Source: Alphaproteobacteria bacterium LSUCC0684 (GTDB lineage: Bacteria > Pseudomonadota > Alphaproteobacteria > Puniceispirillales > UBA1172). From it: a stretch of 64,000 nucleotides of DNA. The stretch lies in contig CP166130.1 of assembly GCA_041228335.1 (NCBI GenBank), forward strand, positions 186,001 to 250,000, given 5' to 3'. Every line of letters starts with the position of its first letter. Position 1 is the stretch's first letter. Under the pieces are notes generated by a model, which made no database searches, was not told the DNA's origin, and worked only from the letters and a program-made list of their open reading frames with translations. A program made the position numbers and the translations under genes. This document shows, piece after piece, positions 1 to 64,000 of the stretch.

Positions 1-2
1 AG

Positions 3-233
3 GTGCATGTTCATAGCGGAATGGATGTTGTCGGTGCTTGCCGTAAAGCCGGCGTGTCAGACAAGGCTTATTAATTTTGGCGCAAGAAGTTTGGCGGCAT
101 GGGGCGTTCACAGCTCAGCGAGATGAAGTCACTTCAGAAAGAGAATGATCGGCTGAAGAAGATCGTAGCTAAACTTGAGTTGGACAAGTTGATCTTGAAG
201 GAAAGCCTGGATATTTTAAAACCAAAGGCCTGA
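3..233 (+). pseudogene. IS3-family transposase OrfA remnant
   Basis: This frame reads like the distal part of an IS3-family OrfA: a helix-turn-helix stretch (DVVGACRKAGVSDKAY), then FWRKKFGGM, then a leucine-zipper-like coiled coil (ENDRLKKIVAKLELDKLILK) ending at TGA 231-233. An in-frame TAA at 72-74 interrupts it just after the DKAY residues, and no OrfB (DDE integrase) follows, so it cannot be functional. The gene may begin left of the window. IS3 elements normally make OrfA, OrfB and a frameshift fusion; only the OrfA part is left here. It lies directly upstream of the first tRNA-Phe-half repeat. Confidence 0.75.
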
Positions 234-260
234 CACGCGAAGAAAACGTCATGCCTGTCC

Positions 261-397
261 CCACAGTCAAATTTCATTACACACTTTTTAACACACCTGA
301 TTTTTCTGCCTGCAAGCCACTGATATAAAACAGGAAAAGTTAAAGCAGTTTTCTGAAAATCCGCGTGTCGGTGGTTCGAACCCGCCCCTGGGCACCA
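261..397 (+). repeat. tRNA-Phe-half repeat, copy R1
   Basis: This is the first of four dispersed repeats in the same orientation. Positions 353-397 match the 3' half of a bacterial tRNA-Phe: anticodon loop CTGAAAA (anticodon GAA), stem strand TCCGC, variable loop GTGTC, T arm GGTGG-TTCGAAC-CCGCC, acceptor strand CCTGGGC, then ACCA. The 5' half is missing; the upstream bases do not supply the GCGGA anticodon strand. The roughly 90 bp before it is not tRNA but is shared with the other copies. This is what a displaced tRNA 3' end looks like at the distal junction of an integrated element. Confidence 0.85.
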
Positions 398-478
398 CTT
401 ACTCATCATATTCCGCGTGTCGGGGGCAAGCACAACCTCCTCCGCCACCAACTTTTTTGCCAATACCTACAATTATTT

Positions 479-777
479 ATGGCGTTTCAAAAATACCTCT
501 GCGGCATTTTTAGCGTTACACCTCTTATATACTTATTGGGTTGCGCCACCGCTGATGCAACTTCGGGGTGAGCAATGCCGCAAATGGAAGCTGCCTTGAA
601 AAAATATGGTCAATGAATACGCATCACTTCTGGAAAAAGCGATCTAAACGAAGCCAAGCAGGCTGCTTCAGATAGCTATCTCGAAAACAAATTGTGCTTA
701 TGGACCCGCTTGGGGAAATACAGTATTTTGGAAATGTTTGAAATTTTGATGAAATATACCTAAATGATAGATTGCTC
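479..777 (+). pseudogene. Possible decayed lipoprotein gene
   Basis: An ATG at 479 opens a 30-codon frame with a hydrophobic leader and a lipobox-like LLGC, then stops at TGA 569-571. Protein-like sequence continues beyond it: first AMPQMEAALKKYGQ to a TGA, then, after a shift of frame, LNEAKQAASDSYLENK and KLCLWTRLGKYSIL. Together they look like a small lipoprotein gene broken by stops and frameshifts. I recognise no family. Positions 398-478 hold nothing I can identify. The alternative is that this is only non-coding sequence. Confidence 0.35.
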
Positions 778-1383
778 ATGGTTTTCCGAGGCGCCATTTT
801 ATTTTTACTGTGTTTTCTGATTTCCTGTACTGGAATTCAAAACACACCTGATGCAAATTTCGCCCCCGATGAAAAATCTGATGATCCACTACAATTTACC
901 AATCAATGCGATAACCGTTTAGCCGAAAAAACCATTCTAATTGCTGAGGGTTCGCTAATCTTTTTGGACAGATCAGACAGCCCCATTCAAGAGTTAAATA
1001 TTATTTCTGGAGAGATGACATGCTCTCCTGCCATGCCAGAAAAATGGCTTGAACTGTCAAATAATGAAGCCAATCGCCTGCTTCTCTCACATGCCAACTC
1101 GATTTCATCTGAAAATTGGATAGTTGCAGGAAAAACCATTGCACAAGTTCAAGATACCTTCGTTGGATTGTGTCTGAAATATGATCTGGGCACTGTCTTT
1201 GCTGTCAATGAAACCCGCACATCCGTCATCACTGGGTGCCAGGTATCCCCCGATGCGCGCCAGGCTGTGATGATAGAATTCATTTTGGATGATAGCCAGA
1301 TCTCAATCACGATGATGTGGCCAAAGGGATTGGAAAATTCAGCAAGGAAGATTGCCCAAGCATTCGAAAATGAAAAAGACTAG
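778..1383 (+). CDS. Predicted lipoprotein of unknown function
   Basis: This 201-residue protein has a short N-terminal hydrophobic segment ending in a lipobox (FLISC-T), so it should be lipidated at the cysteine near residue 17. A TTG two codons upstream is possible, but ATG 778 gives a normal leader. The rest is a mixed soluble domain with several cysteines (QCDN, MTCSP, GLCLK, GCQV). No family is recognised. It converges on the type II secretion operon, and its last 4 bases overlap the end of the prepilin peptidase gene. A role as outer-membrane assembly factor for the secretin is possible by location only. Confidence 0.6.
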   Translation: MVFRGAILFLLCFLISCTGIQNTPDANFAPDEKSDDPLQFTNQCDNRLAEKTILIAEGSLIFLDRSDSPIQELNIISGEMTCSPAMPEKWLELSNNEANRLLLSHANSISSENWIVAGKTIAQVQDTFVGLCLKYDLGTVFAVNETRTSVITGCQVSPDARQAVMIEFILDDSQISITMMWPKGLENSARKIAQAFENEKD

Positions 1384-2030
1384 CCAATAACGTGGATGAT
1401 AGCAGCGGTTCCAGCCATGTAAGGTATCAGGGGAATTTCTCGATCTAATACATCGTTTCTACTATTTAACATCCCCCGCGCTAGAATATGACCTCCTAGC
1501 GCGGCAGCACTGAAAAGCGTAATCCAAACTGAAATTCCATGGGGGTTCATCCCCAAGGAAAGAGCAAAGATTAAAGGGGGATCTGCTTCTCCAAGGGCGG
1601 CATGACCCAAGTATTTTGAAATAAAGCTAGCCAGAACCCAAATTCCACCTGCGCAGCAAGCTGCATATATATAATCAGTGAACAACATGCCTTTGTCTGG
1701 CCATAGTCGAAAAAAATGATAGCTGATCAAGATGCATACTGTAGCCACGAGAAATACTACCGGAACTGTTCTACTTGCCAGATCTTCAATACACAAAAGT
1801 CCAAGACATCCAAGTCCTGTGGCCAGCAAATATAATGCCGGGCTGATCTCGGTTGTAACTCCTGGTCCTCCATGAGATCTGGCCATTACAGCCCAGAGGA
1901 TGAGCAGGATCAGACAAATTATCCCCCCACGGCGAAACAGAACATGTAAAACAGTCCTTGATCCAAGGTAATGCGACAAGAAAATAATCGGTATTATCCC
2001 GACAATAAGAATCAATAAAACGACGGTCAT
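1380..2030 (-). CDS. gspO: Type II secretion prepilin peptidase (A24 domain only)
   Basis: This is a polytopic membrane protein of 216 residues. It has the two aspartates expected of A24 prepilin peptidases: one in CIEDLASRTVP, the other in GEADPPL, a variant of the GxGD motif. It would cleave the leaders of GspG-K on the cytoplasmic face. The N-terminal cysteine-rich methyltransferase half of standard GspO/PilD is absent, so it resembles the short archaeal-type or TadV-type enzymes in build. It is the last gene of the gsp operon and overlaps gspM by 4 bases (ATGA). The weak GxGD match leaves some doubt. Confidence 0.72.
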   Translation of the reverse strand: MTVVLLILIVGIIPIIFLSHYLGSRTVLHVLFRRGGIICLILLILWAVMARSHGGPGVTTEISPALYLLATGLGCLGLLCIEDLASRTVPVVFLVATVCILISYHFFRLWPDKGMLFTDYIYAACCAGGIWVLASFISKYLGHAALGEADPPLIFALSLGMNPHGISVWITLFSAAALGGHILARGMLNSRNDVLDREIPLIPYMAGTAAIIHVIG

Positions 2031-2419
2031 TTTCTGTCTGTTGTTGAGATGATTTTGGCAGAGATGCTCAGCTTTTCACCTCTTCGCTGTAATTGAAAGA
2101 TGCTTACATTCCATGCCGGAAGCCTGAAGATTGCTTCAACCCATCGAGCAAGTTGATTAACTTCCAAGTCTTGTTGAGTGATTATAGTGTATTCAGCTGT
2201 AGTGACGATTTCGATACCAGCGTTACTTCCAAAATGCCTTTGCCAATATGAATTTTCGATCTTGTCAGGTTCAATGCCTTGTGCCAATTGGAATGTGAGT
2301 GACTTGCTCTGTTCATTCCATTCGCTATAGATATTGTCGAAAGCCACGATCGCTCCAATCATCAAAACAACTGCTGTGCCTAGAATTAACATACGGATTT
2401 TTACAGCCGGGTTTCGCAT
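2027..2419 (-). CDS. gspM: Type II secretion protein GspM
   Basis: This is a small bitopic inner-membrane protein of 130 residues: a short cytoplasmic tail, one membrane segment at about residues 10-30, then a periplasmic ferredoxin-like domain. That is the build of GspM, which pairs with GspL in the assembly platform. The ATG at 2419 is preferred because it lies one base after the gspL stop; an upstream ATG at 2455 would force a 35-base overlap. Sequence conservation in this family is low, so the call rests mainly on size, topology and position between gspL and the prepilin peptidase. Confidence 0.7.
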   Translation of the reverse strand: MRNPAVKIRMLILGTAVVLMIGAIVAFDNIYSEWNEQSKSLTFQLAQGIEPDKIENSYWQRHFGSNAGIEIVTTAEYTIITQQDLEVNQLARWVEAIFRLPAWNVSIFQLQRRGEKLSISAKIISTTDRK

Positions 2420-2420
2420 G

Positions 2421-3353
2421 CTAATTTTTCCTGACAATAATTGAGAAAACATCATCTTTGTCTGTCATGTTGATATCTGCATCTTCAAAAAGTCTCTTTA
2501 ATTCCAACAAATCTAGTTTAGGTTTGAGATTGAGTTGCAAGGACAACAGCCTTCCATCCTGTGCAATTTTAAATGTTTCAAGACTACCATTTTGCAGATG
2601 CGGTATAAGACGGGAAAACCAGTTCATCGCGGGAGGAGGCATCTTATTTGAAGCCTCTATCATCATCTTATTAACTTGTTTAATTCGCTCTTTGAGGATT
2701 AAGTTTCCACCGATCGCCAAAAAAATGATCGAAATGGTAATGATCAGACAGGTCCAAAAATACGTCTTGCGAGACAGAATATCGAAAATGCTGTTGCCTG
2801 TTCCAGAAGTCAGAAATTGCGCACCATCAGGATTGAATACCAACCCTTCAGGGTATGACAAATCTGATGCTGTTGCATTGTCGGCAATGATTTCTGCGGC
2901 ACCTTCCCCTTTTTCAAGTCCCAATACCAATGATCCAGACATCCACTGTAACTTTTTAGCTGAAGCCTCAAAACATAAAGGCTCTGCATAGCAGATACTA
3001 GCGTCAGGAAGGCCCCAGAAATTAAGCAAATCTCTTAGCCTATCTTTCTTAATCCAGGCCTGCCACACTTTGGTTTTTTCTTGATTTGCGGTCAGTTCCG
3101 TCCAGTAAAGTTCATCAGGGTTGTTTGGGGTATGATCACCAAAAAAGAACTCCTTGCTAGGGAATCTCATTCCATTGTGACTGTTCAGCCTCCAGGCCAA
3201 CATGCTTGCACCAATCAAAACAGCATCAATCTTGATTCGTTGATGTGGTTGCAATTCACCTTCATCAAATGTTTCAAGGAGTGACAGAATACCCTTGGAT
3301 ACACCGTATAGTTGTGCTTTAAATCGATTATTTATAAGTAATAGATGTTTCAC
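2421..3353 (-). CDS. gspL: Type II secretion protein GspL
   Basis: This 310-residue protein has a cytoplasmic N-terminal part of about 195 residues (actin-like fold in the family), one membrane helix at about 197-217, and a periplasmic C-terminal domain. GspL recruits the GspE ATPase to the membrane and binds GspM. It is shorter than the usual 380-400 residues, mainly in the cytoplasmic part. It overlaps gspK upstream by 4 bases and is followed at one base by gspM, which indicates tight translational coupling. Assignment comes from topology plus its place in a canonical C-to-M gene order. Confidence 0.75.
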   Translation of the reverse strand: MKHLLLINNRFKAQLYGVSKGILSLLETFDEGELQPHQRIKIDAVLIGASMLAWRLNSHNGMRFPSKEFFFGDHTPNNPDELYWTELTANQEKTKVWQAWIKKDRLRDLLNFWGLPDASICYAEPLCFEASAKKLQWMSGSLVLGLEKGEGAAEIIADNATASDLSYPEGLVFNPDGAQFLTSGTGNSIFDILSRKTYFWTCLIITISIIFLAIGGNLILKERIKQVNKMMIEASNKMPPPAMNWFSRLIPHLQNGSLETFKIAQDGRLLSLQLNLKPKLDLLELKRLFEDADINMTDKDDVFSIIVRKN

Positions 3354-4252
3354 AGAATATCACCCTCAAATTCAGGTATCCAGAGTATCTGTGTTGCAAC
3401 GATTTCACGTTTTCGATCAGCATGTTGATAGATCGTGAAGCTGGCAAACACTCGATCATTATCCAATAGATCAATGGTCCACCAACTTGGCTCTGATGAC
3501 AATGAAAGAATACTGAAATCAATGTTATTGATGGCATCGGGGGTTATTTTTTGAATTTCATTTTTCAGAGCTGATCTGTTGGTTATGACACCATCACGTA
3601 TGAAACTTTTTATCCTGATGAAATCAGTCACCCCGATGCCTAGCACCGCAGCACCCAATTTTGGCTCTGTGTGCAAAATCTCAAATCTGGCGATAAACGG
3701 GCGCATTTCGACACAACCTGCCAATTGAGAGAGCGTCTCTGCATCAAGAGAATTGCCATCTTGTAAAGTCAAAAGATGACGCGGCCGCATCTTGACAGGC
3801 GCGCGTCGTGCATACTCCACAAGGGGTATAACTAGATCTGAAGACAAACCGCAGCTCATAACAACACGGCGAAGAGTTTCATATTGATTCTCGTCCAGAG
3901 TTGCCATCGAAGCAATTCCATTCCAATTAAGCGCATGCGAAAGATTGTATAAGCCCCCGGTTAACCTGACGCGCAAAGACTGCGTTGCGGCGGTATCTTC
4001 TATCTGAGGGGCAAGAGGATCAATCTTCAATGCAGCTTCTTTATAACTATCGATTAAAGCCATAAACCGGGTCTGTCTTTGGAGGCTTTTGTATAGGTCA
4101 ATTTGTGCTTCAATTGATCTCTGCTGTAGGCCAAATTGTGTACTGAGTGCGATTAGCAATACCAGCAATCCTGGTAGAATAAGAGCTGTTGCACGCCGCC
4201 GCTTAAGCCAAGGGATGCGGAAAATAATTCTTATTGCCCGCTTCAACTTCAT
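3350..4252 (-). CDS. gspK: Type II secretion minor pseudopilin GspK (divergent)
   Basis: This 300-residue protein has an N-terminal hydrophobic helix after a basic run (LKRRRATALILPGLLVLLI) and a large periplasmic domain, as in GspK, the largest minor pseudopilin that caps the pseudopilus. It lacks an obvious G-F/V-xxxE leader-peptidase site, which is unusual even though GspK tolerates change at position +5. The ATG at 4252 lies four bases after the gspJ stop and is preferred to 4279, which overlaps gspJ. Order after gspJ and before gspL supports the call. A non-pseudopilin replacement in this slot cannot be excluded. Confidence 0.65.
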   Translation of the reverse strand: MKLKRAIRIIFRIPWLKRRRATALILPGLLVLLIALSTQFGLQQRSIEAQIDLYKSLQRQTRFMALIDSYKEAALKIDPLAPQIEDTAATQSLRVRLTGGLYNLSHALNWNGIASMATLDENQYETLRRVVMSCGLSSDLVIPLVEYARRAPVKMRPRHLLTLQDGNSLDAETLSQLAGCVEMRPFIARFEILHTEPKLGAAVLGIGVTDFIRIKSFIRDGVITNRSALKNEIQKITPDAINNIDFSILSLSSEPSWWTIDLLDNDRVFASFTIYQHADRKREIVATQILWIPEFEGDIL

Positions 4253-4256
4253 CGTC

Positions 4257-4790
4257 TCAGCCCGCCTCATTGGTATCAATGGAAAGAATGGTGGTGAAAG
4301 CTTTTTCTAGCAACTCTTCAGTGAGAGTAAGATCAAGCTTCCAGAGATCAGCACCTAAATACGTGAAGCTGGAGCTTATTGGCATGGTGCTAAATTGATG
4401 TGCTGACCATGACCTGTCATCCAAGGTGCTAATTTCGCGTTTTACACCTCCAGATCCAAGATGCCAGCCAATTCTTGCTAAAATCATTTGGCCATTTGCT
4501 GGATTAACGACAAATCGCTCAAGTTTAATTTCCAGTGTCGTCTTTTCTCCCCCTTCCTGAGGAGATGCATTCCTTCCATTAAATGTTAACGCGTTATTCA
4601 GATCAGCACGTAAAACCGCGAGGCCTGCCTCAATCCCGATAAAGGTATTGTTCCTTTTATCGAGATGTGAAAGCTGTTGGCTTCCCTGAAGTGCCATAAG
4701 AATTGCACCTGATAACACTGTGGCACTTAGGAGCAAGGCAACCAGAGTTTCAGTTAGAACAAACGCCTTTTTTCTAGTTCTAAACTTCAC
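4257..4790 (-). CDS. gspJ: Type II secretion minor pseudopilin GspJ
   Basis: The N-terminus RTRKKAFVLTETLVALLL is a prepilin leader with Ala in place of the usual Gly before the cleaved Phe, and Glu at +5 of the mature helix. The 177-residue length fits GspJ, which joins GspI and GspK in the pseudopilus tip. The gene is bounded by a 4-base overlap with gspI upstream and a 4-base gap to gspK. The Ala at -1 is tolerated by some prepilin peptidases and may match the atypical peptidase of this operon. Confidence 0.82.
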   Translation of the reverse strand: MKFRTRKKAFVLTETLVALLLSATVLSGAILMALQGSQQLSHLDKRNNTFIGIEAGLAVLRADLNNALTFNGRNASPQEGGEKTTLEIKLERFVVNPANGQMILARIGWHLGSGGVKREISTLDDRSWSAHQFSTMPISSSFTYLGADLWKLDLTLTEELLEKAFTTILSIDTNEAG

Positions 4791-5122
4791 CTGGTCTTTA
4801 CCTCTCTTGTAAAACTAGCACCATTACTATCCTGCAAGTGCATGGTGATAATTTGTGCATCAATACCATCCTCCTCTTGAACTAAAGACACCAGACTGAA
4901 AGCTTCATGGACCTTTACAGGCAATTTTTCAGCCAGTCCCCGACTATAAAGAAGATGAGCATTTGTTGCCGCACGCTCTCGTGACATGCGTTTCAGCATA
5001 GCCAAACTATGACTGTTCAAATTTTGCCAACCTTGCCAGAAAAAACTTGAAATAATTCCGAAGATCAGGAGTGCTATTAACGACTCCAGTATCAGAAAGC
5101 CCCTTTTTCTATTCGGAAGCAT
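4787..5122 (-). CDS. gspI: Type II secretion minor pseudopilin GspI
   Basis: This is a 111-residue pseudopilin with a short basic leader and a canonical cleavage site: RKRG then FLILESLIALLIFG, with Glu at +5. Length and position between gspH and gspJ match GspI, the organiser of the pseudopilus tip. It overlaps gspH by 14 bases and gspJ by 4, so translation is coupled across the pseudopilin block. Confidence 0.82.
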   Translation of the reverse strand: MLPNRKRGFLILESLIALLIFGIISSFFWQGWQNLNSHSLAMLKRMSRERAATNAHLLYSRGLAEKLPVKVHEAFSLVSLVQEEDGIDAQIITMHLQDSNGASFTREVKTR

Positions 5123-5453
5123 AGGTAAAATTCCCGGCTTTATCTATGCTCACCTCGCCCCATTTACAGCTTATCTTGGTTTGCTGGACTATCCCCCCTG
5201 CGCCCACAAGTACCTTTTGGGAACCACAGGCCAGGAGACCGACATCTTCAACAGGTCTGTCCTGAGCAATCGCCATCCGCCAAACAGCATTTCTTACAAG
5301 TTGCTGGTTTCGCTCTGAAAGAGATTTGTCGCTATAGCTTGTCAGATTTCCCAATCTTACATTCTGGCCAAATGAAACCAGAAGCGCGACAATCAATAAT
5401 GCTACGAGAACTTCAAGCAGGGCAAACCCTCCCGCTTTATGTTCAGTTTTCAC
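5109..5453 (-). CDS. gspH: Type II secretion minor pseudopilin GspH
   Basis: This 114-residue protein has a prepilin leader (HKAGG then FALLEVLVALLI, Glu at +5) followed by a short beta-rich tail with two cysteines (LLACGS, KISCKW) that could pair in the periplasm. In the family GspH links the major pseudopilin shaft to the I-J-K tip. The protein is shorter than typical GspH (about 150-190 residues), so assignment relies on order between gspG and gspI. It overlaps gspG by 4 bases. Confidence 0.72.
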   Translation of the reverse strand: MKTEHKAGGFALLEVLVALLIVALLVSFGQNVRLGNLTSYSDKSLSERNQQLVRNAVWRMAIAQDRPVEDVGLLACGSQKVLVGAGGIVQQTKISCKWGEVSIDKAGNFTYASE

Positions 5454-5851
5454 CGTCTTACCTCAATCTCAATATCATCACCTCCACCAACCTCCCCATC
5501 AGGACCAAGACAAAAAATGATAACCTGACCGCCAGCGCGAACACGATATTGATATCCATTCCCCCAAGGATCGATGGGCTTTTCAGCAAGATATACTCCG
5601 TTGGATCCACCTTCTGTCAGAATATCGAGACCTTGCGACTCAGTCGGTAAAGAGCCTTGATCGATGTAATAAAGTGACAAGGCAGCTTTGATTGATTCCA
5701 AATCGTTCTGGACTTTCAATTGTCGAGCTTGATTTGGTCGATCAAGAACCATCGGTGCAACAAAGGAAAGCAGAAGCCCAATAATTGTCAACACAACCAG
5801 GATTTCAATCAGAGTAAAGCCTGTAACTCGACGTGATCTTTTATTAATCAT
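5450..5851 (-). CDS. gspG: Type II secretion major pseudopilin GspG
   Basis: This has a textbook major pseudopilin start, RRVTG then FTLIEILVVLTIIGLL, and the conserved GspG body: PNQARQLKVQNDLESIKAAL, the YYIDQGSLPTESQGLDIL loop, and PIDPWGNGYQYR before a C-terminal acidic loop (DGEVGGGDDIE) like the calcium site of the family. At 133 residues it has normal length. It forms the pseudopilus shaft that acts as the piston of the secretion system. It overlaps gspF and gspH by 4 bases each. Confidence 0.95.
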   Translation of the reverse strand: MINKRSRRVTGFTLIEILVVLTIIGLLLSFVAPMVLDRPNQARQLKVQNDLESIKAALSLYYIDQGSLPTESQGLDILTEGGSNGVYLAEKPIDPWGNGYQYRVRAGGQVIIFCLGPDGEVGGGDDIEIEVRR

Positions 5852-7029
5852 TGAACCAAACTTTCAAATTGTGTCTGCATCGATATCATTGGTATCACCA
5901 CGGCCATAGCTACGATGAATACAATTAGGCCAATTATAATAACAAAAACTGGGCCGGTGATTTGCGAAATAATAGTCGCTGAATAATGACGTTTTTCCTC
6001 AATTTCGGCTGCGATCAAGGTAACCACCCGCTCAAGATGGCTACTCTTTTCAGCAGCTCTGAGTTGGCTTAACTCACGCCGGTTCAAGAGTCGTGTCTCT
6101 TTCAGGGCTAATGAAAGAGGGATACCATGCTGAATTTGCTCTAGTGCCTTTTTATAAAATTCAGAAAGGGCTTCATTTCCCAAAGCCGCTGAAGCTAGGA
6201 CGAGTGCCCGCGGAAGAGGAAGGCGGCTTTCCAGACCTAGTGCTAAAATTTCAAAAAATTGGCTTCTTGCTGATGAAATAATGAAATATCGGGAAACTGG
6301 AAATTTTATTAGAACCATGTCCAACCAGCGTTTTATACCTGTATGCCGCCGAAGTAGAGCAATAGGAAACAGAACCAGTAATAAAGCCCAAATGATAAAT
6401 TCGACAAGCGCACCAAATCTGCCAGACAAAGACAAAATGAACTGGCTGATAGGAGGTAATTCAACTTGATTTGGAAAAGCTGTCTGTAGGCCTGGGAGAA
6501 CAACATCAAACAAGATCCAAGCTACAATAAAAGTAGCAACCAGAACAACGCTAGGATAGGCAAGCACAATGCGCATTTGTCGTTGCCTGCGAAGTTCTGA
6601 GTCATGTTTTTTTAATAACAGCTCACATGCATTTTCAAGTTCGCCGGCATTTTCACCAGCCTGAATTACAGCCAATATTTCCGGCGTCAGTGATGGGAAA
6701 GATTTTCTCAGGCCTTCCACCAATCCAACACCTATCTCCAGACGTCGTAAGATAACGGTGGATATATCTTTGATTTTTATATCATCATCATCCATCAGTA
6801 AGCTCAAGGCATCTGTCACGTTGTATCCTTGGCGAACGAACATGGCTAATCTGACTAGGAATTCCCAGAAAAGCTTAGTGCTATATTTCTTTATGCGCCT
6901 GATTGAGATAATTGATGTGCCTGCAAGCTTCAATTCTCTGGTAGCCTTTTCAAGGCTTCCCGATGACAGAATCCCGCTTACCCGATCCTGACCAGACTGT
7001 CCGATATACAAGAATTCTTGCATATTCAA
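5848..7029 (-). CDS. gspF: Type II secretion inner-membrane protein GspF
   Basis: This 393-residue protein shows the duplicated GspF/PilC domain: a cytoplasmic helical bundle, then membrane segments at about residues 160-185, 208-228 and 360-385. Characteristic stretches include SLLMDDDDIKIK, FPSLTPEILAVIQAGENAGEL and, in the second repeat, ALEQIQHGIPLSLAL with GP-rich membrane segments at the end. GspF is the polytopic platform protein that couples GspE to pseudopilus assembly. Overlaps of 4 bases with gspE and gspG place it in the same transcript. Confidence 0.92.
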   Translation of the reverse strand: MNMQEFLYIGQSGQDRVSGILSSGSLEKATRELKLAGTSIISIRRIKKYSTKLFWEFLVRLAMFVRQGYNVTDALSLLMDDDDIKIKDISTVILRRLEIGVGLVEGLRKSFPSLTPEILAVIQAGENAGELENACELLLKKHDSELRRQRQMRIVLAYPSVVLVATFIVAWILFDVVLPGLQTAFPNQVELPPISQFILSLSGRFGALVEFIIWALLLVLFPIALLRRHTGIKRWLDMVLIKFPVSRYFIISSARSQFFEILALGLESRLPLPRALVLASAALGNEALSEFYKKALEQIQHGIPLSLALKETRLLNRRELSQLRAAEKSSHLERVVTLIAAEIEEKRHYSATIISQITGPVFVIIIGLIVFIVAMAVVIPMISMQTQFESLVQ

Positions 7030-8432
7030 CCATCCTGCTCACTTACACGTGCGACCTCAAAGAAGGGGGCCAAACCCTGCTCAAACAAATCTCTGGCCTC
7101 TATTGCAAGAGTTGAAGCACAGGCCAGAGAGTGAATGTCCTTTAATGCTATGTCTCGGTTTCGGGCTGTCATTATCAGATGCTCCATTATGGGAACGCGG
7201 CCTGCGAAACCAGTAAAGAAGCAATCCCTACATCCCTTGAACATAACCGGCAAAGATGTTTTATGTTCTTCACTCGAAAGAGATTCCGATCGGCATTCAG
7301 GGCAATAGGTCCTTATCAGCCGTTGATTAAATACCCCCAGCAAAGCATCAGCAATCAGCCCAATATCAACATTGAGATCCAGCAGACGCATGATAGCCCC
7401 AAGAGGGCTGTTGGCATGAATTGTTGCGATCACCAGATGCCCCGTGAGTGCTGCTCGAATTGCTGTGCTTGCAGTTTCCTGATCGCGAATTTCACCAACA
7501 AGTAGTACATCAGGGTCGTGACGAAGAAGTGCACGTAGTCCTGAAGCAAAGTTAAATCCAATGGCGTCATTTACCTGCGATTGAACAATCCCTGGAATTT
7601 CGACCTCAACCGGATCTTCAATTGTCATGATATTGAGCCCGCGCCCACGCAACATGTTTAAAATTGAATATATAGTTGTGGTCTTCCCCGAACCGGTTGG
7701 GCCACAAACCAGTATAATTCCAGACTGGTGGGAAACTGTTTTGGAAATCACCTCAACATGTTGCTGTGACAACCCAATCTGCTGGAGTGTCTTTTGCCCA
7801 TTCAGGTGACGGAAAAAACGAAGAACAACACGCTCATTTTCCTGGACTGGCAGACTTGCTATACGAATGTCAACTGGAGCACCGCCATAAGTAAGGCCGA
7901 TACGACCATCCTGGGGGCGTCGTCTTTCGGTTATATCCAGCCTTCCCAATATTTTGAGACGTGCAATCATCATTGGAGCAAGACGAATATCAAACTCGGT
8001 AAAGTGTGAAAGCACACCATCTATACGCATTTTCACACGAAAGGCATTCTCATCGGTGTCAAAATGCAAATCAGAGGCGCCACGGGAAATTGCCGCCGTC
8101 AATATCGCGTCCAGCAATCGCACGATAGGGGCATCAGCCTCATTTGATGAATTCAATGCTAGACGTGCGACTGCATCAATTTCAGATAGTGACACTTGTT
8201 GGCCAAGAGAAACAAGTGCTTTGGGGCTGGTTTTTTCTTCAAGTTCATCTAACGAATTTTTAAGTTCAGAAGCCGAAACTTGCTTGCATAATACTTTGTA
8301 ATCACCTGATTGCGTAATATCCTGAAGCAGATAAGGATCAATAGGCTGGCTGTGAATTAATGTGAGTACTTTGCCGCTGGCGTCAAAATTACAAGCTATG
8401 CCAAATTTAGCCATGCTCTTCGGATTAATCAT
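7026..8432 (-). CDS. gspE: Type II secretion ATPase GspE
   Basis: This hexameric secretion ATPase has 468 residues. Visible motifs are Walker A GPTGSGKTTT, the aspartate box MTIEDPVE, Walker B LLVGEIRDQETA, the histidine box TGHLVIATIHAN, and a four-cysteine zinc site (TYCPECRSE and FKGCRDC) specific to GspE/PilB proteins. The N-terminal 100 residues form a reduced N1E-like domain that would dock on GspL. It acts on the cytoplasmic face and powers pseudopilus extension. It overlaps gspD and gspF by 4 bases. Confidence 0.95.
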   Translation of the reverse strand: MINPKSMAKFGIACNFDASGKVLTLIHSQPIDPYLLQDITQSGDYKVLCKQVSASELKNSLDELEEKTSPKALVSLGQQVSLSEIDAVARLALNSSNEADAPIVRLLDAILTAAISRGASDLHFDTDENAFRVKMRIDGVLSHFTEFDIRLAPMMIARLKILGRLDITERRRPQDGRIGLTYGGAPVDIRIASLPVQENERVVLRFFRHLNGQKTLQQIGLSQQHVEVISKTVSHQSGIILVCGPTGSGKTTTIYSILNMLRGRGLNIMTIEDPVEVEIPGIVQSQVNDAIGFNFASGLRALLRHDPDVLLVGEIRDQETASTAIRAALTGHLVIATIHANSPLGAIMRLLDLNVDIGLIADALLGVFNQRLIRTYCPECRSESLSSEEHKTSLPVMFKGCRDCFFTGFAGRVPIMEHLIMTARNRDIALKDIHSLACASTLAIEARDLFEQGLAPFFEVARVSEQDG

Positions 8433-10240
8433 TGCTGGTTGCTCGAATTTTGATCGATTTGAAGTGACGGGAAGGATCCATCAGGCTTAAAAAACTTGAA
8501 GACCTTGCGATCAATTGCAGTTGCGTCCTCCCCCGGCCCGGACAGGAATTTCTGGTTTTCTGTTTCAAGTTCTTGCTGCTTTAGGTCAAGTATTTTGATC
8601 CGTGCAGGTTGTGTTGTCATTAATGTAGGCCTTAAAAAAATCACCAAGTTGGTATTGATTGTTCTTACCATCTCCTGACGAAAAAGAAGACCAAGGCCGG
8701 GTAGATCGCCAAGGAAAGGAACTTTTGTCGTCATCCGTTCCGTCTGCGTGTCACGCAAACCGCCGATGGCTATTGTTTCGCCTGGCCTGGCCCGGATGAC
8801 GGTGGATATTTCTCTCTTCTTTGTTGCCACATCACTTAGCCCTGTAGTCGCGCTATCCAGCCCAGATACCTCCTGCTGAATTTCAAGAATGAGATCGTTA
8901 TTACTACCAATTCTGGGCTTAACCTTGAGGCTAATCCCCAAATCCTCGCGTTGAATGGTTTGGAAGGGTGAGGCTGTCTGATTCCCACTATCAGATGAAT
9001 ATTTACCCGTGATAAAAGGAACATTCTGCCCCACCAGAATTACGGATTCTTGATTTTCTAGTGTCATCAGGCTTGGTGTGGCAAGGATACGGTTATCGGC
9101 ATCTCCTTCAATAGCCGTGAGAAGAATGCCAAGATCCGGCAGTGCTGACGCACCGCCGCCAACAGCCAGCATACCGCCTGTTAATCCAGATAGCATTGTG
9201 TTGCCAACAACAGATCCCTGGCTTAACCCGCCTGTGGTTGAGCCCTGCGCTACCCCCAAGACACCCTTGCGACCTGAAAATTGAAGCCCCAATCTACGCG
9301 TGGAGTTTTCAGATATTTCAGCAATAATAGCATCAACGAATACCTGCCTTGGTTCTCGATCCATTTGAAGAATTAGAGGCTCAATCACCTCAAGCCAATC
9401 AACGGTGCCAACCAGGACAATCTGGTTGGATTCCGAATGGGCCGTCATGCTTCCTTTTCCGTCAAGACCACTTAGGGAGATGATTTTCTCAAGGCTTGCC
9501 ACAACTGTTTCAGCAACTGAGAAACGCATGTCAATGATTCTGCTGGCAATCTCGCTTTCATGTTGATGTGCTGGATTGGAAACCGTCGCTGTAGTCGCTA
9601 CTTGAACTGGGGCAACATCAATATTGTTCTGTGGTAGGCCAGATAATTCTGCTAATAGGTCTTTGACACGATCTATCTGCGATTCTGATCCGATGAGGAT
9701 GACGGATTCGGATGACAGACCATCATTGACAATGCCCAGAGACCTCAATTCCGGATCAAGACCGACCAATTGCTCCAACCCTCGACGGTCCAACTTGCTT
9801 TCAAGATTTAATCTTGTGACTTTTTTGGGAGGTTGCTTGTCAGCAGTCTGGGTGGGTTGAGTTAGTCTGTGAGAAGATGCAGAATTTTCATTATCTACAG
9901 TTTTTGGCAAATCTCTGATTTCATTGGAAGATATCGGCAGCACTCGATAACTCTTGGCATCAATCTGTTCCAGGGCGCCACCTAAAGACGTGAGGATAGA
10001 TTCCAGATACTCATGGGCATTGGTTGGTGTAATTTCATCACTGGTTAGAAAGGTAATGGTTTTTTCTGAACGCAAATCATCCGTATATATATAATTTGTA
10101 ACGGCAGAGAAGGTTGCCAGCACGGATGAGAGCGGCGCATCAATGAACCGCATGGTTTCAGCCTGAGCCGGTAAAAACCTTCCGATGCAAAAGGCAACAG
10201 CAAACAAACAAGATAAAATTTTGTTATTTGGTAATCTCAT
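8429..10240 (-). CDS. gspD: Type II secretion secretin GspD
   Basis: The 603-residue precursor starts with a signal peptide (cleavage after PAQA), then an N0 domain (MRFIDAPLSSVLATFSAVTN), N1-type modules, a low-complexity linker and the C-terminal secretin barrel. Secretin signatures include VFVDAIIAEIS, LATPSLMTLENQESVILVG and VPFLGDLPGLGLLF near the end. It forms the outer-membrane channel. It is somewhat shorter than many GspD proteins, consistent with fewer N-modules. Its last residues are polar (QNSSNQQ), and no S-domain is obvious. It overlaps gspC and gspE by 4 bases. Confidence 0.94.
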   Translation of the reverse strand: MRLPNNKILSCLFAVAFCIGRFLPAQAETMRFIDAPLSSVLATFSAVTNYIYTDDLRSEKTITFLTSDEITPTNAHEYLESILTSLGGALEQIDAKSYRVLPISSNEIRDLPKTVDNENSASSHRLTQPTQTADKQPPKKVTRLNLESKLDRRGLEQLVGLDPELRSLGIVNDGLSSESVILIGSESQIDRVKDLLAELSGLPQNNIDVAPVQVATTATVSNPAHQHESEIASRIIDMRFSVAETVVASLEKIISLSGLDGKGSMTAHSESNQIVLVGTVDWLEVIEPLILQMDREPRQVFVDAIIAEISENSTRRLGLQFSGRKGVLGVAQGSTTGGLSQGSVVGNTMLSGLTGGMLAVGGGASALPDLGILLTAIEGDADNRILATPSLMTLENQESVILVGQNVPFITGKYSSDSGNQTASPFQTIQREDLGISLKVKPRIGSNNDLILEIQQEVSGLDSATTGLSDVATKKREISTVIRARPGETIAIGGLRDTQTERMTTKVPFLGDLPGLGLLFRQEMVRTINTNLVIFLRPTLMTTQPARIKILDLKQQELETENQKFLSGPGEDATAIDRKVFKFFKPDGSFPSLQIDQNSSNQQ

Positions 10241-11055
10241 TCACTGAATTCCAACATGATCAATCTGTTGTCCCGTTGCACTTCAACTTGAAATATCTGG
10301 CCCTTTTGTCTTTTTGTTATATGTTTTTGTATTTCTTCAAGTCTTTGGGAAGGGATTCCATCTACTGCCAGAATGATATCACCTCTATGCAGATTGATCC
10401 CAAATTTTTTTAAAAGAGGGGGGGCAGCGTTAACTTTCCAGCCAGGTCGCCCGCCCCGGCTTCTTGCTGGTTCAACATTTCCCGCAACAAGATGTATAAA
10501 TTGTTCTGGGATTCCTGCTTCTGCAGCCAGCTGCTCCACCTGATCGGTCGGAACATTGGTCAGGCCATACATGGGCCCCTTTTGGGGCATCAGATTTGAA
10601 GCTGCTTTTTGTCGTTGGACACCCAGAAAGCCAATACCTTGTGCTGCGCCTGGGGAGAGTGGAGCCTGTGAAACTTGCGACTTATCTTTCGCAACTTCAC
10701 TTAGAAATAATACAAAGGATAAACCATCGGCATCTTCAAAAATCACTTTTTCATCGGAAACTGAACTCAATATTAACTCTCGACCCGAGAGAACATATCT
10801 ATCACCTGGTACCATAAAGATGGGAGAACTGCCTTCGAATGAAACAACAATAGATGTAAATGAGGGATTTAGGTTTACCGCAAAGACCTTACCATCTAGT
10901 GGCATCGTCGCTGGTCTTTCCAAAAAAAGGCGTTTCCATATGCCCTCATCTGGGAATGTTGAGGCTGAAGCTTCCAAACACAGACAATATAAAGACAGAA
11001 AAGTGACAGACAGCGTCAAAAGCCGCTGTCTTATCACAAGATAAATTGAAACCAT
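10237..11055 (-). CDS. gspC: Type II secretion protein GspC
   Basis: A 272-residue bitopic protein has an N-terminal membrane anchor, an HR-like beta domain (about residues 50-130), and a C-terminal PDZ-type domain ending NLHRGDIILAVDGIPSQRL. GspC bridges the inner-membrane platform and the secretin and helps choose substrates. The ATG at 11055 has an AGGA ribosome site seven bases upstream, so it is preferred to the TTG at 11082. It is the first gsp gene, 36 bases after the large exported protein, so both are probably on one transcript. Confidence 0.85.
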   Translation of the reverse strand: MVSIYLVIRQRLLTLSVTFLSLYCLCLEASASTFPDEGIWKRLFLERPATMPLDGKVFAVNLNPSFTSIVVSFEGSSPIFMVPGDRYVLSGRELILSSVSDEKVIFEDADGLSFVLFLSEVAKDKSQVSQAPLSPGAAQGIGFLGVQRQKAASNLMPQKGPMYGLTNVPTDQVEQLAAEAGIPEQFIHLVAGNVEPARSRGGRPGWKVNAAPPLLKKFGINLHRGDIILAVDGIPSQRLEEIQKHITKRQKGQIFQVEVQRDNRLIMLEFSE

Positions 11056-11091
11056 TTTGCTATCCTGTACAGGAAGCATCAAGTTGTGTCA

Positions 11092-13473
11092 TCATGGACA
11101 GGTTGCAACTCCATGAACAATATCACAACTTGTTGCATCTATACTTGGAATATCAGACCAATCCACATTAACTGGACGAGGATATGTATCATTATCCGTG
11201 ATATCCGGGACGCTACTCATTGTAAATCCAATTTCAGACACATTAGTGAAATCAATACTGGAGCAGTTCGACATATTAGTTGATGTAAAGGAATAACCGA
11301 TTTCTGCCGCCTTTACAACGTAACTGTTCCCTTCGGTATCTGTAAGTGTTGTTCCGTTTTCAAGATTCACAAGCTGCAACCATATTGTTTGATTGTTGCC
11401 TGCTGAATCTACCCCTGGAAGACCATGTATATTCTCACCATCATATTCAAGAAGGAATTTTCTTCCATCGAGATCATTGGGGGTGACGTTTGAACACGCG
11501 TAGGTTCCGTTACTTTCTGTACAGAGGGATTTCACAGGGTTGTAATCTGAAGTGGTTGTAAAGCTTAGGGAAGTCCCCTCATTTACATCGCTTGTCTTTG
11601 CATATGTGTAATTGAACTTAAGCGGGTCATCGAGTTTTACGCCCGTTCCGGAACTATTGAAGATCATTACCGAATGATGCCAAGGATATGCACCAATATT
11701 CCATTGGTATTCAGGGCAATTCCCTGGAGATTGTACAGAACAAGTTCCTGCATCAACCTCTGATTTCAGAATAAAGTTAAAGGACTTTTCAGGCCAATCA
11801 CCATTATAAGTTCCAGTAGCGCTGGCGTCCCAATCGGTATACTCACCTTGACCAGTTACCTTGAAATCAAATCGCAGCGGTGTATCAGATGACGATAAAG
11901 CCCCACTATCATCTGTATCGTGGTACATCGTGAACGCCTCATAGCTTCCGCCTGGGGTTTTCCCTGTATAGAAATACAGATCACCTGTCGACCCATTCAT
12001 AAAACCATCATTTCTTTGTGAGGCATAATCAGACAGGGTCATATTTGTATAGTTTGCACCTGTTGATGCTGATCCAGGGCAGCTGTTTTCAGCGCAATAA
12101 AAGCTTGTGCTCGTTGCCGATGCCATGCTTGATGTGGCATTAATATATGATTGCACAAAAAAAGATATGCTGGTTGAATTTCCTCCCGACCAGTAGACTT
12201 GCGTTCTCTTAAGATCAGACCACATATACCCATACCAGGGACTGTTTGAAACTTCAGCCCCGGTCAAAGTGCCTTGTGATGACCCATTAGAATCTGTCAG
12301 GTTAAATTGACTATTTGCAGCATCCCACGTCGCATAATAACCTCCCCATGTTCCCGAGTCATTTGGACCCCACCAGCGAAAACTATCACCATTTACAAGT
12401 GATTCCGTTTCTTCAGACAAACTGGAGAGTTTCCCCGGTGACCAATAAAATGTAACAGAACTTGAGTCACTGTTCTTGGTTGCGGAAACCGTTGGCGAAG
12501 ATGGAGAAAAAGGGTTTGCATCATTATCAAACCAGGTGCCCCAACTCCCGATATACCCTCGCGTGCCTCCTGCTGTTTCGAAGCCATATCCCGCATCAAG
12601 AGATACAGCTGCGCCGGAGGAGGCATCAAAAAGCTTGTAGCCATAATTATTTGCCCATTTGGTTGATCTGGACAAGCACTGATCAGTGGAAGTATCGACA
12701 ACACCAGAACTGTTGACATATGCTTTGTAATAATAGTTTGCGCTAGTCTGCCCTGCTGTTCCAGTGATCGATGTTGAACCGTTGTTGGTTGTGGTTGTTT
12801 TTCCAAGAAACTTAACGGTGTCGGTGTCACCGTTAATGATGCTGAACGTTGCGGCGTTAACTTGACTATAACCTGTTTCAGAATATAGTTCTGCTACATC
12901 TAGCGTAATATCTGAGCCGTCCTGGGTTATGGAAGTAAAGCCATTGTCGGTGGAAGCAAGGTTGCTCGTTGTCAGATCAATTGAAGAGCCTGAAGCCCCT
13001 TTCCTCTCTTGGAAAAAGGAAAAATACCACGCCCCGAAAGGAGGCAATGTCTCAGCGTCAGAATTGATTGTAACATTTGCAATGTAACGGTCGGAGTTTG
13101 AAGACAAAAACCATGCTGTAACTTCTTGCGGCGATGAGTTCGATGCTCGCGAAGACGTCAAAATAGTTTTCGCGAGCTGCTTGCCATTTTGACTATTATC
13201 TGAGCCCAATCCACAGGCCACTTCATCAATAAGTGCCTGCCAGTTCCCATTAACATGTTGGGAAAGATCACCTCTAGAGTTTTTGATAATACATGCAAAT
13301 GAATTTGCAAGGCTTATCAACTCATTTGCAGAATCTTCAGTCCATTCTTCCACAGATTGATTGGAATAGTCTGTCCCAGCATCATTGTAAGCTGCCATCA
13401 AGGGTGGTGCGTTAAGTATTACAGCTGAGATAACGATTGCAGTTTTTACCAAATGTATGTTGAAACGCTTCAT
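11092..13473 (-). CDS. Large exported protein, candidate type II secretion substrate
   Basis: This is a 793-residue protein with a Sec signal peptide (MKRFN, hydrophobic core, cleavage after PLMA). The ATG at 13473 follows a GGAG site; the ATG at 13485 overlaps that site. The mature chain is rich in Ser, Thr, Gly, Asn and Trp, as in secreted beta proteins. It contains one EF-hand-like loop, DTDDSGALSSSD, at about residues 520-531, and several scattered cysteine pairs. I recognise no catalytic domain. It lies directly upstream of gspC in the same orientation, which makes it the most likely dedicated cargo of the system. It could instead be a surface component. Confidence 0.75.
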   Translation of the reverse strand: MKRFNIHLVKTAIVISAVILNAPPLMAAYNDAGTDYSNQSVEEWTEDSANELISLANSFACIIKNSRGDLSQHVNGNWQALIDEVACGLGSDNSQNGKQLAKTILTSSRASNSSPQEVTAWFLSSNSDRYIANVTINSDAETLPPFGAWYFSFFQERKGASGSSIDLTTSNLASTDNGFTSITQDGSDITLDVAELYSETGYSQVNAATFSIINGDTDTVKFLGKTTTTNNGSTSITGTAGQTSANYYYKAYVNSSGVVDTSTDQCLSRSTKWANNYGYKLFDASSGAAVSLDAGYGFETAGGTRGYIGSWGTWFDNDANPFSPSSPTVSATKNSDSSSVTFYWSPGKLSSLSEETESLVNGDSFRWWGPNDSGTWGGYYATWDAANSQFNLTDSNGSSQGTLTGAEVSNSPWYGYMWSDLKRTQVYWSGGNSTSISFFVQSYINATSSMASATSTSFYCAENSCPGSASTGANYTNMTLSDYASQRNDGFMNGSTGDLYFYTGKTPGGSYEAFTMYHDTDDSGALSSSDTPLRFDFKVTGQGEYTDWDASATGTYNGDWPEKSFNFILKSEVDAGTCSVQSPGNCPEYQWNIGAYPWHHSVMIFNSSGTGVKLDDPLKFNYTYAKTSDVNEGTSLSFTTTSDYNPVKSLCTESNGTYACSNVTPNDLDGRKFLLEYDGENIHGLPGVDSAGNNQTIWLQLVNLENGTTLTDTEGNSYVVKAAEIGYSFTSTNMSNCSSIDFTNVSEIGFTMSSVPDITDNDTYPRPVNVDWSDIPSIDATSCDIVHGVATCP

Positions 13474-13514
13474 AATCTTCTCCATCGAACAACTGTCTAC
13501 AATATAACGGTTGG

Positions 13515-13679
13515 TTAATTCGCTGGAACCGCCGACACAGAACTAGGCGTCAGCATCCCACTTGTCGCAGTGGAAGTGCTCGATGAGGATGAAGAAGATC
13601 CTCCCCCGCATGAGCCAAGAAACGTTGCAAGCATCAAGAGAATCAGGGCTTTTCGGAATTGAACACTTGTACCAAACAT
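13515..13679 (-). CDS. Small lipoprotein ahead of the gsp operon
   Basis: This is a 54-residue open frame. It has a basic N-terminus, a hydrophobic core (ALILLMLATF) and a perfect lipobox LGSC, followed by a Gly/Ser/Thr-rich tail containing a run of seven serines. The ATG at 13679 has GAGGTGAT upstream as a ribosome site. It would be an outer- or inner-membrane lipoprotein with a very short unstructured mature part. It lies 41 bases before the large exported protein and may be the first gene of the secretion operon. A pilotin-like or anchoring role is only inferred from position. Confidence 0.6.
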   Translation of the reverse strand: MFGTSVQFRKALILLMLATFLGSCGGGSSSSSSSTSTATSGMLTPSSVSAVPAN

Positions 13680-14372
13680 ATCAATCACCTCGCAAATCAG
13701 TAATAATTATGGTGAAATCAAAACATGTTTATCATTGTAGTCATGCAATTAGCCTGCTTTGAACTAGTTTCAATCTCTTATCTAAAATATCTTATATTTG
13801 ATTATTTCAAAATAAAATTCTTTTTTCTAGACTAGTAACATAGTATCACTAAGGAACATGATATTCATATTTCATTGAAAGCGAACGTATCATCACGTTC
13901 CTTGATCAAAAAAGATGCGGTGATGGGTAATGCCCCATTCCACTAGTATTTACCTGGTTCCGGGTTGCTCATGCCTGTTTGTCAATGAAATTGTGCCCCA
14001 GTTATGCCTGAGATGTCAGAAATGAGACAGCATATAACGTTTAGCAAGCTAATGTTTGATGCCGGTATATTTTGTGATTTGGGTCGCTGTTGTGATCATG
14101 GTGCTGCTAGAGGGGATTTTGGAAGTATACGCTTACTAAGACACCTGCAACAGGTGAAGACAGACCATTAGCTCGGCAAATTGTCCCTCAAGTATTCTAC
14201 CTCAATTATTTCACGTTGATGGATGCCGTCTGAACTCAGGAATTTAAATTTATCTTTTTAATTCTTTAATTTTAAATTAGTGGCCTATGGTAATAAGGCG
14301 CAGAACATTTAGTTTTTCAAAAAGATATCAATTAAGAATGTTTGCATAGAAAAAATTGAAAAACTATCGAGT
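13680..14372. other. Non-coding stretch upstream of the secretion operon
   Basis: This interval of about 690 bases has no convincing gene. It must hold the promoter of the leftward secretion operon; the AT-rich segment at about 13740-13860 is the likely place. An imperfect inverted repeat lies at 13851-13862 (AAGGAACATGAT) and 13892-13903 (ATCACGTTCCTT), separated by 29 bases; it could be an operator or a hairpin. The rest up to the tRNA-Phe-half repeat shows nothing recognisable. Confidence 0.5.
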
Positions 14373-14497
14373 ATCATTACACACTTTTTAACACACCTGA
14401 TTTTTCTGCCTGCAAACCACTGATTATAAGCAGGAAAAGTTAAAGCAGTATTCTGAAAATCCGCGTGTCGGTGGTTCGAATCCGCCCCTGGGCACCA
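14373..14497 (+). repeat. tRNA-Phe-half repeat, copy R2
   Basis: This is the second copy of the dispersed repeat, in the same orientation as the others. The tRNA-Phe 3' half is at 14453-14497, from CTGAAAA to ACCA. The upstream shared part starts at TCATTACACAC, so this copy lacks the CCCACAGTCAA edge seen in R1 and R3. It separates the type II secretion module from the catabolic module that begins with indolepyruvate oxidoreductase, only 58 bases away. A reverse-strand open frame across it reads PGADSNHRHADF, a familiar false protein produced by antisense tRNA-Phe. Confidence 0.85.
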
Positions 14498-14554
14498 CTT
14501 TTTAGTAATCGAATGTAGGCACATTTAGTCCCCTACTGTTTGGCGATTAAACCA

Positions 14555-17500
14555 TTATCCAGCGAGTTCAAAATTTTCTAGCAACTCGTTTTGCCTCGCG
14601 TGGGTTTGTTGTACTGCATCCATCTTGACAGGACCGAAGCCACGGATCTGATCCGGTGTCTCGGCAAGGTCAACAGCAATGGCATAATTACTGGTCGTAA
14701 GTCCGTTGGACACCGTTGTGATCATTGCTTTATATTCCACAATCAGGGTACGTTCCATGCGGCGCTCTGCCGAGTAACCAAAAGGGTCAGCCCAACTGCC
14801 GCGCAGGTATTTTCCACGGGCAAGCAGATTGAGCATTGGCCGCACCCATTGTCCGAAGCGACGTTTTCGAGGCCGGCCGGTCGCGGCATCAACACCCCCG
14901 AGAAAAGGCGGGGCCAAATGGTGGACCACGCGATAATCGCCTTCGAATTGCTGGGCAAGTGATTGCTCAAAATCAGGATTGGTAAGCAGGCGGGCCACTT
15001 CATATTCATCCTTATAGGCCATGAGCCTGTAGAGGTTTTTTGCGACAGCTATGGCAAAATTCTTTGAGGGATTTATGTCCGTAGCAACGATGTTTGTGAT
15101 GAAATCCTCATAAACCTTCGCATAATCCTTATCTTGATAGGCGGCAAGTCGGGAGGCGCGATCCTTGATGAGGGCTTCAAGGGTTTCGGTTCCTATATTC
15201 TCATCAGCCTTGACATCAAACCGGGCAGGTTCCACCACAAAGGCCCGTCCCCAGCCAAAGGCTGCCAGATTGAACTCGATCGCTACCTTATTAAGCCTGA
15301 CGGCTTCCATAATCGCTACCTCGGAAAGGGGGATAAGACCCCGTTGCCAGGCGGCGCCAAGCAGGAAGAGGTTGGCGCCAATCGTATCACCGAGGAGTTG
15401 CCGAGCCATTTCGGTAGCGTTGGTCAAAAGGCATTGCCCCTCTGGTACCGCCTTTTCAAGACGCGCCTGCATCTGCATGGATGGCAGGGTAAAGTTGCGG
15501 TCGCGCACGAAAGCGCCGGTCATCATCTCATGGGTGTTGGCGATGATATGGGCATTTGGCCTGAGCAGGTTGAGCGCCCCATGCCCTGCGCTGGTTAAGA
15601 TATCACAGCCGAGCATCAGATCCGCCGTCCCCGGGGCAAGGCGAATGGCATGGATCTGGTCCGGGGAGTCGGCAAGCCGAAGATGGGTAGTCACCGCACC
15701 ACCCTTTTGTGCCAGCCCCGCCATGTCGATAACGCCAACGCCCTTGCCTTCGATATGAGCAGCCATGCCAAGTAGCGCCCCAAGGGTGACAACGCCGGTG
15801 CCGCCAACACCGGTGATCAGTATGCTTCGGGGGGAATCAAGATCAAGCACGGGTTGCGGTAGCGGCAAGTCGTCGGGGTGATTATTTAACGCTGCGGGCT
15901 TACGGAGCTTGCCGCCTTCAATCGTAACAAAGCTCGGGCAGAATCCCTTGAGGCAGGACACATCCTTGTTACAGGCCGATTGATCGATCGTACGTTTCGT
16001 GCCAAGCATCGTTTGAAGGGGCAGGATCGCCACGCAGTTCGACTGCCCCCCGCAATCTCCGCATCCTTCGCACACCTCCGGGTTGATCATCACCCGGCGC
16101 GGCGGATCGGCCTCAAGTCCCCGCTTGCGGCGGCGTCGCTTTTCGGTGGCGCAGGTCTGTACATAAATAAGAACTGTCACCCCCGACACATCAGCAAGCG
16201 CACGCTGAACGGGTTGAAGCTCATCACGGTGATGTATCCCTATGCCGTTGGGCAATCCTGCTGGGTCAATATTCCCGGGGTGCTCGGTGACAATCTCAAC
16301 CCTTGCAACTCCAGCAGCTAATACTTCCGTTGCTATCTGGGCCGGCGGCAGGCCGCCTTCATGCATCTGCCCGCCGGTCATGGCAACGGCATCGTTATAG
16401 AGGATTTTGTAGGTCATGTTGACTCTGGCGGCGACGGCGGCGCGGATCGCCATCAATCCAGAGTGATTATAGGTGCCGTCGCCAAGATTCTGAAAAACAT
16501 GTTTGCGCGTTGAAAACGGTGCCTCGCCAATCCAGTTGGCCCCTTCGCCGCCCATCTGGGTATAGCCTTCGGTTGCGCGGTCCATCATCTGGCTCATCCA
16601 ATGGCAGCCGATGCCGGCATATCCTCGTGCGCCCTCAGGGAGGATGGTCGAGGTGTTATGTGGGCAACCAGCACAGAAATAGGGCGTTCGTGCCACATCA
16701 AGAGGGGGTTGGCCGTCCCCATGGGAAAAGCGCGTAGACCCGTCTTCAAGACCTGGCAACCGCAAAGCCAACTGACGGGCAATCATTACGGGATCAAGCA
16801 CCCCATCGGCAGGAAAAAGCATATTGCCGGCTTCATCCTGCTTGCCAATGATCGCTGGGGCACCGTCAAGACCATAGAGAATCTCACGCGCCTGCCCCTC
16901 GATAAGGCCGCGTTTTTCCTCAACGATGATCAGCTTATCAAGACCAAGGGCAAACGCTTTTAAGCCTTGAGGTTCCAGCGGCCAGACCATCCCGATCTTA
17001 TAGGTGGCAAGACCGAGTTTCGCCCCGCGTTTCTCATTCAGCTCAAGCAAGGCCAGCGCAGTTTGAGTATCCATCCAGCTTTTACCGGTGCTGATTATTC
17101 CTATGCTCGGCTTTTTGCCGCCTTGCCACCGGATGCCATCAAGATGGTTTGCCCTTGCATAAGCCCGGGCCGCATCGAGTTTATAGCGATGAAGGCGCCT
17201 TTCCTGCTCATGGCGATCATCACCTGCCCTGATATTGACACCACCTTCTGGCATATTGAACTCAGGATAAACCGGAGAGGGCGGGGCGGCAGGAAGCAGC
17301 ACCGATCCGCTGCTCTCGATATTGTCCTTGACACATTTGAGCCCAACCCACAATCCGGAGAAGCGGCTCATCGCCCAGCCATGCAGACCGTAAGCAACGA
17401 TCTCTTCAATATTGGCCGGATTCAGCACGGGCATCATCGCGTCAACCAGCGCATATTCACTCTGATGGCAGGTGGTGGAACTTTCACAGGAATGGTCGTC

Positions 17501-17995
17501 GCCAAGCAAAGCCAGCACGCCGCCCTTTTCCGCGCTGCCGGCAAGATTACCATGGCGGAAGACATCGCCTGTCCGGTCGACGCCCGGCCCCTTGCCATAC
17601 CAGAGCGCAAAGACACCGTCTTTTGTTCCTTCGCCGCGTAGGCTTGCCTGCTGTGTGCCCCAGATCGCCGTTGCGGCAAGATCTTCGTTAAGCCCGGGAT
17701 GGAAGTGAACGCCCGCCGCATCAAGATGTTCTTTGGCGGCGGCAAATTGCTGATCAAGCCCACCAAGGGGGGAGCCGCGGTACCCCGTCACATACCCGCC
17801 TGTATCCATTCCCATCGCCCGGTCACGCGCTGCCTGGATCAGGCAGAGCCGGATGATCGCCTGACTGCCCGTTAGATAGACCCGGTCGCGGGAAAGATCA
17901 TATTTATCGCCTAAGGATACGGATGTCGCGAGCAATGGTGAGACGTCATCAACGCTTGTTTCAGCTGGGATTAGTGGCCTGACATCACCTTCCAA
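14555..17995 (-). CDS. Indolepyruvate ferredoxin oxidoreductase, fused
   Basis: This single chain of 1146 residues joins the ThDP-binding alpha part and the gamma-type part of indolepyruvate:ferredoxin oxidoreductase. The enzyme oxidatively decarboxylates aryl or branched 2-oxoacids to acyl-CoA, passing electrons to ferredoxin. Iron-sulfur ligands are seen at about residues 638-690 (CEGCGDCGGQSNC, then ACNKDVSCLKGFCP). The gamma domain begins around residue 720 at ITGVGGTGVVTLG. The TPP region contains YAGIGCHWMS and NDAVAMTGGQ. The gene is divergent from an Lrp/AsnC regulator, the usual partner for amino-acid-linked control. It fits breakdown of transaminated aromatic or branched amino acids. 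Confidence 0.92.
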   Translation of the reverse strand: MEGDVRPLIPAETSVDDVSPLLATSVSLGDKYDLSRDRVYLTGSQAIIRLCLIQAARDRAMGMDTGGYVTGYRGSPLGGLDQQFAAAKEHLDAAGVHFHPGLNEDLAATAIWGTQQASLRGEGTKDGVFALWYGKGPGVDRTGDVFRHGNLAGSAEKGGVLALLGDDHSCESSTTCHQSEYALVDAMMPVLNPANIEEIVAYGLHGWAMSRFSGLWVGLKCVKDNIESSGSVLLPAAPPSPVYPEFNMPEGGVNIRAGDDRHEQERRLHRYKLDAARAYARANHLDGIRWQGGKKPSIGIISTGKSWMDTQTALALLELNEKRGAKLGLATYKIGMVWPLEPQGLKAFALGLDKLIIVEEKRGLIEGQAREILYGLDGAPAIIGKQDEAGNMLFPADGVLDPVMIARQLALRLPGLEDGSTRFSHGDGQPPLDVARTPYFCAGCPHNTSTILPEGARGYAGIGCHWMSQMMDRATEGYTQMGGEGANWIGEAPFSTRKHVFQNLGDGTYNHSGLMAIRAAVAARVNMTYKILYNDAVAMTGGQMHEGGLPPAQIATEVLAAGVARVEIVTEHPGNIDPAGLPNGIGIHHRDELQPVQRALADVSGVTVLIYVQTCATEKRRRRKRGLEADPPRRVMINPEVCEGCGDCGGQSNCVAILPLQTMLGTKRTIDQSACNKDVSCLKGFCPSFVTIEGGKLRKPAALNNHPDDLPLPQPVLDLDSPRSILITGVGGTGVVTLGALLGMAAHIEGKGVGVIDMAGLAQKGGAVTTHLRLADSPDQIHAIRLAPGTADLMLGCDILTSAGHGALNLLRPNAHIIANTHEMMTGAFVRDRNFTLPSMQMQARLEKAVPEGQCLLTNATEMARQLLGDTIGANLFLLGAAWQRGLIPLSEVAIMEAVRLNKVAIEFNLAAFGWGRAFVVEPARFDVKADENIGTETLEALIKDRASRLAAYQDKDYAKVYEDFITNIVATDINPSKNFAIAVAKNLYRLMAYKDEYEVARLLTNPDFEQSLAQQFEGDYRVVHHLAPPFLGGVDAATGRPRKRRFGQWVRPMLNLLARGKYLRGSWADPFGYSAERRMERTLIVEYKAMITTVSNGLTTSNYAIAVDLAETPDQIRGFGPVKMDAVQQTHARQNELLENFELAG

Positions 17996-18048
17996 GATAT
18001 GCTCCTCTGATTTTCATCGAAAATGATATCACCACCTGAGCAGAATTA

Positions 18049-18097
18049 TTGACCAAATTATGCTATGTATATTTTATATTTTAGCAGATTATGCTAT
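18049..18097. promoter_or_regulatory. Lrp/AsnC-type operator and promoter region
   Basis: In the 112-base gap between the divergent oxidoreductase and regulator genes, the 10-base sequence ATTATGCTAT occurs twice in direct orientation, at 18057-18066 and 18088-18097, 31 bases apart (about three helical turns). Between them is TAGCA, the complement of the repeat core TGCTA. Regularly phased AT-rich repeats are typical binding sites for Lrp/AsnC octamers, so this is probably where the regulator acts on its own and the divergent gene. A TTGACC at 18049-18054 may serve as a -35 element. Confidence 0.5.
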
Positions 18098-18107
18098 TAT
18101 TTTTGCT

Positions 18108-18575
18108 ATGGACAAAATCGATCTGAAGATACTCAAAGAATTGCAGCAGAACGCGCGGATCACCAATCAGGAATTGAGCGAAAGGGTCAACCTGTCGCCT
18201 ACCCCCTCTTTGCGGCGGGTCAAGATGCTGGAAGAAAGAGGCATCATCAAAGGCTATAGCGCAATCGTGGACCCTGAAGCCTACGGATTGCCCATCATGG
18301 CCTTTGTTTCTGTTCGGCTTGAACGCCAGACAGAGACGGAAATTGCAAGTTTCGAGAAAGCCATCATGGAACTTGATGAGGTTGTCGCCTGTTATCTCAT
18401 GTCAGGGCGGCATGATTATATGCTGCAGGTTTTTGCACGCTCCCTCAAAGATTATGAGAATTTTGTCCGCAACAGCCTGACCCGTGTCCCCGGCCTTGGC
18501 GAGCTGGAGACGTATTTTGCCTTCGGGCAGGTCAAACGATCGATGACCTTGCCGTCACCACTCCAGAGCAAATAA
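18108..18575 (+). CDS. Lrp/AsnC family transcriptional regulator
   Basis: This 155-residue regulator has the N-terminal helix-turn-helix of the family (MDKIDLKILKELQQNARITN, then ELSERVNLSPTPSLRRVKML) and a C-terminal RAM ligand-binding domain (VACYLMSGRHDYMLQVF). The ATG at 18108 starts at the conserved MDKID; upstream in-frame codons encode an unrelated hydrophobic leader. Divergent transcription from indolepyruvate oxidoreductase suggests that it senses an amino acid or 2-oxoacid and controls that gene. It converges on the DmdA-type gene. Confidence 0.92.
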   Translation: MDKIDLKILKELQQNARITNQELSERVNLSPTPSLRRVKMLEERGIIKGYSAIVDPEAYGLPIMAFVSVRLERQTETEIASFEKAIMELDEVVACYLMSGRHDYMLQVFARSLKDYENFVRNSLTRVPGLGELETYFAFGQVKRSMTLPSPLQSK

Positions 18576-18624
18576 GCGCCAAGAATACGAAGGGTGGAAC
18601 TTGGCCTTGTGGGTTGCCTTTTGG

Positions 18625-19743
18625 CTAGTAGAAAGGCAAGGCTGAAACACTGCCTTCGCGTTCCTTCCCATCCGGCGTGTGAACAACAACCGGCGTGCCC
18701 ACCTCCCAATGGGAACGAATTATCATTGACAGCCCAACATTGCAATCCAGGCGCGGGGAATAAATACCTGACGTTATCTGGCCTAATGGCTTGCCGTCAT
18801 GGCTGGTTACCGGAAACGGCTTACCGCAGGGAGGTGTCTTTCCGCCACCGAACCTGATGCCGCTTAGACGCTGTGAGGGCCCGTAGGTTGCAACGCGTTC
18901 AAGCGCAGCCTTGCCGATATAATCGATATCATCGCCCAGGTAACACATCTTATCGAATCCGCATTCCAGTGGATTATTCGCTCGCGTGAATTCATTACCA
19001 TATGACATTAACCCACCTTCGATCCGTTCAATGAGGTTCGGGCAACCCGGTGTGATATTATATTTCCGCCCCGCCTCCCAGATCAGATCCCACAGATCCC
19101 CCCCGAGGTGGCTGCCCTCAAGGTATATTTCAAATCCACCCTGCTTGCTGTATCCCGATCGGGCAATAATCTGGCGCGTTCCAAGCATATCAAAGGCGGC
19201 AAAACCAAAATAGGGCATTTTGCGTATCGCATCGCCAAACAACTCCGTCATCAATGCTGTTGCTTTGGGGCCTTGTATGGCGAGTGGTGAGACATCAGGT
19301 TCATCTATTGCAACATCAAAACCTGCGCCCACGGCAAGTCCCTTTGCCCAGAGCAACACATCTGAATCCGCAATGGAGAGCCAGAATCTGTCATCCTCCA
19401 GTTTGAGGAGGACCGGATCGTTAATCATGCCAGCATTCTCGTCAATCAGGGGGACATAAAGGCCCTGGCCCTGACGTGCCTTGCGCAAATCTCGCGGCGT
19501 CATCAGTTGCACAAGCCGGGCCGCATCAGGCCCCCGGATCTCCACCTGACGCTGACAGGCCACATCCCAGATCTGAACATGTTCACGGAGATGCCAGTAA
19601 TCCTCCTCAACCGATGGGCCATAGGCCTTGGGTAACAACATGTGATTGACCACACTGAACCCACGCACACCATGCTCTTCCACCTTGTCCGTGTAAGGTG
19701 TCCGCCTGATCCGGCGTGACATATTCAACCCGGTTTCCGACAT
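18625..19743 (-). CDS. dmdA: DmdA-type dimethylsulfoniopropionate demethylase / GcvT-fold methyltransferase
   Basis: This 372-residue GcvT-fold protein has many stretches recalling marine DmdA: NHMLLPKAYGPSVEEDYWHL, LVQLMTPRDL, WLSIADSDVLLWAKG, DVSPLAIQGPKA, and RSGYSKQGGFEIYLEGSHLG at about 197-216. It also has GCPNLIERIEGGLMSYGNE. DmdA transfers a methyl group from dimethylsulfoniopropionate to tetrahydrofolate, giving methylmercaptopropionate. Length fits DmdA (about 370). The surrounding genes (hydroxyisourate-hydrolase-like, ThDP enzyme, MttB family) are not classical DMSP genes, so a DmdA-like demethylase for another methylated compound is possible. An alternative start is the ATG at codon 8. 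Confidence 0.75.
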   Translation of the reverse strand: MSETGLNMSRRIRRTPYTDKVEEHGVRGFSVVNHMLLPKAYGPSVEEDYWHLREHVQIWDVACQRQVEIRGPDAARLVQLMTPRDLRKARQGQGLYVPLIDENAGMINDPVLLKLEDDRFWLSIADSDVLLWAKGLAVGAGFDVAIDEPDVSPLAIQGPKATALMTELFGDAIRKMPYFGFAAFDMLGTRQIIARSGYSKQGGFEIYLEGSHLGGDLWDLIWEAGRKYNITPGCPNLIERIEGGLMSYGNEFTRANNPLECGFDKMCYLGDDIDYIGKAALERVATYGPSQRLSGIRFGGGKTPPCGKPFPVTSHDGKPLGQITSGIYSPRLDCNVGLSMIIRSHWEVGTPVVVHTPDGKEREGSVSALPFY

Positions 19744-19778
19744 CTATGCCTCCACTATATTCATCAGCAATATGCCGG

Positions 19779-20126
19779 TCACTGTGACCACCAGCAGGAA
19801 TAGCTGTGCGGCGCCATGATGACAGGAATATGGTAGCGGGCATCCTGATCAGGCATGGTGAACCGGATAACAATTTCCGTGAGGATCTGTTTGCCGTCTT
19901 GAGGCAGGGAAAACTGCTGAAAATATGAGCCGCTTTCGATAACCATCTCATAGCGGCCTGCGGGATGTGTCTTTACTTCCTCGGCAAAACGTCCGCCCGC
20001 ATCACTCGCGGAGATAAAAACCGTCTCCCGCTCGCCGGCATCATCGATATGCACAAGCTTCACGGCAACACCGCCGGCGTGACTTCCATCGACGCCGTTC
20101 AAAAAATGCGAAGATAATACCGCCAT
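19779..20126 (-). CDS. 5-hydroxyisourate hydrolase-like (transthyretin family) protein
   Basis: This 115-residue protein is of the transthyretin/HIUase family, which hydrolyses 5-hydroxyisourate in urate breakdown. Conserved features are the N-terminal LSSHFLNGVDGSHAGGVAV (catalytic His), the Arg in DAGGRF, and RYHIPVIM (second His). The signature C-terminal YRGS tetrapeptide is missing; the chain ends SYSCWWSQ. Loss of YRGS marks departure from HIUase toward other binding roles, so enzyme activity is uncertain. It lies 23 bases after the ThDP enzyme gene and 35 bases before dmdA, apparently in one operon. Confidence 0.75.
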   Translation of the reverse strand: MAVLSSHFLNGVDGSHAGGVAVKLVHIDDAGERETVFISASDAGGRFAEEVKTHPAGRYEMVIESGSYFQQFSLPQDGKQILTEIVIRFTMPDQDARYHIPVIMAPHSYSCWWSQ

Positions 20127-20149
20127 GATCTTCCTTTCCCCCCCTGAGC

Positions 20150-21892
20150 CTATTCGATTGACGCTTTGTCACGTTTTGACGTGGTGGCAAGCACAATCGG
20201 GCTGATAACCCCTTTGGCCTTGACGTTGACACAAGCTGTCTTACCACTCTCCAAAGCCCGCCGTATCGCCGGGATTATCTCTTCGCGTCTGGTGACCAAT
20301 TCGCCATAGCCGCCAAGACCCTCAAACATGGTGTGGTAGGGAATATCGCGGAAATCGGTGGCGTAATGAGAACCGCTCTTGAAAAGGCGCTCCTGCTGTT
20401 GAGAAATACAGTCCAGCCCGCCATTATTGTCGATCACTACCGTTATCGGGCAATTCTCCTGGAACGCCGCCTCAATTGATAAGCCGCCAGACAGGAACGC
20501 GCCATCACCGCTAATCAGCACAACATTCTTGTCCCGGTGCAAATTCTTGGCGGATACGGCAAAAGAAACCCCGACTCCCAGCAGGCTAAACGTCCCCGGA
20601 TGCAGGATTCCCCCAAGTTTTTTGCCCTGAAATCCCGCGAGATTAACGGCGATTTCAGACCAGAAATGCGTATTCCCGCCATCAATCACAAGCCAGTCAT
20701 CATCAGCCATGGCGGCTTGCACATCAAGGGCGAGCTGAAGCGGATGGATCCGCCCGCCAAACTCCGGCTGGCCAGCCTCATGTTCCACGTCGGCCAGCAT
20801 CTTGGCAACCCATTCGGCGCGGCGTTTCCGGTTAAGGTCAAACCAGCTTCGATCAAGGGTGAAATCAGGGCTTTGACCATGCGCGATCAGTGCCTTCAGG
20901 AAGGCGCCCGGATCGCTCAACAGGGTAAAATCAGCCGCCCGATTAAAGGCAATTTCCTCATGGGAGCCATTAATGCATACAAGCTCTGTTGTGACCGGGA
21001 AAAGGGGCGGATTGCCAAAATTCATCTGATTATCAAGCCTGGCCCCCACCATCAGCACCAGGTCCGATTCGTGGAAAGCATCTGCCGAGGGATGATATTG
21101 ATGAATATCAGCAAGCCCCATATAGGCTTCACACTCTTCACCAAGCAATTTCTGATGATAGGGAATGTTGAATACAGGTATACCCAGACGTTGCCCCGCC
21201 GCTTCAAGCTCAGCCTCCGCCCCTGACCACCAGACACCATGCCCGCCGATAAGAACCGGTCTCCTGGCCGTGCTCACCCTGGCCAGGACCTGCTCCAGTC
21301 GCTCGGGATCAGGCCAGGCCCGGGAAGGAGCTTGGGCGCCCAGATCAAAGGGACGTTCCTGCCGCCCCGCATCCTCCGCAAAAGAGGAAAACATGATATC
21401 CACCGGCAGGCTGAGATGTACGGCGCCAGGATAGCCATCGGTCGCGATCTTGAAGGCACGGTCGACAAATTCGGTAATTCTATTCCCATCCGTAATGGTA
21501 ACGCTATATTTTGTCAGAGGCTGGGCGATGGCAACGTCATCAATCTCTTTAAAGCCGCCGGCCCCCTGCCGTTTCAGCGTGCTTGACCCGGTCACAAAAA
21601 TCACCGGAGACCGCTCACCCCAGGCTTCCATCATTGCTGGCACCGCATTGGCAAAGCCTTCGGGCCCGACAAGGCATACAGCCGGTTTGCGCGTGATCCG
21701 CGTATGGCCATCAGCCAGATGACCGGCGACTTGTTCATGGGGGCAGTTTATGACCTTCATCTGGCATTCCATAAACCCTTCCAGGGCCGGATTACAGAAA
21801 CCACCAGACAGGGTGAACACATGCTCAACACCCTTTTCCTGAAGCGCCCGGGCAAGGAGTGCGCCGCCCCTAATCTTTAGACTATCCGTCAT
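20150..21892 (-). CDS. Thiamine diphosphate-dependent enzyme, acetolactate synthase-like
   Basis: This 580-residue enzyme of the acetolactate synthase/benzoylformate decarboxylase superfamily has the PYR-domain catalytic Glu in NCPHEQVAGH (residue 53), a central FAD/ADP-type domain, and the PP-domain motif from GDGAF to NNGG at about 458-490. It would decarboxylate or ligate a 2-oxoacid. The ATG at 21892 follows GGAGAGGGAAG and overlaps the end of the FMN oxidase gene by 11 bases. Being coupled to a 2-hydroxyacid oxidase suggests a route from hydroxyacid to oxoacid to decarboxylated product. The exact substrate cannot be read from the sequence. Confidence 0.85.
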   Translation of the reverse strand: MTDSLKIRGGALLARALQEKGVEHVFTLSGGFCNPALEGFMECQMKVINCPHEQVAGHLADGHTRITRKPAVCLVGPEGFANAVPAMMEAWGERSPVIFVTGSSTLKRQGAGGFKEIDDVAIAQPLTKYSVTITDGNRITEFVDRAFKIATDGYPGAVHLSLPVDIMFSSFAEDAGRQERPFDLGAQAPSRAWPDPERLEQVLARVSTARRPVLIGGHGVWWSGAEAELEAAGQRLGIPVFNIPYHQKLLGEECEAYMGLADIHQYHPSADAFHESDLVLMVGARLDNQMNFGNPPLFPVTTELVCINGSHEEIAFNRAADFTLLSDPGAFLKALIAHGQSPDFTLDRSWFDLNRKRRAEWVAKMLADVEHEAGQPEFGGRIHPLQLALDVQAAMADDDWLVIDGGNTHFWSEIAVNLAGFQGKKLGGILHPGTFSLLGVGVSFAVSAKNLHRDKNVVLISGDGAFLSGGLSIEAAFQENCPITVVIDNNGGLDCISQQQERLFKSGSHYATDFRDIPYHTMFEGLGGYGELVTRREEIIPAIRRALESGKTACVNVKAKGVISPIVLATTSKRDKASIE

Positions 21893-23057
21893 CTTCCCTC
21901 TCCTGACCATAAGCTTGATGTCCGTGGGTTGCGGCAAGGCACGCACCGGTTATCTCAGGGGCAGTTCTGCACCCTAGAAGACCCATGATAGAACTAGCCT
22001 CATTTCCAATCAGATCGAGAATATCGGACAAGCCCTTTTCGCCATTCGCGCCGATGGCATACATCACGCTTCGCCCCAGCATGACAAAATCGGCCCCCGA
22101 AGCAAGCGCTTTGACCACTTGTTCACCATTCTGCACCCCACCATCAAAAAGGAGCGGCATGTCATGCCCCACCGCATCACGGATATGCCGAAGCGAAGTA
22201 ATAGCTGTCGGGGCGGCATTCAACTGCCGGCCACCATGGTTCGACACATAGATGCAATCCACGCCCAAAGCCTTGATGCGAAGAGCATCCTCAGGGCATT
22301 GCACCCCCTTAACCACAAGCTTACCCCGCCAACGATCCCGGAGCTGTTCAAGAAAAGTCCAATTTGCTCCACTGCGACTGGCGTTCCGCACAAAAGTGGT
22401 TGTGCTACGTGAGGTGATGTAATTCATCGGACGGGGCATGCCTTCGGAAAGACTTCGCGCTAGCGTCGCGAGGGACCAGCGCGGATGGGTTGCAAAATCC
22501 CAGATCTGACGGGGGCCCCAGCGCATTGGAACAGCAAAACCGTTGCGAAGATCACGTGTTCGCACCGACGGGATGGGCACATCAACGGTCAGGATCAGCA
22601 CGTTGTATGCCGCGGCCGAGGCGCGTTCGATCAACTCATCGATGAAATCACCAGACTGGTCCGCATAAAGCTGAAACCAAGCATAGCCCTCAGCCTCTTC
22701 GATCACTTTTTCCAAAGCCATTGATGATGCTGTCGACACGCATAAGGGGATCCGGCGCCTTGCCGCCGCCCTGGCCAGATACATGTCAGCACCTGGCCAG
22801 GTCAATGCGCACATCCCCATTGGGGCAATTCCAAAGGGAGCACCAGTTTCAAGGCCAAGTATCCGGGTGGAAAGATCACGTTCAGCCACGTCAATCAGCA
22901 CACGTGGCATGAGGCGCAAATCATTCAGGGATGAGCTGTTCAACGCAGCAAGACTCTCATCGCCAGAAGCCCCGTCGATAAAGTCAAAAATCATTTTTGG
23001 CAGACGTTGCTCTGCGCCTGCCCGGGCCTGCTCCACTGAAAACAAACTCTGCGTCAC
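21882..23057 (-). CDS. FMN-dependent alpha-hydroxy acid oxidase/dehydrogenase
   Basis: This 391-residue enzyme is of the lactate dehydrogenase (LldD)/glycolate oxidase family. Hallmarks are PKMIFDFIDGASGDE, FGIAPMGMCALTWP, LTVDVPIPSVRTRDLRNGF, and the active-site SNHGGRQLNAAP at about residue 270, where the usual Asp after Leu is Asn. It oxidises an L-2-hydroxyacid to the 2-oxoacid. I prefer the GTG at 23057, preceded by AAAGGTGA, because the 18 codons before it (ATG 23111) do not match the family. It heads a leftward operon divergent from the LysR gene. Confidence 0.88.
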   Translation of the reverse strand: MTQSLFSVEQARAGAEQRLPKMIFDFIDGASGDESLAALNSSSLNDLRLMPRVLIDVAERDLSTRILGLETGAPFGIAPMGMCALTWPGADMYLARAAARRRIPLCVSTASSMALEKVIEEAEGYAWFQLYADQSGDFIDELIERASAAAYNVLILTVDVPIPSVRTRDLRNGFAVPMRWGPRQIWDFATHPRWSLATLARSLSEGMPRPMNYITSRSTTTFVRNASRSGANWTFLEQLRDRWRGKLVVKGVQCPEDALRIKALGVDCIYVSNHGGRQLNAAPTAITSLRHIRDAVGHDMPLLFDGGVQNGEQVVKALASGADFVMLGRSVMYAIGANGEKGLSDILDLIGNEASSIMGLLGCRTAPEITGACLAATHGHQAYGQEREDDG

Positions 23058-23102
23058 GCGTTCACCTTTTTCTTTGCAATACAGAACGCTAACAAATTTC
23101 AA

Positions 23103-23157
23103 ATTCATCAATCAAATATAATAATTGCATGAATCAATAAAAAAACCCTATGATTCA
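23103..23157. promoter_or_regulatory. Candidate LysR-type operator
   Basis: The short region between the divergent FMN oxidase and LysR genes holds a perfect inverted repeat, TGAATCA at 23130-23136 and TGATTCA at 23151-23157, with centres 21 bases apart. A second pair, ATTCAT at 23103-23108 and ATGAAT at 23129-23134, overlaps it. Nested dyads next to the start of a divergent LysR gene are the classical regulatory and activation sites of that family. Confidence 0.45.
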
Positions 23158-23174
23158 GGAAGAGATACAAGATC

Positions 23175-24095
23175 ATGAATTTTAGACAATTAAAAGCTTT
23201 TCATACAGTTATGCGGTTGGGCACGATTACTGCTGCGGCAAACGACCTGTGCGTATCGCAACCGAGCGTCACGCGCCTTATCCATGAGCTTGAACTGGCC
23301 ATCGGGTTCACCCTTTTTGTCCGTAAAGGTCGTGGCATCGTTGCAACGTTGGAGGCAAGGCGGTTCCATCAGGCCGTGGAAAGTGCCTTTATCAATATCG
23401 ATCACCTTGATGATCTTGCCGCATCCATCCGCAAAACGGCGATTGGTAAAGTGTCTGTTGGCGTAATTCCAACCTTTTCAATATCCCTGCTGCCACAGGT
23501 TCTTGGGAAAATGCAGCAAAGTCTTAATGATACCCATACGGTTATCTATACGCACAACACACCCGCCATCGTTGATGCTGTGCGCTTGCATCAATACGAT
23601 CTTGGCATTGTTTCACGCTCACCACCTTATGAAGGTGTCCATATTGTCTATCAAACAGCGGCGCGGTATGTGGCGTTATTACCTCAAGACCATCTGCTTG
23701 CAAACAGTACCGAAAATCTTGATCTTCGGGAAGTTGCAGGAAGGGATGAATTTGTCACTTTCGGCAATATATACCCGCTGGAAATGCAGGGCATGGATGC
23801 GGACCTTGCTGAAAAATTCCAAAATAACGCCCGCTACAGCGTTGCTAATGTGCTGGCTGCTGCTGCCCTTGTGCGCGAAGTCGGGGTGCCTGCACTGGTT
23901 GATCCTTTCACCGCCCGCCTCTCCGCAACAAATGGAGATTTGGTCGTTCGCCCCTTGCAACAGAAACTTCTCTATCACATCAGCATCATCACCAGAGGAA
24001 CAGAACTGATGACAAGGGAAACGCGACAACTTGCTGATGCTCTGATCACGGCTATTGAAGACGACCCAATTATTCGTGCAGACTCTCAACCCTGA
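23175..24095 (+). CDS. LysR family transcriptional regulator
   Basis: This 306-residue regulator starts with the LysR helix-turn-helix (MNFRQLKAFHTVMRLGTITA, then ANDLCVSQPSVTRLIHELE) and continues with a periplasmic-binding-protein-like effector domain (VGVIPTFSISLLPQVL, LGIVSRSPPYEG). It is divergent from the FMN oxidase/ThDP/HIUase-like/DmdA operon and so its probable controller. Its last 10 bases overlap the end of the MttB-family gene on the other strand. The effector is unknown. Confidence 0.93.
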   Translation: MNFRQLKAFHTVMRLGTITAAANDLCVSQPSVTRLIHELELAIGFTLFVRKGRGIVATLEARRFHQAVESAFINIDHLDDLAASIRKTAIGKVSVGVIPTFSISLLPQVLGKMQQSLNDTHTVIYTHNTPAIVDAVRLHQYDLGIVSRSPPYEGVHIVYQTAARYVALLPQDHLLANSTENLDLREVAGRDEFVTFGNIYPLEMQGMDADLAEKFQNNARYSVANVLAAAALVREVGVPALVDPFTARLSATNGDLVVRPLQQKLLYHISIITRGTELMTRETRQLADALITAIEDDPIIRADSQP

Positions 24096-25648
24096 TGAGG
24101 CCATTCAAGCCTGATAGGCAATGCTTTCCGCAGGGCCTGATCATGCGCCGGATCGATGTAATAGGGATGATGGGCGGCGAGCACCTTTCTGACATGGTCT
24201 TCCGCCGCCTTTTGTATATCTCGGCTGCCGGCTTCCTGCCAGGTGTCAATACTGGTGCGGTCAGCGATCTCAGGGTAGAGAAAATCGGAATGCATCCGGG
24301 CATAGGTCTCTGCCTCACCCAGAAAATGTCCCGTCCCTGTCGCCACCGCATCAATGACGCCAGCGTCAAGGGTTTCCGGCGAGATATCCACCTTCGCCGT
24401 CGCCCTCAGGATCGCGCCAAGCATGTCGTTGTCGATCACCATGGCGGCAAGCGAGATGCCCATGAGGGCCGCCTGCGCGCCGCATGCCTGGGTGATGATA
24501 TTGGCTCCTGCCTGCACCGTCTGGGCAACGGTCAGGCATTTCTCATACCCGCTCTGGGCATCGGGAAGCTTGCTGTCGGTGGCGCCTGCAATGGTGGAGG
24601 AGGGCAGGCCATAAAACCTTGCCATCTGCATTGAGGCGGCGGTGAGCACCGCCTGCTCGCCACTGCCGCCAGCCATACCGCCGGTGCGCAGATCCGTGAT
24701 CATCGGGCGCGGGCCGAACACCACCCTAGCCTCGGGGTCCACCAGAAAGGCAAGGATCATCCCCGCCAGCGTCTCCGCTGTCGTCTGGGCCACGCATCCC
24801 GCAATCGTCACCGGGCTTGACGCCCCGAGCTGGCCGAACGTATTGGCCATCACCGGAATGCCGCAACGAACCGCCTCGATCAGGACCAGCACCGCATCCC
24901 CGTCAAAACGGAGCGGCGGGACCACATGATTGATATTCAGCGAAAGGAAAGGCCGCGCCCGGAAATCTTCTTCCGAGCCTGCCAGCTGATAACATATGCG
25001 GGCAATATCTCGCACGTTTTCCGGAGTGCCCGCGCTGACAATCACATGCTTTCGCGTGCCTGCGAGACTGGCATAGGCGGTGTTGACATCAAGATGACGC
25101 TGATCCGGCATATCCCGCGCCACCAGCGGGCGGCTGAAGAAATGGATATGCGGCAGGGTATCAACCAGCCTTGCGGCGTTGTAGATATCGGCAAGGGTGC
25201 TTTCACGATAGCGGCCAAACACGTTGTCATAGATCAATGGCGAGGCCCCGCCCGTGCCAACATGAACTTTGCCTGCCGCAAGTTCAAGATCGGTATCCCC
25301 GCCGCGGCCATAGAGGGTGATCTTGCGGTGCAGTCCGGCGAGCGCCGCCTCAATCAGCTTTTCGGGAAAGAGAAGCCGGCCCCGGTCATCAACCATACCG
25401 CCCAACCCTTGGACCAGTTCAACCGCCGCAGGTGGCGCCTCAGCAAGGCCGGTTGTTGAAAGAAGCTCCCTTACTGTTGCGTCAATAGACGCAACCCCCG
25501 CCTCATCCAGCGGGTTGAGACTGCCGCCACGGCCGATGATGCGATGCCCTGAAAGCGAGACCCGGGGATCAGCCTCAGGTTTATTTGCGCGACGCCGGCG
25601 TGTGCCTCGATCTCTGGCACCTTGATGGGAGTCAATGTCATGCGTCAT
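24086..25648 (-). CDS. MttB-family methyltransferase (non-pyrrolysine)
   Basis: This 520-residue protein belongs to the trimethylamine methyltransferase (MttB) superfamily. It shows GGASPLIYDNVFGRYRES, the central LSLNINHVVPPLRFD, VMANTFGQLGASSPVTIAGC and ITQACGAQAALMG stretches of that TIM-barrel family. True MttB has an in-frame amber codon for pyrrolysine; here the frame is uninterrupted, as in MtgB/MtpB-type relatives acting on glycine betaine, proline betaine or carnitine. No corrinoid protein or corrinoid reductase gene is adjacent. The gene is followed by the convergent LysR gene and preceded at 22 bases by peptidase E. The methyl donor is unknown. Confidence 0.85.
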   Translation of the reverse strand: MTHDIDSHQGARDRGTRRRRANKPEADPRVSLSGHRIIGRGGSLNPLDEAGVASIDATVRELLSTTGLAEAPPAAVELVQGLGGMVDDRGRLLFPEKLIEAALAGLHRKITLYGRGGDTDLELAAGKVHVGTGGASPLIYDNVFGRYRESTLADIYNAARLVDTLPHIHFFSRPLVARDMPDQRHLDVNTAYASLAGTRKHVIVSAGTPENVRDIARICYQLAGSEEDFRARPFLSLNINHVVPPLRFDGDAVLVLIEAVRCGIPVMANTFGQLGASSPVTIAGCVAQTTAETLAGMILAFLVDPEARVVFGPRPMITDLRTGGMAGGSGEQAVLTAASMQMARFYGLPSSTIAGATDSKLPDAQSGYEKCLTVAQTVQAGANIITQACGAQAALMGISLAAMVIDNDMLGAILRATAKVDISPETLDAGVIDAVATGTGHFLGEAETYARMHSDFLYPEIADRTSIDTWQEAGSRDIQKAAEDHVRKVLAAHHPYYIDPAHDQALRKALPIRLEWPHQG

Positions 25649-25670
25649 TTTTTAACCATTCCCGCTCTTT

Positions 25671-26384
25671 TTAGATTAATTTATGCCCGGTCTGAAGTTC
25701 AGACACAGCAACACTGTCGTAGTTACACTCAACTATGTAGGCATTGCCAGTATTACCCCTGGCACGGATAATGTTTTTCACAACTCCATCAATAATATAT
25801 ACGCCAACGCCATCGTCGATAGCCAATCCCGCTGCCAGTTGCCGGTTAGAAACATGGCTGTCATAAGCTTCCTTGCGTTCAGGTTCGTTATGGTAATGCG
25901 GGCAGGCACTGCCTGGAAGAAGTCCGAGACCAGAATGCAAATTATACCCGTCCTGAGCCGTTCCAAGAAGAAGGTCTTCAAACCAGCAGATAGCACCGGC
26001 GCTCACCCCGGACATAATGACGCCGTGATGTGCCGCCTTCAAAAGGCTTGATACAATGCCTGTCTTATGCCAATGGGCAAGAAGTTTCACCGTCGCCCCC
26101 CCACTTACATAGAGAATATCAATTCGTGACAGAAACTTATCGGCTGAAGCTGCATCTGCATTCAAGGGCAGATGATCAGTAGCAGCACATTTTTGAAAAC
26201 GATCGTAAAACCCGCGCAGACGTTCGGTATTGTCATCATTCGCATGCCCTATATATCCTATACGAACGGATTCAACCGGGCCAACAAGAGCCAACAATTC
26301 ATCTTCCAGCACAGAATCACCAGGTATGGCATCTTCGGGATGGGTGAAACCGCCACCACCGACTGCAAATATCTGAACTGCCAT
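25671..26384 (-). CDS. Peptidase E-like (family S51) peptidase
   Basis: This 237-residue protein of the S51/class I glutaminase-like fold has the nucleophile elbow SGVSAGAICWFE (Ser at about 125) and a downstream catalytic His region CPHYHNEPERKEAY. Peptidase E releases N-terminal Asp from dipeptides; relatives include cyanophycinase. The gene shares an operon with the MttB-family gene and faces away from a dipeptide-type ABC importer, so a peptide-like or amide-containing imported substrate is a reasonable idea. Confidence 0.85.
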   Translation of the reverse strand: MAVQIFAVGGGGFTHPEDAIPGDSVLEDELLALVGPVESVRIGYIGHANDDNTERLRGFYDRFQKCAATDHLPLNADAASADKFLSRIDILYVSGGATVKLLAHWHKTGIVSSLLKAAHHGVIMSGVSAGAICWFEDLLLGTAQDGYNLHSGLGLLPGSACPHYHNEPERKEAYDSHVSNRQLAAGLAIDDGVGVYIIDGVVKNIIRARGNTGNAYIVECNYDSVAVSELQTGHKLI

Positions 26385-26714
26385 GCTATGAGTTTCCGCT
26401 GTCTAAAACTTACAAATTTCGATGCTACATTGAGCTCAACGCCAGATGGACAACATGATTTTACGAGTTGAGTTGCCAGTTTGTGCGAAAATCTCTAGAT
26501 ACGCAATCCGAATATAAAAAACTTTTCTATACAATTTTCGTATGGGTATATTCATAAATTATATTTGTTTGTGCAGTTCTATAAATCCATACTTTACATA
26601 AAATTATATTAGAAAAACTGGTCCGGCAGGATTGGTGTTTCTTCAAAAAAATCACGATAAAAGCCAGTATCAGCCAAAATGGCTGTATGCCGCCGGCATT
26701 AGGAGGAAGTATCG
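26385..26714. other. Divergent promoter region
   Basis: This AT-rich gap of 330 bases separates the leftward peptidase E gene from the rightward importer operon and must contain both promoters. A strong ribosome site, AGGAGGAAG, lies at 26701-26709 just before the binding-protein ATG. I see no clear operator dyad. Confidence 0.5.
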
Positions 26715-28196
26715 ATGAAAAAATGGCTAATCGCGTCTGCAATGGTAGTTATACTAGGTGGGACGAGTGCAATCGCATCGCCAAGTGGCACTTTTCGACA
26801 AGCGCATGAATATGGTTTTGGCGACAAATCCAGCCTTGACCCTGCCTCTCGCGGGCGGGTAATGCAGATCACTGAAAAGCTGATGAGTCGCCTGATACGA
26901 CCTGACATGAAGGGATCACCAAGCCCAGATCTTGCAACATCCTGGAGTTCAAACGCAGAGGCCACAGAGTGGACCCTGAAATTGCGTCAAGGGGTTTCAT
27001 TTCACGATGGAAGCGCATTTGATTCTGCAGATGTGATTTACACCTTCGATCGAGTGCTGGACCCGGAAAACAAGTCGCCGGCTCGGTCAGCCATAAAAAT
27101 GATCGAAAAAATGGAAGCCCCGGACAGCCACACGGTAAAGTTCACGCTTTCCACACCCTTTGCTGACATGCCGCTGCAGCTGATGGATTACCGCTTGCGT
27201 ATCATTCCCGAAGGTTCCGGGGATAGTATAGCAACCTCTGGTATCGGAACAGGTCCGTTCAAACTGGTCTCTTTTGATGCCGCGGGCGTGACCAAACTTG
27301 AAGCCAATATGGATTATTGGGAAGGAGCCCCCGGTGTTGCCAAGATGGAAATCATCGGTATCGGCGATGGTCAGGCCCGTATGCAAGCTCTCTTGGGTGG
27401 CCAGATTGATTTTGAGAACACGGTGACAAACCAGCAGAAACCCATGTTTGCCAGTAGCAGCAAATTCAAAATCATGGAAGTGCCAACAGGCAACTGGCGT
27501 GGATTAGTGTTCCGCACAGATATTGAACCATTTACGGATGTGCGTGTGCGTCAGGCCGTTCGCAAGGCGGCCAACCGGGAAGAGCTGGTGAAACTGATCA
27601 TGGGTGGGGCGGCAACAGTCGCCTGCGATACACCCGTGAAACCAGATGATCAGTACCGAGCTGATATAAAATGCCCCCAGGATATTGCTGGTGCAAAAAA
27701 GCTTCTTGCAGAAGCTGGTTTTCCGGATGGAATTGATATCGAAGTCTATGTTGCCACGCTTGAGCCAACCTGGCCTATCCTTGCGGAAGCCTATCAGCAA
27801 CAGGCAGCAGAAGCCGGCATTCGTGTCACCATTAAGCAGGTGCCTTCTGACGGGTACTGGAGTGATACCTGGATGCAGAAAACCGTATCAGCAACGCGCT
27901 GGAATGAACGGCCTGCCGACTCAGCCCTGCATGAAATTTATCTGTCAACAGCCAAGTGGAATGAATCCTACTATAAGGATTCCAATTTTGACGCTCTGCT
28001 AGGCAAGGCACGCCGGGAGCTGAATTTTGACAAGCGCAAAGCGCTTTATGTTCAGGCTCAAGAGCATTTATATGAAACAGCCGGTACATTGATCCCTTAT
28101 CACGTCTCAAAAATCTATGCGATGAGCGAAAGGGTCAACGGCATTGATCCGGTGGAAAATCACTCGATCCGCTGGAACAAGGTAACCGTCAAATAA
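26715..28196 (+). CDS. Peptide-type ABC transporter substrate-binding protein
   Basis: This is a 493-residue family 5 extracellular solute-binding protein with a signal peptide cleaved after SAIA. Family hallmarks are LDPASRGRVMQITEKLMSRL, ATEWTLKLRQGVSFHDGS, VIYTFDRVLDPENKSPAR and the ISTSGIGTGPFKL-like stretch at about 175-185. It delivers di/oligopeptides or similar solutes (opines, glutathione, betaines) to the membrane complex encoded next. The start is fixed by AGGAGGAAG. Confidence 0.92.
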   Translation: MKKWLIASAMVVILGGTSAIASPSGTFRQAHEYGFGDKSSLDPASRGRVMQITEKLMSRLIRPDMKGSPSPDLATSWSSNAEATEWTLKLRQGVSFHDGSAFDSADVIYTFDRVLDPENKSPARSAIKMIEKMEAPDSHTVKFTLSTPFADMPLQLMDYRLRIIPEGSGDSIATSGIGTGPFKLVSFDAAGVTKLEANMDYWEGAPGVAKMEIIGIGDGQARMQALLGGQIDFENTVTNQQKPMFASSSKFKIMEVPTGNWRGLVFRTDIEPFTDVRVRQAVRKAANREELVKLIMGGAATVACDTPVKPDDQYRADIKCPQDIAGAKKLLAEAGFPDGIDIEVYVATLEPTWPILAEAYQQQAAEAGIRVTIKQVPSDGYWSDTWMQKTVSATRWNERPADSALHEIYLSTAKWNESYYKDSNFDALLGKARRELNFDKRKALYVQAQEHLYETAGTLIPYHVSKIYAMSERVNGIDPVENHSIRWNKVTVK

Positions 28197-28228
28197 TCTC
28201 AGCCAGATAGGTTCGAGAAATACCATCA

Positions 28229-28271
28229 GGCCAGTGCACCTAAAAAGAATATGAACAGTGGTGCACTGGCC
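28229..28271 (+). promoter_or_regulatory. Intercistronic hairpin after the binding-protein gene
   Basis: A perfect 12-bp stem, GGCCAGTGCACC at 28229-28240 and GGTGCACTGGCC at 28260-28271, encloses a 19-base loop between the binding-protein stop and the first permease gene. No U-tract follows, so it is more likely an mRNA-stabilising or partly terminating element that raises binding-protein output over permease output. Confidence 0.6.
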
Positions 28272-28317
28272 CTTAATATAATTACCAATAGAGCGATATT
28301 AAAATGGGGAGGGCAGT

Positions 28318-29277
28318 ATGCTGTTGATGCTTTTAAGGCGCCTTCTTCTTGGCTTGGTAACCGTATGCATTGTCTCACTTATTATTTTTTCCGGTGTTGA
28401 AATACTGCCCGGAGATGCTTGCACCCAATATCTGGGTGAATATCAGGCGGATGATGAATTGCTATCCCAGTGCCGCAAGGACCTCGACCTGAACCGGCCG
28501 GCAATTGAACGCTTTGGTGATTGGGCAAGTGGTGCGCTCAAGGGTGATCTCGGACTTGCCGTTGATGGAAAAACCAAGATCAGCACCATCGTCGGTGATC
28601 GTCTAAAGAATTCTCTGCTATTGGCGGTATGCGCAATGTTTGCAGGGATACCGCTGGCACTGTTACTTGGCATCATTACTGGTCTTTGGCGGGATCGTAT
28701 GCCAGATCTTATCATCTCGACACTCGCTATTTTTGCCATGACCGTCCCTGAATTTGTTTCCGCTACATTGCTGATCCTTGTTTTCAGTATCTGGCTGGGT
28801 TGGCTTCCTGGCATTGTGCTAACTTCAGCAGGCGCGCCTGCAGCAGAATTTTTTCCTGAAATTCTGTTGCCCGTTATTGTGCTGTCTTTGGTGATGTGTG
28901 CGCATATCATGCGGATGGTTCGCTCGTCAGTCATCGAAGTGATGGCTAGTGAATATATCCAGATGGCGACGCTGAAAGGTGTGCCTTACTGGCAGATGGT
29001 ATTTAGCCATGCTCTGCCAAACGCCCTGCTGCCAGCCATTAATGTGGTTGCGCTGACCATTGCCTGGCTGCTAGGTGGCGTAGTGGTTATTGAAGTGGTG
29101 TTTAATTATCCGGGGCTTGGCCGGTTGATGATCGACTCAATTTCTGACCGGGACCTTCCCGTTGTGCAATCAATCGCACTGATCGTAGCCAGCATTTATG
29201 TCTGCGTGAATCTCGCAGCTGATCTGCTGACAATGCTTGCCAACCCCAAACTGCGCACAATGTACATGAGGAAGTGA
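28318..29277 (+). CDS. Peptide-type ABC transporter permease (DppB-like)
   Basis: This 319-residue inner-membrane permease has the N-terminal signature of DppB-type subunits (LLRRLLLGLVTVCIVSLIIF, then GDACTQYLGE), six predicted helices and the EAA loop YIQMATLKGVPYWQMVFSHA followed by LPNALLPAINV. It pairs with the next gene product to form the channel. A GGGGAGGGC ribosome site precedes ATG 28318. Confidence 0.92.
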   Translation: MLLMLLRRLLLGLVTVCIVSLIIFSGVEILPGDACTQYLGEYQADDELLSQCRKDLDLNRPAIERFGDWASGALKGDLGLAVDGKTKISTIVGDRLKNSLLLAVCAMFAGIPLALLLGIITGLWRDRMPDLIISTLAIFAMTVPEFVSATLLILVFSIWLGWLPGIVLTSAGAPAAEFFPEILLPVIVLSLVMCAHIMRMVRSSVIEVMASEYIQMATLKGVPYWQMVFSHALPNALLPAINVVALTIAWLLGGVVVIEVVFNYPGLGRLMIDSISDRDLPVVQSIALIVASIYVCVNLAADLLTMLANPKLRTMYMRK

Positions 29278-30161
29278 TGGCATTAACTGATATTCAGTAC
29301 ACTTCCTCACGCAGTCGCGTTGTTGTCGTTTTCAAGGACCTTGTTTCGCGGCCGTCCGGTGCGATTGGCCTGTCACTTGTAATATTCCATATTCTTCTGG
29401 CTTTGCTAAGCCCGTTTATCGTTCCCTTCGATTACAAGCTTCAGAATTCAGCTTTAATGTTAACCCAGCCTGATGCCGTGCACTGGCTTGGTGCCGACCA
29501 TCTCGGGCGAGATGTCTTTTCACGGACGCTCATGGGCGGGCGTGAAGCGTTGCTAGTTACTGGCATTGCTACCCCGCTTGCTGTGATGTGGGGTGGTTTT
29601 ATAGGCATTCTTTTCGGACTAGTCGGAGGACGGCTTGACGAAGTGCTGATGCGTATCGTGGATGCGTTTTTGTCGCTTCCATGGATCCTGAAAATGCTTG
29701 TCCTGATTGTTACTTTCGGGACAGGCATTGAAGTGCTAATTCCTACGCTTGCCTTTTTTTACGGGATACCTGTTATCCGCATAGCACGAGCCGCAACCCA
29801 CGATGTCATTGCGCGTGACTTTGTCTGGGCGGCAAAGGCACGGGGGCATAATCGTGTCAGTATCATCTTTCGTGAATTACTACCGAATGTTCTTGATACA
29901 TTGATGGTCGAAGGGGCGATGCGCTGGTCCTGGATGCTGCTTGCTTTTTCATCATTGTCATTCCTTGGCTTTGGCGTATCTCCACCAACTCCGGATTGGG
30001 GGCTGATGATTTCTGATGCGCGTGGCTTCATGTCCTTTGCACCCTGGGGCGTGATCGGTCCGGTGATTGCATTGTCATCGCTTATTATCGGAATAAATCT
30101 TACTGCCGACGCCTTGGCAAAGGCCCTTGGGATAGATCGTGCGCAAAAGGCACCGGTATAA
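29277..30161 (+). CDS. Peptide-type ABC transporter permease (DppC-like)
   Basis: This 294-residue DppC-type permease shows HWLGADHLGRDVFSRTLMGG near the N-terminus, which is diagnostic for the subunit. The EAA loop ARDFVWAAKARGHNRVSIIF is followed by LSFLGFGVSPPTPDWGLMI. The ATG at 29277 overlaps the preceding stop (TGATG), so translation is coupled; a GTG one codon earlier is also possible. Confidence 0.92.
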   Translation: MALTDIQYTSSRSRVVVVFKDLVSRPSGAIGLSLVIFHILLALLSPFIVPFDYKLQNSALMLTQPDAVHWLGADHLGRDVFSRTLMGGREALLVTGIATPLAVMWGGFIGILFGLVGGRLDEVLMRIVDAFLSLPWILKMLVLIVTFGTGIEVLIPTLAFFYGIPVIRIARAATHDVIARDFVWAAKARGHNRVSIIFRELLPNVLDTLMVEGAMRWSWMLLAFSSLSFLGFGVSPPTPDWGLMISDARGFMSFAPWGVIGPVIALSSLIIGINLTADALAKALGIDRAQKAPV

Positions 30162-30162
30162 A

Positions 30163-32184
30163 ATGCGTAAAATCAGCTGTATTAATATTCAAAACCTCTC
30201 CATAGGTTACACCAGCCGATCCGGTGATGTTATCAGGGTTCTTCGTGATGTAAGCCTGACATTGAATCGAGGCGAAAGCATCGGCCTTGTTGGTGAGAGC
30301 GGGTCAGGCAAGAGCACGCTGGCGCTTGCGGCGATGGGGTTTTTCAAGCGCGGTCTGAAGGTGCTGGATGGCAGTATACATTTTGACGGTGTCGATATGC
30401 TGGAGCTCAACCGCGATGAGTTGCAGGATATCCGCGGGAGTAGACTGGCTCTGATCCCGCAGAATTCCGGCCAGTCACTAACGCCTACATTGCGTATCGG
30501 TCACCAGATTGCCGAAGCCTTGCATTTGCACAGCGCATTTCCATCTGAACAGATCGACGCCCGTGTTATCGAACTGCTCACCCAGGTTCGTCTTCCCGAT
30601 CCTGCAGCTCTTGTTCGCCGGTACCCGCATGAACTATCAGGCGGACAACAGCAACGTGTGGCTATTGCCATGGCGCTGGCAGGTCAACCGGATGCGCTTT
30701 TGCTGGATGAGCCAACTACCGGACTTGATGTGACAACCCAGGCACATATTCTTGAATTGCTCCGAGAACTAGCACACAGCCATAACATGGCCATGCTTTA
30801 TGTCAGCCATGATCTTGGGGCGATTGCCCGTGTCTGTGACAAAATTGCTGTTATGTATGCTGGCGAGATTGTGCTTTACGGCGCTACCAAACAGGTGTTG
30901 TCGACACCGGCCCATCCCTATGCTCATGGTCTGCTTCAATCTATCCCCCGGCTCAACCAAAAGAGTCTGCCGATGGCTCTGGATGGCCGCCCGCCACTAC
31001 CTGGACAAACAGTTAATGGCTGTGCCTTTGCTGATCGATGCGCCCTAGCCGGTGCGCTTTGCCGAACCCATTCCCCCAAATTGACAAGGCTGGATTCAGG
31101 GGAAACCGTGCGTTGCTTTCACCCGGACCGAATAGACCTCATGCCAAAATCCAGGCACAAACCATCTCGGCAAGTTGATCTTGCAAAAGGGAAACAGCAA
31201 GCGGCAACATTAGGTCTTTCAAATCTCTCAATCAGTTATTCCAAACACAACTGGCTGGCGTCGTTGAGCGGCGCAAATGATAAAGCGCCTCCAGCCACGG
31301 TGGATGGCGTGAACATCTCCATAGAAAAAGGTGAAACACTTGGTCTTGTAGGTGAAAGCGGAAGCGGCAAATCAACTATCCTCAAGGCAATTGCCGGACT
31401 TGTTGCACCAAAATCCGGAACAATTACGATGGATGAAACATCTCCGCTTAAAGCAAATGTCGAAGACCGACCTGCAATGAATCTGCGGCAAATTCAGATG
31501 ATCTTTCAAAACCCTGATGACAGCCTCAATCCACGACATACCGTTGCACAAATTCTGGCCCAACCGCTCCGACTTTATTTCGGGTTGTCGGGTGACCGGC
31601 TGCGGGCGCGCAGTGCCGAATTGCTTGAACAGGTTCGACTTGGCTCACATTATCTTGATCGCTTGCCAAGCCAGCTATCGGGAGGAGAAAAGCAACGTGT
31701 CGCGGTTGCCCGCGCCTTTGCCGCTCAACCTGAAATCGTCCTATGTGACGAGGTAACATCCGCACTTGATGTATCGGTTCAGGCCGCTGTGCTGGAATTG
31801 CTTGATGAATTAAAGGCCAGTCAGAACACCACCTACATTTTCGTTTCACACGACCTGGCCGTCGTTAAGGCCATCTCGGATCGCGTGGCAGTTCTCTATC
31901 AGGGGCGTTTATGCGAAATTGGCCCGTCATCAGCTGTTTATCAGGCCCCGTTCCATCCATATACCGATGTCTTGCTTGGTGCCGTGTTAGAGCCTGATCC
32001 GGATAAGGCACCAAAATTAAGTGCAGAAGATGTCGTTGAACTTTCTCCCCCGGCGGTGGGCTGTCCTTTTCAGCGTCGTTGCCCGCGTAAACTGGGAGAA
32101 ATTTGTGAGAAGGCCACCCCGCCTCTTCAAACTATTGGCAAGGGGCATATCATCAACTGCCACATTCCGTTAGCAGAACTCTAG
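30163..32184 (+). CDS. Peptide-type ABC transporter ATPase with two fused domains (DppD-DppF)
   Basis: This 673-residue protein has two complete ATP-binding cassettes. The first has Walker [13 protein letters not shown], signature [15 protein letters not shown] and Walker B ALLLDEPTTGLD, with the C-terminal oligopeptide-transporter extension (GCAFADRCALAGALCRTHSP). The second has GESGSGKSTILKA, LSGGEKQRVAVARAF, IVLCDEVTSALD and its own cysteine-rich end (CPFQRRCPRKLGEIC). Fusion of the D and F subunits is known in transporters such as GsiA/YejF types. ATG 30163 directly follows the permease stop. Confidence 0.93.
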   Translation: MRKISCINIQNLSIGYTSRSGDVIRVLRDVSLTLNRGESIGLVGESGSGKSTLALAAMGFFKRGLKVLDGSIHFDGVDMLELNRDELQDIRGSRLALIPQNSGQSLTPTLRIGHQIAEALHLHSAFPSEQIDARVIELLTQVRLPDPAALVRRYPHELSGGQQQRVAIAMALAGQPDALLLDEPTTGLDVTTQAHILELLRELAHSHNMAMLYVSHDLGAIARVCDKIAVMYAGEIVLYGATKQVLSTPAHPYAHGLLQSIPRLNQKSLPMALDGRPPLPGQTVNGCAFADRCALAGALCRTHSPKLTRLDSGETVRCFHPDRIDLMPKSRHKPSRQVDLAKGKQQAATLGLSNLSISYSKHNWLASLSGANDKAPPATVDGVNISIEKGETLGLVGESGSGKSTILKAIAGLVAPKSGTITMDETSPLKANVEDRPAMNLRQIQMIFQNPDDSLNPRHTVAQILAQPLRLYFGLSGDRLRARSAELLEQVRLGSHYLDRLPSQLSGGEKQRVAVARAFAAQPEIVLCDEVTSALDVSVQAAVLELLDELKASQNTTYIFVSHDLAVVKAISDRVAVLYQGRLCEIGPSSAVYQAPFHPYTDVLLGAVLEPDPDKAPKLSAEDVVELSPPAVGCPFQRRCPRKLGEICEKATPPLQTIGKGHIINCHIPLAEL

Positions 32185-32415
32185 ACGTCGTAGTTTCTTG
32201 GCCAGATTTTATGTCACAAAACCCACGTCGTCGCGCCAGTAATTGTGATCCCGGCAGCATTCACCCTTTTTATTTATTGGCTCAAATAAATGGTTAGTTG
32301 GAACCGAACTCAGTAAAATATCCGCTTTAACCATATATCTGTAGATCAGATGCCAAATTCTAGTAAGAAATTATATTTGATAAAAATGCGAGTAAAGTAG
32401 ACGGTCATCCGGTAT

Positions 32416-32558
32416 CCTGCCCCACAGTCAACTTCCATTACACAGTTTTTAACACACCTGATTTTTGGGCCTGCAAGCCACTGATTATATGCAGGAAAAG
32501 TTAAAGCAGTATTCTGAAAATCCGCGTGTCGGTGGTTCGAATCCGCCCCTGGGCACCA
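32416..32558 (+). repeat. tRNA-Phe-half repeat, copy R3
   Basis: This third copy includes the full shared flank beginning CCTGCCCCACAGTCAA, close to the left edge of R1. The tRNA-Phe 3' half is at 32514-32558. It differs from R1 at scattered positions in the flank (for example CACAGTTTTT for CACACTTTTT and TTTTTGGGCC for TTTTTCTGCC), while the tRNA part is nearly unchanged. It marks the right border of the module ending with the peptide-type importer. Confidence 0.85.
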
Positions 32559-32721
32559 CTTTTCCGTTTTATTTCAATGCAGTATGACGCTTCAATACGA
32601 GGGGCGGTTGCTAATGCCGGGCTTCATTTGTTTGTTGAATTCATCGTCTTGAACAAAGATGAACGCCATCAGCCGTAAACTAAAGTGATAGGTTAAATGA
32701 GTTAGATCCGATGAACCAAGG

Positions 32722-32870
32722 TCATCCGACAAAGGCTTTTTCGATCACGAAATCTGCCGGGTGCGCGTTCGACCCTTCGCTCAGGCCGCGCTCCTGTAGC
32801 ATTTCACTCATGCTTTCCAGCATCACCATCGACCCGCAGATCATCGCCCGATCAGTGGCTGGGTCGAGCA
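32722..32870 (-). pseudogene. fpr: C-terminal remnant of ferredoxin-NADP reductase
   Basis: The leftward frame ending at TGA 32722 reads LDPATDRAMICGSMVML, then ERGLSEGSNAHPADFVIEKAFVG. This matches the last 45-50 residues of Fpr-type ferredoxin/flavodoxin-NADP+ reductases, including the NADP-binding MICGS and the C-terminal aromatic region. The FAD domain and most of the NADP domain are absent; upstream codons lose similarity at about 32870. It is a 5'-truncated gene left by a deletion or insertion. Confidence 0.72.
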
Positions 32871-32894
32871 CTGTATCGGCCGCCGCATCGATAC

Positions 32895-33095
32895 GATAAT
32901 GTTGAGGGGCATGGCCATGCACATGTCTATGTGAATGGGATCAAACTTGGCCGGATTTATGGCGACTGGTACCATGTCGCCAACCTGCCTTCCGGCAGCA
33001 ATGAAGTCTCGGTATCTCTATACGCCAATGACCATAGTGGGCTCAGCCTTGGTGGATCAAAGATCACCAGTACCGTAACGGTGATAGCGCAATAA
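32895..33095 (+). pseudogene. C-terminal remnant of a periplasmic protein gene
   Basis: An open frame without a start runs from about 32895 to TAA 33093-33095. It reads VEGHGHAHVYVNGIKLGRIY, then DWYHVANLPSG and VSLYANDHSG. This histidine-rich beta pattern resembles C-terminal domains of small exported proteins of unknown function in marine proteobacteria. The 5' part is missing. It points away from the fpr remnant, so both genes lost their 5' ends at one junction near 32870-32900. Confidence 0.55.
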
Positions 33096-33351
33096 TCTTC
33101 CATTTGTTTAGAGCATAAAAGAACAGTCATTCTCCTTGCATTTCACCATGATCAAGGTTCACATACACAATCGTGTTTTAGGGCAAGGCAAAGACTTCTC
33201 CCTGTATTAAGGCAGTTTGTATTGTATAGATAAGGTTTAAAGGCCGCAGAGTAGGGCCAATACCCGCAATCATGTTTTGCATTGTGTAAAAGGGCGAAAT
33301 GGACATAAAATTTTGCTCGGTCTTTAATTTCAAGCTGTAAGCTGGAAAAGC

Positions 33352-34146
33352 ATGACGCATATGCAAAAATCATCATCTGATGTGCCGGTGCTCGAGGTAA
33401 AAAACCTGCATAAATCCTTCGGTGATCTGGAGGTTCTGAAAGGTGTAAGTTTTACGGCTCTTCGGGGTAAGGTGGTGACATTTATCGGCTCCTCCGGGTC
33501 AGGTAAATCAACTCTTCTGCGTTGCTGTAACCTTTTGGAGATAAGTCATTCTGGTGATATTCTCTTTGATGGTGAGTTGGTTGAATGGAAGGGCCATGGA
33601 GCAACTCGTCAACCTGCGAGCCGTGCAAGGGTTATCGCTATGCGAACCAATCTTTCCATGGTGTTTCAGCAGTTTAATCTGTGGTCGCATATGACAGTGC
33701 TGGACAATGTTATTGAAGCGCCGGTGACCGTGCTTGGCCGTGAGCGTGAAGAGATGCGAAGTCTTGGGCTTGAATTGCTTGATAAAGTCGGGATTGCAGA
33801 CAAGGCAGAGGCTTGGCCATCACAGCTTTCAGGTGGTCAGCAACAGCGCGCGGCCATCGCAAGGGCGCTGGCAATGGAGCCAATGGCCATGCTTTTTGAT
33901 GAGCCTACATCCGCGCTTGATCCGGAACTCGAACAGGAAGTCGTGCGGGTTATCAAGGCGCTGGCAGAAGAAGGCCGAACCATGCTACTGGTTACGCATG
34001 ATATGCGGCTTGCACGTGATTTGTCAGATCATGTGATATTTCTGCATGAAGGAAAAATTGAGGAAGAGGGCCCTCCAGAACATCTGCTGGATAAACCCAA
34101 ATCCAAAAGGTTACAGCAATTTCTGAGCGCAAGTGCTGTGGCTTGA
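33352..34146 (+). CDS. Polar amino acid ABC transporter ATPase
   Basis: This 264-residue ATP-binding subunit of the HisP/OccP type has Walker [19 protein letters not shown], the long insert typical of this subgroup around residues 80-90, signature [15 protein letters not shown] and Walker [20 protein letters not shown]. It energises uptake through the two permeases encoded downstream. The gene heads an operon of ATPase, binding protein, two permeases and a deacylase. Confidence 0.93.
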   Translation: MTHMQKSSSDVPVLEVKNLHKSFGDLEVLKGVSFTALRGKVVTFIGSSGSGKSTLLRCCNLLEISHSGDILFDGELVEWKGHGATRQPASRARVIAMRTNLSMVFQQFNLWSHMTVLDNVIEAPVTVLGREREEMRSLGLELLDKVGIADKAEAWPSQLSGGQQQRAAIARALAMEPMAMLFDEPTSALDPELEQEVVRVIKALAEEGRTMLLVTHDMRLARDLSDHVIFLHEGKIEEEGPPEHLLDKPKSKRLQQFLSASAVA

Positions 34147-34175
34147 TACAAAGGGTGCGCTTTTTGGAGGTCTTT

Positions 34176-34898
34176 ATGAAAAAGATAATTTTGGCAGCAT
34201 TGCTTGCCGGAATGGTTGCCGGGCCTGTTCTGGCGGAAACTGTTCGGATGGGAACTGAAGGAGCTTACCCTCCCTATAATTTCATCAACGACAAAAATGA
34301 AGTGGACGGCTTTGAACGTGAACTTGGTGATGAGCTTTGCCGGCGGGCAAGTTTGGATTGCGTCTGGGTCGTTAATGACTGGGATTCGATAATCCCGAAT
34401 CTGGTGTCCGGCAATTACGACACCATTATCGCCGGTATGTCGATAACGGCTGAACGTGATGAAGTTATCGACTTCACTCAGGAATACTATCCGCCAAGTC
34501 CATCGCTCTACGTTGCTCTTTCCGGCAGCAGCGTCAATGTAAACAGTGGCGTTATTGCTGCCCAGACTGGCACGATTCAGGCAGCGCATGTAGCGTCTTC
34601 AGGGGCTACGCTGGTGGAATTTGCCACCCCTGACGAAACCATTGCAGCTGTCCGTAATGGCGAGGCTGATGCGGTGCTGGCCGATGGCGATTACTTGATG
34701 CCGATCGTTGAAGAATCCGGCGGAGAACTTAAAGCGGTGGGTGAAGTTGGTATCGGTGGCGGTGTCGGCATGGGAATTCGCGAATCCGATGGCCAGCTTA
34801 AAGCCAAAATGGACAAGGCTATCAGTTCAATGAAGGCAGATGGCTCGCTCAATATCCTGATCAGGAAATGGTTCGGGGATAGCGGCCTTACCTTCTGA
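34176..34898 (+). CDS. Polar amino acid ABC transporter substrate-binding protein
   Basis: This 240-residue family 3 binding protein has a signal peptide (MKKIILAALLAGMVAGPVLA). Its mature part starts ETVRMGTEGAYPPYNF and shows VNDWDSIIPNLVSGNYDTII and the ADAVLADGDYLMP ligand segment, as in lysine/arginine/ornithine, octopine or ectoine binders. ATG 34176 follows GGAGG at the right distance; the open frame upstream overlaps the ATPase gene and is not needed. Confidence 0.92.
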   Translation: MKKIILAALLAGMVAGPVLAETVRMGTEGAYPPYNFINDKNEVDGFERELGDELCRRASLDCVWVVNDWDSIIPNLVSGNYDTIIAGMSITAERDEVIDFTQEYYPPSPSLYVALSGSSVNVNSGVIAAQTGTIQAAHVASSGATLVEFATPDETIAAVRNGEADAVLADGDYLMPIVEESGGELKAVGEVGIGGGVGMGIRESDGQLKAKMDKAISSMKADGSLNILIRKWFGDSGLTF

Positions 34899-34917
34899 TA
34901 AGAAGATAGTTTATCAG

Positions 34918-34941
34918 GTCGGGGCAGGTATCTGCCCCGAC
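34918..34941 (+). promoter_or_regulatory. Intercistronic hairpin after the binding-protein gene
   Basis: A perfect 10-bp GC-rich stem, GTCGGGGCAG and CTGCCCCGAC, with a four-base loop (GTAT) lies between the binding-protein stop and the first permease. No U-run follows. It probably protects or partly terminates the upstream mRNA, giving excess binding protein. Confidence 0.65.
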
Positions 34942-34973
34942 AACCACTCGTTTGGTTAGGCAGGAAGAGCCTG

Positions 34974-35855
34974 ATGTTTTCATGCGTTAATCCGGATCAG
35001 ATTGAAGGCATGGCATGGCTTGGATGTTATCTCACTACAGCCAAGCATCTGGCATTCTATCAATCCTTTATTGTTGTCCTGCTGTTGATTGCAGTGACGG
35101 CGCCACTGGCGATCACGCTTGGCTTGCTCAGCGCGACGGCAAGCCGGTCTGGTCTCTTTTTCATCCGGTATCCAGGCAAGATGTATATCGCCATGGTGCG
35201 CGGCATTCCTGACATTGTTTTTTTTCTTTTTGTCCCGCTCGCGCTCGATCAGGGTATCGAATATCTTCGCCACCTGATCCTGTGTTCGGATCAGACAGGT
35301 TCCGTTTGGCAAGGCAATGACTTTGTTGTATGCGATATGGCCAAGATGCCTTTATCAACAGCAAGTTCATGGGTGCATGATGTTTATGGCTTTGGCCTTG
35401 CTGTGGTTGCATTTGCGTTGGTGTTCGGGGCTTTTGCCGGCAATGTTCTGGCCGGTGCAATGGCGGCTGTACCCCGGGCACAACTTGAAACGGGGGCAGC
35501 ATATGGCATGACTAGACGTCAGGTCTTCTGGCGCATCATGTTTCGCCAGATGTGGATTTATGCTCTGCCAGGGCTGTCCAATTTATGGATGATACTCATC
35601 AAGGCCACGCCGTTGCTGTTTCTCCTCGGCATTCAGGATATCGTCTACTGGGCGCGTGAACTTGGCAGTGCTAAAACCTCAGCCTTCAGCTATCCGCATC
35701 CGGATTGGCGGCTCTGGTATTTTCTGGCTCTGCTGGTGTTTTATCTCTTGATAACATGGATGAGTGAGCGTGGATTTGAACGTCTCAACCGGCATTTTTC
35801 GCATGGTCAGTCCATGTTCATCAACCACCAGCAAGGAGGGAGGAAAAGGGCATGA
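34974..35855 (+). CDS. Polar amino acid ABC transporter permease 1
   Basis: This 293-residue HisM/HisQ-family permease carries the conserved MVRGIPDIVFFLF segment and the EAA loop ETGAAYGMTRRQVFWRIMF, followed by LPGLSNLWMILIKATPLL. It has an unusual loop of about 40 residues with several cysteines (CSDQTGSVWQG, VVCDMAK) between helices. It overlaps the next permease gene by 4 bases (ATGA). Confidence 0.9.
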   Translation: MFSCVNPDQIEGMAWLGCYLTTAKHLAFYQSFIVVLLLIAVTAPLAITLGLLSATASRSGLFFIRYPGKMYIAMVRGIPDIVFFLFVPLALDQGIEYLRHLILCSDQTGSVWQGNDFVVCDMAKMPLSTASSWVHDVYGFGLAVVAFALVFGAFAGNVLAGAMAAVPRAQLETGAAYGMTRRQVFWRIMFRQMWIYALPGLSNLWMILIKATPLLFLLGIQDIVYWARELGSAKTSAFSYPHPDWRLWYFLALLVFYLLITWMSERGFERLNRHFSHGQSMFINHQQGGRKRA

Positions 35856-36697
35856 GCGCATCGTGCCTGGCCTCTTTTCAGGATTACGGGCTCCGTGCCA
35901 TTGGTTATGGTGCACGGCTACTGCCAAAAACAGATATTTCCCTTTGTGATCAATTTGCCCTCATTGGCTCGGGATTGATCTGGAATATTTTTTTCGGGGT
36001 GCTGGCCGTTGTAATCGGGTATTGGTTTTCAATGGTATTTGCCATTGGCAAGGCATCCGGGCGTGGGATTTATCGTCGTTTTTCCTTAGGCTTCATTTTT
36101 GTCTTCCGCGGCTCGCCGCTGTTTATTCAATTCTTTTTTGCCTATGAGCTCTTTGTCCTGTTGCCGAAGGTCGGCGTGACGCTGGATTTATGGTTTGTGG
36201 TAATTGATATGGAAACCCGCTGGCTCACGCGTGCCTGGCTAGGTGCATTGCTGGTACTGATCTGCAACACAACGGCCTATTCGGCGGAAATTTTCTACGG
36301 TGCCTTGCGCGCCATTCCCCGCGGTGAAATTGAGGCCGCCAACGCCTATGGCATGACATCATGGCAGGTGTTCTGGAGAGTGCTGTGGCCGAATATGATG
36401 CGACTGGCATGGCCTTCATATACCAATGAGGCCATATTTCTCTTTCATGCCACAACGCTGGTCTTTTTTTCAGGCTTTCCGGCATGGCGTCAATCCGGTG
36501 ATGCGCTTTATTATGCCAATTATTTTGCCGACAAGACGTTTAACCCTTTCATTCCATATCCGATTATTGCCTTTTATTTTATCCTGTTAACATTAGTGAT
36601 TATCTTGTTATTCGGGATCGTCAATCGCCGCCTGAACAGGCATCTTCCCGATGCCATCCGTCCCCGACTTTTGATTAGGCCTTTTCTGATACGATAA
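35852..36697 (+). CDS. Polar amino acid ABC transporter permease 2
   Basis: This is the second permease of the pair, 281 residues long, with FRGSPLFIQFFFAYELFVLL and the EAA loop EIEAANAYGMTSWQVFWRVL. It forms the heterodimeric channel with the product of the gene before it. Its C-terminus is basic and cytoplasmic (NRRLNRHLPDAIRPR). Confidence 0.9.
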   Translation: MSASCLASFQDYGLRAIGYGARLLPKTDISLCDQFALIGSGLIWNIFFGVLAVVIGYWFSMVFAIGKASGRGIYRRFSLGFIFVFRGSPLFIQFFFAYELFVLLPKVGVTLDLWFVVIDMETRWLTRAWLGALLVLICNTTAYSAEIFYGALRAIPRGEIEAANAYGMTSWQVFWRVLWPNMMRLAWPSYTNEAIFLFHATTLVFFSGFPAWRQSGDALYYANYFADKTFNPFIPYPIIAFYFILLTLVIILLFGIVNRRLNRHLPDAIRPRLLIRPFLIR

Positions 36698-36723
36698 ATC
36701 AGCCAGCATTACAGGAGCACGGC

Positions 36724-37863
36724 ATGATAAAGGATACGTTTACCATTGCTGGTGACAGCGCCGGTACAAGCCATGAATTGACTGTTTTTCGGTTTCGACC
36801 AGCTGATCCGGTGGCTAAGGTTTATCTTCAGGCATCGCTTCATGCCGATGAACAGCCCGGGATGCTGGTGCTTCACCATCTGATCCAAAAACTCATTGAG
36901 GCGGAAAAGGAAGATCGCCTTAAGGCTGAATTTGTCATTCTGCCCATGGTTAATCCACTTGGGATGGCACATTTGTCTTTTGGAACCCACCGCGGCCGGT
37001 ATCACCCGGTCAATGCCATGAACTATAATCGCCAATGGCCAGATCTCGATGCAATCATTCATCAGCATGGAGCTGATTTTGCCGATCAGTTGTCTGGTGA
37101 TGCGATGCATAATCGGCAAGTCATTCTTACCGCCGTCAAGTCTTGGCTTCAAGCCTTGCGGCCAGTTACGGCACTGGATCGGCTGAGGCATATGGTTATG
37201 CGCGAGGCATACGACGCCGAAATGGTGCTTGATCTGCATTGTGACGATGATGCACTCAACCACATTTACATTGTTCCGCAATTGATGCCGGAATATCAGG
37301 ATCTGTCTGACTGGATGGGATCAGCGGCAACAATGACAGCCGTGGATTCAGGTGGTGGGTCTTTCGATGAGGTTTGGCCAGGGTTATGGATCAAGCTCGC
37401 CCAGCGCTATCCCGAAGCATCATGGCCGCAACTGGTTCTTTCGGCAACGCTTGAATACAGAGGATTGGATGCGGTGGCCGATAGCATAAACGTCAAAGAT
37501 GCTGAAAACCTTTATCGGTTTCTGGTTGGCCGGGGCATGATTGAAGATATGCTGAAGACGCCGCCCAAATCTCCTGCCTCCGTTCCCCTGACGGCGTTGG
37601 AATATTTGCGCGTGGATCGGCCCTGTCTGATGCTTTATCACTTGCCGCTTGGGGCTGAAGTTCGCAAGGGTGATGTCATCGCAGAGATGTTGGACCTTGA
37701 GGGTGAGGGGGCCTTTGTTAACAGAAGACCGCTGATTGCCGGCACCGATGGTGTGCTGTTTGCGGTGAATCTTACAAAACTGGCCTGGGCGGATCATATA
37801 GTGGCCAAGATCGCTGGCACCGTTCCACTAGATGGCAAGGGAAGACATCTGCTGAGTGATTAG
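36724..37863 (+). CDS. AstE/AspA-family (succinylglutamate desuccinylase/aspartoacylase) deacylase
   Basis: This 379-residue M14-like zinc amidohydrolase has SLHADEQPGM (His and Glu zinc ligands near residues 40-43) and VLDLHCDDD with the third ligand near 171. The end is a barrel-like domain, VRKGDVIAEMLDLEGEGAF, common in the family. These enzymes remove acyl groups from N-acyl amino acids; examples are succinylglutamate, acetylaspartate and the acetyl-diaminobutyrate of ectoine breakdown. It follows the permease gene by 26 bases with an ACAGGAG site. It probably acts on the imported solute. Confidence 0.88.
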   Translation: MIKDTFTIAGDSAGTSHELTVFRFRPADPVAKVYLQASLHADEQPGMLVLHHLIQKLIEAEKEDRLKAEFVILPMVNPLGMAHLSFGTHRGRYHPVNAMNYNRQWPDLDAIIHQHGADFADQLSGDAMHNRQVILTAVKSWLQALRPVTALDRLRHMVMREAYDAEMVLDLHCDDDALNHIYIVPQLMPEYQDLSDWMGSAATMTAVDSGGGSFDEVWPGLWIKLAQRYPEASWPQLVLSATLEYRGLDAVADSINVKDAENLYRFLVGRGMIEDMLKTPPKSPASVPLTALEYLRVDRPCLMLYHLPLGAEVRKGDVIAEMLDLEGEGAFVNRRPLIAGTDGVLFAVNLTKLAWADHIVAKIAGTVPLDGKGRHLLSD

Positions 37864-38167
37864 GTTTTGGGTAGTGTCCTGACCCCGGTATAAATTTACT
37901 TTAAGAAGCGCAGCAGCTTCCAGGGTGGCCTGATAAAAATCAGCATCAATCTGAACCTGTCCCAAGAAAGTTTAGGGAATAAGAGGATAAGGGTGGTGAT
38001 ACCGCAAGATCGATCAAGACGGATGATACGTAGAAATCACCTTTTTTTCTTATAAGCCAAAAGGAGAGAACAGGGCTAATAGCATCAGGACGCCTTTGAC
38101 GTATTGATGAGGTCACGAACCCAGTCATGAAAATCTTTCAAGGGGAATTCTTCGGGAAAATTGAGCC
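37864..38167. other. Non-coding stretch before repeat R4
   Basis: These 304 bases hold no intact gene. On the minus strand a short protein-like end, FPEEFPLKDFHDWVRDLIN, reaches a TGA at 38085-38087 just before the repeat; it may be the tail of a truncated gene, but I cannot name it. Nothing else is recognised. Confidence 0.35.
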
Positions 38168-38325
38168 CCCGCAGTCAAATTCCATTACACAGTTTTTAAC
38201 ACACCTGATTATTGGGCCGTTAAAATACTGAAATAAAACAGGAAAAGTTAAAGCAGTATGCTGAAAATTCGCGTGTCGGTGGTTCGAATCCGCCCCTGGG
38301 CTTCGAACCCAGCCCCTGGGCACCA
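38168..38325 (+). repeat. tRNA-Phe-half repeat, copy R4, with internal duplication
   Basis: This is the fourth copy. Its tRNA-Phe half runs 38261-38325 and is 20 bases longer than the others, because the T-arm/acceptor part is partly duplicated: CCGCCCCTGGGC is followed by TTCGAACCCAGCCCCTGGGC and then ACCA. It also has TTCGC in place of TCCGC. Only 2 bases separate it from the integrase-start repeat at 38328, an arrangement typical of a recombinase attachment site next to its integrase gene. Confidence 0.85.
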
Positions 38326-38327
38326 CT

Positions 38328-38468
38328 GATTTCGTTCATTTTCAGCCATTCTGATACAAGGCCCAATCGGGTCTGCAACACCCTTGCCACACGGGAAGGG
38401 CTGATGATGGCGGATATTTGCAAAAGAGGTAGCAGATATCAGGCGCAATCTCGCAAGCAGGCTTTCCT
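38328..38468 (+). pseudogene. Integrase N-terminus remnant, repeat copy A
   Basis: These 141 bases recur at 62935-63075 with three mismatches. The frame from ATG 38404 or 38407 reads MADICKRGSRYQAQSRKQAF, very like the first residues of tyrosine recombinases of genomic islands (M-A-x-I-x-K-R-G-x-x-Y-Q-A-Q). It then hits a stop at 38470. Everything beyond about 21 codons is lost. The preceding 75 bases are the untranslated leader between tRNA end and integrase start. Positions 38473-38743 after it hold nothing I recognise. Confidence 0.7.
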
Positions 38469-38743
38469 GTAACCATCAAGTCTCTGCCAATACCGATATC
38501 CGCTTGGAGGGCAGTTTTCTTTTATCCTGATATCGCAAGTTCCAATATCGCCACAAGTCCTCCCTCAAGCTGAACTTGATGCAGATCTTTTATTTTTCGG
38601 GTGATATATCTATCCTTTTTATCGGTGAAGGGATGATGCTGTCGGCCTCTTGTCGAGCCCTTCATCTGACAGCAGAAGGCTCAGTTCTTCCACCCTGCTC
38701 TTATTGATATAATGTAGAATTATATATGTGCTTTTCGGTGTTG

Positions 38744-39505
38744 TTATTCGCCAGTGTGGGTATTGAGTTTTGCCAGTTCGGCGACCAGGGAGGAAACAGC
38801 AAGTTCAAGGAGCTTCTCTCCATCCGCCGGGTTGGCAAGTGCTGAATGCGAGCCAACGCGACCATCGGGGAATTGCGCGCGATGTTCATCCGGCGGGCCA
38901 TGTCGGTCCCCGCCATGATCGCGGATATATTCAGCGCTCAATGGTTGCGGCGGGTGTGTTGCATCACCCGCAGGAATAACGCGATGCACCGCCTGGGTAA
39001 TGGCCACTTCTGAAGGCGTGGCGTGCATGCCCTCCCAATCACCATAGAGCGATTGTCGCAATTGATTGACTCCATCCAGCGCCCACCAGGAACGGTAATA
39101 CACCCGGCCTGCGGGGGACTGTGATATCAGCTGTTCAATCACTTCAATATTGGCGCCATGACCATTAAGAATATAGACGAAACCGAAACCATGACTGAGC
39201 AAAGATGTCACCACCTCGCCCAGCAATGCGGAAAATACCGGCGTTGAAACCGAAACTGTACCGGGGAAACTCATGTTGAACGGGGCTGGTGTATAGCCAA
39301 GTGGCGGCGCCATATAGACCCCGGCACGTTGAGCGGCGGCTTCGGCAATAGATGTGGCGCATAGCGTGTCCGTGCCGATCAACCCCATCGGACCATGCTG
39401 TTCGGTAGACCCTGTTGGTAGCAGGATACCTCTTGGCAATGCTGTATCCGTGTCTGTCTTCAGATAGGCGTCAACTTCCTGCCATGTTGCCTGTTCAAGC
39501 CGCAT
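38744..39505 (-). CDS. Creatininase-family amidohydrolase
   Basis: This 253-residue metalloprotein of the creatininase/MftE family shows the N-terminal LPTGSTEQHGPMGLIGTDTL (Glu, His and Asp metal ligands) and the central ILNGHGANIEVIEQL with a His/Asn active-site pair. Members open cyclic amides such as creatinine or cleave related amide bonds. It follows the glutathione transferase gene by 45 bases in the same direction and diverges from the Rieske oxygenase. A role in hydrolysing a ring amide made by the neighbouring oxygenases is inferred. Confidence 0.85.
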   Translation of the reverse strand: MRLEQATWQEVDAYLKTDTDTALPRGILLPTGSTEQHGPMGLIGTDTLCATSIAEAAAQRAGVYMAPPLGYTPAPFNMSFPGTVSVSTPVFSALLGEVVTSLLSHGFGFVYILNGHGANIEVIEQLISQSPAGRVYYRSWWALDGVNQLRQSLYGDWEGMHATPSEVAITQAVHRVIPAGDATHPPQPLSAEYIRDHGGDRHGPPDEHRAQFPDGRVGSHSALANPADGEKLLELAVSSLVAELAKLNTHTGE

Positions 39506-39550
39506 CAATCATACTCCCTTTATCCTCGTTGCTGGCGGAGAAGTATCTGG

Positions 39551-40294
39551 CTATTTTGTATCCATCCAGCTGGCGATTGCCTGCTTGTAGCTATCATATT
39601 CGTCCATTACAGCCGGAAAAGTCTCCAGCTGATGGCGATACGCCAGAACCTGATCAGGCCAGATGAAAATCCGGCCAGCCTTTTGTTCCATGATCTCTAT
39701 CCATGGGAAACTGGCGGCAAAACCACAATCGCCAAGCCATAGTCTGCCTTTATCGAGTTGTTGTTTTTCTATATCCAGTAACTGACCCAACTGATCAAGG
39801 CGTTGCTGAAACATATCCAATTTTTCCCCAACCGTATTGGTCGATGAGGCGTCACTGGCAACAGCGCCAGTGCTCAGCCAGCCAAAAAGGCCGCGCAACG
39901 CTGGCTCCAGCCGCGTATCGTGAAAGCGGCTGCGCTGGCGGACAAGTGCACGCAATCCCGGTGTTTCAGCCTGCATCGATCTCTCAGGCCATACCTCTTC
40001 GAGATATTCCGCAATCACCTCTGAATCCATCAGCATCAGGCCATCATGTTCAAGAGCGGGCAGATTGCCGGCCGGGACCTGTTGCCGCCATTGGGCGCTG
40101 CCATAACCACCAGTGGGCTGTTTTTCCTGCCATGCGATGTGCTTATGACGCAACATGATCCTGACCTTGGCGCAATAAAGGGAAACTGACGTGGCATAAA
40201 AGATCGGCGGCGTTCGGGCCTTGCCTTCCCGCCCGCTTATGCTGGTGTCAGTCGGGATGGCCCGGGCAATACAAGATGAGAATGTATTGATCAT
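39551..40294 (-). CDS. Glutathione S-transferase family protein
   Basis: This 247-residue protein has a thioredoxin-like N-terminal GST domain (IFYATSVSLYCAKVRIMLRH, then PAGNLPALEHDGLMLMDSEVI) and an all-helical C-terminal domain ending with FPAVMDEYDSYKQAI. The catalytic Ser/Cys region is SLYCAKVR. About 30 residues precede the domain, so the true start may be later than ATG 40294. In ring-cleavage pathways GSTs act as maleylpyruvate or maleylacetoacetate isomerases, which would fit here, but the exact role cannot be read. Confidence 0.85.
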   Translation of the reverse strand: MINTFSSCIARAIPTDTSISGREGKARTPPIFYATSVSLYCAKVRIMLRHKHIAWQEKQPTGGYGSAQWRQQVPAGNLPALEHDGLMLMDSEVIAEYLEEVWPERSMQAETPGLRALVRQRSRFHDTRLEPALRGLFGWLSTGAVASDASSTNTVGEKLDMFQQRLDQLGQLLDIEKQQLDKGRLWLGDCGFAASFPWIEIMEQKAGRIFIWPDQVLAYRHQLETFPAVMDEYDSYKQAIASWMDTK

Positions 40295-40345
40295 TTTGAA
40301 ACTTTATAGAATGATTGGGTGATTGCAATATTTTTGAAATTTTAT
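40294..40345. promoter_or_regulatory. Divergent promoter with direct repeat
   Basis: The 61-base gap between the divergent GST and Rieske genes contains two near-identical 14-base sequences, TTTTGAAACTTTAT at 40294-40307 and TTTTGAAATTTTAT at 40332-40345, 38 bases apart. Such repeats in a short divergent promoter suggest a regulator site. No regulator gene is encoded inside this cluster. Confidence 0.4.
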
Positions 40346-40355
40346 GGTTTAAGAA

Positions 40356-41705
40356 ATGACTGAGACAACGCCGCCGGGTAAAACAGTCAAAGGTGCATTT
40401 TCCGGATATGATATCCTTTTGGATACGAGTGATGATGATGCGGAAATCACCCACATAGATCGAGGAACACCTTGCGGTGAATATCTGCGCCGGTTTTGGC
40501 AGCCGGTTATGCTTTCCGCTGAACTGGGCGATCTGCCCAAAAAAATTACTTTGCTAGGCGAGGAACTTGTCCTTTTCCGGGACAAATCTGGAGATTTGGG
40601 CCTGTTTCACAAACATTGCGCGCATCGCGGCGCCTCTCTTGAATACGGCATCATCGCTGATCATGGCCTGATCTGTTGTTATCACGGCTGGCATTACGCT
40701 ATCGATGGCACGCTGATACGAGCCGGCTCAGAACCGGAGAATAGCCCGGTGCATCGCCGGGTCGTTCAGGGTGCCTATCCAACCCATGAATTCGAAGGGG
40801 TGATTTTTGCCTATATGGGGCCGACGGGCACCATCCCGCCCTTCCCGCAATTTGATACCTTGCTGGATGATGGGGTGGAAAAAATTCCGTTCAGTATTAC
40901 CACCCACTGCAACTGGCTCCAGGTATATGAAAACACCCAGGACCCCATACATGTGTTGCATCTCCATGCCCGGTCATCCGGGGTTCAGTTTGGCGCGGCC
41001 TCGGGGATAGATCAGATGATCGAATATCGCGACACGCCCCTCGGCATGATTAATGTCCAGACACGGGAGGTTGGTGAAAATATCTGGATCCGGACAACCG
41101 AAACAATCCTGCCGAACATGAATCAGGGCGGAGCAATCTGGGAAGAAGCGGAAAGCGAGAAAGTCTTCAACCGTTCGGCATTCACCCGCTGGATGGTTCC
41201 TCAGGATAATTTTGTGACCAGAACGATAGGCTGGCGTCTGTTCAGCCATGATCTCGACCCGCGCAATCAGGGTGATCGCAGCAAGGTTGGCGTGGAATCC
41301 ATCGATTTTATCGGCCAGACCAAGGATGAGCGAAGCTATGAAGAGAGCCAGCGACAACCAGGTGATTACGAAGCTCAGGTCTCGCAACGGCCCATCGCAA
41401 TTCACCGGCTTGAAAACCTCGCCTCATCGGATCGTGGTGTTGCTCGCGTGCGTCAGATGATCCGTGACCGTATCCGCGCCCTTGAGGCAGGCACAGAGCC
41501 TGATCAGCCATCGGCAAATAAACTCGGGCAGATAGCGACTTTTGTTCAGGACAGTGTTTTTAAAGCCAGCTTGGATGAAGAGGGCAAACGTGCCTTCAGT
41601 CGCCAACTTGTGGACCATATGCTGAGCAATACGGACGTTAACGAGGACAGCAGAAGACAGGATATGGAACAATTTTGCCGTGATTGGCTAAATTCTGTTA
41701 GATAA
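40356..41705 (+). CDS. Rieske oxygenase, phthalate 4,5-dioxygenase-like
   Basis: This 449-residue oxygenase alpha subunit has the Rieske [2Fe-2S] site at about 88-110 (CAHRGASLEYG and CCYHGWHY) and the mononuclear iron site at about 192-200 (NTQDPIHVLHLHA). The build matches the phthalate dioxygenase/O-demethylase branch, which works as a homo-oligomer with a separate reductase. No reductase gene is nearby. The enzyme would hydroxylate or demethylate an aromatic or heterocyclic substrate. It is the first gene of the rightward cluster with an importer. Confidence 0.9.
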   Translation: MTETTPPGKTVKGAFSGYDILLDTSDDDAEITHIDRGTPCGEYLRRFWQPVMLSAELGDLPKKITLLGEELVLFRDKSGDLGLFHKHCAHRGASLEYGIIADHGLICCYHGWHYAIDGTLIRAGSEPENSPVHRRVVQGAYPTHEFEGVIFAYMGPTGTIPPFPQFDTLLDDGVEKIPFSITTHCNWLQVYENTQDPIHVLHLHARSSGVQFGAASGIDQMIEYRDTPLGMINVQTREVGENIWIRTTETILPNMNQGGAIWEEAESEKVFNRSAFTRWMVPQDNFVTRTIGWRLFSHDLDPRNQGDRSKVGVESIDFIGQTKDERSYEESQRQPGDYEAQVSQRPIAIHRLENLASSDRGVARVRQMIRDRIRALEAGTEPDQPSANKLGQIATFVQDSVFKASLDEEGKRAFSRQLVDHMLSNTDVNEDSRRQDMEQFCRDWLNSVR

Positions 41706-41777
41706 TTTCGGCTAAATAAGTGACTATAAAAGTAGTAGAACAACAAAAAGCAAGTGCTATAGCATTGGGAGGAAATT

Positions 41778-42548
41778 ATGCTTAAAAAACTATTTGCTGG
41801 GCTTGTTGCCCTTACCATGTCATCAGGAATTGCACAGGCCGCTGATTCCGCTCTGACCGAAATTATCGAAAGCGGCGTGCTCAAAGTCGGGACCACCGGT
41901 GACTGGAACCCCATGACCATGAAAGACCCGGCCAATAACAGCTATACCGGCTTTGATATTGACGTGACAACGGCCCTTGCCGAGGATCTTGGAGTCAAGA
42001 TCGAGTATGTTCCAACCGATTGGAAAACCCTTGTTGCGGGCATTACCTCAGGAAAGTACCACATGAGTGGTTCGGCCTCAATCAATCCGGGACGGGCAAA
42101 GGCCGCCGGGTATTCCTCTTCCTATGTCGAAGTTGGTCAGGTGCCGCTTATCCTGAAAAAAAATGCTGACAAATTCAAGGGATGGGATGATTTCAATAAG
42201 CCCGGTGTCACCGTGGCAGCCACGCTTGGCACTACCCAGGAGCAGTATATCAAGTCATTTTTTCCAAATGCCACTCACCGTATTGTGGAATCCCCCGCCC
42301 GTGATTTCCAGGATGTACTGGCAGGTCGTGCTGATGGGCATATTACTTCTACTATCGAAGCGAACAAACTGGTTGAAAAATATCCGGAGATGATGATCGT
42401 CGATGTTGGTCAGGCCAAGGCACGGACTCCGCTTGCCATGCTGTTGCCACAGGATGATCAGGTCTGGATTAATTTTGTCAATCACTGGATTGCGTTGAAA
42501 CAGACACGCGGTTTCTTCGAAGACCTGAAGGCCAAGTGGAAACTGTAA
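41778..42548 (+). CDS. Amino-acid-type ABC transporter substrate-binding protein
   Basis: This 256-residue family 3 solute-binding protein has a signal peptide cleaved after IAQA. Typical stretches are ESGVLKVGTTGDWNPM, YTGFDIDVTTALAEDLGV and TLVAGITSGKYHMSGSASIN. It resembles the cyclohexadienyl-dehydratase-like (PheC) branch, which includes binders of amino acids and small aromatic acids. TTGGGAGGAAATT precedes the ATG. It lies directly after the Rieske gene, so its ligand is probably that enzyme's substrate or precursor. Confidence 0.88.
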   Translation: MLKKLFAGLVALTMSSGIAQAADSALTEIIESGVLKVGTTGDWNPMTMKDPANNSYTGFDIDVTTALAEDLGVKIEYVPTDWKTLVAGITSGKYHMSGSASINPGRAKAAGYSSSYVEVGQVPLILKKNADKFKGWDDFNKPGVTVAATLGTTQEQYIKSFFPNATHRIVESPARDFQDVLAGRADGHITSTIEANKLVEKYPEMMIVDVGQAKARTPLAMLLPQDDQVWINFVNHWIALKQTRGFFEDLKAKWKL

Positions 42549-42562
42549 AAAAGCCGTCAGCC

Positions 42563-42621
42563 AAACCGCCGTCATCCAGCCCCGGATCATTCCTTTTCCG
42601 GTCGCTGGTTGATGGTGGTTT
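42563..42621 (+). promoter_or_regulatory. Long intercistronic hairpin after the binding-protein gene
   Basis: The segments 42563-42580 and 42604-42621 pair over 18 positions with one mismatch and two G-U pairs. A further CCGGA/TCCGG stem (42582-42586 with 42597-42601) lies inside. It sits between the binding-protein and ATPase genes, as in the other three importer operons here. There is no U-tract. Confidence 0.6.
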
Positions 42622-42665
42622 GCCCAGACATGAAATAACCGCCACGGCATAAACGAGCACTTATC

Positions 42666-43415
42666 ATGACCAGTAACACCGCCCCGTTGATCCGCATTGA
42701 AGGATTGACAAAATACTTTGGTGATTTCCAGGCGCTGAACAAGGTAAGTCTTGATATAGGAACTGGAGATATCATTGTTATTTGCGGGCCGTCCGGTTCC
42801 GGCAAATCAACGCTGATACGTTGTATTAACAGACTCGAGAAGCACGAGGCAGGCACTATCCGGATAGATGATACCGAAATAGACGACAGTCGGCAGTCCA
42901 TGAGTGTTATCCGCCAGAATGTCGGTATGGTGTTTCAGCAATTCAACCTTTTCCCTCATCTGACGGTGCTGGAGAATCTGACACTCGGGCCCATGCGGGC
43001 GCGAAACATGCCCAAAGATGAGGCTACAAGTCTGGCCAAGAAATTCCTTGAACGGGTGCATATCCCTGAACAGAGTGGCAAATATCCCCGCCAGCTTTCC
43101 GGTGGCCAGCAGCAACGGGTTGCGATTGCCCGGGCCCTATGCATGGAGCCGCGTATTTTGTTGTTTGACGAGCCGACCTCGGCCCTTGATCCGGAGATGA
43201 TAAGTGAGGTGCTGGAAGTGATCACTGAACTGGCTGGTAGCGGTATCACCATGGTGGTTGTCACCCATGAGATGGGGTTCGCACGCAAAGTCGCTGACCG
43301 TATGGTTTTCATGGATCATGGCGAAATCGTTGAAGAAAACACACCGGAGCAGTTTTTCAGCAATCCTGAAAGCCCGCGCACTCAGGACTTTCTCAACAAG
43401 ATTCTGCATCACTAG
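42666..43415 (+). CDS. Amino-acid-type ABC transporter ATPase (GlnQ-like)
   Basis: This 249-residue ATPase has Walker [20 protein letters not shown]-loop [17 protein letters not shown], signature [15 protein letters not shown], and Walker [20 protein letters not shown]. It is the energising subunit of the importer whose binding protein precedes it and whose permease follows 10 bases later. Confidence 0.94.
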
Positions 43416-43425
43416 GAGTCAGTAC

Positions 43426-44220
43426 ATGACGCAATTTCAAGCTGGCTCAGGGCTTAAGGATGCAAGGATGAGCAAGAACAAAATCCCGATTTTCAGTCTG
43501 TCTTTTATGGTGGTTCTTCTTGGTGGATGCTCTGCTAACTGGGGTTGGTATGTTATTGACCCGACACTGGATAACGGCATGGTCAATCTGCGGTTTCTTC
43601 TCAGTGGGTTATGGCACACTATCAGCCTGTCAATAACTGCTATCTCGATTTCAATCGTCGTGGGTCTTGTGATTGCCCTGCCCGGGATCACCAGCAGACC
43701 GCTTCTTCGGGGCATCAATCGCGGGTATGTGGAAATTGTCCGGTCGGTTCCGATACTGGTGCTGATCTTGTGGGTATATTATGGTCTGCCCCAACTTATG
43801 GATCTGTCCATCAGTGTTTTCTGGGCCGGGGTTATTGCGCTTGCGGTTTCAGATAGTGCCTTTATGGCGGAGATATTCCGTGCCGGCATCCAATCGATCG
43901 CCCGTGGCCAGTATGAAGCCGCGCATTCCATCTCGCTCAATTATCGCGATACAATGCGATTTGTAATCCTGCCTCAGGCGATCCGGCGAATATTGCCGGC
44001 ATTGGGGAATCAGCTTGTTTATATGCTGAAAATGTCGTCTCTTGTATCAGTGATCGGCATGCAGGAATTAACACGTAAGGCCAATGAGCTTGTTGTGACC
44101 GAATATAGGCCACTGGAAATCTATTCATTCCTGGTGCTTGAATATCTGGTTCTGATACTAATCGTTTCAGCGGGTGTGCGTTGGCTCGAACGTCACTTAC
44201 AGGCAGACGAGCGAAACTGA
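43426..44220 (+). CDS. Amino-acid-type ABC transporter permease
   Basis: This 264-residue HisM-family permease has TISLSITAISISIVVGLVIA, VEIVRSVPILVLILWVYYGL and the EAA loop EAAHSISLNYRDTMRFVILP. Only one permease gene is present, so the channel is probably a homodimer, as in GlnP-type systems. ATG 43426 follows AGGAG; the longer frame from 43258 overlaps the ATPase gene and is not credible. Confidence 0.9.
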   Translation: MTQFQAGSGLKDARMSKNKIPIFSLSFMVVLLGGCSANWGWYVIDPTLDNGMVNLRFLLSGLWHTISLSITAISISIVVGLVIALPGITSRPLLRGINRGYVEIVRSVPILVLILWVYYGLPQLMDLSISVFWAGVIALAVSDSAFMAEIFRAGIQSIARGQYEAAHSISLNYRDTMRFVILPQAIRRILPALGNQLVYMLKMSSLVSVIGMQELTRKANELVVTEYRPLEIYSFLVLEYLVLILIVSAGVRWLERHLQADERN

Positions 44221-44245
44221 AAAACATTTTGAGAAAGGGACCAAC

Positions 44246-44839
44246 ATGACAGCGTGGATTTCCATGATCAGCGATGCCGATGCAAGTCCGGCCCTTGTTG
44301 AGGTGCTGGAAATGGCGAGAACACCGCATGGCACGGTGGACAATGTTATGCGGGTACACAGCCACCGCCCGAGCACAATGCGAGGCCATATCGTTCTGTA
44401 TCGAGCTGTCCTGCATGATGACAGCAACACCATCCCGACCTGGTTTCAGGAAGTTATCAGCAGCTATGTTTCCATCCTTAATGACTGCGCCTATTCGCTA
44501 GCCAATCACTGGAAAAACGCCGCCCATCTTATTGGTAATGCCGAGCGTTCGGATACTATCCGCAAGGCACTGGATGCCCGAACCCCCGAAGCTGCTTTTG
44601 ACGGTGCTGAACTGGCCATGCTACGCTATGCTGAAAAACTGACACTTGCGCCAGCAACAATGACCGAGGATGATATCCTTGCCATGCGTGATGCAGGTAT
44701 GGATGACGGAGCCATTCTGGAGGCTAACCAGATCATCTGCTATTTCAACTATGTCAACCGAAGCCTGAACGGCCTCGGCGTTACCACCGCCGGTGATATT
44801 GTCGGCTACTATAAGGAAGGCCAGCCAAAAGGAGCGTGA
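44246..44839 (+). CDS. Carboxymuconolactone decarboxylase/AhpD-fold protein
   Basis: This 197-residue protein of the peroxidase-related CMD family has the core helix pair EVISSYVSILNDCAYSLANH. The usual redox motif is C-x-x-C with a following His; here the second cysteine is Ser (CAYS), so classical AhpD peroxidase chemistry is unlikely. A decarboxylase or isomerase-like role in ring-fission chemistry is possible. It is followed one base later by the 2-oxoglutarate oxygenase gene. ATG 44246 follows GAGAAAGGG. Confidence 0.82.
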   Translation: MTAWISMISDADASPALVEVLEMARTPHGTVDNVMRVHSHRPSTMRGHIVLYRAVLHDDSNTIPTWFQEVISSYVSILNDCAYSLANHWKNAAHLIGNAERSDTIRKALDARTPEAAFDGAELAMLRYAEKLTLAPATMTEDDILAMRDAGMDDGAILEANQIICYFNYVNRSLNGLGVTTAGDIVGYYKEGQPKGA

Positions 44840-44840
44840 A

Positions 44841-45809
44841 ATGGGGTATGCAACTGCAAAGCCACTTGATCCCAAACTGATCCCGGTTATTGATGTAACG
44901 CCTCTGCGTGATGGCAGTGATCCGGTATCGGTTGCACGCCAGTTGCATCAGGCAAGCCAGCAACTTGGTTTCATCTATATCACCGGCCACGGCATTCCTG
45001 ACGAAGCCATAGATAATCTGCGTAATACAGCGATGGATTTCTTTACCGCTGATGAGGCCCATAAAGAACCCGTGCGGGTATCAGACCGTCATCGCGGCTG
45101 GATCAGCACTGGCGGGGCAAAGATGTATGATGATGCCAAACCTGACCGCAAGGAAAGTTTTCTCTGGGGATATCAGGATAAAGATGGCAGGACGATGGAA
45201 GATCATGCCCTTCGCGGGGCTAATCAATGGCCGGAATTCCTGCCTCAACTCGAACACCACGCTATGGCATGGTTTGAACACAGCCACCGGCTTGCCGCTG
45301 AACTGATGGCAGGCTTTGCCATTGGTCTGGGGCTTGAGAATGATTTCTTCCTCCGCCAGACAGCACGTCCCTTGAGCCGCTGCTCGCTTGTCTATTATCC
45401 TGATCAGCCACCGGAACTGGGAGAGGATCAGTTCGGGGTCGGCCCGCATACCGATTTCGGGGTGCTCACCGTACTCTGCCAGGATAGCGTCGGCGGCTTG
45501 CAGGTTCAGGATGTCAATGGCGACTGGATAGAGGCCCCGCCCATAGAAGGCAGCATGATTGTCAATGTCGGTGATCTGCTACATCGCTGGACCGAAGGAG
45601 CTTATAAATCAACACCGCACCGGGTGATCAATTCTTCGGGCCGCGAACGCTTGTCGCTGGTGCTGGCATGGGACCCGGAGCCTGAAACAATGATTGATGC
45701 CAGTGCCGTTACCGGCAAGCCAGCCAGCGAAGATCCCATCAGTTGTGGTGATTACCTGATCTGGCGATTCAATCGCGCTTTTGCCTATCGCCAGCAAAAA
45801 AAGGGGTAG
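44841..45809 (+). CDS. 2-oxoglutarate/Fe(II)-dependent oxygenase (isopenicillin N synthase-like)
   Basis: This 322-residue oxygenase of the IPNS/2OG family has an N-terminal DIOX_N region (IPVIDVTPLRDGSDP and GFIYITGHGIPDEAID), the iron ligands His and Asp in GPHTDFGVLTVL (about residue 200), the distal His in KSTPHRVI (about 257), and the co-substrate Arg in RLSLVLAW. It would hydroxylate or oxidatively demethylate a small molecule. GGAGCGTGAA precedes ATG 44841. Confidence 0.9.
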   Translation: MGYATAKPLDPKLIPVIDVTPLRDGSDPVSVARQLHQASQQLGFIYITGHGIPDEAIDNLRNTAMDFFTADEAHKEPVRVSDRHRGWISTGGAKMYDDAKPDRKESFLWGYQDKDGRTMEDHALRGANQWPEFLPQLEHHAMAWFEHSHRLAAELMAGFAIGLGLENDFFLRQTARPLSRCSLVYYPDQPPELGEDQFGVGPHTDFGVLTVLCQDSVGGLQVQDVNGDWIEAPPIEGSMIVNVGDLLHRWTEGAYKSTPHRVINSSGRERLSLVLAWDPEPETMIDASAVTGKPASEDPISCGDYLIWRFNRAFAYRQQKKG

Positions 45810-45816
45810 ACGGCAA

Positions 45817-46881
45817 ATGTGTCAGGCACTCGCCACAAGAGGAGCGGATAACCTGATCGATAGCTGTCTTGGCCAGATAAATGGCAAGATAATCGGCTTG
45901 ATCGCTGAACGGCCTGAACTGGGCTGGTATGATGCCGCCATTGCCGATGTGCTGGAAGAACGCATTACCGACAGAGGCGGGATCTGCCGTCGTCTTGCCA
46001 GCAATGGTCCGGCGAATGAAACCGACCCTCGGATCACCGCTCTCGAAACTGAGGTGGACGCTCTGGTCTTTCTCTGCCGCAGTGGTGATCAGGGACGTTT
46101 TGAGCGCAAGACCGAAGCAAAACCTGTTGTTATGTGCTATGCGCGCAACGCCGCTATGCTTGCCAGCCCATTTGGGCTCGTTCCGCATGACAATATGGTC
46201 AGGCTGAAAAAAGAAATTGACCGTTTATGCATGCAAGCCGAGCAGATTGAGATTACCTGCCCGTTGGGAACCTATCTTGTTGGCAATGTGGCCGTACCAC
46301 CGCACGAACAAGAAGGCCTTCAGGAAGTTGGCATCAAGCGCTTTCCCATGTCGGTTCCGCAACCGCTTGGCTGTGCCGGGTTTGCTGGTAAGGTTGTCAT
46401 CCGAGGTAATCTGACAACCACCGGATCCCGAGTCTATGAGCCAGCAGTGTTGCACCTGGAGGATGCTTTAACCATAACACTTGATGGTCATGTGATGGCT
46501 TCCATAGAAGGAAGTAAGGCTGATCAAGAGAGATTTCACCAACATTATTATCATGTCGCCGAAACCTTTGGGTTGGAGCCGTTTTATGTCCATTCTTTTC
46601 ATGCCGGAATCCACCCCGGGCTGGAACCAGCGAAGGTCTCCTCCAAAGATGCTGATTACTGGGCCAATACAGTCTTTGGCAGCCCGCATTATCTGCATTT
46701 TCACACCTGTGGTGTGACACCACCCGGTGAAATATGCTGGATGATTGCCGAGCCGACGATCCGTCTAGATGGCGTTGCTCTCTGGCAGCAAGGTATATTG
46801 CAACCGATGGCGTTTAATGACCTTGCAGCGGTACTAGAAAAATCCCAAATGCTCCAAGATATCTTCTTGAAGCAAATCTAG
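45817..46881 (+). CDS. Putative NicX/M29-like metalloprotein
   Basis: This 354-residue protein shows a C-terminal pattern of metal-ligand type: FGLEPFYVHSFHAGIHPG at about 255-272 and HYLHFHTCG at about 290, then EICWMIAEPTIRLDG. Length and spacing recall 2,5-dihydroxypyridine 5,6-dioxygenase (NicX, about 350 residues, His/His/Asp iron site), which shares the aminopeptidase M29 fold. The sequence match I can make by eye is weak. In this oxygenase-rich cluster a ring-opening dioxygenase is an attractive but unproven role. The ATG at 45817 is preferred since the earlier frame overlaps the upstream gene. Confidence 0.5.
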   Translation: MCQALATRGADNLIDSCLGQINGKIIGLIAERPELGWYDAAIADVLEERITDRGGICRRLASNGPANETDPRITALETEVDALVFLCRSGDQGRFERKTEAKPVVMCYARNAAMLASPFGLVPHDNMVRLKKEIDRLCMQAEQIEITCPLGTYLVGNVAVPPHEQEGLQEVGIKRFPMSVPQPLGCAGFAGKVVIRGNLTTTGSRVYEPAVLHLEDALTITLDGHVMASIEGSKADQERFHQHYYHVAETFGLEPFYVHSFHAGIHPGLEPAKVSSKDADYWANTVFGSPHYLHFHTCGVTPPGEICWMIAEPTIRLDGVALWQQGILQPMAFNDLAAVLEKSQMLQDIFLKQI

Positions 46882-47579
46882 AGCCCTGTGTTCATCTGAT
46901 AGCCGGCATGAAACACCAGTCGGACGGTGGTAAGCGCGGTATCGTGATCCCAGGTTGTACGTTCAATTTCAAAGAGAGCCTTGTTTTCTTTTGTATCCAA
47001 AAGCTCTGCCTGCTCAATGCTGGCATTGAGCGCTCTGAATACGATATCGCCATGGGTATACGGGATGCTTTGCAAAAGCCATTCATTGGCACTTATAGTA
47101 TCAAATTTCATCGACAAAACCTCAGGTAGCGCAATGCAGTTGATCCAGCGGTCTTCAATTACATAGGGTTTATTATCGGCGGTATGAAGAGCAACTGCAT
47201 GAAGCAGAAATGTGTTCTCCTCTAGCCCAAATCGAGCTTTGATCCATTCCGGCGCTGCTTCAACTTCCTGATGATGAAGATGATACCTGTAGGCTTTGTT
47301 GCTGGCTTCAATTTCCTTTCTGATGAGTGGTATCTGCAGCGTGGCTTTACTTATCGGATGAAGTGCCACGCGCGTGCCAGCTTTGCGTCGGCGGTCAAGC
47401 AGGCCGTTACTTGCAAGGGTCTGCAGGGCCCGATTGACCGTCACGCGAGCGCAACCGAACTCGATGGCAAGATCTGCCTCATTTGGGATGGATTGGCCCG
47501 GTTTCCACTCACGGGTGTAAATCCGGCGTTCAACTTCGGCCATAACTGCCTGCCAGTTTGTTAGCGAGTGTCGCGTCAT
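46878..47579 (-). CDS. hutC: Histidine utilization repressor HutC (GntR family)
   Basis: This 233-residue GntR/HutC-type regulator has the winged helix IYTREWKPGQSIPNEADLAI, then FGCARVTVNRALQTLASNGL, and a UTRA effector domain (IEDRWINCIALPEVLSMKFD, and ALFEIERTTWDHD). HutC proteins are relieved by urocanate. The gene follows hutF by 9 bases in the same direction. Two likely operators are at 48983-48996 and 53637-53650. Its end overlaps the convergent NicX-like gene by 4 bases. Confidence 0.92.
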   Translation of the reverse strand: MTRHSLTNWQAVMAEVERRIYTREWKPGQSIPNEADLAIEFGCARVTVNRALQTLASNGLLDRRRKAGTRVALHPISKATLQIPLIRKEIEASNKAYRYHLHHQEVEAAPEWIKARFGLEENTFLLHAVALHTADNKPYVIEDRWINCIALPEVLSMKFDTISANEWLLQSIPYTHGDIVFRALNASIEQAELLDTKENKALFEIERTTWDHDTALTTVRLVFHAGYQMNTGL

Positions 47580-47588
47580 TTTCAGTCC

Positions 47589-48959
47589 TCAAAGACGATC
47601 ACGAAGGCTGGCTAACACGCCCTGATAAGCCTTGGAAATTTGTTCACGGGCAATATGACGCCCCCCTGAAACCACATGGCGACCCGCTGACCAAACTTCC
47701 TGAACCAGTCGATCGTCTCCAGCAAAGATGAAACTGTCAAGAATGACATCACCTTCCAGATCGCAGGTTTCAACACCAAAGTGGTCAAGAGCCGTCAGGT
47801 CAGCCCAGAACCCGGGAGCAATCTTCCCTGTATGTCGTCCCGCAGCTTGCGCCCCGCCCAATACCGCTGCCTCAAAGATGCGGCGGCCGGTCGACCGTGC
47901 CGAAGTTGCAAGGGCGGCGCGTGTACGGTCGCGAAGTCGCTGTGAATATTCGAGGCTACGCAACTCCTCCGAGAGAGAAATCCGGATATTTGAATCAGAG
48001 CCTATCGCGATTTGCCCGCCGGAACCCAGCCAGTTAACTCCGTCAAAAATTCCATCACCAAGACTGGCTTCGGTAATCGGACAAAGTCCTGCTACGGCAC
48101 CCGTCTGTGCAAGGCCAGAGGTTTCATGAGGCAACATCTGCGTGCAGTGGATGAAACAGCAATCCTTCCCTGGTTCGATATTATCAATCACCCACTCCAC
48201 AGGGCGGTTTCCAAGATAGTGCAGAACTTCATCTACCTCAGCTGTCTGTTCGGCCAGGTGCATGTGAAATGGCCCGCCTGCAGCAAGGGCACGGGTTTGC
48301 GCAAAACTATCTTTTGCAACGGCGCGAAGGCTGTGTGGAGCAACGCCGAAACCGGCATCAGGTGTTAGTCTGGCGAGTATTGGCTGCACATCCCCACATA
48401 GCATCGCAAATTCATCAGGGTCATTCCGAAAGCGGATTTGGCCCCTTGTCAGTTCCCGCCCGTCGCACCCTCCGAATTGATAATGAACGGGTAAGAGAAC
48501 AAGGCCGATGCCGCTGTGGCTGGCGGCGGCGACAATTCTTTGTGCCATTTCGGCACGATTTTCATATCGAGTTCCATCCGGCGCATGATGCAGATAATGA
48601 AATTCAACGCATGTCGCATATCCGGCTTCCAGCATTTCCATCTGTACCATGGCGGCAATTGCTTCTACATGATCTGGGGTTAATTGATCAAGAAAGCGAT
48701 ACATCAATTCACGCCAGGTCCAGAAACTATCCTGCGGGTTGTTGCCACGGCGTTCGGTAAGCCCGGCCATGGCACGCTGAAAGGCGTGACTGTGAATATT
48801 AACCGGCGCCGGCAACAGGCACGGAACATGTGCATCTGCAGCAGAACTGGCAGCGTCCTGTTTCACTTCAGCGATGCGCCCATCATTGCCGATCTTTACT
48901 TGTATATTTTGCTGCCAGCCGTCAGGGAGGAGCGCAATTTCAGCCTGAATTATAGTCAT
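47589..48959 (-). CDS. hutF: Formimidoylglutamate deiminase HutF
   Basis: This 456-residue amidohydrolase converts N-formimidoyl-L-glutamate to N-formyl-L-glutamate plus ammonia, step four of the five-step histidine pathway. It has the metal motif PVNIHSHAFQRAMAGLTERRG at about 52-72, FHMHLAEQTAEVDEVL, and GSDSNIRISLSEELRSLEYS near the C-terminus. ATG 48957-48959 opens the conserved MTIIQAEIALLPDGW; the longer frame from 49112 runs through the promoter and the start of hutI. It is divergent from hutI. Confidence 0.93.
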   Translation of the reverse strand: MTIIQAEIALLPDGWQQNIQVKIGNDGRIAEVKQDAASSAADAHVPCLLPAPVNIHSHAFQRAMAGLTERRGNNPQDSFWTWRELMYRFLDQLTPDHVEAIAAMVQMEMLEAGYATCVEFHYLHHAPDGTRYENRAEMAQRIVAAASHSGIGLVLLPVHYQFGGCDGRELTRGQIRFRNDPDEFAMLCGDVQPILARLTPDAGFGVAPHSLRAVAKDSFAQTRALAAGGPFHMHLAEQTAEVDEVLHYLGNRPVEWVIDNIEPGKDCCFIHCTQMLPHETSGLAQTGAVAGLCPITEASLGDGIFDGVNWLGSGGQIAIGSDSNIRISLSEELRSLEYSQRLRDRTRAALATSARSTGRRIFEAAVLGGAQAAGRHTGKIAPGFWADLTALDHFGVETCDLEGDVILDSFIFAGDDRLVQEVWSAGRHVVSGGRHIAREQISKAYQGVLASLRDRL

Positions 48960-48970
48960 GTTGATTACTG

Positions 48971-49000
48971 TTGACAGATTATTATGTGTGTACATATAAA
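48971..49000 (+). promoter_or_regulatory. hutF/hutI divergent promoter with HutC-type operator
   Basis: On the plus strand a TTGACA box (48971-48976) and a TATAAA box (48995-49000), 18 bases apart, form a good sigma-70 promoter for hutI. Between them lies the palindrome TATGT-GTGT-ACATA at 48983-48996. The same half-sites occur before the transporter operon at 53637-53650. A repressor bound here would block both divergent genes. Confidence 0.7.
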
Positions 49001-49029
49001 TTAAAGTACCAGTTAACACAAGGTCTCCA

Positions 49030-50274
49030 ATGCAGACACTGATAACAAATGCAAAAATTGCAACACTGGATGCCCCGATAGTTACCAGGACAGAAAGCGA
49101 TGTATCCGGCAATCCATTTGGATTGATATCAAGCGGCTACCTTGTCATTGAAGATGGCCTGATCAGTAGTCTTGGTCCCATGGCAGCAATGCCTCCAGCG
49201 CTTGCCAGGAACCGGTCGGCGAACTGTCTTGATGCGGGTGGCCGACTGCTTACCCCGGCCTTGATCGATTGCCACACGCATATCGTACATGGCGGCAACC
49301 GTGCGACAGAGTTCGAGATGCGCCTGAATGGCGCCAGCTATGCTGAAATAGCAAGGGCCGGAGGAGGCATTGTTTCCACCGTTCGAGAAACCCGCGCCTT
49401 GTCGGTTTCAGAACTTGTTGAAACGGCATTGCCGCGTGTAAATGCATTATTGGCTGAAGGGGTTTGCCTTATCGAGGTAAAATCAGGCTACGGCCTTGAT
49501 ATGGATACCGAGTTACGGATGCTGCGGGCAGCGAGGATGCTTGCGGATGAATGCCCCTTGCGTGTTGTAACCAGCTTTCTTGGGGCGCACGCAATGCCGT
49601 CAGATTTTGGCGGGCAACCCGAAGACTATATTAATGATATATGCATACCTGCGTTACACGCTGCCCATGCGGAAGGGCTTGTTGATGCGGTTGACGGGTT
49701 CTGTGAATCGATCGCCTTTTCGGCGGAACAACTTGCGCCATTATTTGCCACTGCACGGCAATTAGGCCTGCCGGTAAAACTGCATGCAGAACAGTTGTCG
49801 CGATGTGGTGGCACCTTGCTTGCGACGCAACATGGGGCGCTTTCCGTTGATCATGTTGAATATGCAAGCGAAGAGGATGTTTTAGCTATGGCTGCGGCGG
49901 GAAGTGTGGCTGTATTGCTGCCAGGCGCCTTTTATACGCTACGCGAAACACAAAGCCCTCCGGTGGGTCTTTTCCGCAAGCATGATGTACCCATGGCTCT
50001 TGCGACGGACGCCAATCCTGGCTCCTCGCCTATGACCTCGATTCTGCTGGCGATGAATATGGGATGCACGCTTTTCGGCCTTACCCCGGCCGAGGCATTG
50101 GCAGGTGTGACCCGCAATGCGGCGAGGGCGTTGGGCCTGAGCGATACCGGAATTATCCGTCCGGGGTTGAGGGCCGATCTTGCTCTCTGGGATGTCGCGC
50201 AGCCGGCAGAACTTTCCTATCGGATTGGCTTGAACCCTCTTCACCTCCGCCTGTTTGCCGGTCAGATAGCATGA
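49030..50274 (+). CDS. hutI: Imidazolonepropionase HutI
   Basis: This 414-residue enzyme hydrolyses 4-imidazolone-5-propanoate to N-formimidoyl-L-glutamate. It has the family signature [22 protein letters not shown] at about 77-98, [19 protein letters not shown], the KSGYGLD segment, KLHAEQLS and [10 protein letters not shown]. It starts with AAGGTCTCC before ATG 49030 and overlaps hutH by 4 bases (ATGA), so both are translated together. Confidence 0.95.
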
Positions 50275-51806
50275 TTACTCTGGTGCCAGGTCAGGTCACG
50301 TTGTCTCAGCTTGAGCAGATCTGGCGAGGTGAAGACCGAATTTCATTGCATCATGATGCCCGGGCTCCGGTTGAAGCTGCGCAAGCTCTTGTCAGAAAAG
50401 CAGCACAAGGCAAGGATGCCATCTATGGGATCAATACAGGGTTTGGCAAACTGGCCCATATGGTTATTCCCGCTGATCAGACGGCGAAACTTCAGCACAA
50501 TCTGGTTCTGTCCCATTGTTGTGGCGTGGGTGAGATGCTTGATGCTGCAACAACCCGGCTGATGATGGCACTCAAGCTCATCTCGCTGGGGCGCGGGGCG
50601 TCCGGCGTCAGTTGGGATACGGTGATGATGATAGAAAATATGATCAATGCCGGCGTTCTGCCATGTATTCCTGCTCAGGGTTCGGTTGGGGCATCTGGCG
50701 ATCTGGCGCCACTTGCCCATATGGCCGCTGTGATGATCGGCGCGGGCGAAGCCATGAAAGACGATAGCGTGATGACCGGTAATATCGCGCTACAGGCGGC
50801 CGGGCTTGAGCCGTTGGTGCTCGGGCCGAAGGAAGGTCTGGCCCTGATTAATGGCACACAATTCTCTACCGCATGCGCATTGGCCGGACTCTTCGAAGCC
50901 TGGCGTAATGCGAGCGCATGTGTGGTCACCGCAGCGTTGTCAACAGACGCAATCATGGGGTCAACAACACCACTCGTGGATGAGATCCATACTCTGCGTG
51001 GACATTCGGGCCAGATCGAAGTCGCCCGGGCACAGCGGGAGATCATGAAGGGCTCGGAAATCCGCGAAAGTCATCGCGCGGACGATACGCGTGTTCAGGA
51101 TCCATACTGCATTCGTTGCCAGCCACAGGTCACCGGTGCCGCGATAGACATTCTTGCATTTGCTGGCCGGACGCTGGAAAACGAAGCCAATGCGGTCACC
51201 GACAACCCTATTGTTCTTGTGAAGGAAGGTCGGATTGTTTCAGGAGGTAATTTTCATGCTGAGCCGGTTGCTTTCGCTGCCGACCAGATAGCTCTCGCTG
51301 TGGCTGAGATAGGTTCGATAGCCCAACGGCGGGTCGCTCTAATGGTTGATCCATCCCTTAGTTTTGACTTGCCGCCTTTTCTGACCCCTGAGCCTGGCCT
51401 GAATTCCGGCTTTATGATTGCAGAAGTGACAAGTGCCGCCCTGATGAGTGAAAACCGGCATCTTGCCAACCCCTGTTCAACCGACAGCACCCCGACTTCA
51501 GCCAATCAGGAAGACCATGTCAGCATGGCGGCACATGCCGCATATCGATTGCGCCGGATGACCGCAAATCTTAACATGATTCTTGGCATTGAACTCATCT
51601 GCGCCGTTCAGGGGATTGAATTCAGGAAACCGTTGAAAACCAGCCCAAAGCTTCAATCTGTTATCGCCACCGTCAGGCAGGTGATTAGCCCTCTTGAAGA
51701 AGACCGTTATCTTGCATCAGATCTTGAGAAGGCCGCCGACTTGATCGCCAATGGCAGAATTGTCGAAGGGCTTGACCTGTCGCCTTATATTCAGGGTTCG
51801 GTGTAA
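50271..51806 (+). CDS. hutH: Histidine ammonia-lyase HutH
   Basis: This 511-residue enzyme removes ammonia from L-histidine to give urocanate. The self-made MIO cofactor comes from Ala-Ser-Gly in [15 protein letters not shown] (about residues 142-144). Other hallmarks are [28 protein letters not shown] and [17 protein letters not shown]. The true start is ATG 50271, overlapping the hutI stop; the in-frame extension upstream lies inside hutI. Confidence 0.96.
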
Positions 51807-51833
51807 TCTTTAAGACAGTAAGAGGAGCGTGAA

Positions 51834-53498
51834 ATGCAGAACAGTCGTCATAATATCCGTGATGTAATCCCCCCAACAGGGGCAGAAATTTCTGCCAAAA
51901 GCTGGCTGACCGAAGCCCCAATGCGGATGCTTATGAACAATTTGCACCCGGATGTTGCCGAGAATCCGCATGCACTCGTTGTCTATGGCGGTATCGGCAG
52001 GGCTGCGCGCACCTGGGAAGATTTTGACATGATTGTTGCATCGCTTCGAAATTTGGAAGCCGACCAGACACTGCTGGTGCAATCAGGCAAACCGGTTGGA
52101 GTTTTCCGCACCCATAAAGACGCACCACGGGTGCTTATTGCCAATTCGAATCTGGTGCCTCATTGGGCAAATTGGGAACATTTCAATGAACTCGACAAGC
52201 GTGGTCTTGCCATGTATGGGCAGATGACGGCCGGATCCTGGATTTATATTGGAACTCAAGGGATCGTTCAGGGAACCTACGAGACCTTCGTTGAGGCCGG
52301 GCGTCAGCATTACGATGGAAACCTGAAAGGGCGTTGGATTTTGACTGCCGGTCTGGGCGGCATGGGCGGTGCCCAGCCACTTGCAGCGGTGATGGCCGGG
52401 GCGTGCTGTCTGGCGGTCGAATGTGACGAGGCACGCGTGGATTTTCGCCTGCGTACGCGATATGTTGACGAGAAGACCCACTCCCTGGATGAAGCGTTAT
52501 CCCTTATTGATCGCTGGACAACCGCTGGTGAGGCTAAATCCGTTGCCCTTATCGGCAATGCTGCAGATATATTTGTGGAGTTGGTCAAGAGGGGGGTAAG
52601 GCCCGATATCGTGACTGATCAGACATCAGCCCATGATCCACTTCACGGGTATCTGCCCCAGGGCTGGACCGTGGCCAAATGGCGAGACATGCAGGAAAAA
52701 AGCCCGAAAGAAGTCGAGGCGGCGGCGCGGGCGTCGATGAAAACCCATGTCGCAGCCATGGTTGATTTCTGGAATGCGGGCGTTCCAACCCTCGATTACG
52801 GCAACAATATTCGACAGGTTGCTTCTGATGAGGGATTGGAGACAGCTTTCAGTTTTCCCGGTTTTGTGCCTGCCTATATCAGACCATTATTCTGCCGAGG
52901 TATAGGGCCATTCCGTTGGTGCGCTCTTTCCGGCGATCCTGAAGACATCTACAAGACCGACGCCAAGGTCAAGGAACTGGTGGATGATCCACATTTGCAT
53001 AATTGGTTGGATATGGCGCGTGAACGTATAGCCTTTCAGGGGCTGCCGGCCCGAATTTGTTGGGTAGGATTAGGCGTGCGCCACCGCCTCGGACTTGCCT
53101 TTAATGAAATGGTCAGGAACGGCGAGTTGTCCGCCCCGGTCGTAATCGGACGGGATCATCTGGACAGTGGCTCGGTCGCCTCACCTAACCGTGAGACCGA
53201 AGCCATGAAAGATGGATCGGATGCCGTTTCAGATTGGCCGCTGCTCAACGCGCTTTTAAACACGGCGAGCGGAGCTACCTGGGTTTCGCTGCACCATGGT
53301 GGCGGCGTAGGAATGGGTTTCTCCCAACACGCAGGTATGGTCATTTGTTGTGATGGCAGTCTTGATGCCGACAGGCGAATTGAAAATGTCTTGTGGAATG
53401 ATCCGGCAAGCGGTGTCATGCGCCACGCTGATGCCGGGTATGAGGATGCCTTGGCCTGTGCTCGTGAACACAAGTTGAATCTGCCCTCAATCCTATAG
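51834..53498 (+). CDS. hutU: Urocanate hydratase HutU
   Basis: This 554-residue NAD+-dependent enzyme converts urocanate to imidazolonepropionate. It has the NAD-binding [17 protein letters not shown] at about 172-188, [23 protein letters not shown], the Cys-containing [12 protein letters not shown] and the C-terminal [20 protein letters not shown]. Length matches the family. It lies 27 bases after hutH with a GAGGAGCGTGAA site. Confidence 0.97.
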
Positions 53499-53600
53499 AC
53501 CAAAGGCATGTCAATCATGATGATCTGATCTTCCTCGCCCGGCCGCAATCAATAGAGTGGACTGGTTGATTGGATTAGCAGAAACGAGGCGGCTTGGTTC

Positions 53601-53650
53601 TTGACCGGTCCATTGGATAGTGCTTAAATTAATTATTATGTGCATACATA
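53601..53650 (+). promoter_or_regulatory. Promoter and HutC-type operator before the Liv-type operon
   Basis: TTGACC (53601-53606) and TTAAAT (53624-53629) with a 17-base spacer form a plausible promoter. Directly downstream, 53637-53650 reads TATGT-GCAT-ACATA, with the half-sites and flank (ATTATGTG) of the hutF/hutI operator. This places the importer under the same repressor. The 174-base gap otherwise holds nothing coding. Confidence 0.65.
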
Positions 53651-53672
53651 AAGCCTTTATTGGGAGGAGACG

Positions 53673-54824
53673 ATGATAAATCATGTGATGAGATTGACGC
53701 TGGCAACTTTGATCACTTTTGGGGGATTAATCACTGCTGCGTCGGCCGATAATATCAAAATTGGGTTCAATGTCCCGCTTACTGGTTTTGCTGCAGCCGA
53801 TGGCATGTCCGCGCTGCATGGTGCTGAACTCGCCGTTGAGCAGATCAATAATTCAGGTGGCGTGAATGGCAGCAAAATTGAACTGGTTGTTTATGATGAT
53901 CAGGCCAGCCCTAAGGAAGCGGCACCGCTCTCCGTGAAGATGATCACCCAAGATAATGTTGTTGCAGGCGTATCAGGAAGCTATTCCGGATCTACGCGTG
54001 CCGCAGCAACGATCTTTGCCGAAAGCAAGGTTCCCTACATTTCGGCCTATGCTATTCATCCTGACATTACGCGGGCTGGTGATTACGTGTTCCGCACCTC
54101 ATTCATGGGTGAGGTGCAAGGCCGTGCAGGCGCCAAGCTGATTGGCGATACGCTTGGCAAAAAGCGGGTTGCGATGGTCACGATCAATAATGATTTCGGG
54201 AAATCCCTTGCCGCCGGTTTCCGCGAACAGGCAGGAAATTTTGGAATTGAGATCATTGCTGAATATGAATACAGCATTAAGGATCGTGAGTTTGGGCCTA
54301 TTATTTCCAAACTGAAAGCCGATAACCCTGATGCGATTTATGCCTCCGGGTATTTCTTTACCGCCGGCCCGATGGTAAGCCAGATGCGCGCCGCCGGTCT
54401 TTCCCAGCCAGTGATTGGTCAAGAGGGCTACGACAGTCAGAAATTCATAGAAATTGCTGGCGCTGCCTCGGAAGGGGTAATGATCACCACATCACTTGAT
54501 CGGGATTCAACCGAAGCCGAAACCAAAGACTTTATCAGCGGTTTTGCGGCGAAGGCTGGATACCCGGCTGATATGGTTGCAGCTTCTGGCCACACGGCAA
54601 TCCTTGTTCTGGCTGATGCGCTGAAACGGTCAGGTGGAAAGGGCGGGGCGGCTTTGCGTGATGCCATTGCCGACACAAACCTGAAAGCCTCCACCGGTCA
54701 GATTTCCTTCAACGCATTGGGTGAGGTGAAAAAGGATGTGCAGGTTCAGATTGTAAAAGACGGGAACTGGCATCACCATTCTGTAATCAGCGATGCAGTT
54801 CTGCTTGCTCCGCCAAGCAAGTGA
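53673..54824 (+). CDS. Branched-chain-type ABC transporter substrate-binding protein
   Basis: This 383-residue LivJ-type binding protein has a signal peptide ending TAASA. The mature part begins DNIKIGFNVPLTGFAAADG and has GAELAVEQINNSGGVNG and a VAMVTINNDFGKSLA segment typical of the fold. It follows TTGGGAGGAGACG. The shared operator with hutF/hutI suggests that it binds histidine or urocanate rather than leucine. Confidence 0.92.
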   Translation: MINHVMRLTLATLITFGGLITAASADNIKIGFNVPLTGFAAADGMSALHGAELAVEQINNSGGVNGSKIELVVYDDQASPKEAAPLSVKMITQDNVVAGVSGSYSGSTRAAATIFAESKVPYISAYAIHPDITRAGDYVFRTSFMGEVQGRAGAKLIGDTLGKKRVAMVTINNDFGKSLAAGFREQAGNFGIEIIAEYEYSIKDREFGPIISKLKADNPDAIYASGYFFTAGPMVSQMRAAGLSQPVIGQEGYDSQKFIEIAGAASEGVMITTSLDRDSTEAETKDFISGFAAKAGYPADMVAASGHTAILVLADALKRSGGKGGAALRDAIADTNLKASTGQISFNALGEVKKDVQVQIVKDGNWHHHSVISDAVLLAPPSK

Positions 54825-54853
54825 TCCAGACTTGATCGCCAAACAAATTTACT

Positions 54854-54880
54854 GGCAAGTCCCTTAAAAAGGGGCTTGCC
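54854..54880 (+). promoter_or_regulatory. Intercistronic hairpin after the binding-protein gene
   Basis: GGCAAGTCCC (54854-54863) and GGGGCTTGCC (54871-54880) pair over 10 positions with one G-U, around a seven-base loop. It lies between the binding-protein stop and the first permease gene, 13 bases before its ATG. No U-run follows. Confidence 0.6.
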
Positions 54881-54893
54881 TATATCTTGATCA

Positions 54894-55760
54894 ATGATGC
54901 TTTATTTCGATTTATTGATACAAGGTCTGATTCAAGGTGCAATTTACGCACTTGTAGCACTTGGGTTGACCTTGGTTTACGGTCTCTTGCGTATCCTGCA
55001 TGTAGCCCATGCTGCCCTGTTTACCCTGGGCGGATATATCGGCGTCATTGTGACAAATGACAGCGGTAGTTTCCTTTCTGCCCTGATCCTGGCGATGTTT
55101 TTGGTGGGGCTTGTCGGCATGGCAAGCTACCGGGTGATCTACCGGCCACTCCTGGATCGCACACCGTTGATCGCGCTAATTGCATCCATAGGGGTGTTTA
55201 TCGCTTCAGAGGAATTGTTTCGCATCATCTTTGGGGCTTATGGTCTCTCTTATTTGAAACCGCCGCTTCAAGGGCAGATTGAAATCCTGTCAGGTATATA
55301 TCTTAGCTATGCCCGCATTCTTGTTGTGATCCTGGCGATTGGCCTGCTCACACTCGTCGGGTGGCTCGCGCTTAAAACCAGGCTTGGTATTGCAGCCCGG
55401 GCTGCAGTTGGAGATCCGAGGATGGCCGCCAGCAGCGGCGTGAATGTCGAAACCATCCGTTATGCCACTTTTTTTATCGGCTCGGCTTTTGCCGGAGCGG
55501 CCGGGGTATTGGTCTCTTTGCTGAATAATCTGGTCGAGCCGACAATGGGTGCTGTGCCATCATATAAAGCACTTGCAATTATCGTGCTTGGGGGGCTTGG
55601 AAGTGTAAGAGGTGCCTTGCTGGCTTCTCTGGCTCTGGGCGTAATCGAAGCTTACGGAACTATATATATAGGCAACTTTCTCGATCGTGACTCAATCGCC
55701 TTTGCCTTTCTGATCCTTGTTCTGATGCTTCGCCCGCAGGGCCTGTTGACGCGGGAGTAG
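54894..55760 (+). CDS. Branched-chain-type ABC transporter permease (LivH-like)
   Basis: This 288-residue LivH-family permease starts with LIQGLIQGAIYALVALGLTL, followed by YGLLRILHVAHAALFTLGGY, and ends with IVLGGLGSVRGALLASLALG and LMLRPQGLL. It forms the channel with the LivM-type subunit encoded next. The ATG at 54894 has a second ATG as the next codon. Confidence 0.92.
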   Translation: MMLYFDLLIQGLIQGAIYALVALGLTLVYGLLRILHVAHAALFTLGGYIGVIVTNDSGSFLSALILAMFLVGLVGMASYRVIYRPLLDRTPLIALIASIGVFIASEELFRIIFGAYGLSYLKPPLQGQIEILSGIYLSYARILVVILAIGLLTLVGWLALKTRLGIAARAAVGDPRMAASSGVNVETIRYATFFIGSAFAGAAGVLVSLLNNLVEPTMGAVPSYKALAIIVLGGLGSVRGALLASLALGVIEAYGTIYIGNFLDRDSIAFAFLILVLMLRPQGLLTRE

Positions 55761-55764
55761 AGCG

Positions 55765-56610
55765 GTGGATTACGAGATTGTTGTTTTGACAAACATGGCG
55801 ATCGGCATCCTGTTCGCTTTATCATTGAATGTAATAACCGGTTTCTGTGGTCAGGTAAGTTTGGGGCACGCTGCCTTTCTTGGTATAGGTGCCTATACCA
55901 GCGCCATCTTGACCAAGGCAGGCGTCCCGCTTGTTGTTTCCTTCCTGCCGTCTATGGCAATGGCGGCTCTTGTCGGGCTGATTGTCGGTATGGCATCACT
56001 GCGGGTGCGCCATGATTTTTTGGCAATCACAACAATGGGGGTCGTCTTTCTGTTCACCGGTATTGTCCGAAAACAGGATTTCCTGGGGGGGGAAATTGGT
56101 ATTTCCGGTATTCCAGCACCTGCCTTCGGGCGACCGGGGTTGCTTGTTACAGCCTTGGCCTGTGTTGCGATATATCTGTGGTTTACCATCCATATTCGCA
56201 AGTCATGGGCCGGATTTGCTTTTGATTCCATAGCAGAGGATGAAGATACGGCGCGCTTGCTTGGTGTCAATGTTCCAAGGTTCAAATTGTTTGCCTTTGT
56301 CGTGGGAACGGCTGGAGCAGGGCTGGCAGGGGCCCTATATGCCCACCAGGTCCGATTTATTGGCCCGGACAGCTTTGGTTTTGTGGAATCGATTTCGGTG
56401 CTTGCGATGGTTATTGTTGGAGGGATTGGCTCAATTTGGGGTGTGATACTGGCTGCCGCTGTGCTTTCAGCTCTCCCGCAATTTTTCCAAATCATTGATG
56501 ATTACAAGCTTCTCGTCTATGGCCTGCTTCTCTTTGGGGCGATGCGGTTTGCTCCTGATGGTGTGGACGGTCTGCTCAAGCGCCTGTTTCATCGGAGGTC
56601 AGGGCGATGA
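55765..56610 (+). CDS. Branched-chain-type ABC transporter permease (LivM-like)
   Basis: This 281-residue LivM-family permease uses a GTG start at 55765, four bases after the LivH stop. It shows ALSLNVITGFCGQVSLGHAA, FLGIGAYTSAILTK, HDFLAITTMGVVFL and IVGGIGSIWGVILAAAVLSA. It overlaps the next gene by 4 bases. Confidence 0.92.
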   Translation: MDYEIVVLTNMAIGILFALSLNVITGFCGQVSLGHAAFLGIGAYTSAILTKAGVPLVVSFLPSMAMAALVGLIVGMASLRVRHDFLAITTMGVVFLFTGIVRKQDFLGGEIGISGIPAPAFGRPGLLVTALACVAIYLWFTIHIRKSWAGFAFDSIAEDEDTARLLGVNVPRFKLFAFVVGTAGAGLAGALYAHQVRFIGPDSFGFVESISVLAMVIVGGIGSIWGVILAAAVLSALPQFFQIIDDYKLLVYGLLLFGAMRFAPDGVDGLLKRLFHRRSGR

Positions 56611-57359
56611 GCAAGGCTCGGCTTTCCATCCTTGATGTGACGGTTTCCTTCGGTGGACTTTGTGCGCTGGATAAGGTCACGTTGAAAATTGATGACAATC
56701 AACTGTTGGGCTTTATCGGGCCGAATGGAGCCGGCAAAACGACATTGATGCGGGTAATCATGGGCTTGATCCGGCCAAAATCAGGGAGAGTTTATCTCAA
56801 TGCTGAAGATATTACAGATCTTCCAACAGTAGAACGTATCCATGCTGGGATTGCTCTGGGTCAGCAGATAGTTAAACCCCTGCGCCAGATGTCGCTTCTT
56901 GACAATGTGGCATTGGCGGTCGGGGGACAAAAACTGCTATCCCCGATGCACGCGTTGTTCAAAAAATCGCGAATTGCCGAACGTGAAACTGCCGCCGACA
57001 TTCTAAATAGCGTTGGCCTTGCTGACGAAATGCATAAAAATCCCAATGAGGTTCCTCTCGGTTTTCTCAAGCGCCTTGAAGTAGCCAGGGCACTGGCTTT
57101 GCGCCCCGAACTGCTGCTACTGGATGAGCCGCTGGCCGGACTCAGCAAGCCCGAAGCCAGAAATATGGCTGATTTGATCGCCCAACTACCACGACCGGGT
57201 CTCAGCGTCATCTTGATTGAACATAATCTTCCGGAAGTTATGCGGGTGTGCCCCAAGCTCTATGTTCAGGCGAATGGTAAAGGCCTCGCCTTGGGATCAC
57301 CCGAAGAAGTGATGGCAATGCCTGAGGTGCGGCAAGCCTATCTTGGGAAGGATATGTGA
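56607..57359 (+). CDS. Branched-chain-type ABC transporter ATPase (LivG-like)
   Basis: This 250-residue ATPase of the LivG branch has Walker A GPNGAGKTTLMRVIMGL, a signature region LGFLKRLEVARALALR in which the usual LSGG is replaced, and Walker B LLLLDEPLAGLSKPEA. The changed signature (PLGFLKR) is unusual: LivG proteins normally read LSYGxQRRLE here, so ATP-site geometry on one side may be altered. Confidence 0.9.
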   Translation: MSKARLSILDVTVSFGGLCALDKVTLKIDDNQLLGFIGPNGAGKTTLMRVIMGLIRPKSGRVYLNAEDITDLPTVERIHAGIALGQQIVKPLRQMSLLDNVALAVGGQKLLSPMHALFKKSRIAERETAADILNSVGLADEMHKNPNEVPLGFLKRLEVARALALRPELLLLDEPLAGLSKPEARNMADLIAQLPRPGLSVILIEHNLPEVMRVCPKLYVQANGKGLALGSPEEVMAMPEVRQAYLGKDM

Positions 57360-58003
57360 TGTTGCAGGTAACGGATCTAGTTTGCGGTTATGGTGATATT
57401 ATCGCCATTCACCAAATGGACCTGACGGTTGCCAATGGCGGTACCCTTGCTCTTGTTGGCCCGAATGGTGCCGGTAAAACAACATTTATCATGTCACTTG
57501 CAGGGCATGTGAAACCTAAATCTGGTTCTATTACATTTGATGGAGAAACCATCACCCATATTGCGCCAAACCGACGGTGCCAACGTGGTATTGGCCTTGT
57601 CCCCGAGGGGCGAAGAATTTTCCCGGATCTCAGCGTTCTGGAAAATCTCATTGTCGGGGGGTATTCACGACCAAGAACCGATGAGGGTGAGAGTCTGGCT
57701 TCGGTTTATGATGTCTTTCCTCGACTTGCGGATCGACAAGGCCAGCTTGCAGGTTCACTGTCAGGCGGAGAACAGCAAATGTTGGCATTCGGCCGGGCAA
57801 TGATGTCGCGGCCTCGGCTTTTACTCGTTGACGAACTTTCGCTTGGCTTGATGCCAAAAGTTGTTGATGAGTGTTATGTTGCACTGGGAAAGCTGGTGGA
57901 AACGGGAATTGCGGTTATTCTGGTTGACCAAAACAGCGATGCCGCTATCGCCTTTTGCGACCAATACATCAGCCTTGAGTCAGGTTATATGAGCCGAGGG
58001 TGA
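57359..58003 (+). CDS. Branched-chain-type ABC transporter ATPase (LivF-like)
   Basis: This 214-residue LivF-type ATPase has Walker A GPNGAGKTTFIMSLAG, GLVPEGRRIFPDLSVLENL, signature SLSGGEQQMLAFGRAMM and Walker B LLLVDELSLGLMP. The Walker B Glu is present (VDELSLG). It is slightly short (usually about 235) at the C-terminus. ATG 57359 overlaps the LivG stop (TGATG). Confidence 0.92.
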   Translation: MLQVTDLVCGYGDIIAIHQMDLTVANGGTLALVGPNGAGKTTFIMSLAGHVKPKSGSITFDGETITHIAPNRRCQRGIGLVPEGRRIFPDLSVLENLIVGGYSRPRTDEGESLASVYDVFPRLADRQGQLAGSLSGGEQQMLAFGRAMMSRPRLLLVDELSLGLMPKVVDECYVALGKLVETGIAVILVDQNSDAAIAFCDQYISLESGYMSRG

Positions 58004-58384
58004 CCGGACAGATTGCCTGGTGCCTTTCTATATCATATCTGACCTGCTCGGTATGAATATGGGGCAGTTTCAATATCCGAAAAAATTGGTCTCTAAATGC
58101 CCGACAAAACATTTCGTCATTCTATATGAACTCTTAAAGTCAAGGCAGAAGCACTGCAGTTTGCGCAGCATTTCAGCAAGTTAAATCTAAAGAATAATTG
58201 TGGGGTCTTCGGGAAAACCCTGCCCCCAACAAGTATTCTATAGTTATTTAATCCAGGATATTGATTACATTGATGGCCTGAGAAACCCATCTCCGATTAA
58301 TAATCCTAATTGATAATGTCCATCAGTGACTTAGCTTGATGCTTGTAGATAAAGAAAACAATCAACAGTGAACATATTTCTTAA
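58004..58384. other. Non-coding stretch after the Liv-type operon
   Basis: This 381-base gap holds no recognisable gene. A GC-rich imperfect hairpin at about 58199-58231 (TGGGG with CCCCCA, inner GGG-AAAA-CCC) may end the importer transcript, though no U-run follows. The remainder is AT-rich and should contain the promoter of the next gene. Confidence 0.45.
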
Positions 58385-59431
58385 ATGACTTTACGATATA
58401 TAATTATTCTGCCGTTCAGCATTTTCCTCTTGGGGTGTTCTGCTTCGATGGATTATTCCAAATCTGAAAACTTTAATTCCTCCACCGGCCGCTTCGAGCA
58501 TCCTGGTGGCGATAGGCACGATAAAAGCCTCACTGACCTTGTTGGCCTCGCATCGAAGTTTTTCAGTCGTGAAGACGACGAATGGGAAGAGAAAGGTTTC
58601 CCCCTGATGCTCTCATCCAAGGAAACTCTGGCTGATTTTGCTGAAAACATGATTTGGGTGGGGCATTCTACCGTTATGCTGAACCATCAAGGCACCACGG
58701 TTTTGACAGACCCCCAGTTCTCAGGGAGGGCTTCACCCTTTACCTTCTGGGGCCCGAAGCGTGCAACCTCAATTCCCTTCAATATAGCTGATTTACCAAG
58801 GATTGATGTCGTCTTAATAAGCCATAATCATTACGACCACCTTGATGAGGAAAGCATCCGGCAGTTAGCGCAACTTCAACCAGATTTAAAATTTCTGGTT
58901 CCTCTTGGCCTCGCTTCGCTACTAAGAGATTGGGGCGCGCGGGATGTTGAAGAATTGGATTGGTGGCAATCTGTAACAATTTCCGGAGTGGAAATACAAC
59001 CCACTCCTGTTCAGCATTGGTCCAAGCGGTCATTTTTTGACCGCAACAAAACTCTTTGGTCGGGATGGATGTTGCGCTGGGATGACTTCTCCTTTTATTT
59101 TGCCGGAGACACAGGCTATTCGGATGACTTCCGGAAAACGGCCCAAAGACTCGGAAGCCCAACCTTGGCGGCTATACCCATAGGCGCATATGAGCCGAGA
59201 GATTTTATGAAATCGGCGCATCTGAACCCTGAAGAGGCGGTCAAGGCGTTCAAGGATTTGGGGGCGAAATACGCATTTGGCATTCACTGGGGTACATTCA
59301 AACTGACGCTGGAGAAAATGGATGAGCCTCCAGTCAGGCTTAAGGCGGCGCTCAAGAAGGAGGGCATTTCTGAACACGTGTTCCGAGTCCTCACCCATGG
59401 TGAAACTTGGGGAACCCCGTTATCAAAATAA
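58385..59431 (+). CDS. Metallo-beta-lactamase-fold lipoprotein (NAPE-PLD-like)
   Basis: This 348-residue protein has an N-terminal lipobox (FLLGC, Cys at about 18), so it is a membrane-anchored periplasmic protein. Its catalytic domain carries ENMIWVGHSTVMLNHQG, SHNHYDHLD (zinc site, about 145-153), PVQHWSKR, FAGDTGYSDD and GIHWGTF. This is the N-acyl-phosphatidylethanolamine phospholipase D-like branch of the superfamily (UlaG/RomA-like hydrolases). The substrate may be a lipid or lactone. It converges on the Rieske gene. Confidence 0.87.
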   Translation: MTLRYIIILPFSIFLLGCSASMDYSKSENFNSSTGRFEHPGGDRHDKSLTDLVGLASKFFSREDDEWEEKGFPLMLSSKETLADFAENMIWVGHSTVMLNHQGTTVLTDPQFSGRASPFTFWGPKRATSIPFNIADLPRIDVVLISHNHYDHLDEESIRQLAQLQPDLKFLVPLGLASLLRDWGARDVEELDWWQSVTISGVEIQPTPVQHWSKRSFFDRNKTLWSGWMLRWDDFSFYFAGDTGYSDDFRKTAQRLGSPTLAAIPIGAYEPRDFMKSAHLNPEEAVKAFKDLGAKYAFGIHWGTFKLTLEKMDEPPVRLKAALKKEGISEHVFRVLTHGETWGTPLSK

Positions 59432-59462
59432 AAAATTCATTATGCTTTTGGCAGTATGATGG

Positions 59463-60614
59463 CTATCCGGCCATCGTTAACTTCTGAGCAAGATAACGTT
59501 GAAAATACCATATGGTGCGTTCTTTCGGGGAAAGCCTGCCCGGGATTGCGGCAGATGCTTTTGCGTTTTCGAAAATCTTACTGACTATGGGTTTGTCTTC
59601 ATCATTAATGGCATCAAATCCTGCTTTAAGTTCTTTTGCGTATTCGTCTTTGCTGATACCGTCCGGAACAGAGCCCGGGAAAATATCCACACCCCAAAGG
59701 ACTTTGACCTGACCGACCCCATGGGGTTGAAGCGACAACCAGAACGTTCTTTCAGCAACCACTGATACAACATGACTGGGAAAAACAGAGAAAAGCACGG
59801 CCTTGTTTTTTTCCTCTTCAGCGAGTTTCATATTCTTGATTGGGGTATGTGTTGTCCGCTCATATGACTTGCCCGGAATACGGCCCTGTTCGTAAAGGCT
59901 GTAGGCTTCTCCGCCATGTAATGCATTGGCAAGTTCGGTAGGCATGGCAGGCTCGATGGTTTTCGAGTGGGCCACAAAAAGATGATAACCCTCCATGAAA
60001 TTCTGAGCCAGAATCTTCCAGTTCGTATCCCAGATTTCCTCTGCCCTGAACAAGGTTTGATATTCACCCATTCGGTAATTCTGATATCGTGTGGCAAGCG
60101 TCTCCAGCCTTGGGTTTAGTGGAGAAGCATCGGCATCTAGATTGACATAAACCCATCCATTCCAGACTTCCAAAGCAAATTGAGGCAGGCACACTGTATT
60201 CTTATGGAAGTTATTCCGCATATGGCTTGCGCCAACGAGCTGGCCTTCAAGATTGTATGTCCATGCGTGATAAGGACAGCTGATACCAGCTTTGAGATGG
60301 CCAGCACCCTCAAGCAATGTTGCCATCCGATGTCGGCAGACATTAGACATTGCCCGAAGTCTTCCATCTTTGTCGCGCAGAATGATAACCGGGTCACGTC
60401 CAATCACCATGGTTTTGTAATCACCGGGGCGGGAGAATTCATCCTCTCTGCCAACGCAAAGCCACTCTTTTGAAAAAATCAGGTCAAGCTCTAGCTCCAG
60501 AAGTTCCGCAGATATGTAGGCGGCAGGTGGCGTGCCCTCTGCAAGTTCATCTGGGAGAGCAGCGTTAGCCTTAATTTTTTCAACTATTTCGGAAAGTGAA
60601 GGTTCATGTTTCAT
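59463..60614 (-). CDS. Rieske oxygenase alpha subunit, betaine/choline-type
   Basis: This 383-residue oxygenase has the Rieske site at about 94-117 (CRHRMATLLEG and CPYHAWTYNL) and iron ligands in NWKILAQNFMEGYHLFVAH. Together with EYQTLFRAEEIWDTNWK, this pattern fits the group that includes choline monooxygenase, glycine betaine demethylase and carnitine oxygenase. Its reductase is not encoded nearby. The HxlR regulator gene lies 94 bases upstream in the same direction. Confidence 0.88.
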   Translation of the reverse strand: MKHEPSLSEIVEKIKANAALPDELAEGTPPAAYISAELLELELDLIFSKEWLCVGREDEFSRPGDYKTMVIGRDPVIILRDKDGRLRAMSNVCRHRMATLLEGAGHLKAGISCPYHAWTYNLEGQLVGASHMRNNFHKNTVCLPQFALEVWNGWVYVNLDADASPLNPRLETLATRYQNYRMGEYQTLFRAEEIWDTNWKILAQNFMEGYHLFVAHSKTIEPAMPTELANALHGGEAYSLYEQGRIPGKSYERTTHTPIKNMKLAEEEKNKAVLFSVFPSHVVSVVAERTFWLSLQPHGVGQVKVLWGVDIFPGSVPDGISKDEYAKELKAGFDAINDEDKPIVSKIFENAKASAAIPGRLSPKERTIWYFQRYLAQKLTMAG

Positions 60615-60708
60615 TGATAGTAACTTGCTGGTTTTAAATGAAACTCTTAAAATCTTAGCATAGCCATGAGGTTCAATACATCTTTAACAGCCAACAGTGG
60701 TAAATACC

Positions 60709-61152
60709 TTAATCTAAATGTTCTGTTCCTAACTTCTTTATAAACTCATCCAAAGCTGGATTATTCTTTTCCTGAAGTGGCTTAAGAAATTCGATAGTGT
60801 GCGCATCAAAAATATGATGTTTGGTTGACCAGACAGCCATGCCGATAATAATCGGCACAAGGTCAATTCCTGCTTGAGTGAGGCAATATATTTTTCGCTG
60901 GGAATGTGTCTCGTCACCTTCAAAACGGAGGAGGCCCACATCCACCAGACGCTTTAGACGCTTTGCCAAGGTTGATGACGGTATCTTTTCATTATTGGTT
61001 GAAATGATGTCACGGAATGTCCGGCGCCCGAAGAAAGCAATATCCCGAAGAACAATCACGGACCATTGGTCCGTCAGAACGGCTGAAGCCGCAGCTATAG
61101 GGCACCTCACATCGCCGCGGTCTAATATGATGTTCTTTTTCATATCGTTCAT
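60709..61152 (-). CDS. HxlR-family transcriptional regulator
   Basis: This 147-residue winged-helix protein of the HxlR family has RCPIAAASAVLTDQWSVIVL, FGRRTFRDI, IPSSTLAKRLKRLVDVGLL and RKIYCLTQAG. ATG 61152 follows an AGG site and is preferred to ATG 61191. HxlR proteins often sense quinones, aldehydes or disulfide stress through an N-terminal Cys; here Cys lies in VRCPIA. It is divergent from the small operon at 61319 and upstream of the Rieske gene, so it may control both. Confidence 0.88.
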   Translation of the reverse strand: MNDMKKNIILDRGDVRCPIAAASAVLTDQWSVIVLRDIAFFGRRTFRDIISTNNEKIPSSTLAKRLKRLVDVGLLRFEGDETHSQRKIYCLTQAGIDLVPIIIGMAVWSTKHHIFDAHTIEFLKPLQEKNNPALDEFIKKLGTEHLD

Positions 61153-61318
61153 AATTGAACCTACCACAGGAATTGCCGGCTTCAAAACCATATCTGAAAT
61201 GAAACCGGTATAGTTTTAGATTGGGTAATAAAGGGGTTTATAAGAAAAGCTTAATATACCAATTTCATGATAATCATGTTCTCAGCCATTTTTATTGGCC
61301 TGACAAAGGGAGGGGAAA

Positions 61319-61645
61319 ATGAAGGTTCTATATATAGGAATGTATAACGAGCAAGGCTACGCGGGTCTTGAGGGAAGCAGTTTTGCCAAAAGAAAAGAGG
61401 CGGCAAGTGCCATTGCAAGTGCTGCAGGTGGAAAATTGACGGATGTCATGTATTTGCAGGGTGACTGGGATATGGCGGCAATCATGGAGCTGCCAGATAT
61501 TGAAACCGCGAGCGGGCTGTTGAAATCAGTCATGGCATCTGGCGTTTGGGAAGACATGATGATGTTCCCTGAGTTTGACCTTGATAAAGGACTCAAAGCC
61601 ATCAATGCGGTTAAGTCGGTATATAAAGTCCCCGGTGAAGAGTGA
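61319..61645 (+). CDS. GYD-domain protein
   Basis: This 108-residue alpha/beta protein is of the GYD type: it begins MKVLYIGMYNEQGY, has AASAIASAAGGKLTDVMYLQ and the core GDWDMAAIMELPDIETA, where the family name motif G-x-Y/W-D is GDWD. The function of such dimeric ferredoxin-like proteins is unknown. It is the first gene of a four-gene rightward group and has a strong AGGGAGGGG ribosome site. Confidence 0.72.
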   Translation: MKVLYIGMYNEQGYAGLEGSSFAKRKEAASAIASAAGGKLTDVMYLQGDWDMAAIMELPDIETASGLLKSVMASGVWEDMMMFPEFDLDKGLKAINAVKSVYKVPGEE

Positions 61646-61655
61646 GGAGTTCAGC

Positions 61656-61949
61656 ATGCCCAAGCACACGAATGTTGTCAGATTCATTGTCAAAGACGGG
61701 CAGCAAGAGGAATTTGAACATCGCTTCAGGAAAGTGCCGAAATGGGAAGGCAGATTACTTCATATTCTGGCAAAAACAGGGACCAACACCTATGTGGCTT
61801 ATGGTTTGTGGGAAAGTGAAGAGGCGATGATTGCTGCCCGCGAAGGTATGATTGCCTTGCTTGATACGGCACGCGATCTGCTGGAAGAGATTTCCCCCGA
61901 ATTGGGGGTGACCGACCCCGTTTCGGGTACGGTTGTGTTTGAAGGCTGA
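61656..61949 (+). CDS. Small ferredoxin-like (ABM-type) protein
   Basis: This 97-residue protein has a dimeric alpha+beta barrel look: HTNVVRFIVKDGQQEEFEHR, then TYVAYGLWESEEAMIAAREG. This pattern recalls antibiotic-biosynthesis-monooxygenase-like and related small enzymes. ATG 61656 follows GTGAGGAG. The gene is 10 bases after the GYD-domain gene, so the two may form a pair. No catalytic residue can be named. Confidence 0.6.
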   Translation: MPKHTNVVRFIVKDGQQEEFEHRFRKVPKWEGRLLHILAKTGTNTYVAYGLWESEEAMIAAREGMIALLDTARDLLEEISPELGVTDPVSGTVVFEG

Positions 61950-61971
61950 ATATTGAAAAGGTGGGAGCGTA

Positions 61972-62400
61972 ATGTCCTGGGTTATCGCCCTTAAGTTTTT
62001 TCATTATCTGTCGCTGTTTCTCGCAGGCGGCTTGGGTGTGGCAAACGCGATGCTGGTAAAGGCGCATCAGCAAGCGCAGATGCCGCCCGCGCCTCCGGTT
62101 CAGCAAACCATGATGAAACTGGCGCGCCTTGGATTGCTTGCGCTGGTTATCTTGTGGCTCACCGGCATAGGTCTCACCAAACATATTTACGGCAGCTTTG
62201 ATTTGGGTTGGGCGTTCCATCTCAAACTTCTTGGCGCATCTGTATTGCTGGCGGTTATTGCTTTTCTGAACTACCACCTGGCCGATAGCGCGAAAAAGGG
62301 CACACCACCCAATCCGAAAATCATGAACACCATCCCCTATATCGCTAGAACATCTCTTGCCATCGTGCTGATTGGGATTGCGGTGGTAACCACTGGCTAA
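61972..62400 (+). CDS. Four-helix membrane protein of unknown function
   Basis: This is a 142-residue inner-membrane protein with four predicted helices (about 5-25, 50-70, 80-102, 122-140). Helix 1 has LKFFHYLSLFLAGGLG with a conserved-looking His, and helix 3 begins FHLKLLGAS; paired membrane histidines of this kind occur in small haem- or copper-linked membrane proteins. I cannot assign a family. A GTGGGAGCG site precedes the ATG. Confidence 0.6.
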   Translation: MSWVIALKFFHYLSLFLAGGLGVANAMLVKAHQQAQMPPAPPVQQTMMKLARLGLLALVILWLTGIGLTKHIYGSFDLGWAFHLKLLGASVLLAVIAFLNYHLADSAKKGTPPNPKIMNTIPYIARTSLAIVLIGIAVVTTG

Positions 62401-62460
62401 AGGGCCGTTCAGTTTTGTCGTGATTGAATTGAAACAGATAGTATTTCCCGGAGCAGTGAA

Positions 62461-62814
62461 ATGATAAAGGTGTTGGGGTTGGCTATTTGCCTTGCAACCA
62501 TTTTCGGGGCGACAACCGTGGTCGGGATCGATTTGTATCTTGATATCCTGAGCTTTCTTTTCGTGCTTGGTGGTGCTATTGGCTATGCCCTGATGAAAAA
62601 CACATCAGATACCCGCATCAAAGACTTTGGGGAAGGTGCCGTGTTTTTCGGCTGGCTCGGCACGCTGGTCGGGCTGGTGGCGATTGCCGGGAACCGGTAT
62701 GAGATTTGGGGCAATCTTGAAAAGATGGGGCCGGCGCTTGCTGTTTCGATGCTGACAATATTATATGGCTATATCATCAAACTCGCCTCGATTGCCCTTG
62801 CCTCGGAAGACTAG
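62461..62814 (+). CDS. Short MotA/ExbB-like membrane protein
   Basis: This 117-residue membrane protein begins like MotA: GIDLYLDILSFLFVLGGAIG compares with the first helix and loop of proton channel subunits. It ends with two helices (FFGWLGTLVGLVAIAG and ALAVSMLTILYGYIIKL) of the channel type. The large cytoplasmic domain of MotA is missing, so it cannot be a flagellar stator by itself. It closes the four-gene group. Function is unknown. Confidence 0.55.
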   Translation: MIKVLGLAICLATIFGATTVVGIDLYLDILSFLFVLGGAIGYALMKNTSDTRIKDFGEGAVFFGWLGTLVGLVAIAGNRYEIWGNLEKMGPALAVSMLTILYGYIIKLASIALASED

Positions 62815-62934
62815 CGCGACAACTTTTCGGTATCTCTCATGTTGTATATATCAGTATTTTTTCACCGCTGAATGTCACTGTCTTCGGCGACTGGGTTTGG
62901 TGAATTTTTGAATATGCTCTTCTATTAATTGTTC

Positions 62935-63075
62935 GATTTCCTTCATTTTCAGCCATTCTGATACAAGGCCCAATCGGGTCTGCCACACCCTTGCCACACG
63001 GGAAGGGCTGATGATGGCGGATATTTGCAAAAGAGGAAGCAGATATCAGGCGCAATCTCGCAAGCAGGCTTTCCT
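62935..63075 (+). pseudogene. Integrase N-terminus remnant, repeat copy B
   Basis: This is a near-exact copy (138 of 141 bases) of 38328-38468. From ATG 63014 it reads MADICKRGSRYQAQSRKQAF, and the frame then runs into unrelated codons and stops after about 18 more residues. No tRNA-Phe half lies in front of it. The bases between 62815 and 62934 and between 63076 and 63172 show nothing recognisable. It marks a second, older integration boundary. Confidence 0.7.
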
Positions 63076-63172
63076 GCGACTGCAAAGACATTCAATTGAA
63101 CCAAGAAAACCTTGGGTAAAGCATAGGCTTTAATTGTATTGGCTGATCAAACAAGCTCATAAGGATGCTAAT

Positions 63173-63457
63173 TTATTTCCCACCCTTTTCAACCAGCCGG
63201 CTGTCAAGCAATTGGCCTTCACGCGAGAGAATGGGGTAGGCGATGGTGGCGATCTGGCTGTTGAAATCCTTGAAGGCAAGGCTGGTTTCAAGGTGCAGAT
63301 CGCTCGTCTCAAGACTTTCAGTGCGGCCAGCGGCGAGGCGCTTCAAGTGACTTTTGCGGCTTTTTCGCTGGCGATGGGAGAATTCGGATTTTTCCTCGAC
63401 CAGCCGGCGGGCAATCCCGACATCATGGGAGATGAGCACATTGCCGGCGATTTGCTT
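63173..63457 (-). pseudogene. C-terminal remnant of a Na/Pi cotransporter with PhoU-like domain
   Basis: The leftward frame reads NVLISHDVGIARRLVEEKSE, then SHLKRLAAGRTESLETSDLH and NSQIATIAYPILSREG. This matches the conserved end of Na/Pi-cotransporter family proteins with a C-terminal PhoU-like helical domain. The frame is closed upstream by TGA at 63458-63460, so the membrane part is gone. It sits about 100 bases from integrase remnant B, consistent with truncation by insertion or deletion. Confidence 0.65.
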
Positions 63458-63754
63458 TCACCTGGAATATAAACAGGAAATTCTGTTGCTAAAGGAATGT
63501 AAGAATTCACGATTTCTCATAAGTAATTTCTCATGAGTAATCGCCTGACCTTCCCCATCCGGCATGCATAGGGGTGGTGATTCCGGCGGGACTCAAGTCA
63601 ATTTCCAATTGAATAGCATCTGTTACTTCACGCGTAATCTTCCCTCTGACTTCAAATCACGTTTCAAAAAAACCTTTCGGTTGTTTTGTTGCTGGGTGTG
63701 TTGCACTTCTCCTGTAAGGGGAAGGGGGCTCAGAAGAAAATCAGTGAGAACGAA
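63458..63754. other. Non-coding stretch
   Basis: About 300 bases with no convincing coding frame. A short direct repeat, TTTCTCATAAGTAA and TTTCTCATGAGTAA, lies at about 63514-63541. Nothing else is recognised. Confidence 0.4.
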
Positions 63755-64000
63755 CTACTCTTCCTTCACCCAATTATCAAACCAGCGTCTGAAGAGATGA
63801 TACTGCGCTTCAGCATAATTTCTTTGGGCATCTGTCAATTGATCGGTCTCATTGAAGTGTAATGAATAATTCTCATCGCCTGATACGACCATCAAATGCT
63901 TGTAATAAAGAACAAGATCCACCCCTTCATCGAAACTCGCTAATACAGCCATAGCGTCATCAAGTTCCTTAGCGCGGCGGCGCGCAATAGCATCACCCCT
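63755..64000 (-). CDS. Hypothetical protein, cut by the window edge
   Basis: The frame is open from the right edge of the window to TAG 63755-63757, giving at least 81 residues. It reads ARRRAKELDDAMAVLASFDE, LYYKHLMVVSGDENYSLHFN and AQYHLFRRWFDNWVKEE. The ATG at 63952 is probably internal because the coding pattern continues upstream of it. I do not recognise a family; it is acidic, soluble and probably helical at its C-terminus. Confidence 0.5.
   Translation of the reverse strand, partial: RGDAIARRRAKELDDAMAVLASFDEGVDLVLYYKHLMVVSGDENYSLHFNETDQLTDAQRNYAEAQYHLFRRWFDNWVKEE

What the first reader, a model, noticed from the sequence alone, without database searches (positions are those of the whole stretch)
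778..13679. Type II secretion system carried as an island module with its own candidate cargo
Seen: gspC-D-E-F-G-H-I-J-K-L-M and a prepilin peptidase overlap by a few bases in one leftward operon, headed by a 54-residue lipoprotein and a 793-residue exported protein, all between repeats R1 and R2. Known: T2SS operons are usually core genes serving many substrates. Inference: here the system may move as a one-system, one-substrate unit.
Basis: partly seen in the sequence, partly recalled or inferred. Interest (0 to 1): 0.6.

Follow-up and report, generated by a model that had tools for sequence, protein, structure and literature searches.

The report
Island-borne secretion system with own cargo
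A marine SAR116-type bacterium carries, in a patch of DNA inserted next to a tRNA gene, a whole type II protein-export machine together with a matched two-gene pair (a tiny fat-anchored protein and a large exported protein) that is probably what the machine puts on the cell surface; mobile export machines with a built-in cargo are already known, but this cargo pair has no name in the databases searched.

Summary
Confirmed and extended. Window 1380-13679 (-) holds an intact operon: 54-aa lipoprotein, 797-aa exported protein (793 from the inner ATG), gspC-M, and a GspO-like gene. It lies between repeats R1 and R2, whose 3' ends are the last ~45 nt of tRNA-Phe. The intact tRNA-Phe gene is 5 kb upstream; four copies delimit modules of differing GC, a tRNA-end island. 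The operon is absent from the 11 other family genomes searched. Among 136 genomes of the order, the exported protein and its GspD occur in exactly the same three genomes. In the two relatives the cargo also adjoins gsp genes, at another locus without a nearby tRNA. The lipoprotein+exported-protein pair also occurs in 29 of 296 Vibrionaceae genomes, always as a pair (29/29), without adjacent gsp. In other lineages the same domain sits in one-piece lipoproteins. The small lipoprotein is therefore the cargo's partner, not a secretin pilotin. Best reading: a self-contained T2SS plus a surface protein whose lipid anchor is a separate gene. Island-borne T2SS and self-contained T2SS/substrate units have precedents; the pair matches no Pfam, NCBIfam or PHROGs family convincingly. 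GspO and the export itself are unproven.

The parts
259..400 (+). R1: direct repeat, element-specific ~97 nt followed by 3' ~45 nt of tRNA-Phe (att-like left border)
778..1383 (+). 201-aa lipoprotein (lipobox ISC), convergent to the operon; role unknown, pilotin not excluded
   Evidence: no Pfam/NCBIfam hit
1380..2030 (-). GspO-like putative prepilin peptidase, 216 aa
   Evidence: position; two Asp motifs by eye; no A24 HMM hit; model uninformative
2027..2455 (-). GspM-like, 142 aa
   Evidence: position/size; no HMM hit of meaning
2421..3353 (-). GspL-like, 310 aa
   Evidence: position/size; no HMM hit
3350..4279 (-). GspK-like, 309 aa
   Evidence: position; syntenic GspK of relative passes Pfam T2SSK
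4257..4790 (-). GspJ-like minor pseudopilin
   Evidence: position, N-terminal prepilin-like motif
4787..5122 (-). GspI-like minor pseudopilin
   Evidence: N-methylation motif, sub-threshold
5109..5453 (-). GspH-like minor pseudopilin
   Evidence: N-methylation motif over cut-off
5450..5851 (-). GspG major pseudopilin
   Evidence: T2SSG Pfam and TIGR01710 over cut-off
5848..7029 (-). GspF platform protein
   Evidence: PF00482
7026..8432 (-). GspE ATPase with CxxC...CxxC
   Evidence: PF00437 363 bits, TIGR02533 best NCBIfam hit
8429..10240 (-). GspD secretin
   Evidence: PF00263/PF03958, TIGR02517 best NCBIfam hit
10237..11082 (-). GspC, PDZ
   Evidence: PDZ_2 over cut-off; weak TIGR01713
11092..13485 (-). 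Candidate substrate: 797-aa (793 from inner ATG) exported protein, signal peptide then AYNDAG; six Cys columns invariant across 18 homologues
13515..13679 (-). 54-aa lipoprotein LGS|CGGGSSSS...LTPSSVSAVPAN, conserved partner of the exported protein
14359..14500 (+). R2: direct repeat, att-like right border
32420..32561 (+). R3: further copy bounding the next module
38167..38308 (+). R4: further copy

Best explanation
The 14-kb module is one unit of a tRNA-Phe-associated flexible island. It encodes a complete, divergent type II secretion system that works as a self-contained machine for a linked cargo. Shown: intact gspC-M frames; tRNA-Phe-end repeats on both sides; absence from close relatives; co-occurrence and linkage of the cargo with gsp in SAR116; strict pairing of a short lipoprotein with the exported protein across two classes; one-piece lipoprotein versions of the same domain elsewhere. 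Inferred: the exported protein crosses the inner membrane with its signal peptide, folds with disulfides in the periplasm, leaves through GspD, and is held on the cell surface by the short lipoprotein, which carries a Gly/Ser/Asp/Asn-rich stretch after its lipid-bearing cysteine like T2SS-sorted lipoproteins and a C-terminal motif that may bind the cargo. Purpose inferred only broadly: surface display (adhesion, matrix or binding).
For: Operon intact with T2SS-type GspG/E/D/F/C. Island: intact tRNA-Phe at genome 181369-181444; its 3' end matches six places in the genome, itself included, four of them R1-R4; module GC 0.436 vs 0.57 in the upstream flank and 0.48-0.51 in other genome stretches sampled; a viral contig carries only the 3' 46 nt of tRNA-Phe next to a tyrosine recombinase, so this end does serve as an integration core. 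Absent from 11 other family genomes. Cargo and GspD in the same 3 of 136 order genomes (chance 2.4e-6 if genomes were independent, 0.005 counted by genus); gsp adjacent in both relatives (G016's gspD-L sit on another contig). Lipoprotein precedes the cargo in 29/29 Vibrionaceae loci and 3/3 SAR116. One-piece lipoprotein forms. Window cargo is nearer the Vibrio subgroup whose lipoprotein tail (STPSTVSVV) resembles its own (LTPSSVSAV). Gly/Ser/Asp/Asn-rich stretch: mean 0.85 in 32 pairs vs 0.46 in 9 other lipoproteins, p 1e-4 (many pairs are close kin); T2SS sorting motif from PMC12802150.
Against: No export data. Two of the three SAR116 genomes are one genus, so co-occurrence rests on about two independent cases. 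Gsp is not linked to the cargo in Vibrionaceae. No gspN in the operon, though GspN is needed for lipoprotein substrates in Acinetobacter (PMC12802150); the rest of the genome was not searched for it. The SAR116 relatives' lipoproteins have weaker motifs (0.43, 0.57) and lack the C-terminal motif. GspO unproven. Cargo fold unknown (AlphaFold pLDDT 32).
Confidence: 0.6

Rival explanations
1. The exported protein is merely a neighbour; the T2SS serves several other substrates and the pair uses another route or stays periplasmic.
For: In Vibrionaceae the pair has no adjacent gsp and no conserved neighbours. No direct test of export.
Against: Same three genomes in the order, adjacency in two different gene orders. 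No RTX repeats and no autotransporter or other secretion-domain hit in any of 18 homologues. Vibrio ouci, checked, has a T2SS secretin.
Confidence: 0.22
2. The 54-aa lipoprotein is the pilotin of GspD, and only the 797-aa protein is cargo.
For: Small lipoproteins near gsp operons are often pilotins (AspS, PulS; PMC3542185).
Against: It accompanies the cargo gene, not gsp, in 29/29 Vibrionaceae loci; one-piece lipoprotein forms of the cargo domain exist. The convergent 201-aa lipoprotein is an alternative pilotin candidate.
Confidence: 0.08
3. An old, vertically inherited SAR116 T2SS lost from most lineages, only later enclosed by tRNA-end repeats (concerns origin; can hold together with the best explanation's function).
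For: The three SAR116 GspD sequences form one group (SH-aLRT 96-97). Relatives carry it at a locus without tRNA nearby.
Against: Long branches, and the window GspD is unplaced when the two relatives are left out; the group lies outside the main alphaproteobacterial clade; absent from all 11 other family genomes.
Confidence: 0.2

Closest known systems
E. coli T2SS-beta with SslE and AspS ('self-contained' unit; PMC3542185, PMC3707838)
   Same: Complete gsp operon with the substrate gene immediately upstream; substrate is surface lipid-anchored; in Vibrio the substrate homologue is dispersed from the gsp operon.
   Different: Different substrate family; here the lipid anchor appears to be a separate small gene; AspS homology not tested here.
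Klebsiella Pul system (pullulanase; PMC12802150)
   Same: T2SS with a surface lipoprotein substrate.
   Different: Pul has PulN/GspN; none seen in this operon. No pullulanase-type domain in the cargo by family searches.
'Ca. Methylopumilus universalis' MH-M5 insertion cluster with gspCDEFLMGHIJKO (PMC10872708)
   Same: Complete T2SS carried in a flexible insertion of a streamlined aquatic bacterium, with hypothetical proteins; an additive island in the same study is marked by recurring tRNA 3' ends.
   Different: Gene order differs (C-D-E-F-G-H-I-J-K-L-M-O here); such clusters are bordered by xerC there; its hypothetical proteins were not compared.
tRNA-end additive flexible genomic islands / tycheposons (PMC10872708)
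   Same: tRNA 3'-end repeats bounding cargo modules.
   Different: No recombinase seen near the repeats; repeat copies carry an extra ~97 nt.

Membership tests
Type II secretion system | Major pseudopilin GspG | tested here: met
   TIGR01710 104.3 bits over cut-off 88.85; Pfam T2SSG
Type II secretion system | Secretin GspD of T2SS type | tested here: inconclusive
   TIGR02517 is the best NCBIfam hit (261.8 bits) but under its cut-off 351.35; groups with other T2SS GspD in trees
Type II secretion system | ATPase GspE and platform GspF | tested here: met
   PF00437 and PF00482 strongly; GspE best NCBIfam hit TIGR02533, below equivalog cut-off
Type II secretion system | GspC with PDZ/HR | tested here: met
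   PDZ_2 over cut-off; weak TIGR01713
Type II secretion system | GspK, GspL, GspM | tested here: inconclusive
   No HMM hit in the window; relative's GspK passes T2SSK
Type II secretion system | Prepilin peptidase | tested here: inconclusive
   No A24 hit in the window; relatives' O proteins are A24; model uninformative
tRNA-integrated genomic island | tRNA gene at one end and 3'-end direct repeats | tested here: met
tRNA-integrated genomic island | Integrase in the element | tested here: inconclusive
   None seen by eye among ORFs listed in the island region; no HMM scan for integrases was run
tRNA-integrated genomic island | Absent from relatives | tested here: met
   GspD and cargo absent from 11 other family genomes
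T2SS surface lipoprotein substrates (PulA, SslE, InvL) | Lipobox followed by Gly/Ser or Asn/Asp-rich sorting motif on the substrate itself | tested here: not met
   The exported protein has an ordinary signal peptide; the motif is on the separate small lipoprotein (CGGGSSSS)
T2SS surface lipoprotein substrates (PulA, SslE, InvL) | GspD-dependent surface display | not testable with these tools
   needs bench work
T2SS surface lipoprotein substrates (PulA, SslE, InvL) | GspN present | tested here: inconclusive
   Not in the operon; rest of genome not searched

The most novel reading that the evidence does not exclude
A split surface lipoprotein: a T2SS cargo whose lipid anchor and T2SS sorting signal are supplied in trans by a tiny co-encoded lipoprotein, so that an unlipidated exported protein is surface-tethered; the unit occurs with its own T2SS in island DNA and, in other lineages, as single-chain lipoproteins.
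Probability: 0.35. Interest if true: 0.7.

Novelty: new member of a known kind. Interest (0 to 1): 0.45.

Why it matters
If right, it gives a natural two-part test of how the T2SS handles lipid-anchored cargo: anchor and cargo are separate genes in some lineages and one chain in others. It also adds a marine case of a T2SS carried with its candidate substrate inside a tRNA-end island.

Tried and rejected
AlphaFold of the 797-aa protein with 4 sequences (pLDDT 32) and of the GspO-like protein with 3 (pLDDT 41): too poor to use, so no fold search was run. PDB profile search of the cargo family: one hit at E 0.094 (VP3), treated as chance. PHROGs: no hit for the three cargo proteins scanned; a weak spanin hit for the small lipoprotein (E 0.0056) treated as a signal-peptide/lipobox resemblance. 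Plasmids, phages and viral contigs: no cargo relative. The element-specific part of the repeats was not found in viral contigs. Pilotin reading of the 54-aa lipoprotein: rejected, see rivals. A related but different system is present in the genome: a PilB/PilC/secretin locus at 1.055 Mb and a TadA-like ATPase at 1.066 Mb, so the window's is the only gsp operon found by the GspD/GspE searches but not the only type IV filament system.

Full report
Location. The window is bases 186001-250000 of a single-contig 2.70-Mb genome. Two relatives of the same order are titled as SAR116-cluster alphaproteobacteria, which is the basis for calling this one SAR116-type.

The operon. From right to left on the minus strand: a 54-aa lipoprotein, a 797-aa protein with a signal peptide, gspC, D, E, F, G, H, I, J, K, L, M and a 216-aa membrane protein. 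All frames are open. GspG passes the curated T2SS model; GspE, GspF and GspD match their families strongly; GspC has a PDZ domain. K, L, M and J match nothing; a syntenic GspK in a relative passes Pfam T2SSK. So T2SS is well supported, with J, K, L, M and the peptidase assigned by position.

The island. Four 142-nt repeats in the window end in the 3' ~45 nt of tRNA-Phe. The intact tRNA-Phe is at genome 181369-181444, 5 kb before R1. Another copy lies at 975.5 kb, and weaker ones at 264.2 kb and 1778.2 kb, the last ending in a different, tRNA-like sequence. A viral contig holds only this 46-nt end followed by a tyrosine recombinase (L174), and another contig has tRNA-Phe beside an integrase (L172). 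The recombinases were recognised by eye. The T2SS module is 43.6% G+C against 52.8% for the next module and 57% for the upstream flank. No integrase was recognised by eye in the island ORFs listed; no integrase HMM scan was made. The module's mobility is therefore inferred from structure and distribution.

Distribution. Neither the cargo nor its GspD is found in the 11 other genomes of the family. In 136 genomes of the order both occur in the same three; a fourth (G012) has gspC and the start of gspD at a contig end, so it is uninformative for the cargo. In relative G014 the cargo follows gspM and the prepilin peptidase gene lies beyond it; in G016 the cargo lies between a gspM-like gene at the contig end and the peptidase gene, with gspD-L on a second contig. 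Neighbours are htpG and a gamma-glutamyltransferase-like gene, and no tRNA lies in the stretches scanned. GspD trees join the three SAR116 sequences (SH-aLRT 96-97) outside the main alphaproteobacterial group, but branches are long and the window sequence is unplaced when its two partners are left out. Horizontal origin is plausible, not proven.

The cargo pair. Relatives of the 797-aa protein occur in 29 of 296 Vibrionaceae genomes. In all 29 a short lipoprotein gene ends at or within a few tens of bases of the cargo start; all three SAR116 loci have one too. No gsp gene was found in the flanks examined: 20-kb stretches for 14 loci, 17 kb for one more, and about 1.5 kb on each side for the rest. 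No other neighbour was linked to the pair across the loci compared, beyond stretches shared by a few closely related genomes and one ABC-type family at varying distances. Vibrio ouci has a T2SS secretin elsewhere. Five genomes of one other genus, and one further genome, carry the domain inside a lipoprotein of one chain. No member matched a Pfam or NCBIfam family above noise. Six cysteine columns are invariant in 18 sequences, fitting an extracytoplasmic disulfide-bonded protein.

Mechanism. Acinetobacter T2SS lipoproteins need a Gly/Ser or Asn/Asp-rich stretch after the lipid-bearing cysteine, and GspN (PMC12802150). The small lipoproteins here are richer in Gly, Ser, Asp and Asn at that place than nine other lipoproteins from the fetched DNA (0.85 vs 0.46), although the sample is small, related sequences inflate it, and the two SAR116 relatives are weak. 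Four one-chain homologues that a first background set had included were taken out of the background for that figure. GspN is not in the operon. The preferred model is surface display of the exported protein via T2SS with the short lipoprotein as anchor; each step beyond the gene-level facts is inference.

Known or new. Complete T2SS operons in flexible insertions (PMC10872708) and self-contained gsp/substrate units whose substrate is dispersed in Vibrio (PMC3542185) are already described. What appears undescribed in the libraries searched is the cargo pair.

Noticed in passing
L015 15942-16571 (genome ~181.9-182.6 kb): 209-aa protein beside tRNA-Phe that reads like a DddL-type DMSP lyase, followed by DUF1800/DUF1501-like genes; by eye only.
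   Followed up: no
window 1-240 and L015 end: IS3-type orfA remnant abutting R1, without orfB before the repeat; by eye.
   Followed up: no
window 47589-51806, 51834-53498: Histidine-utilisation-like genes (hutF, hutI, hutH, hutU) beside LIV-type transporter genes; by eye.
   Followed up: no
window 14501-32419: Module 2 with indolepyruvate ferredoxin oxidoreductase-, dimethylglycine dehydrogenase- and MttB-like genes and a peptide ABC transporter, bounded by R2/R3; by eye.
   Followed up: no
window 38328-38469 and 62935-63076: Second 142-nt repeat (D2, 98% identical) starting 20 nt after R4; meaning unknown.
   Followed up: no
L013 10028-19913: PilB/PilC and a PilQ/GspD-like secretin locus in the same genome, with a TadA-like ATPase nearby.
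   Followed up: partly
L106-L110: 1490-1830-aa lipoproteins with VIDGPVTGSTVTL-type repeats upstream of the cargo domain.
   Followed up: partly
L174 7772-9037: Viral contig with only the 3' 46 nt of tRNA-Phe next to a tyrosine recombinase.
   Followed up: partly
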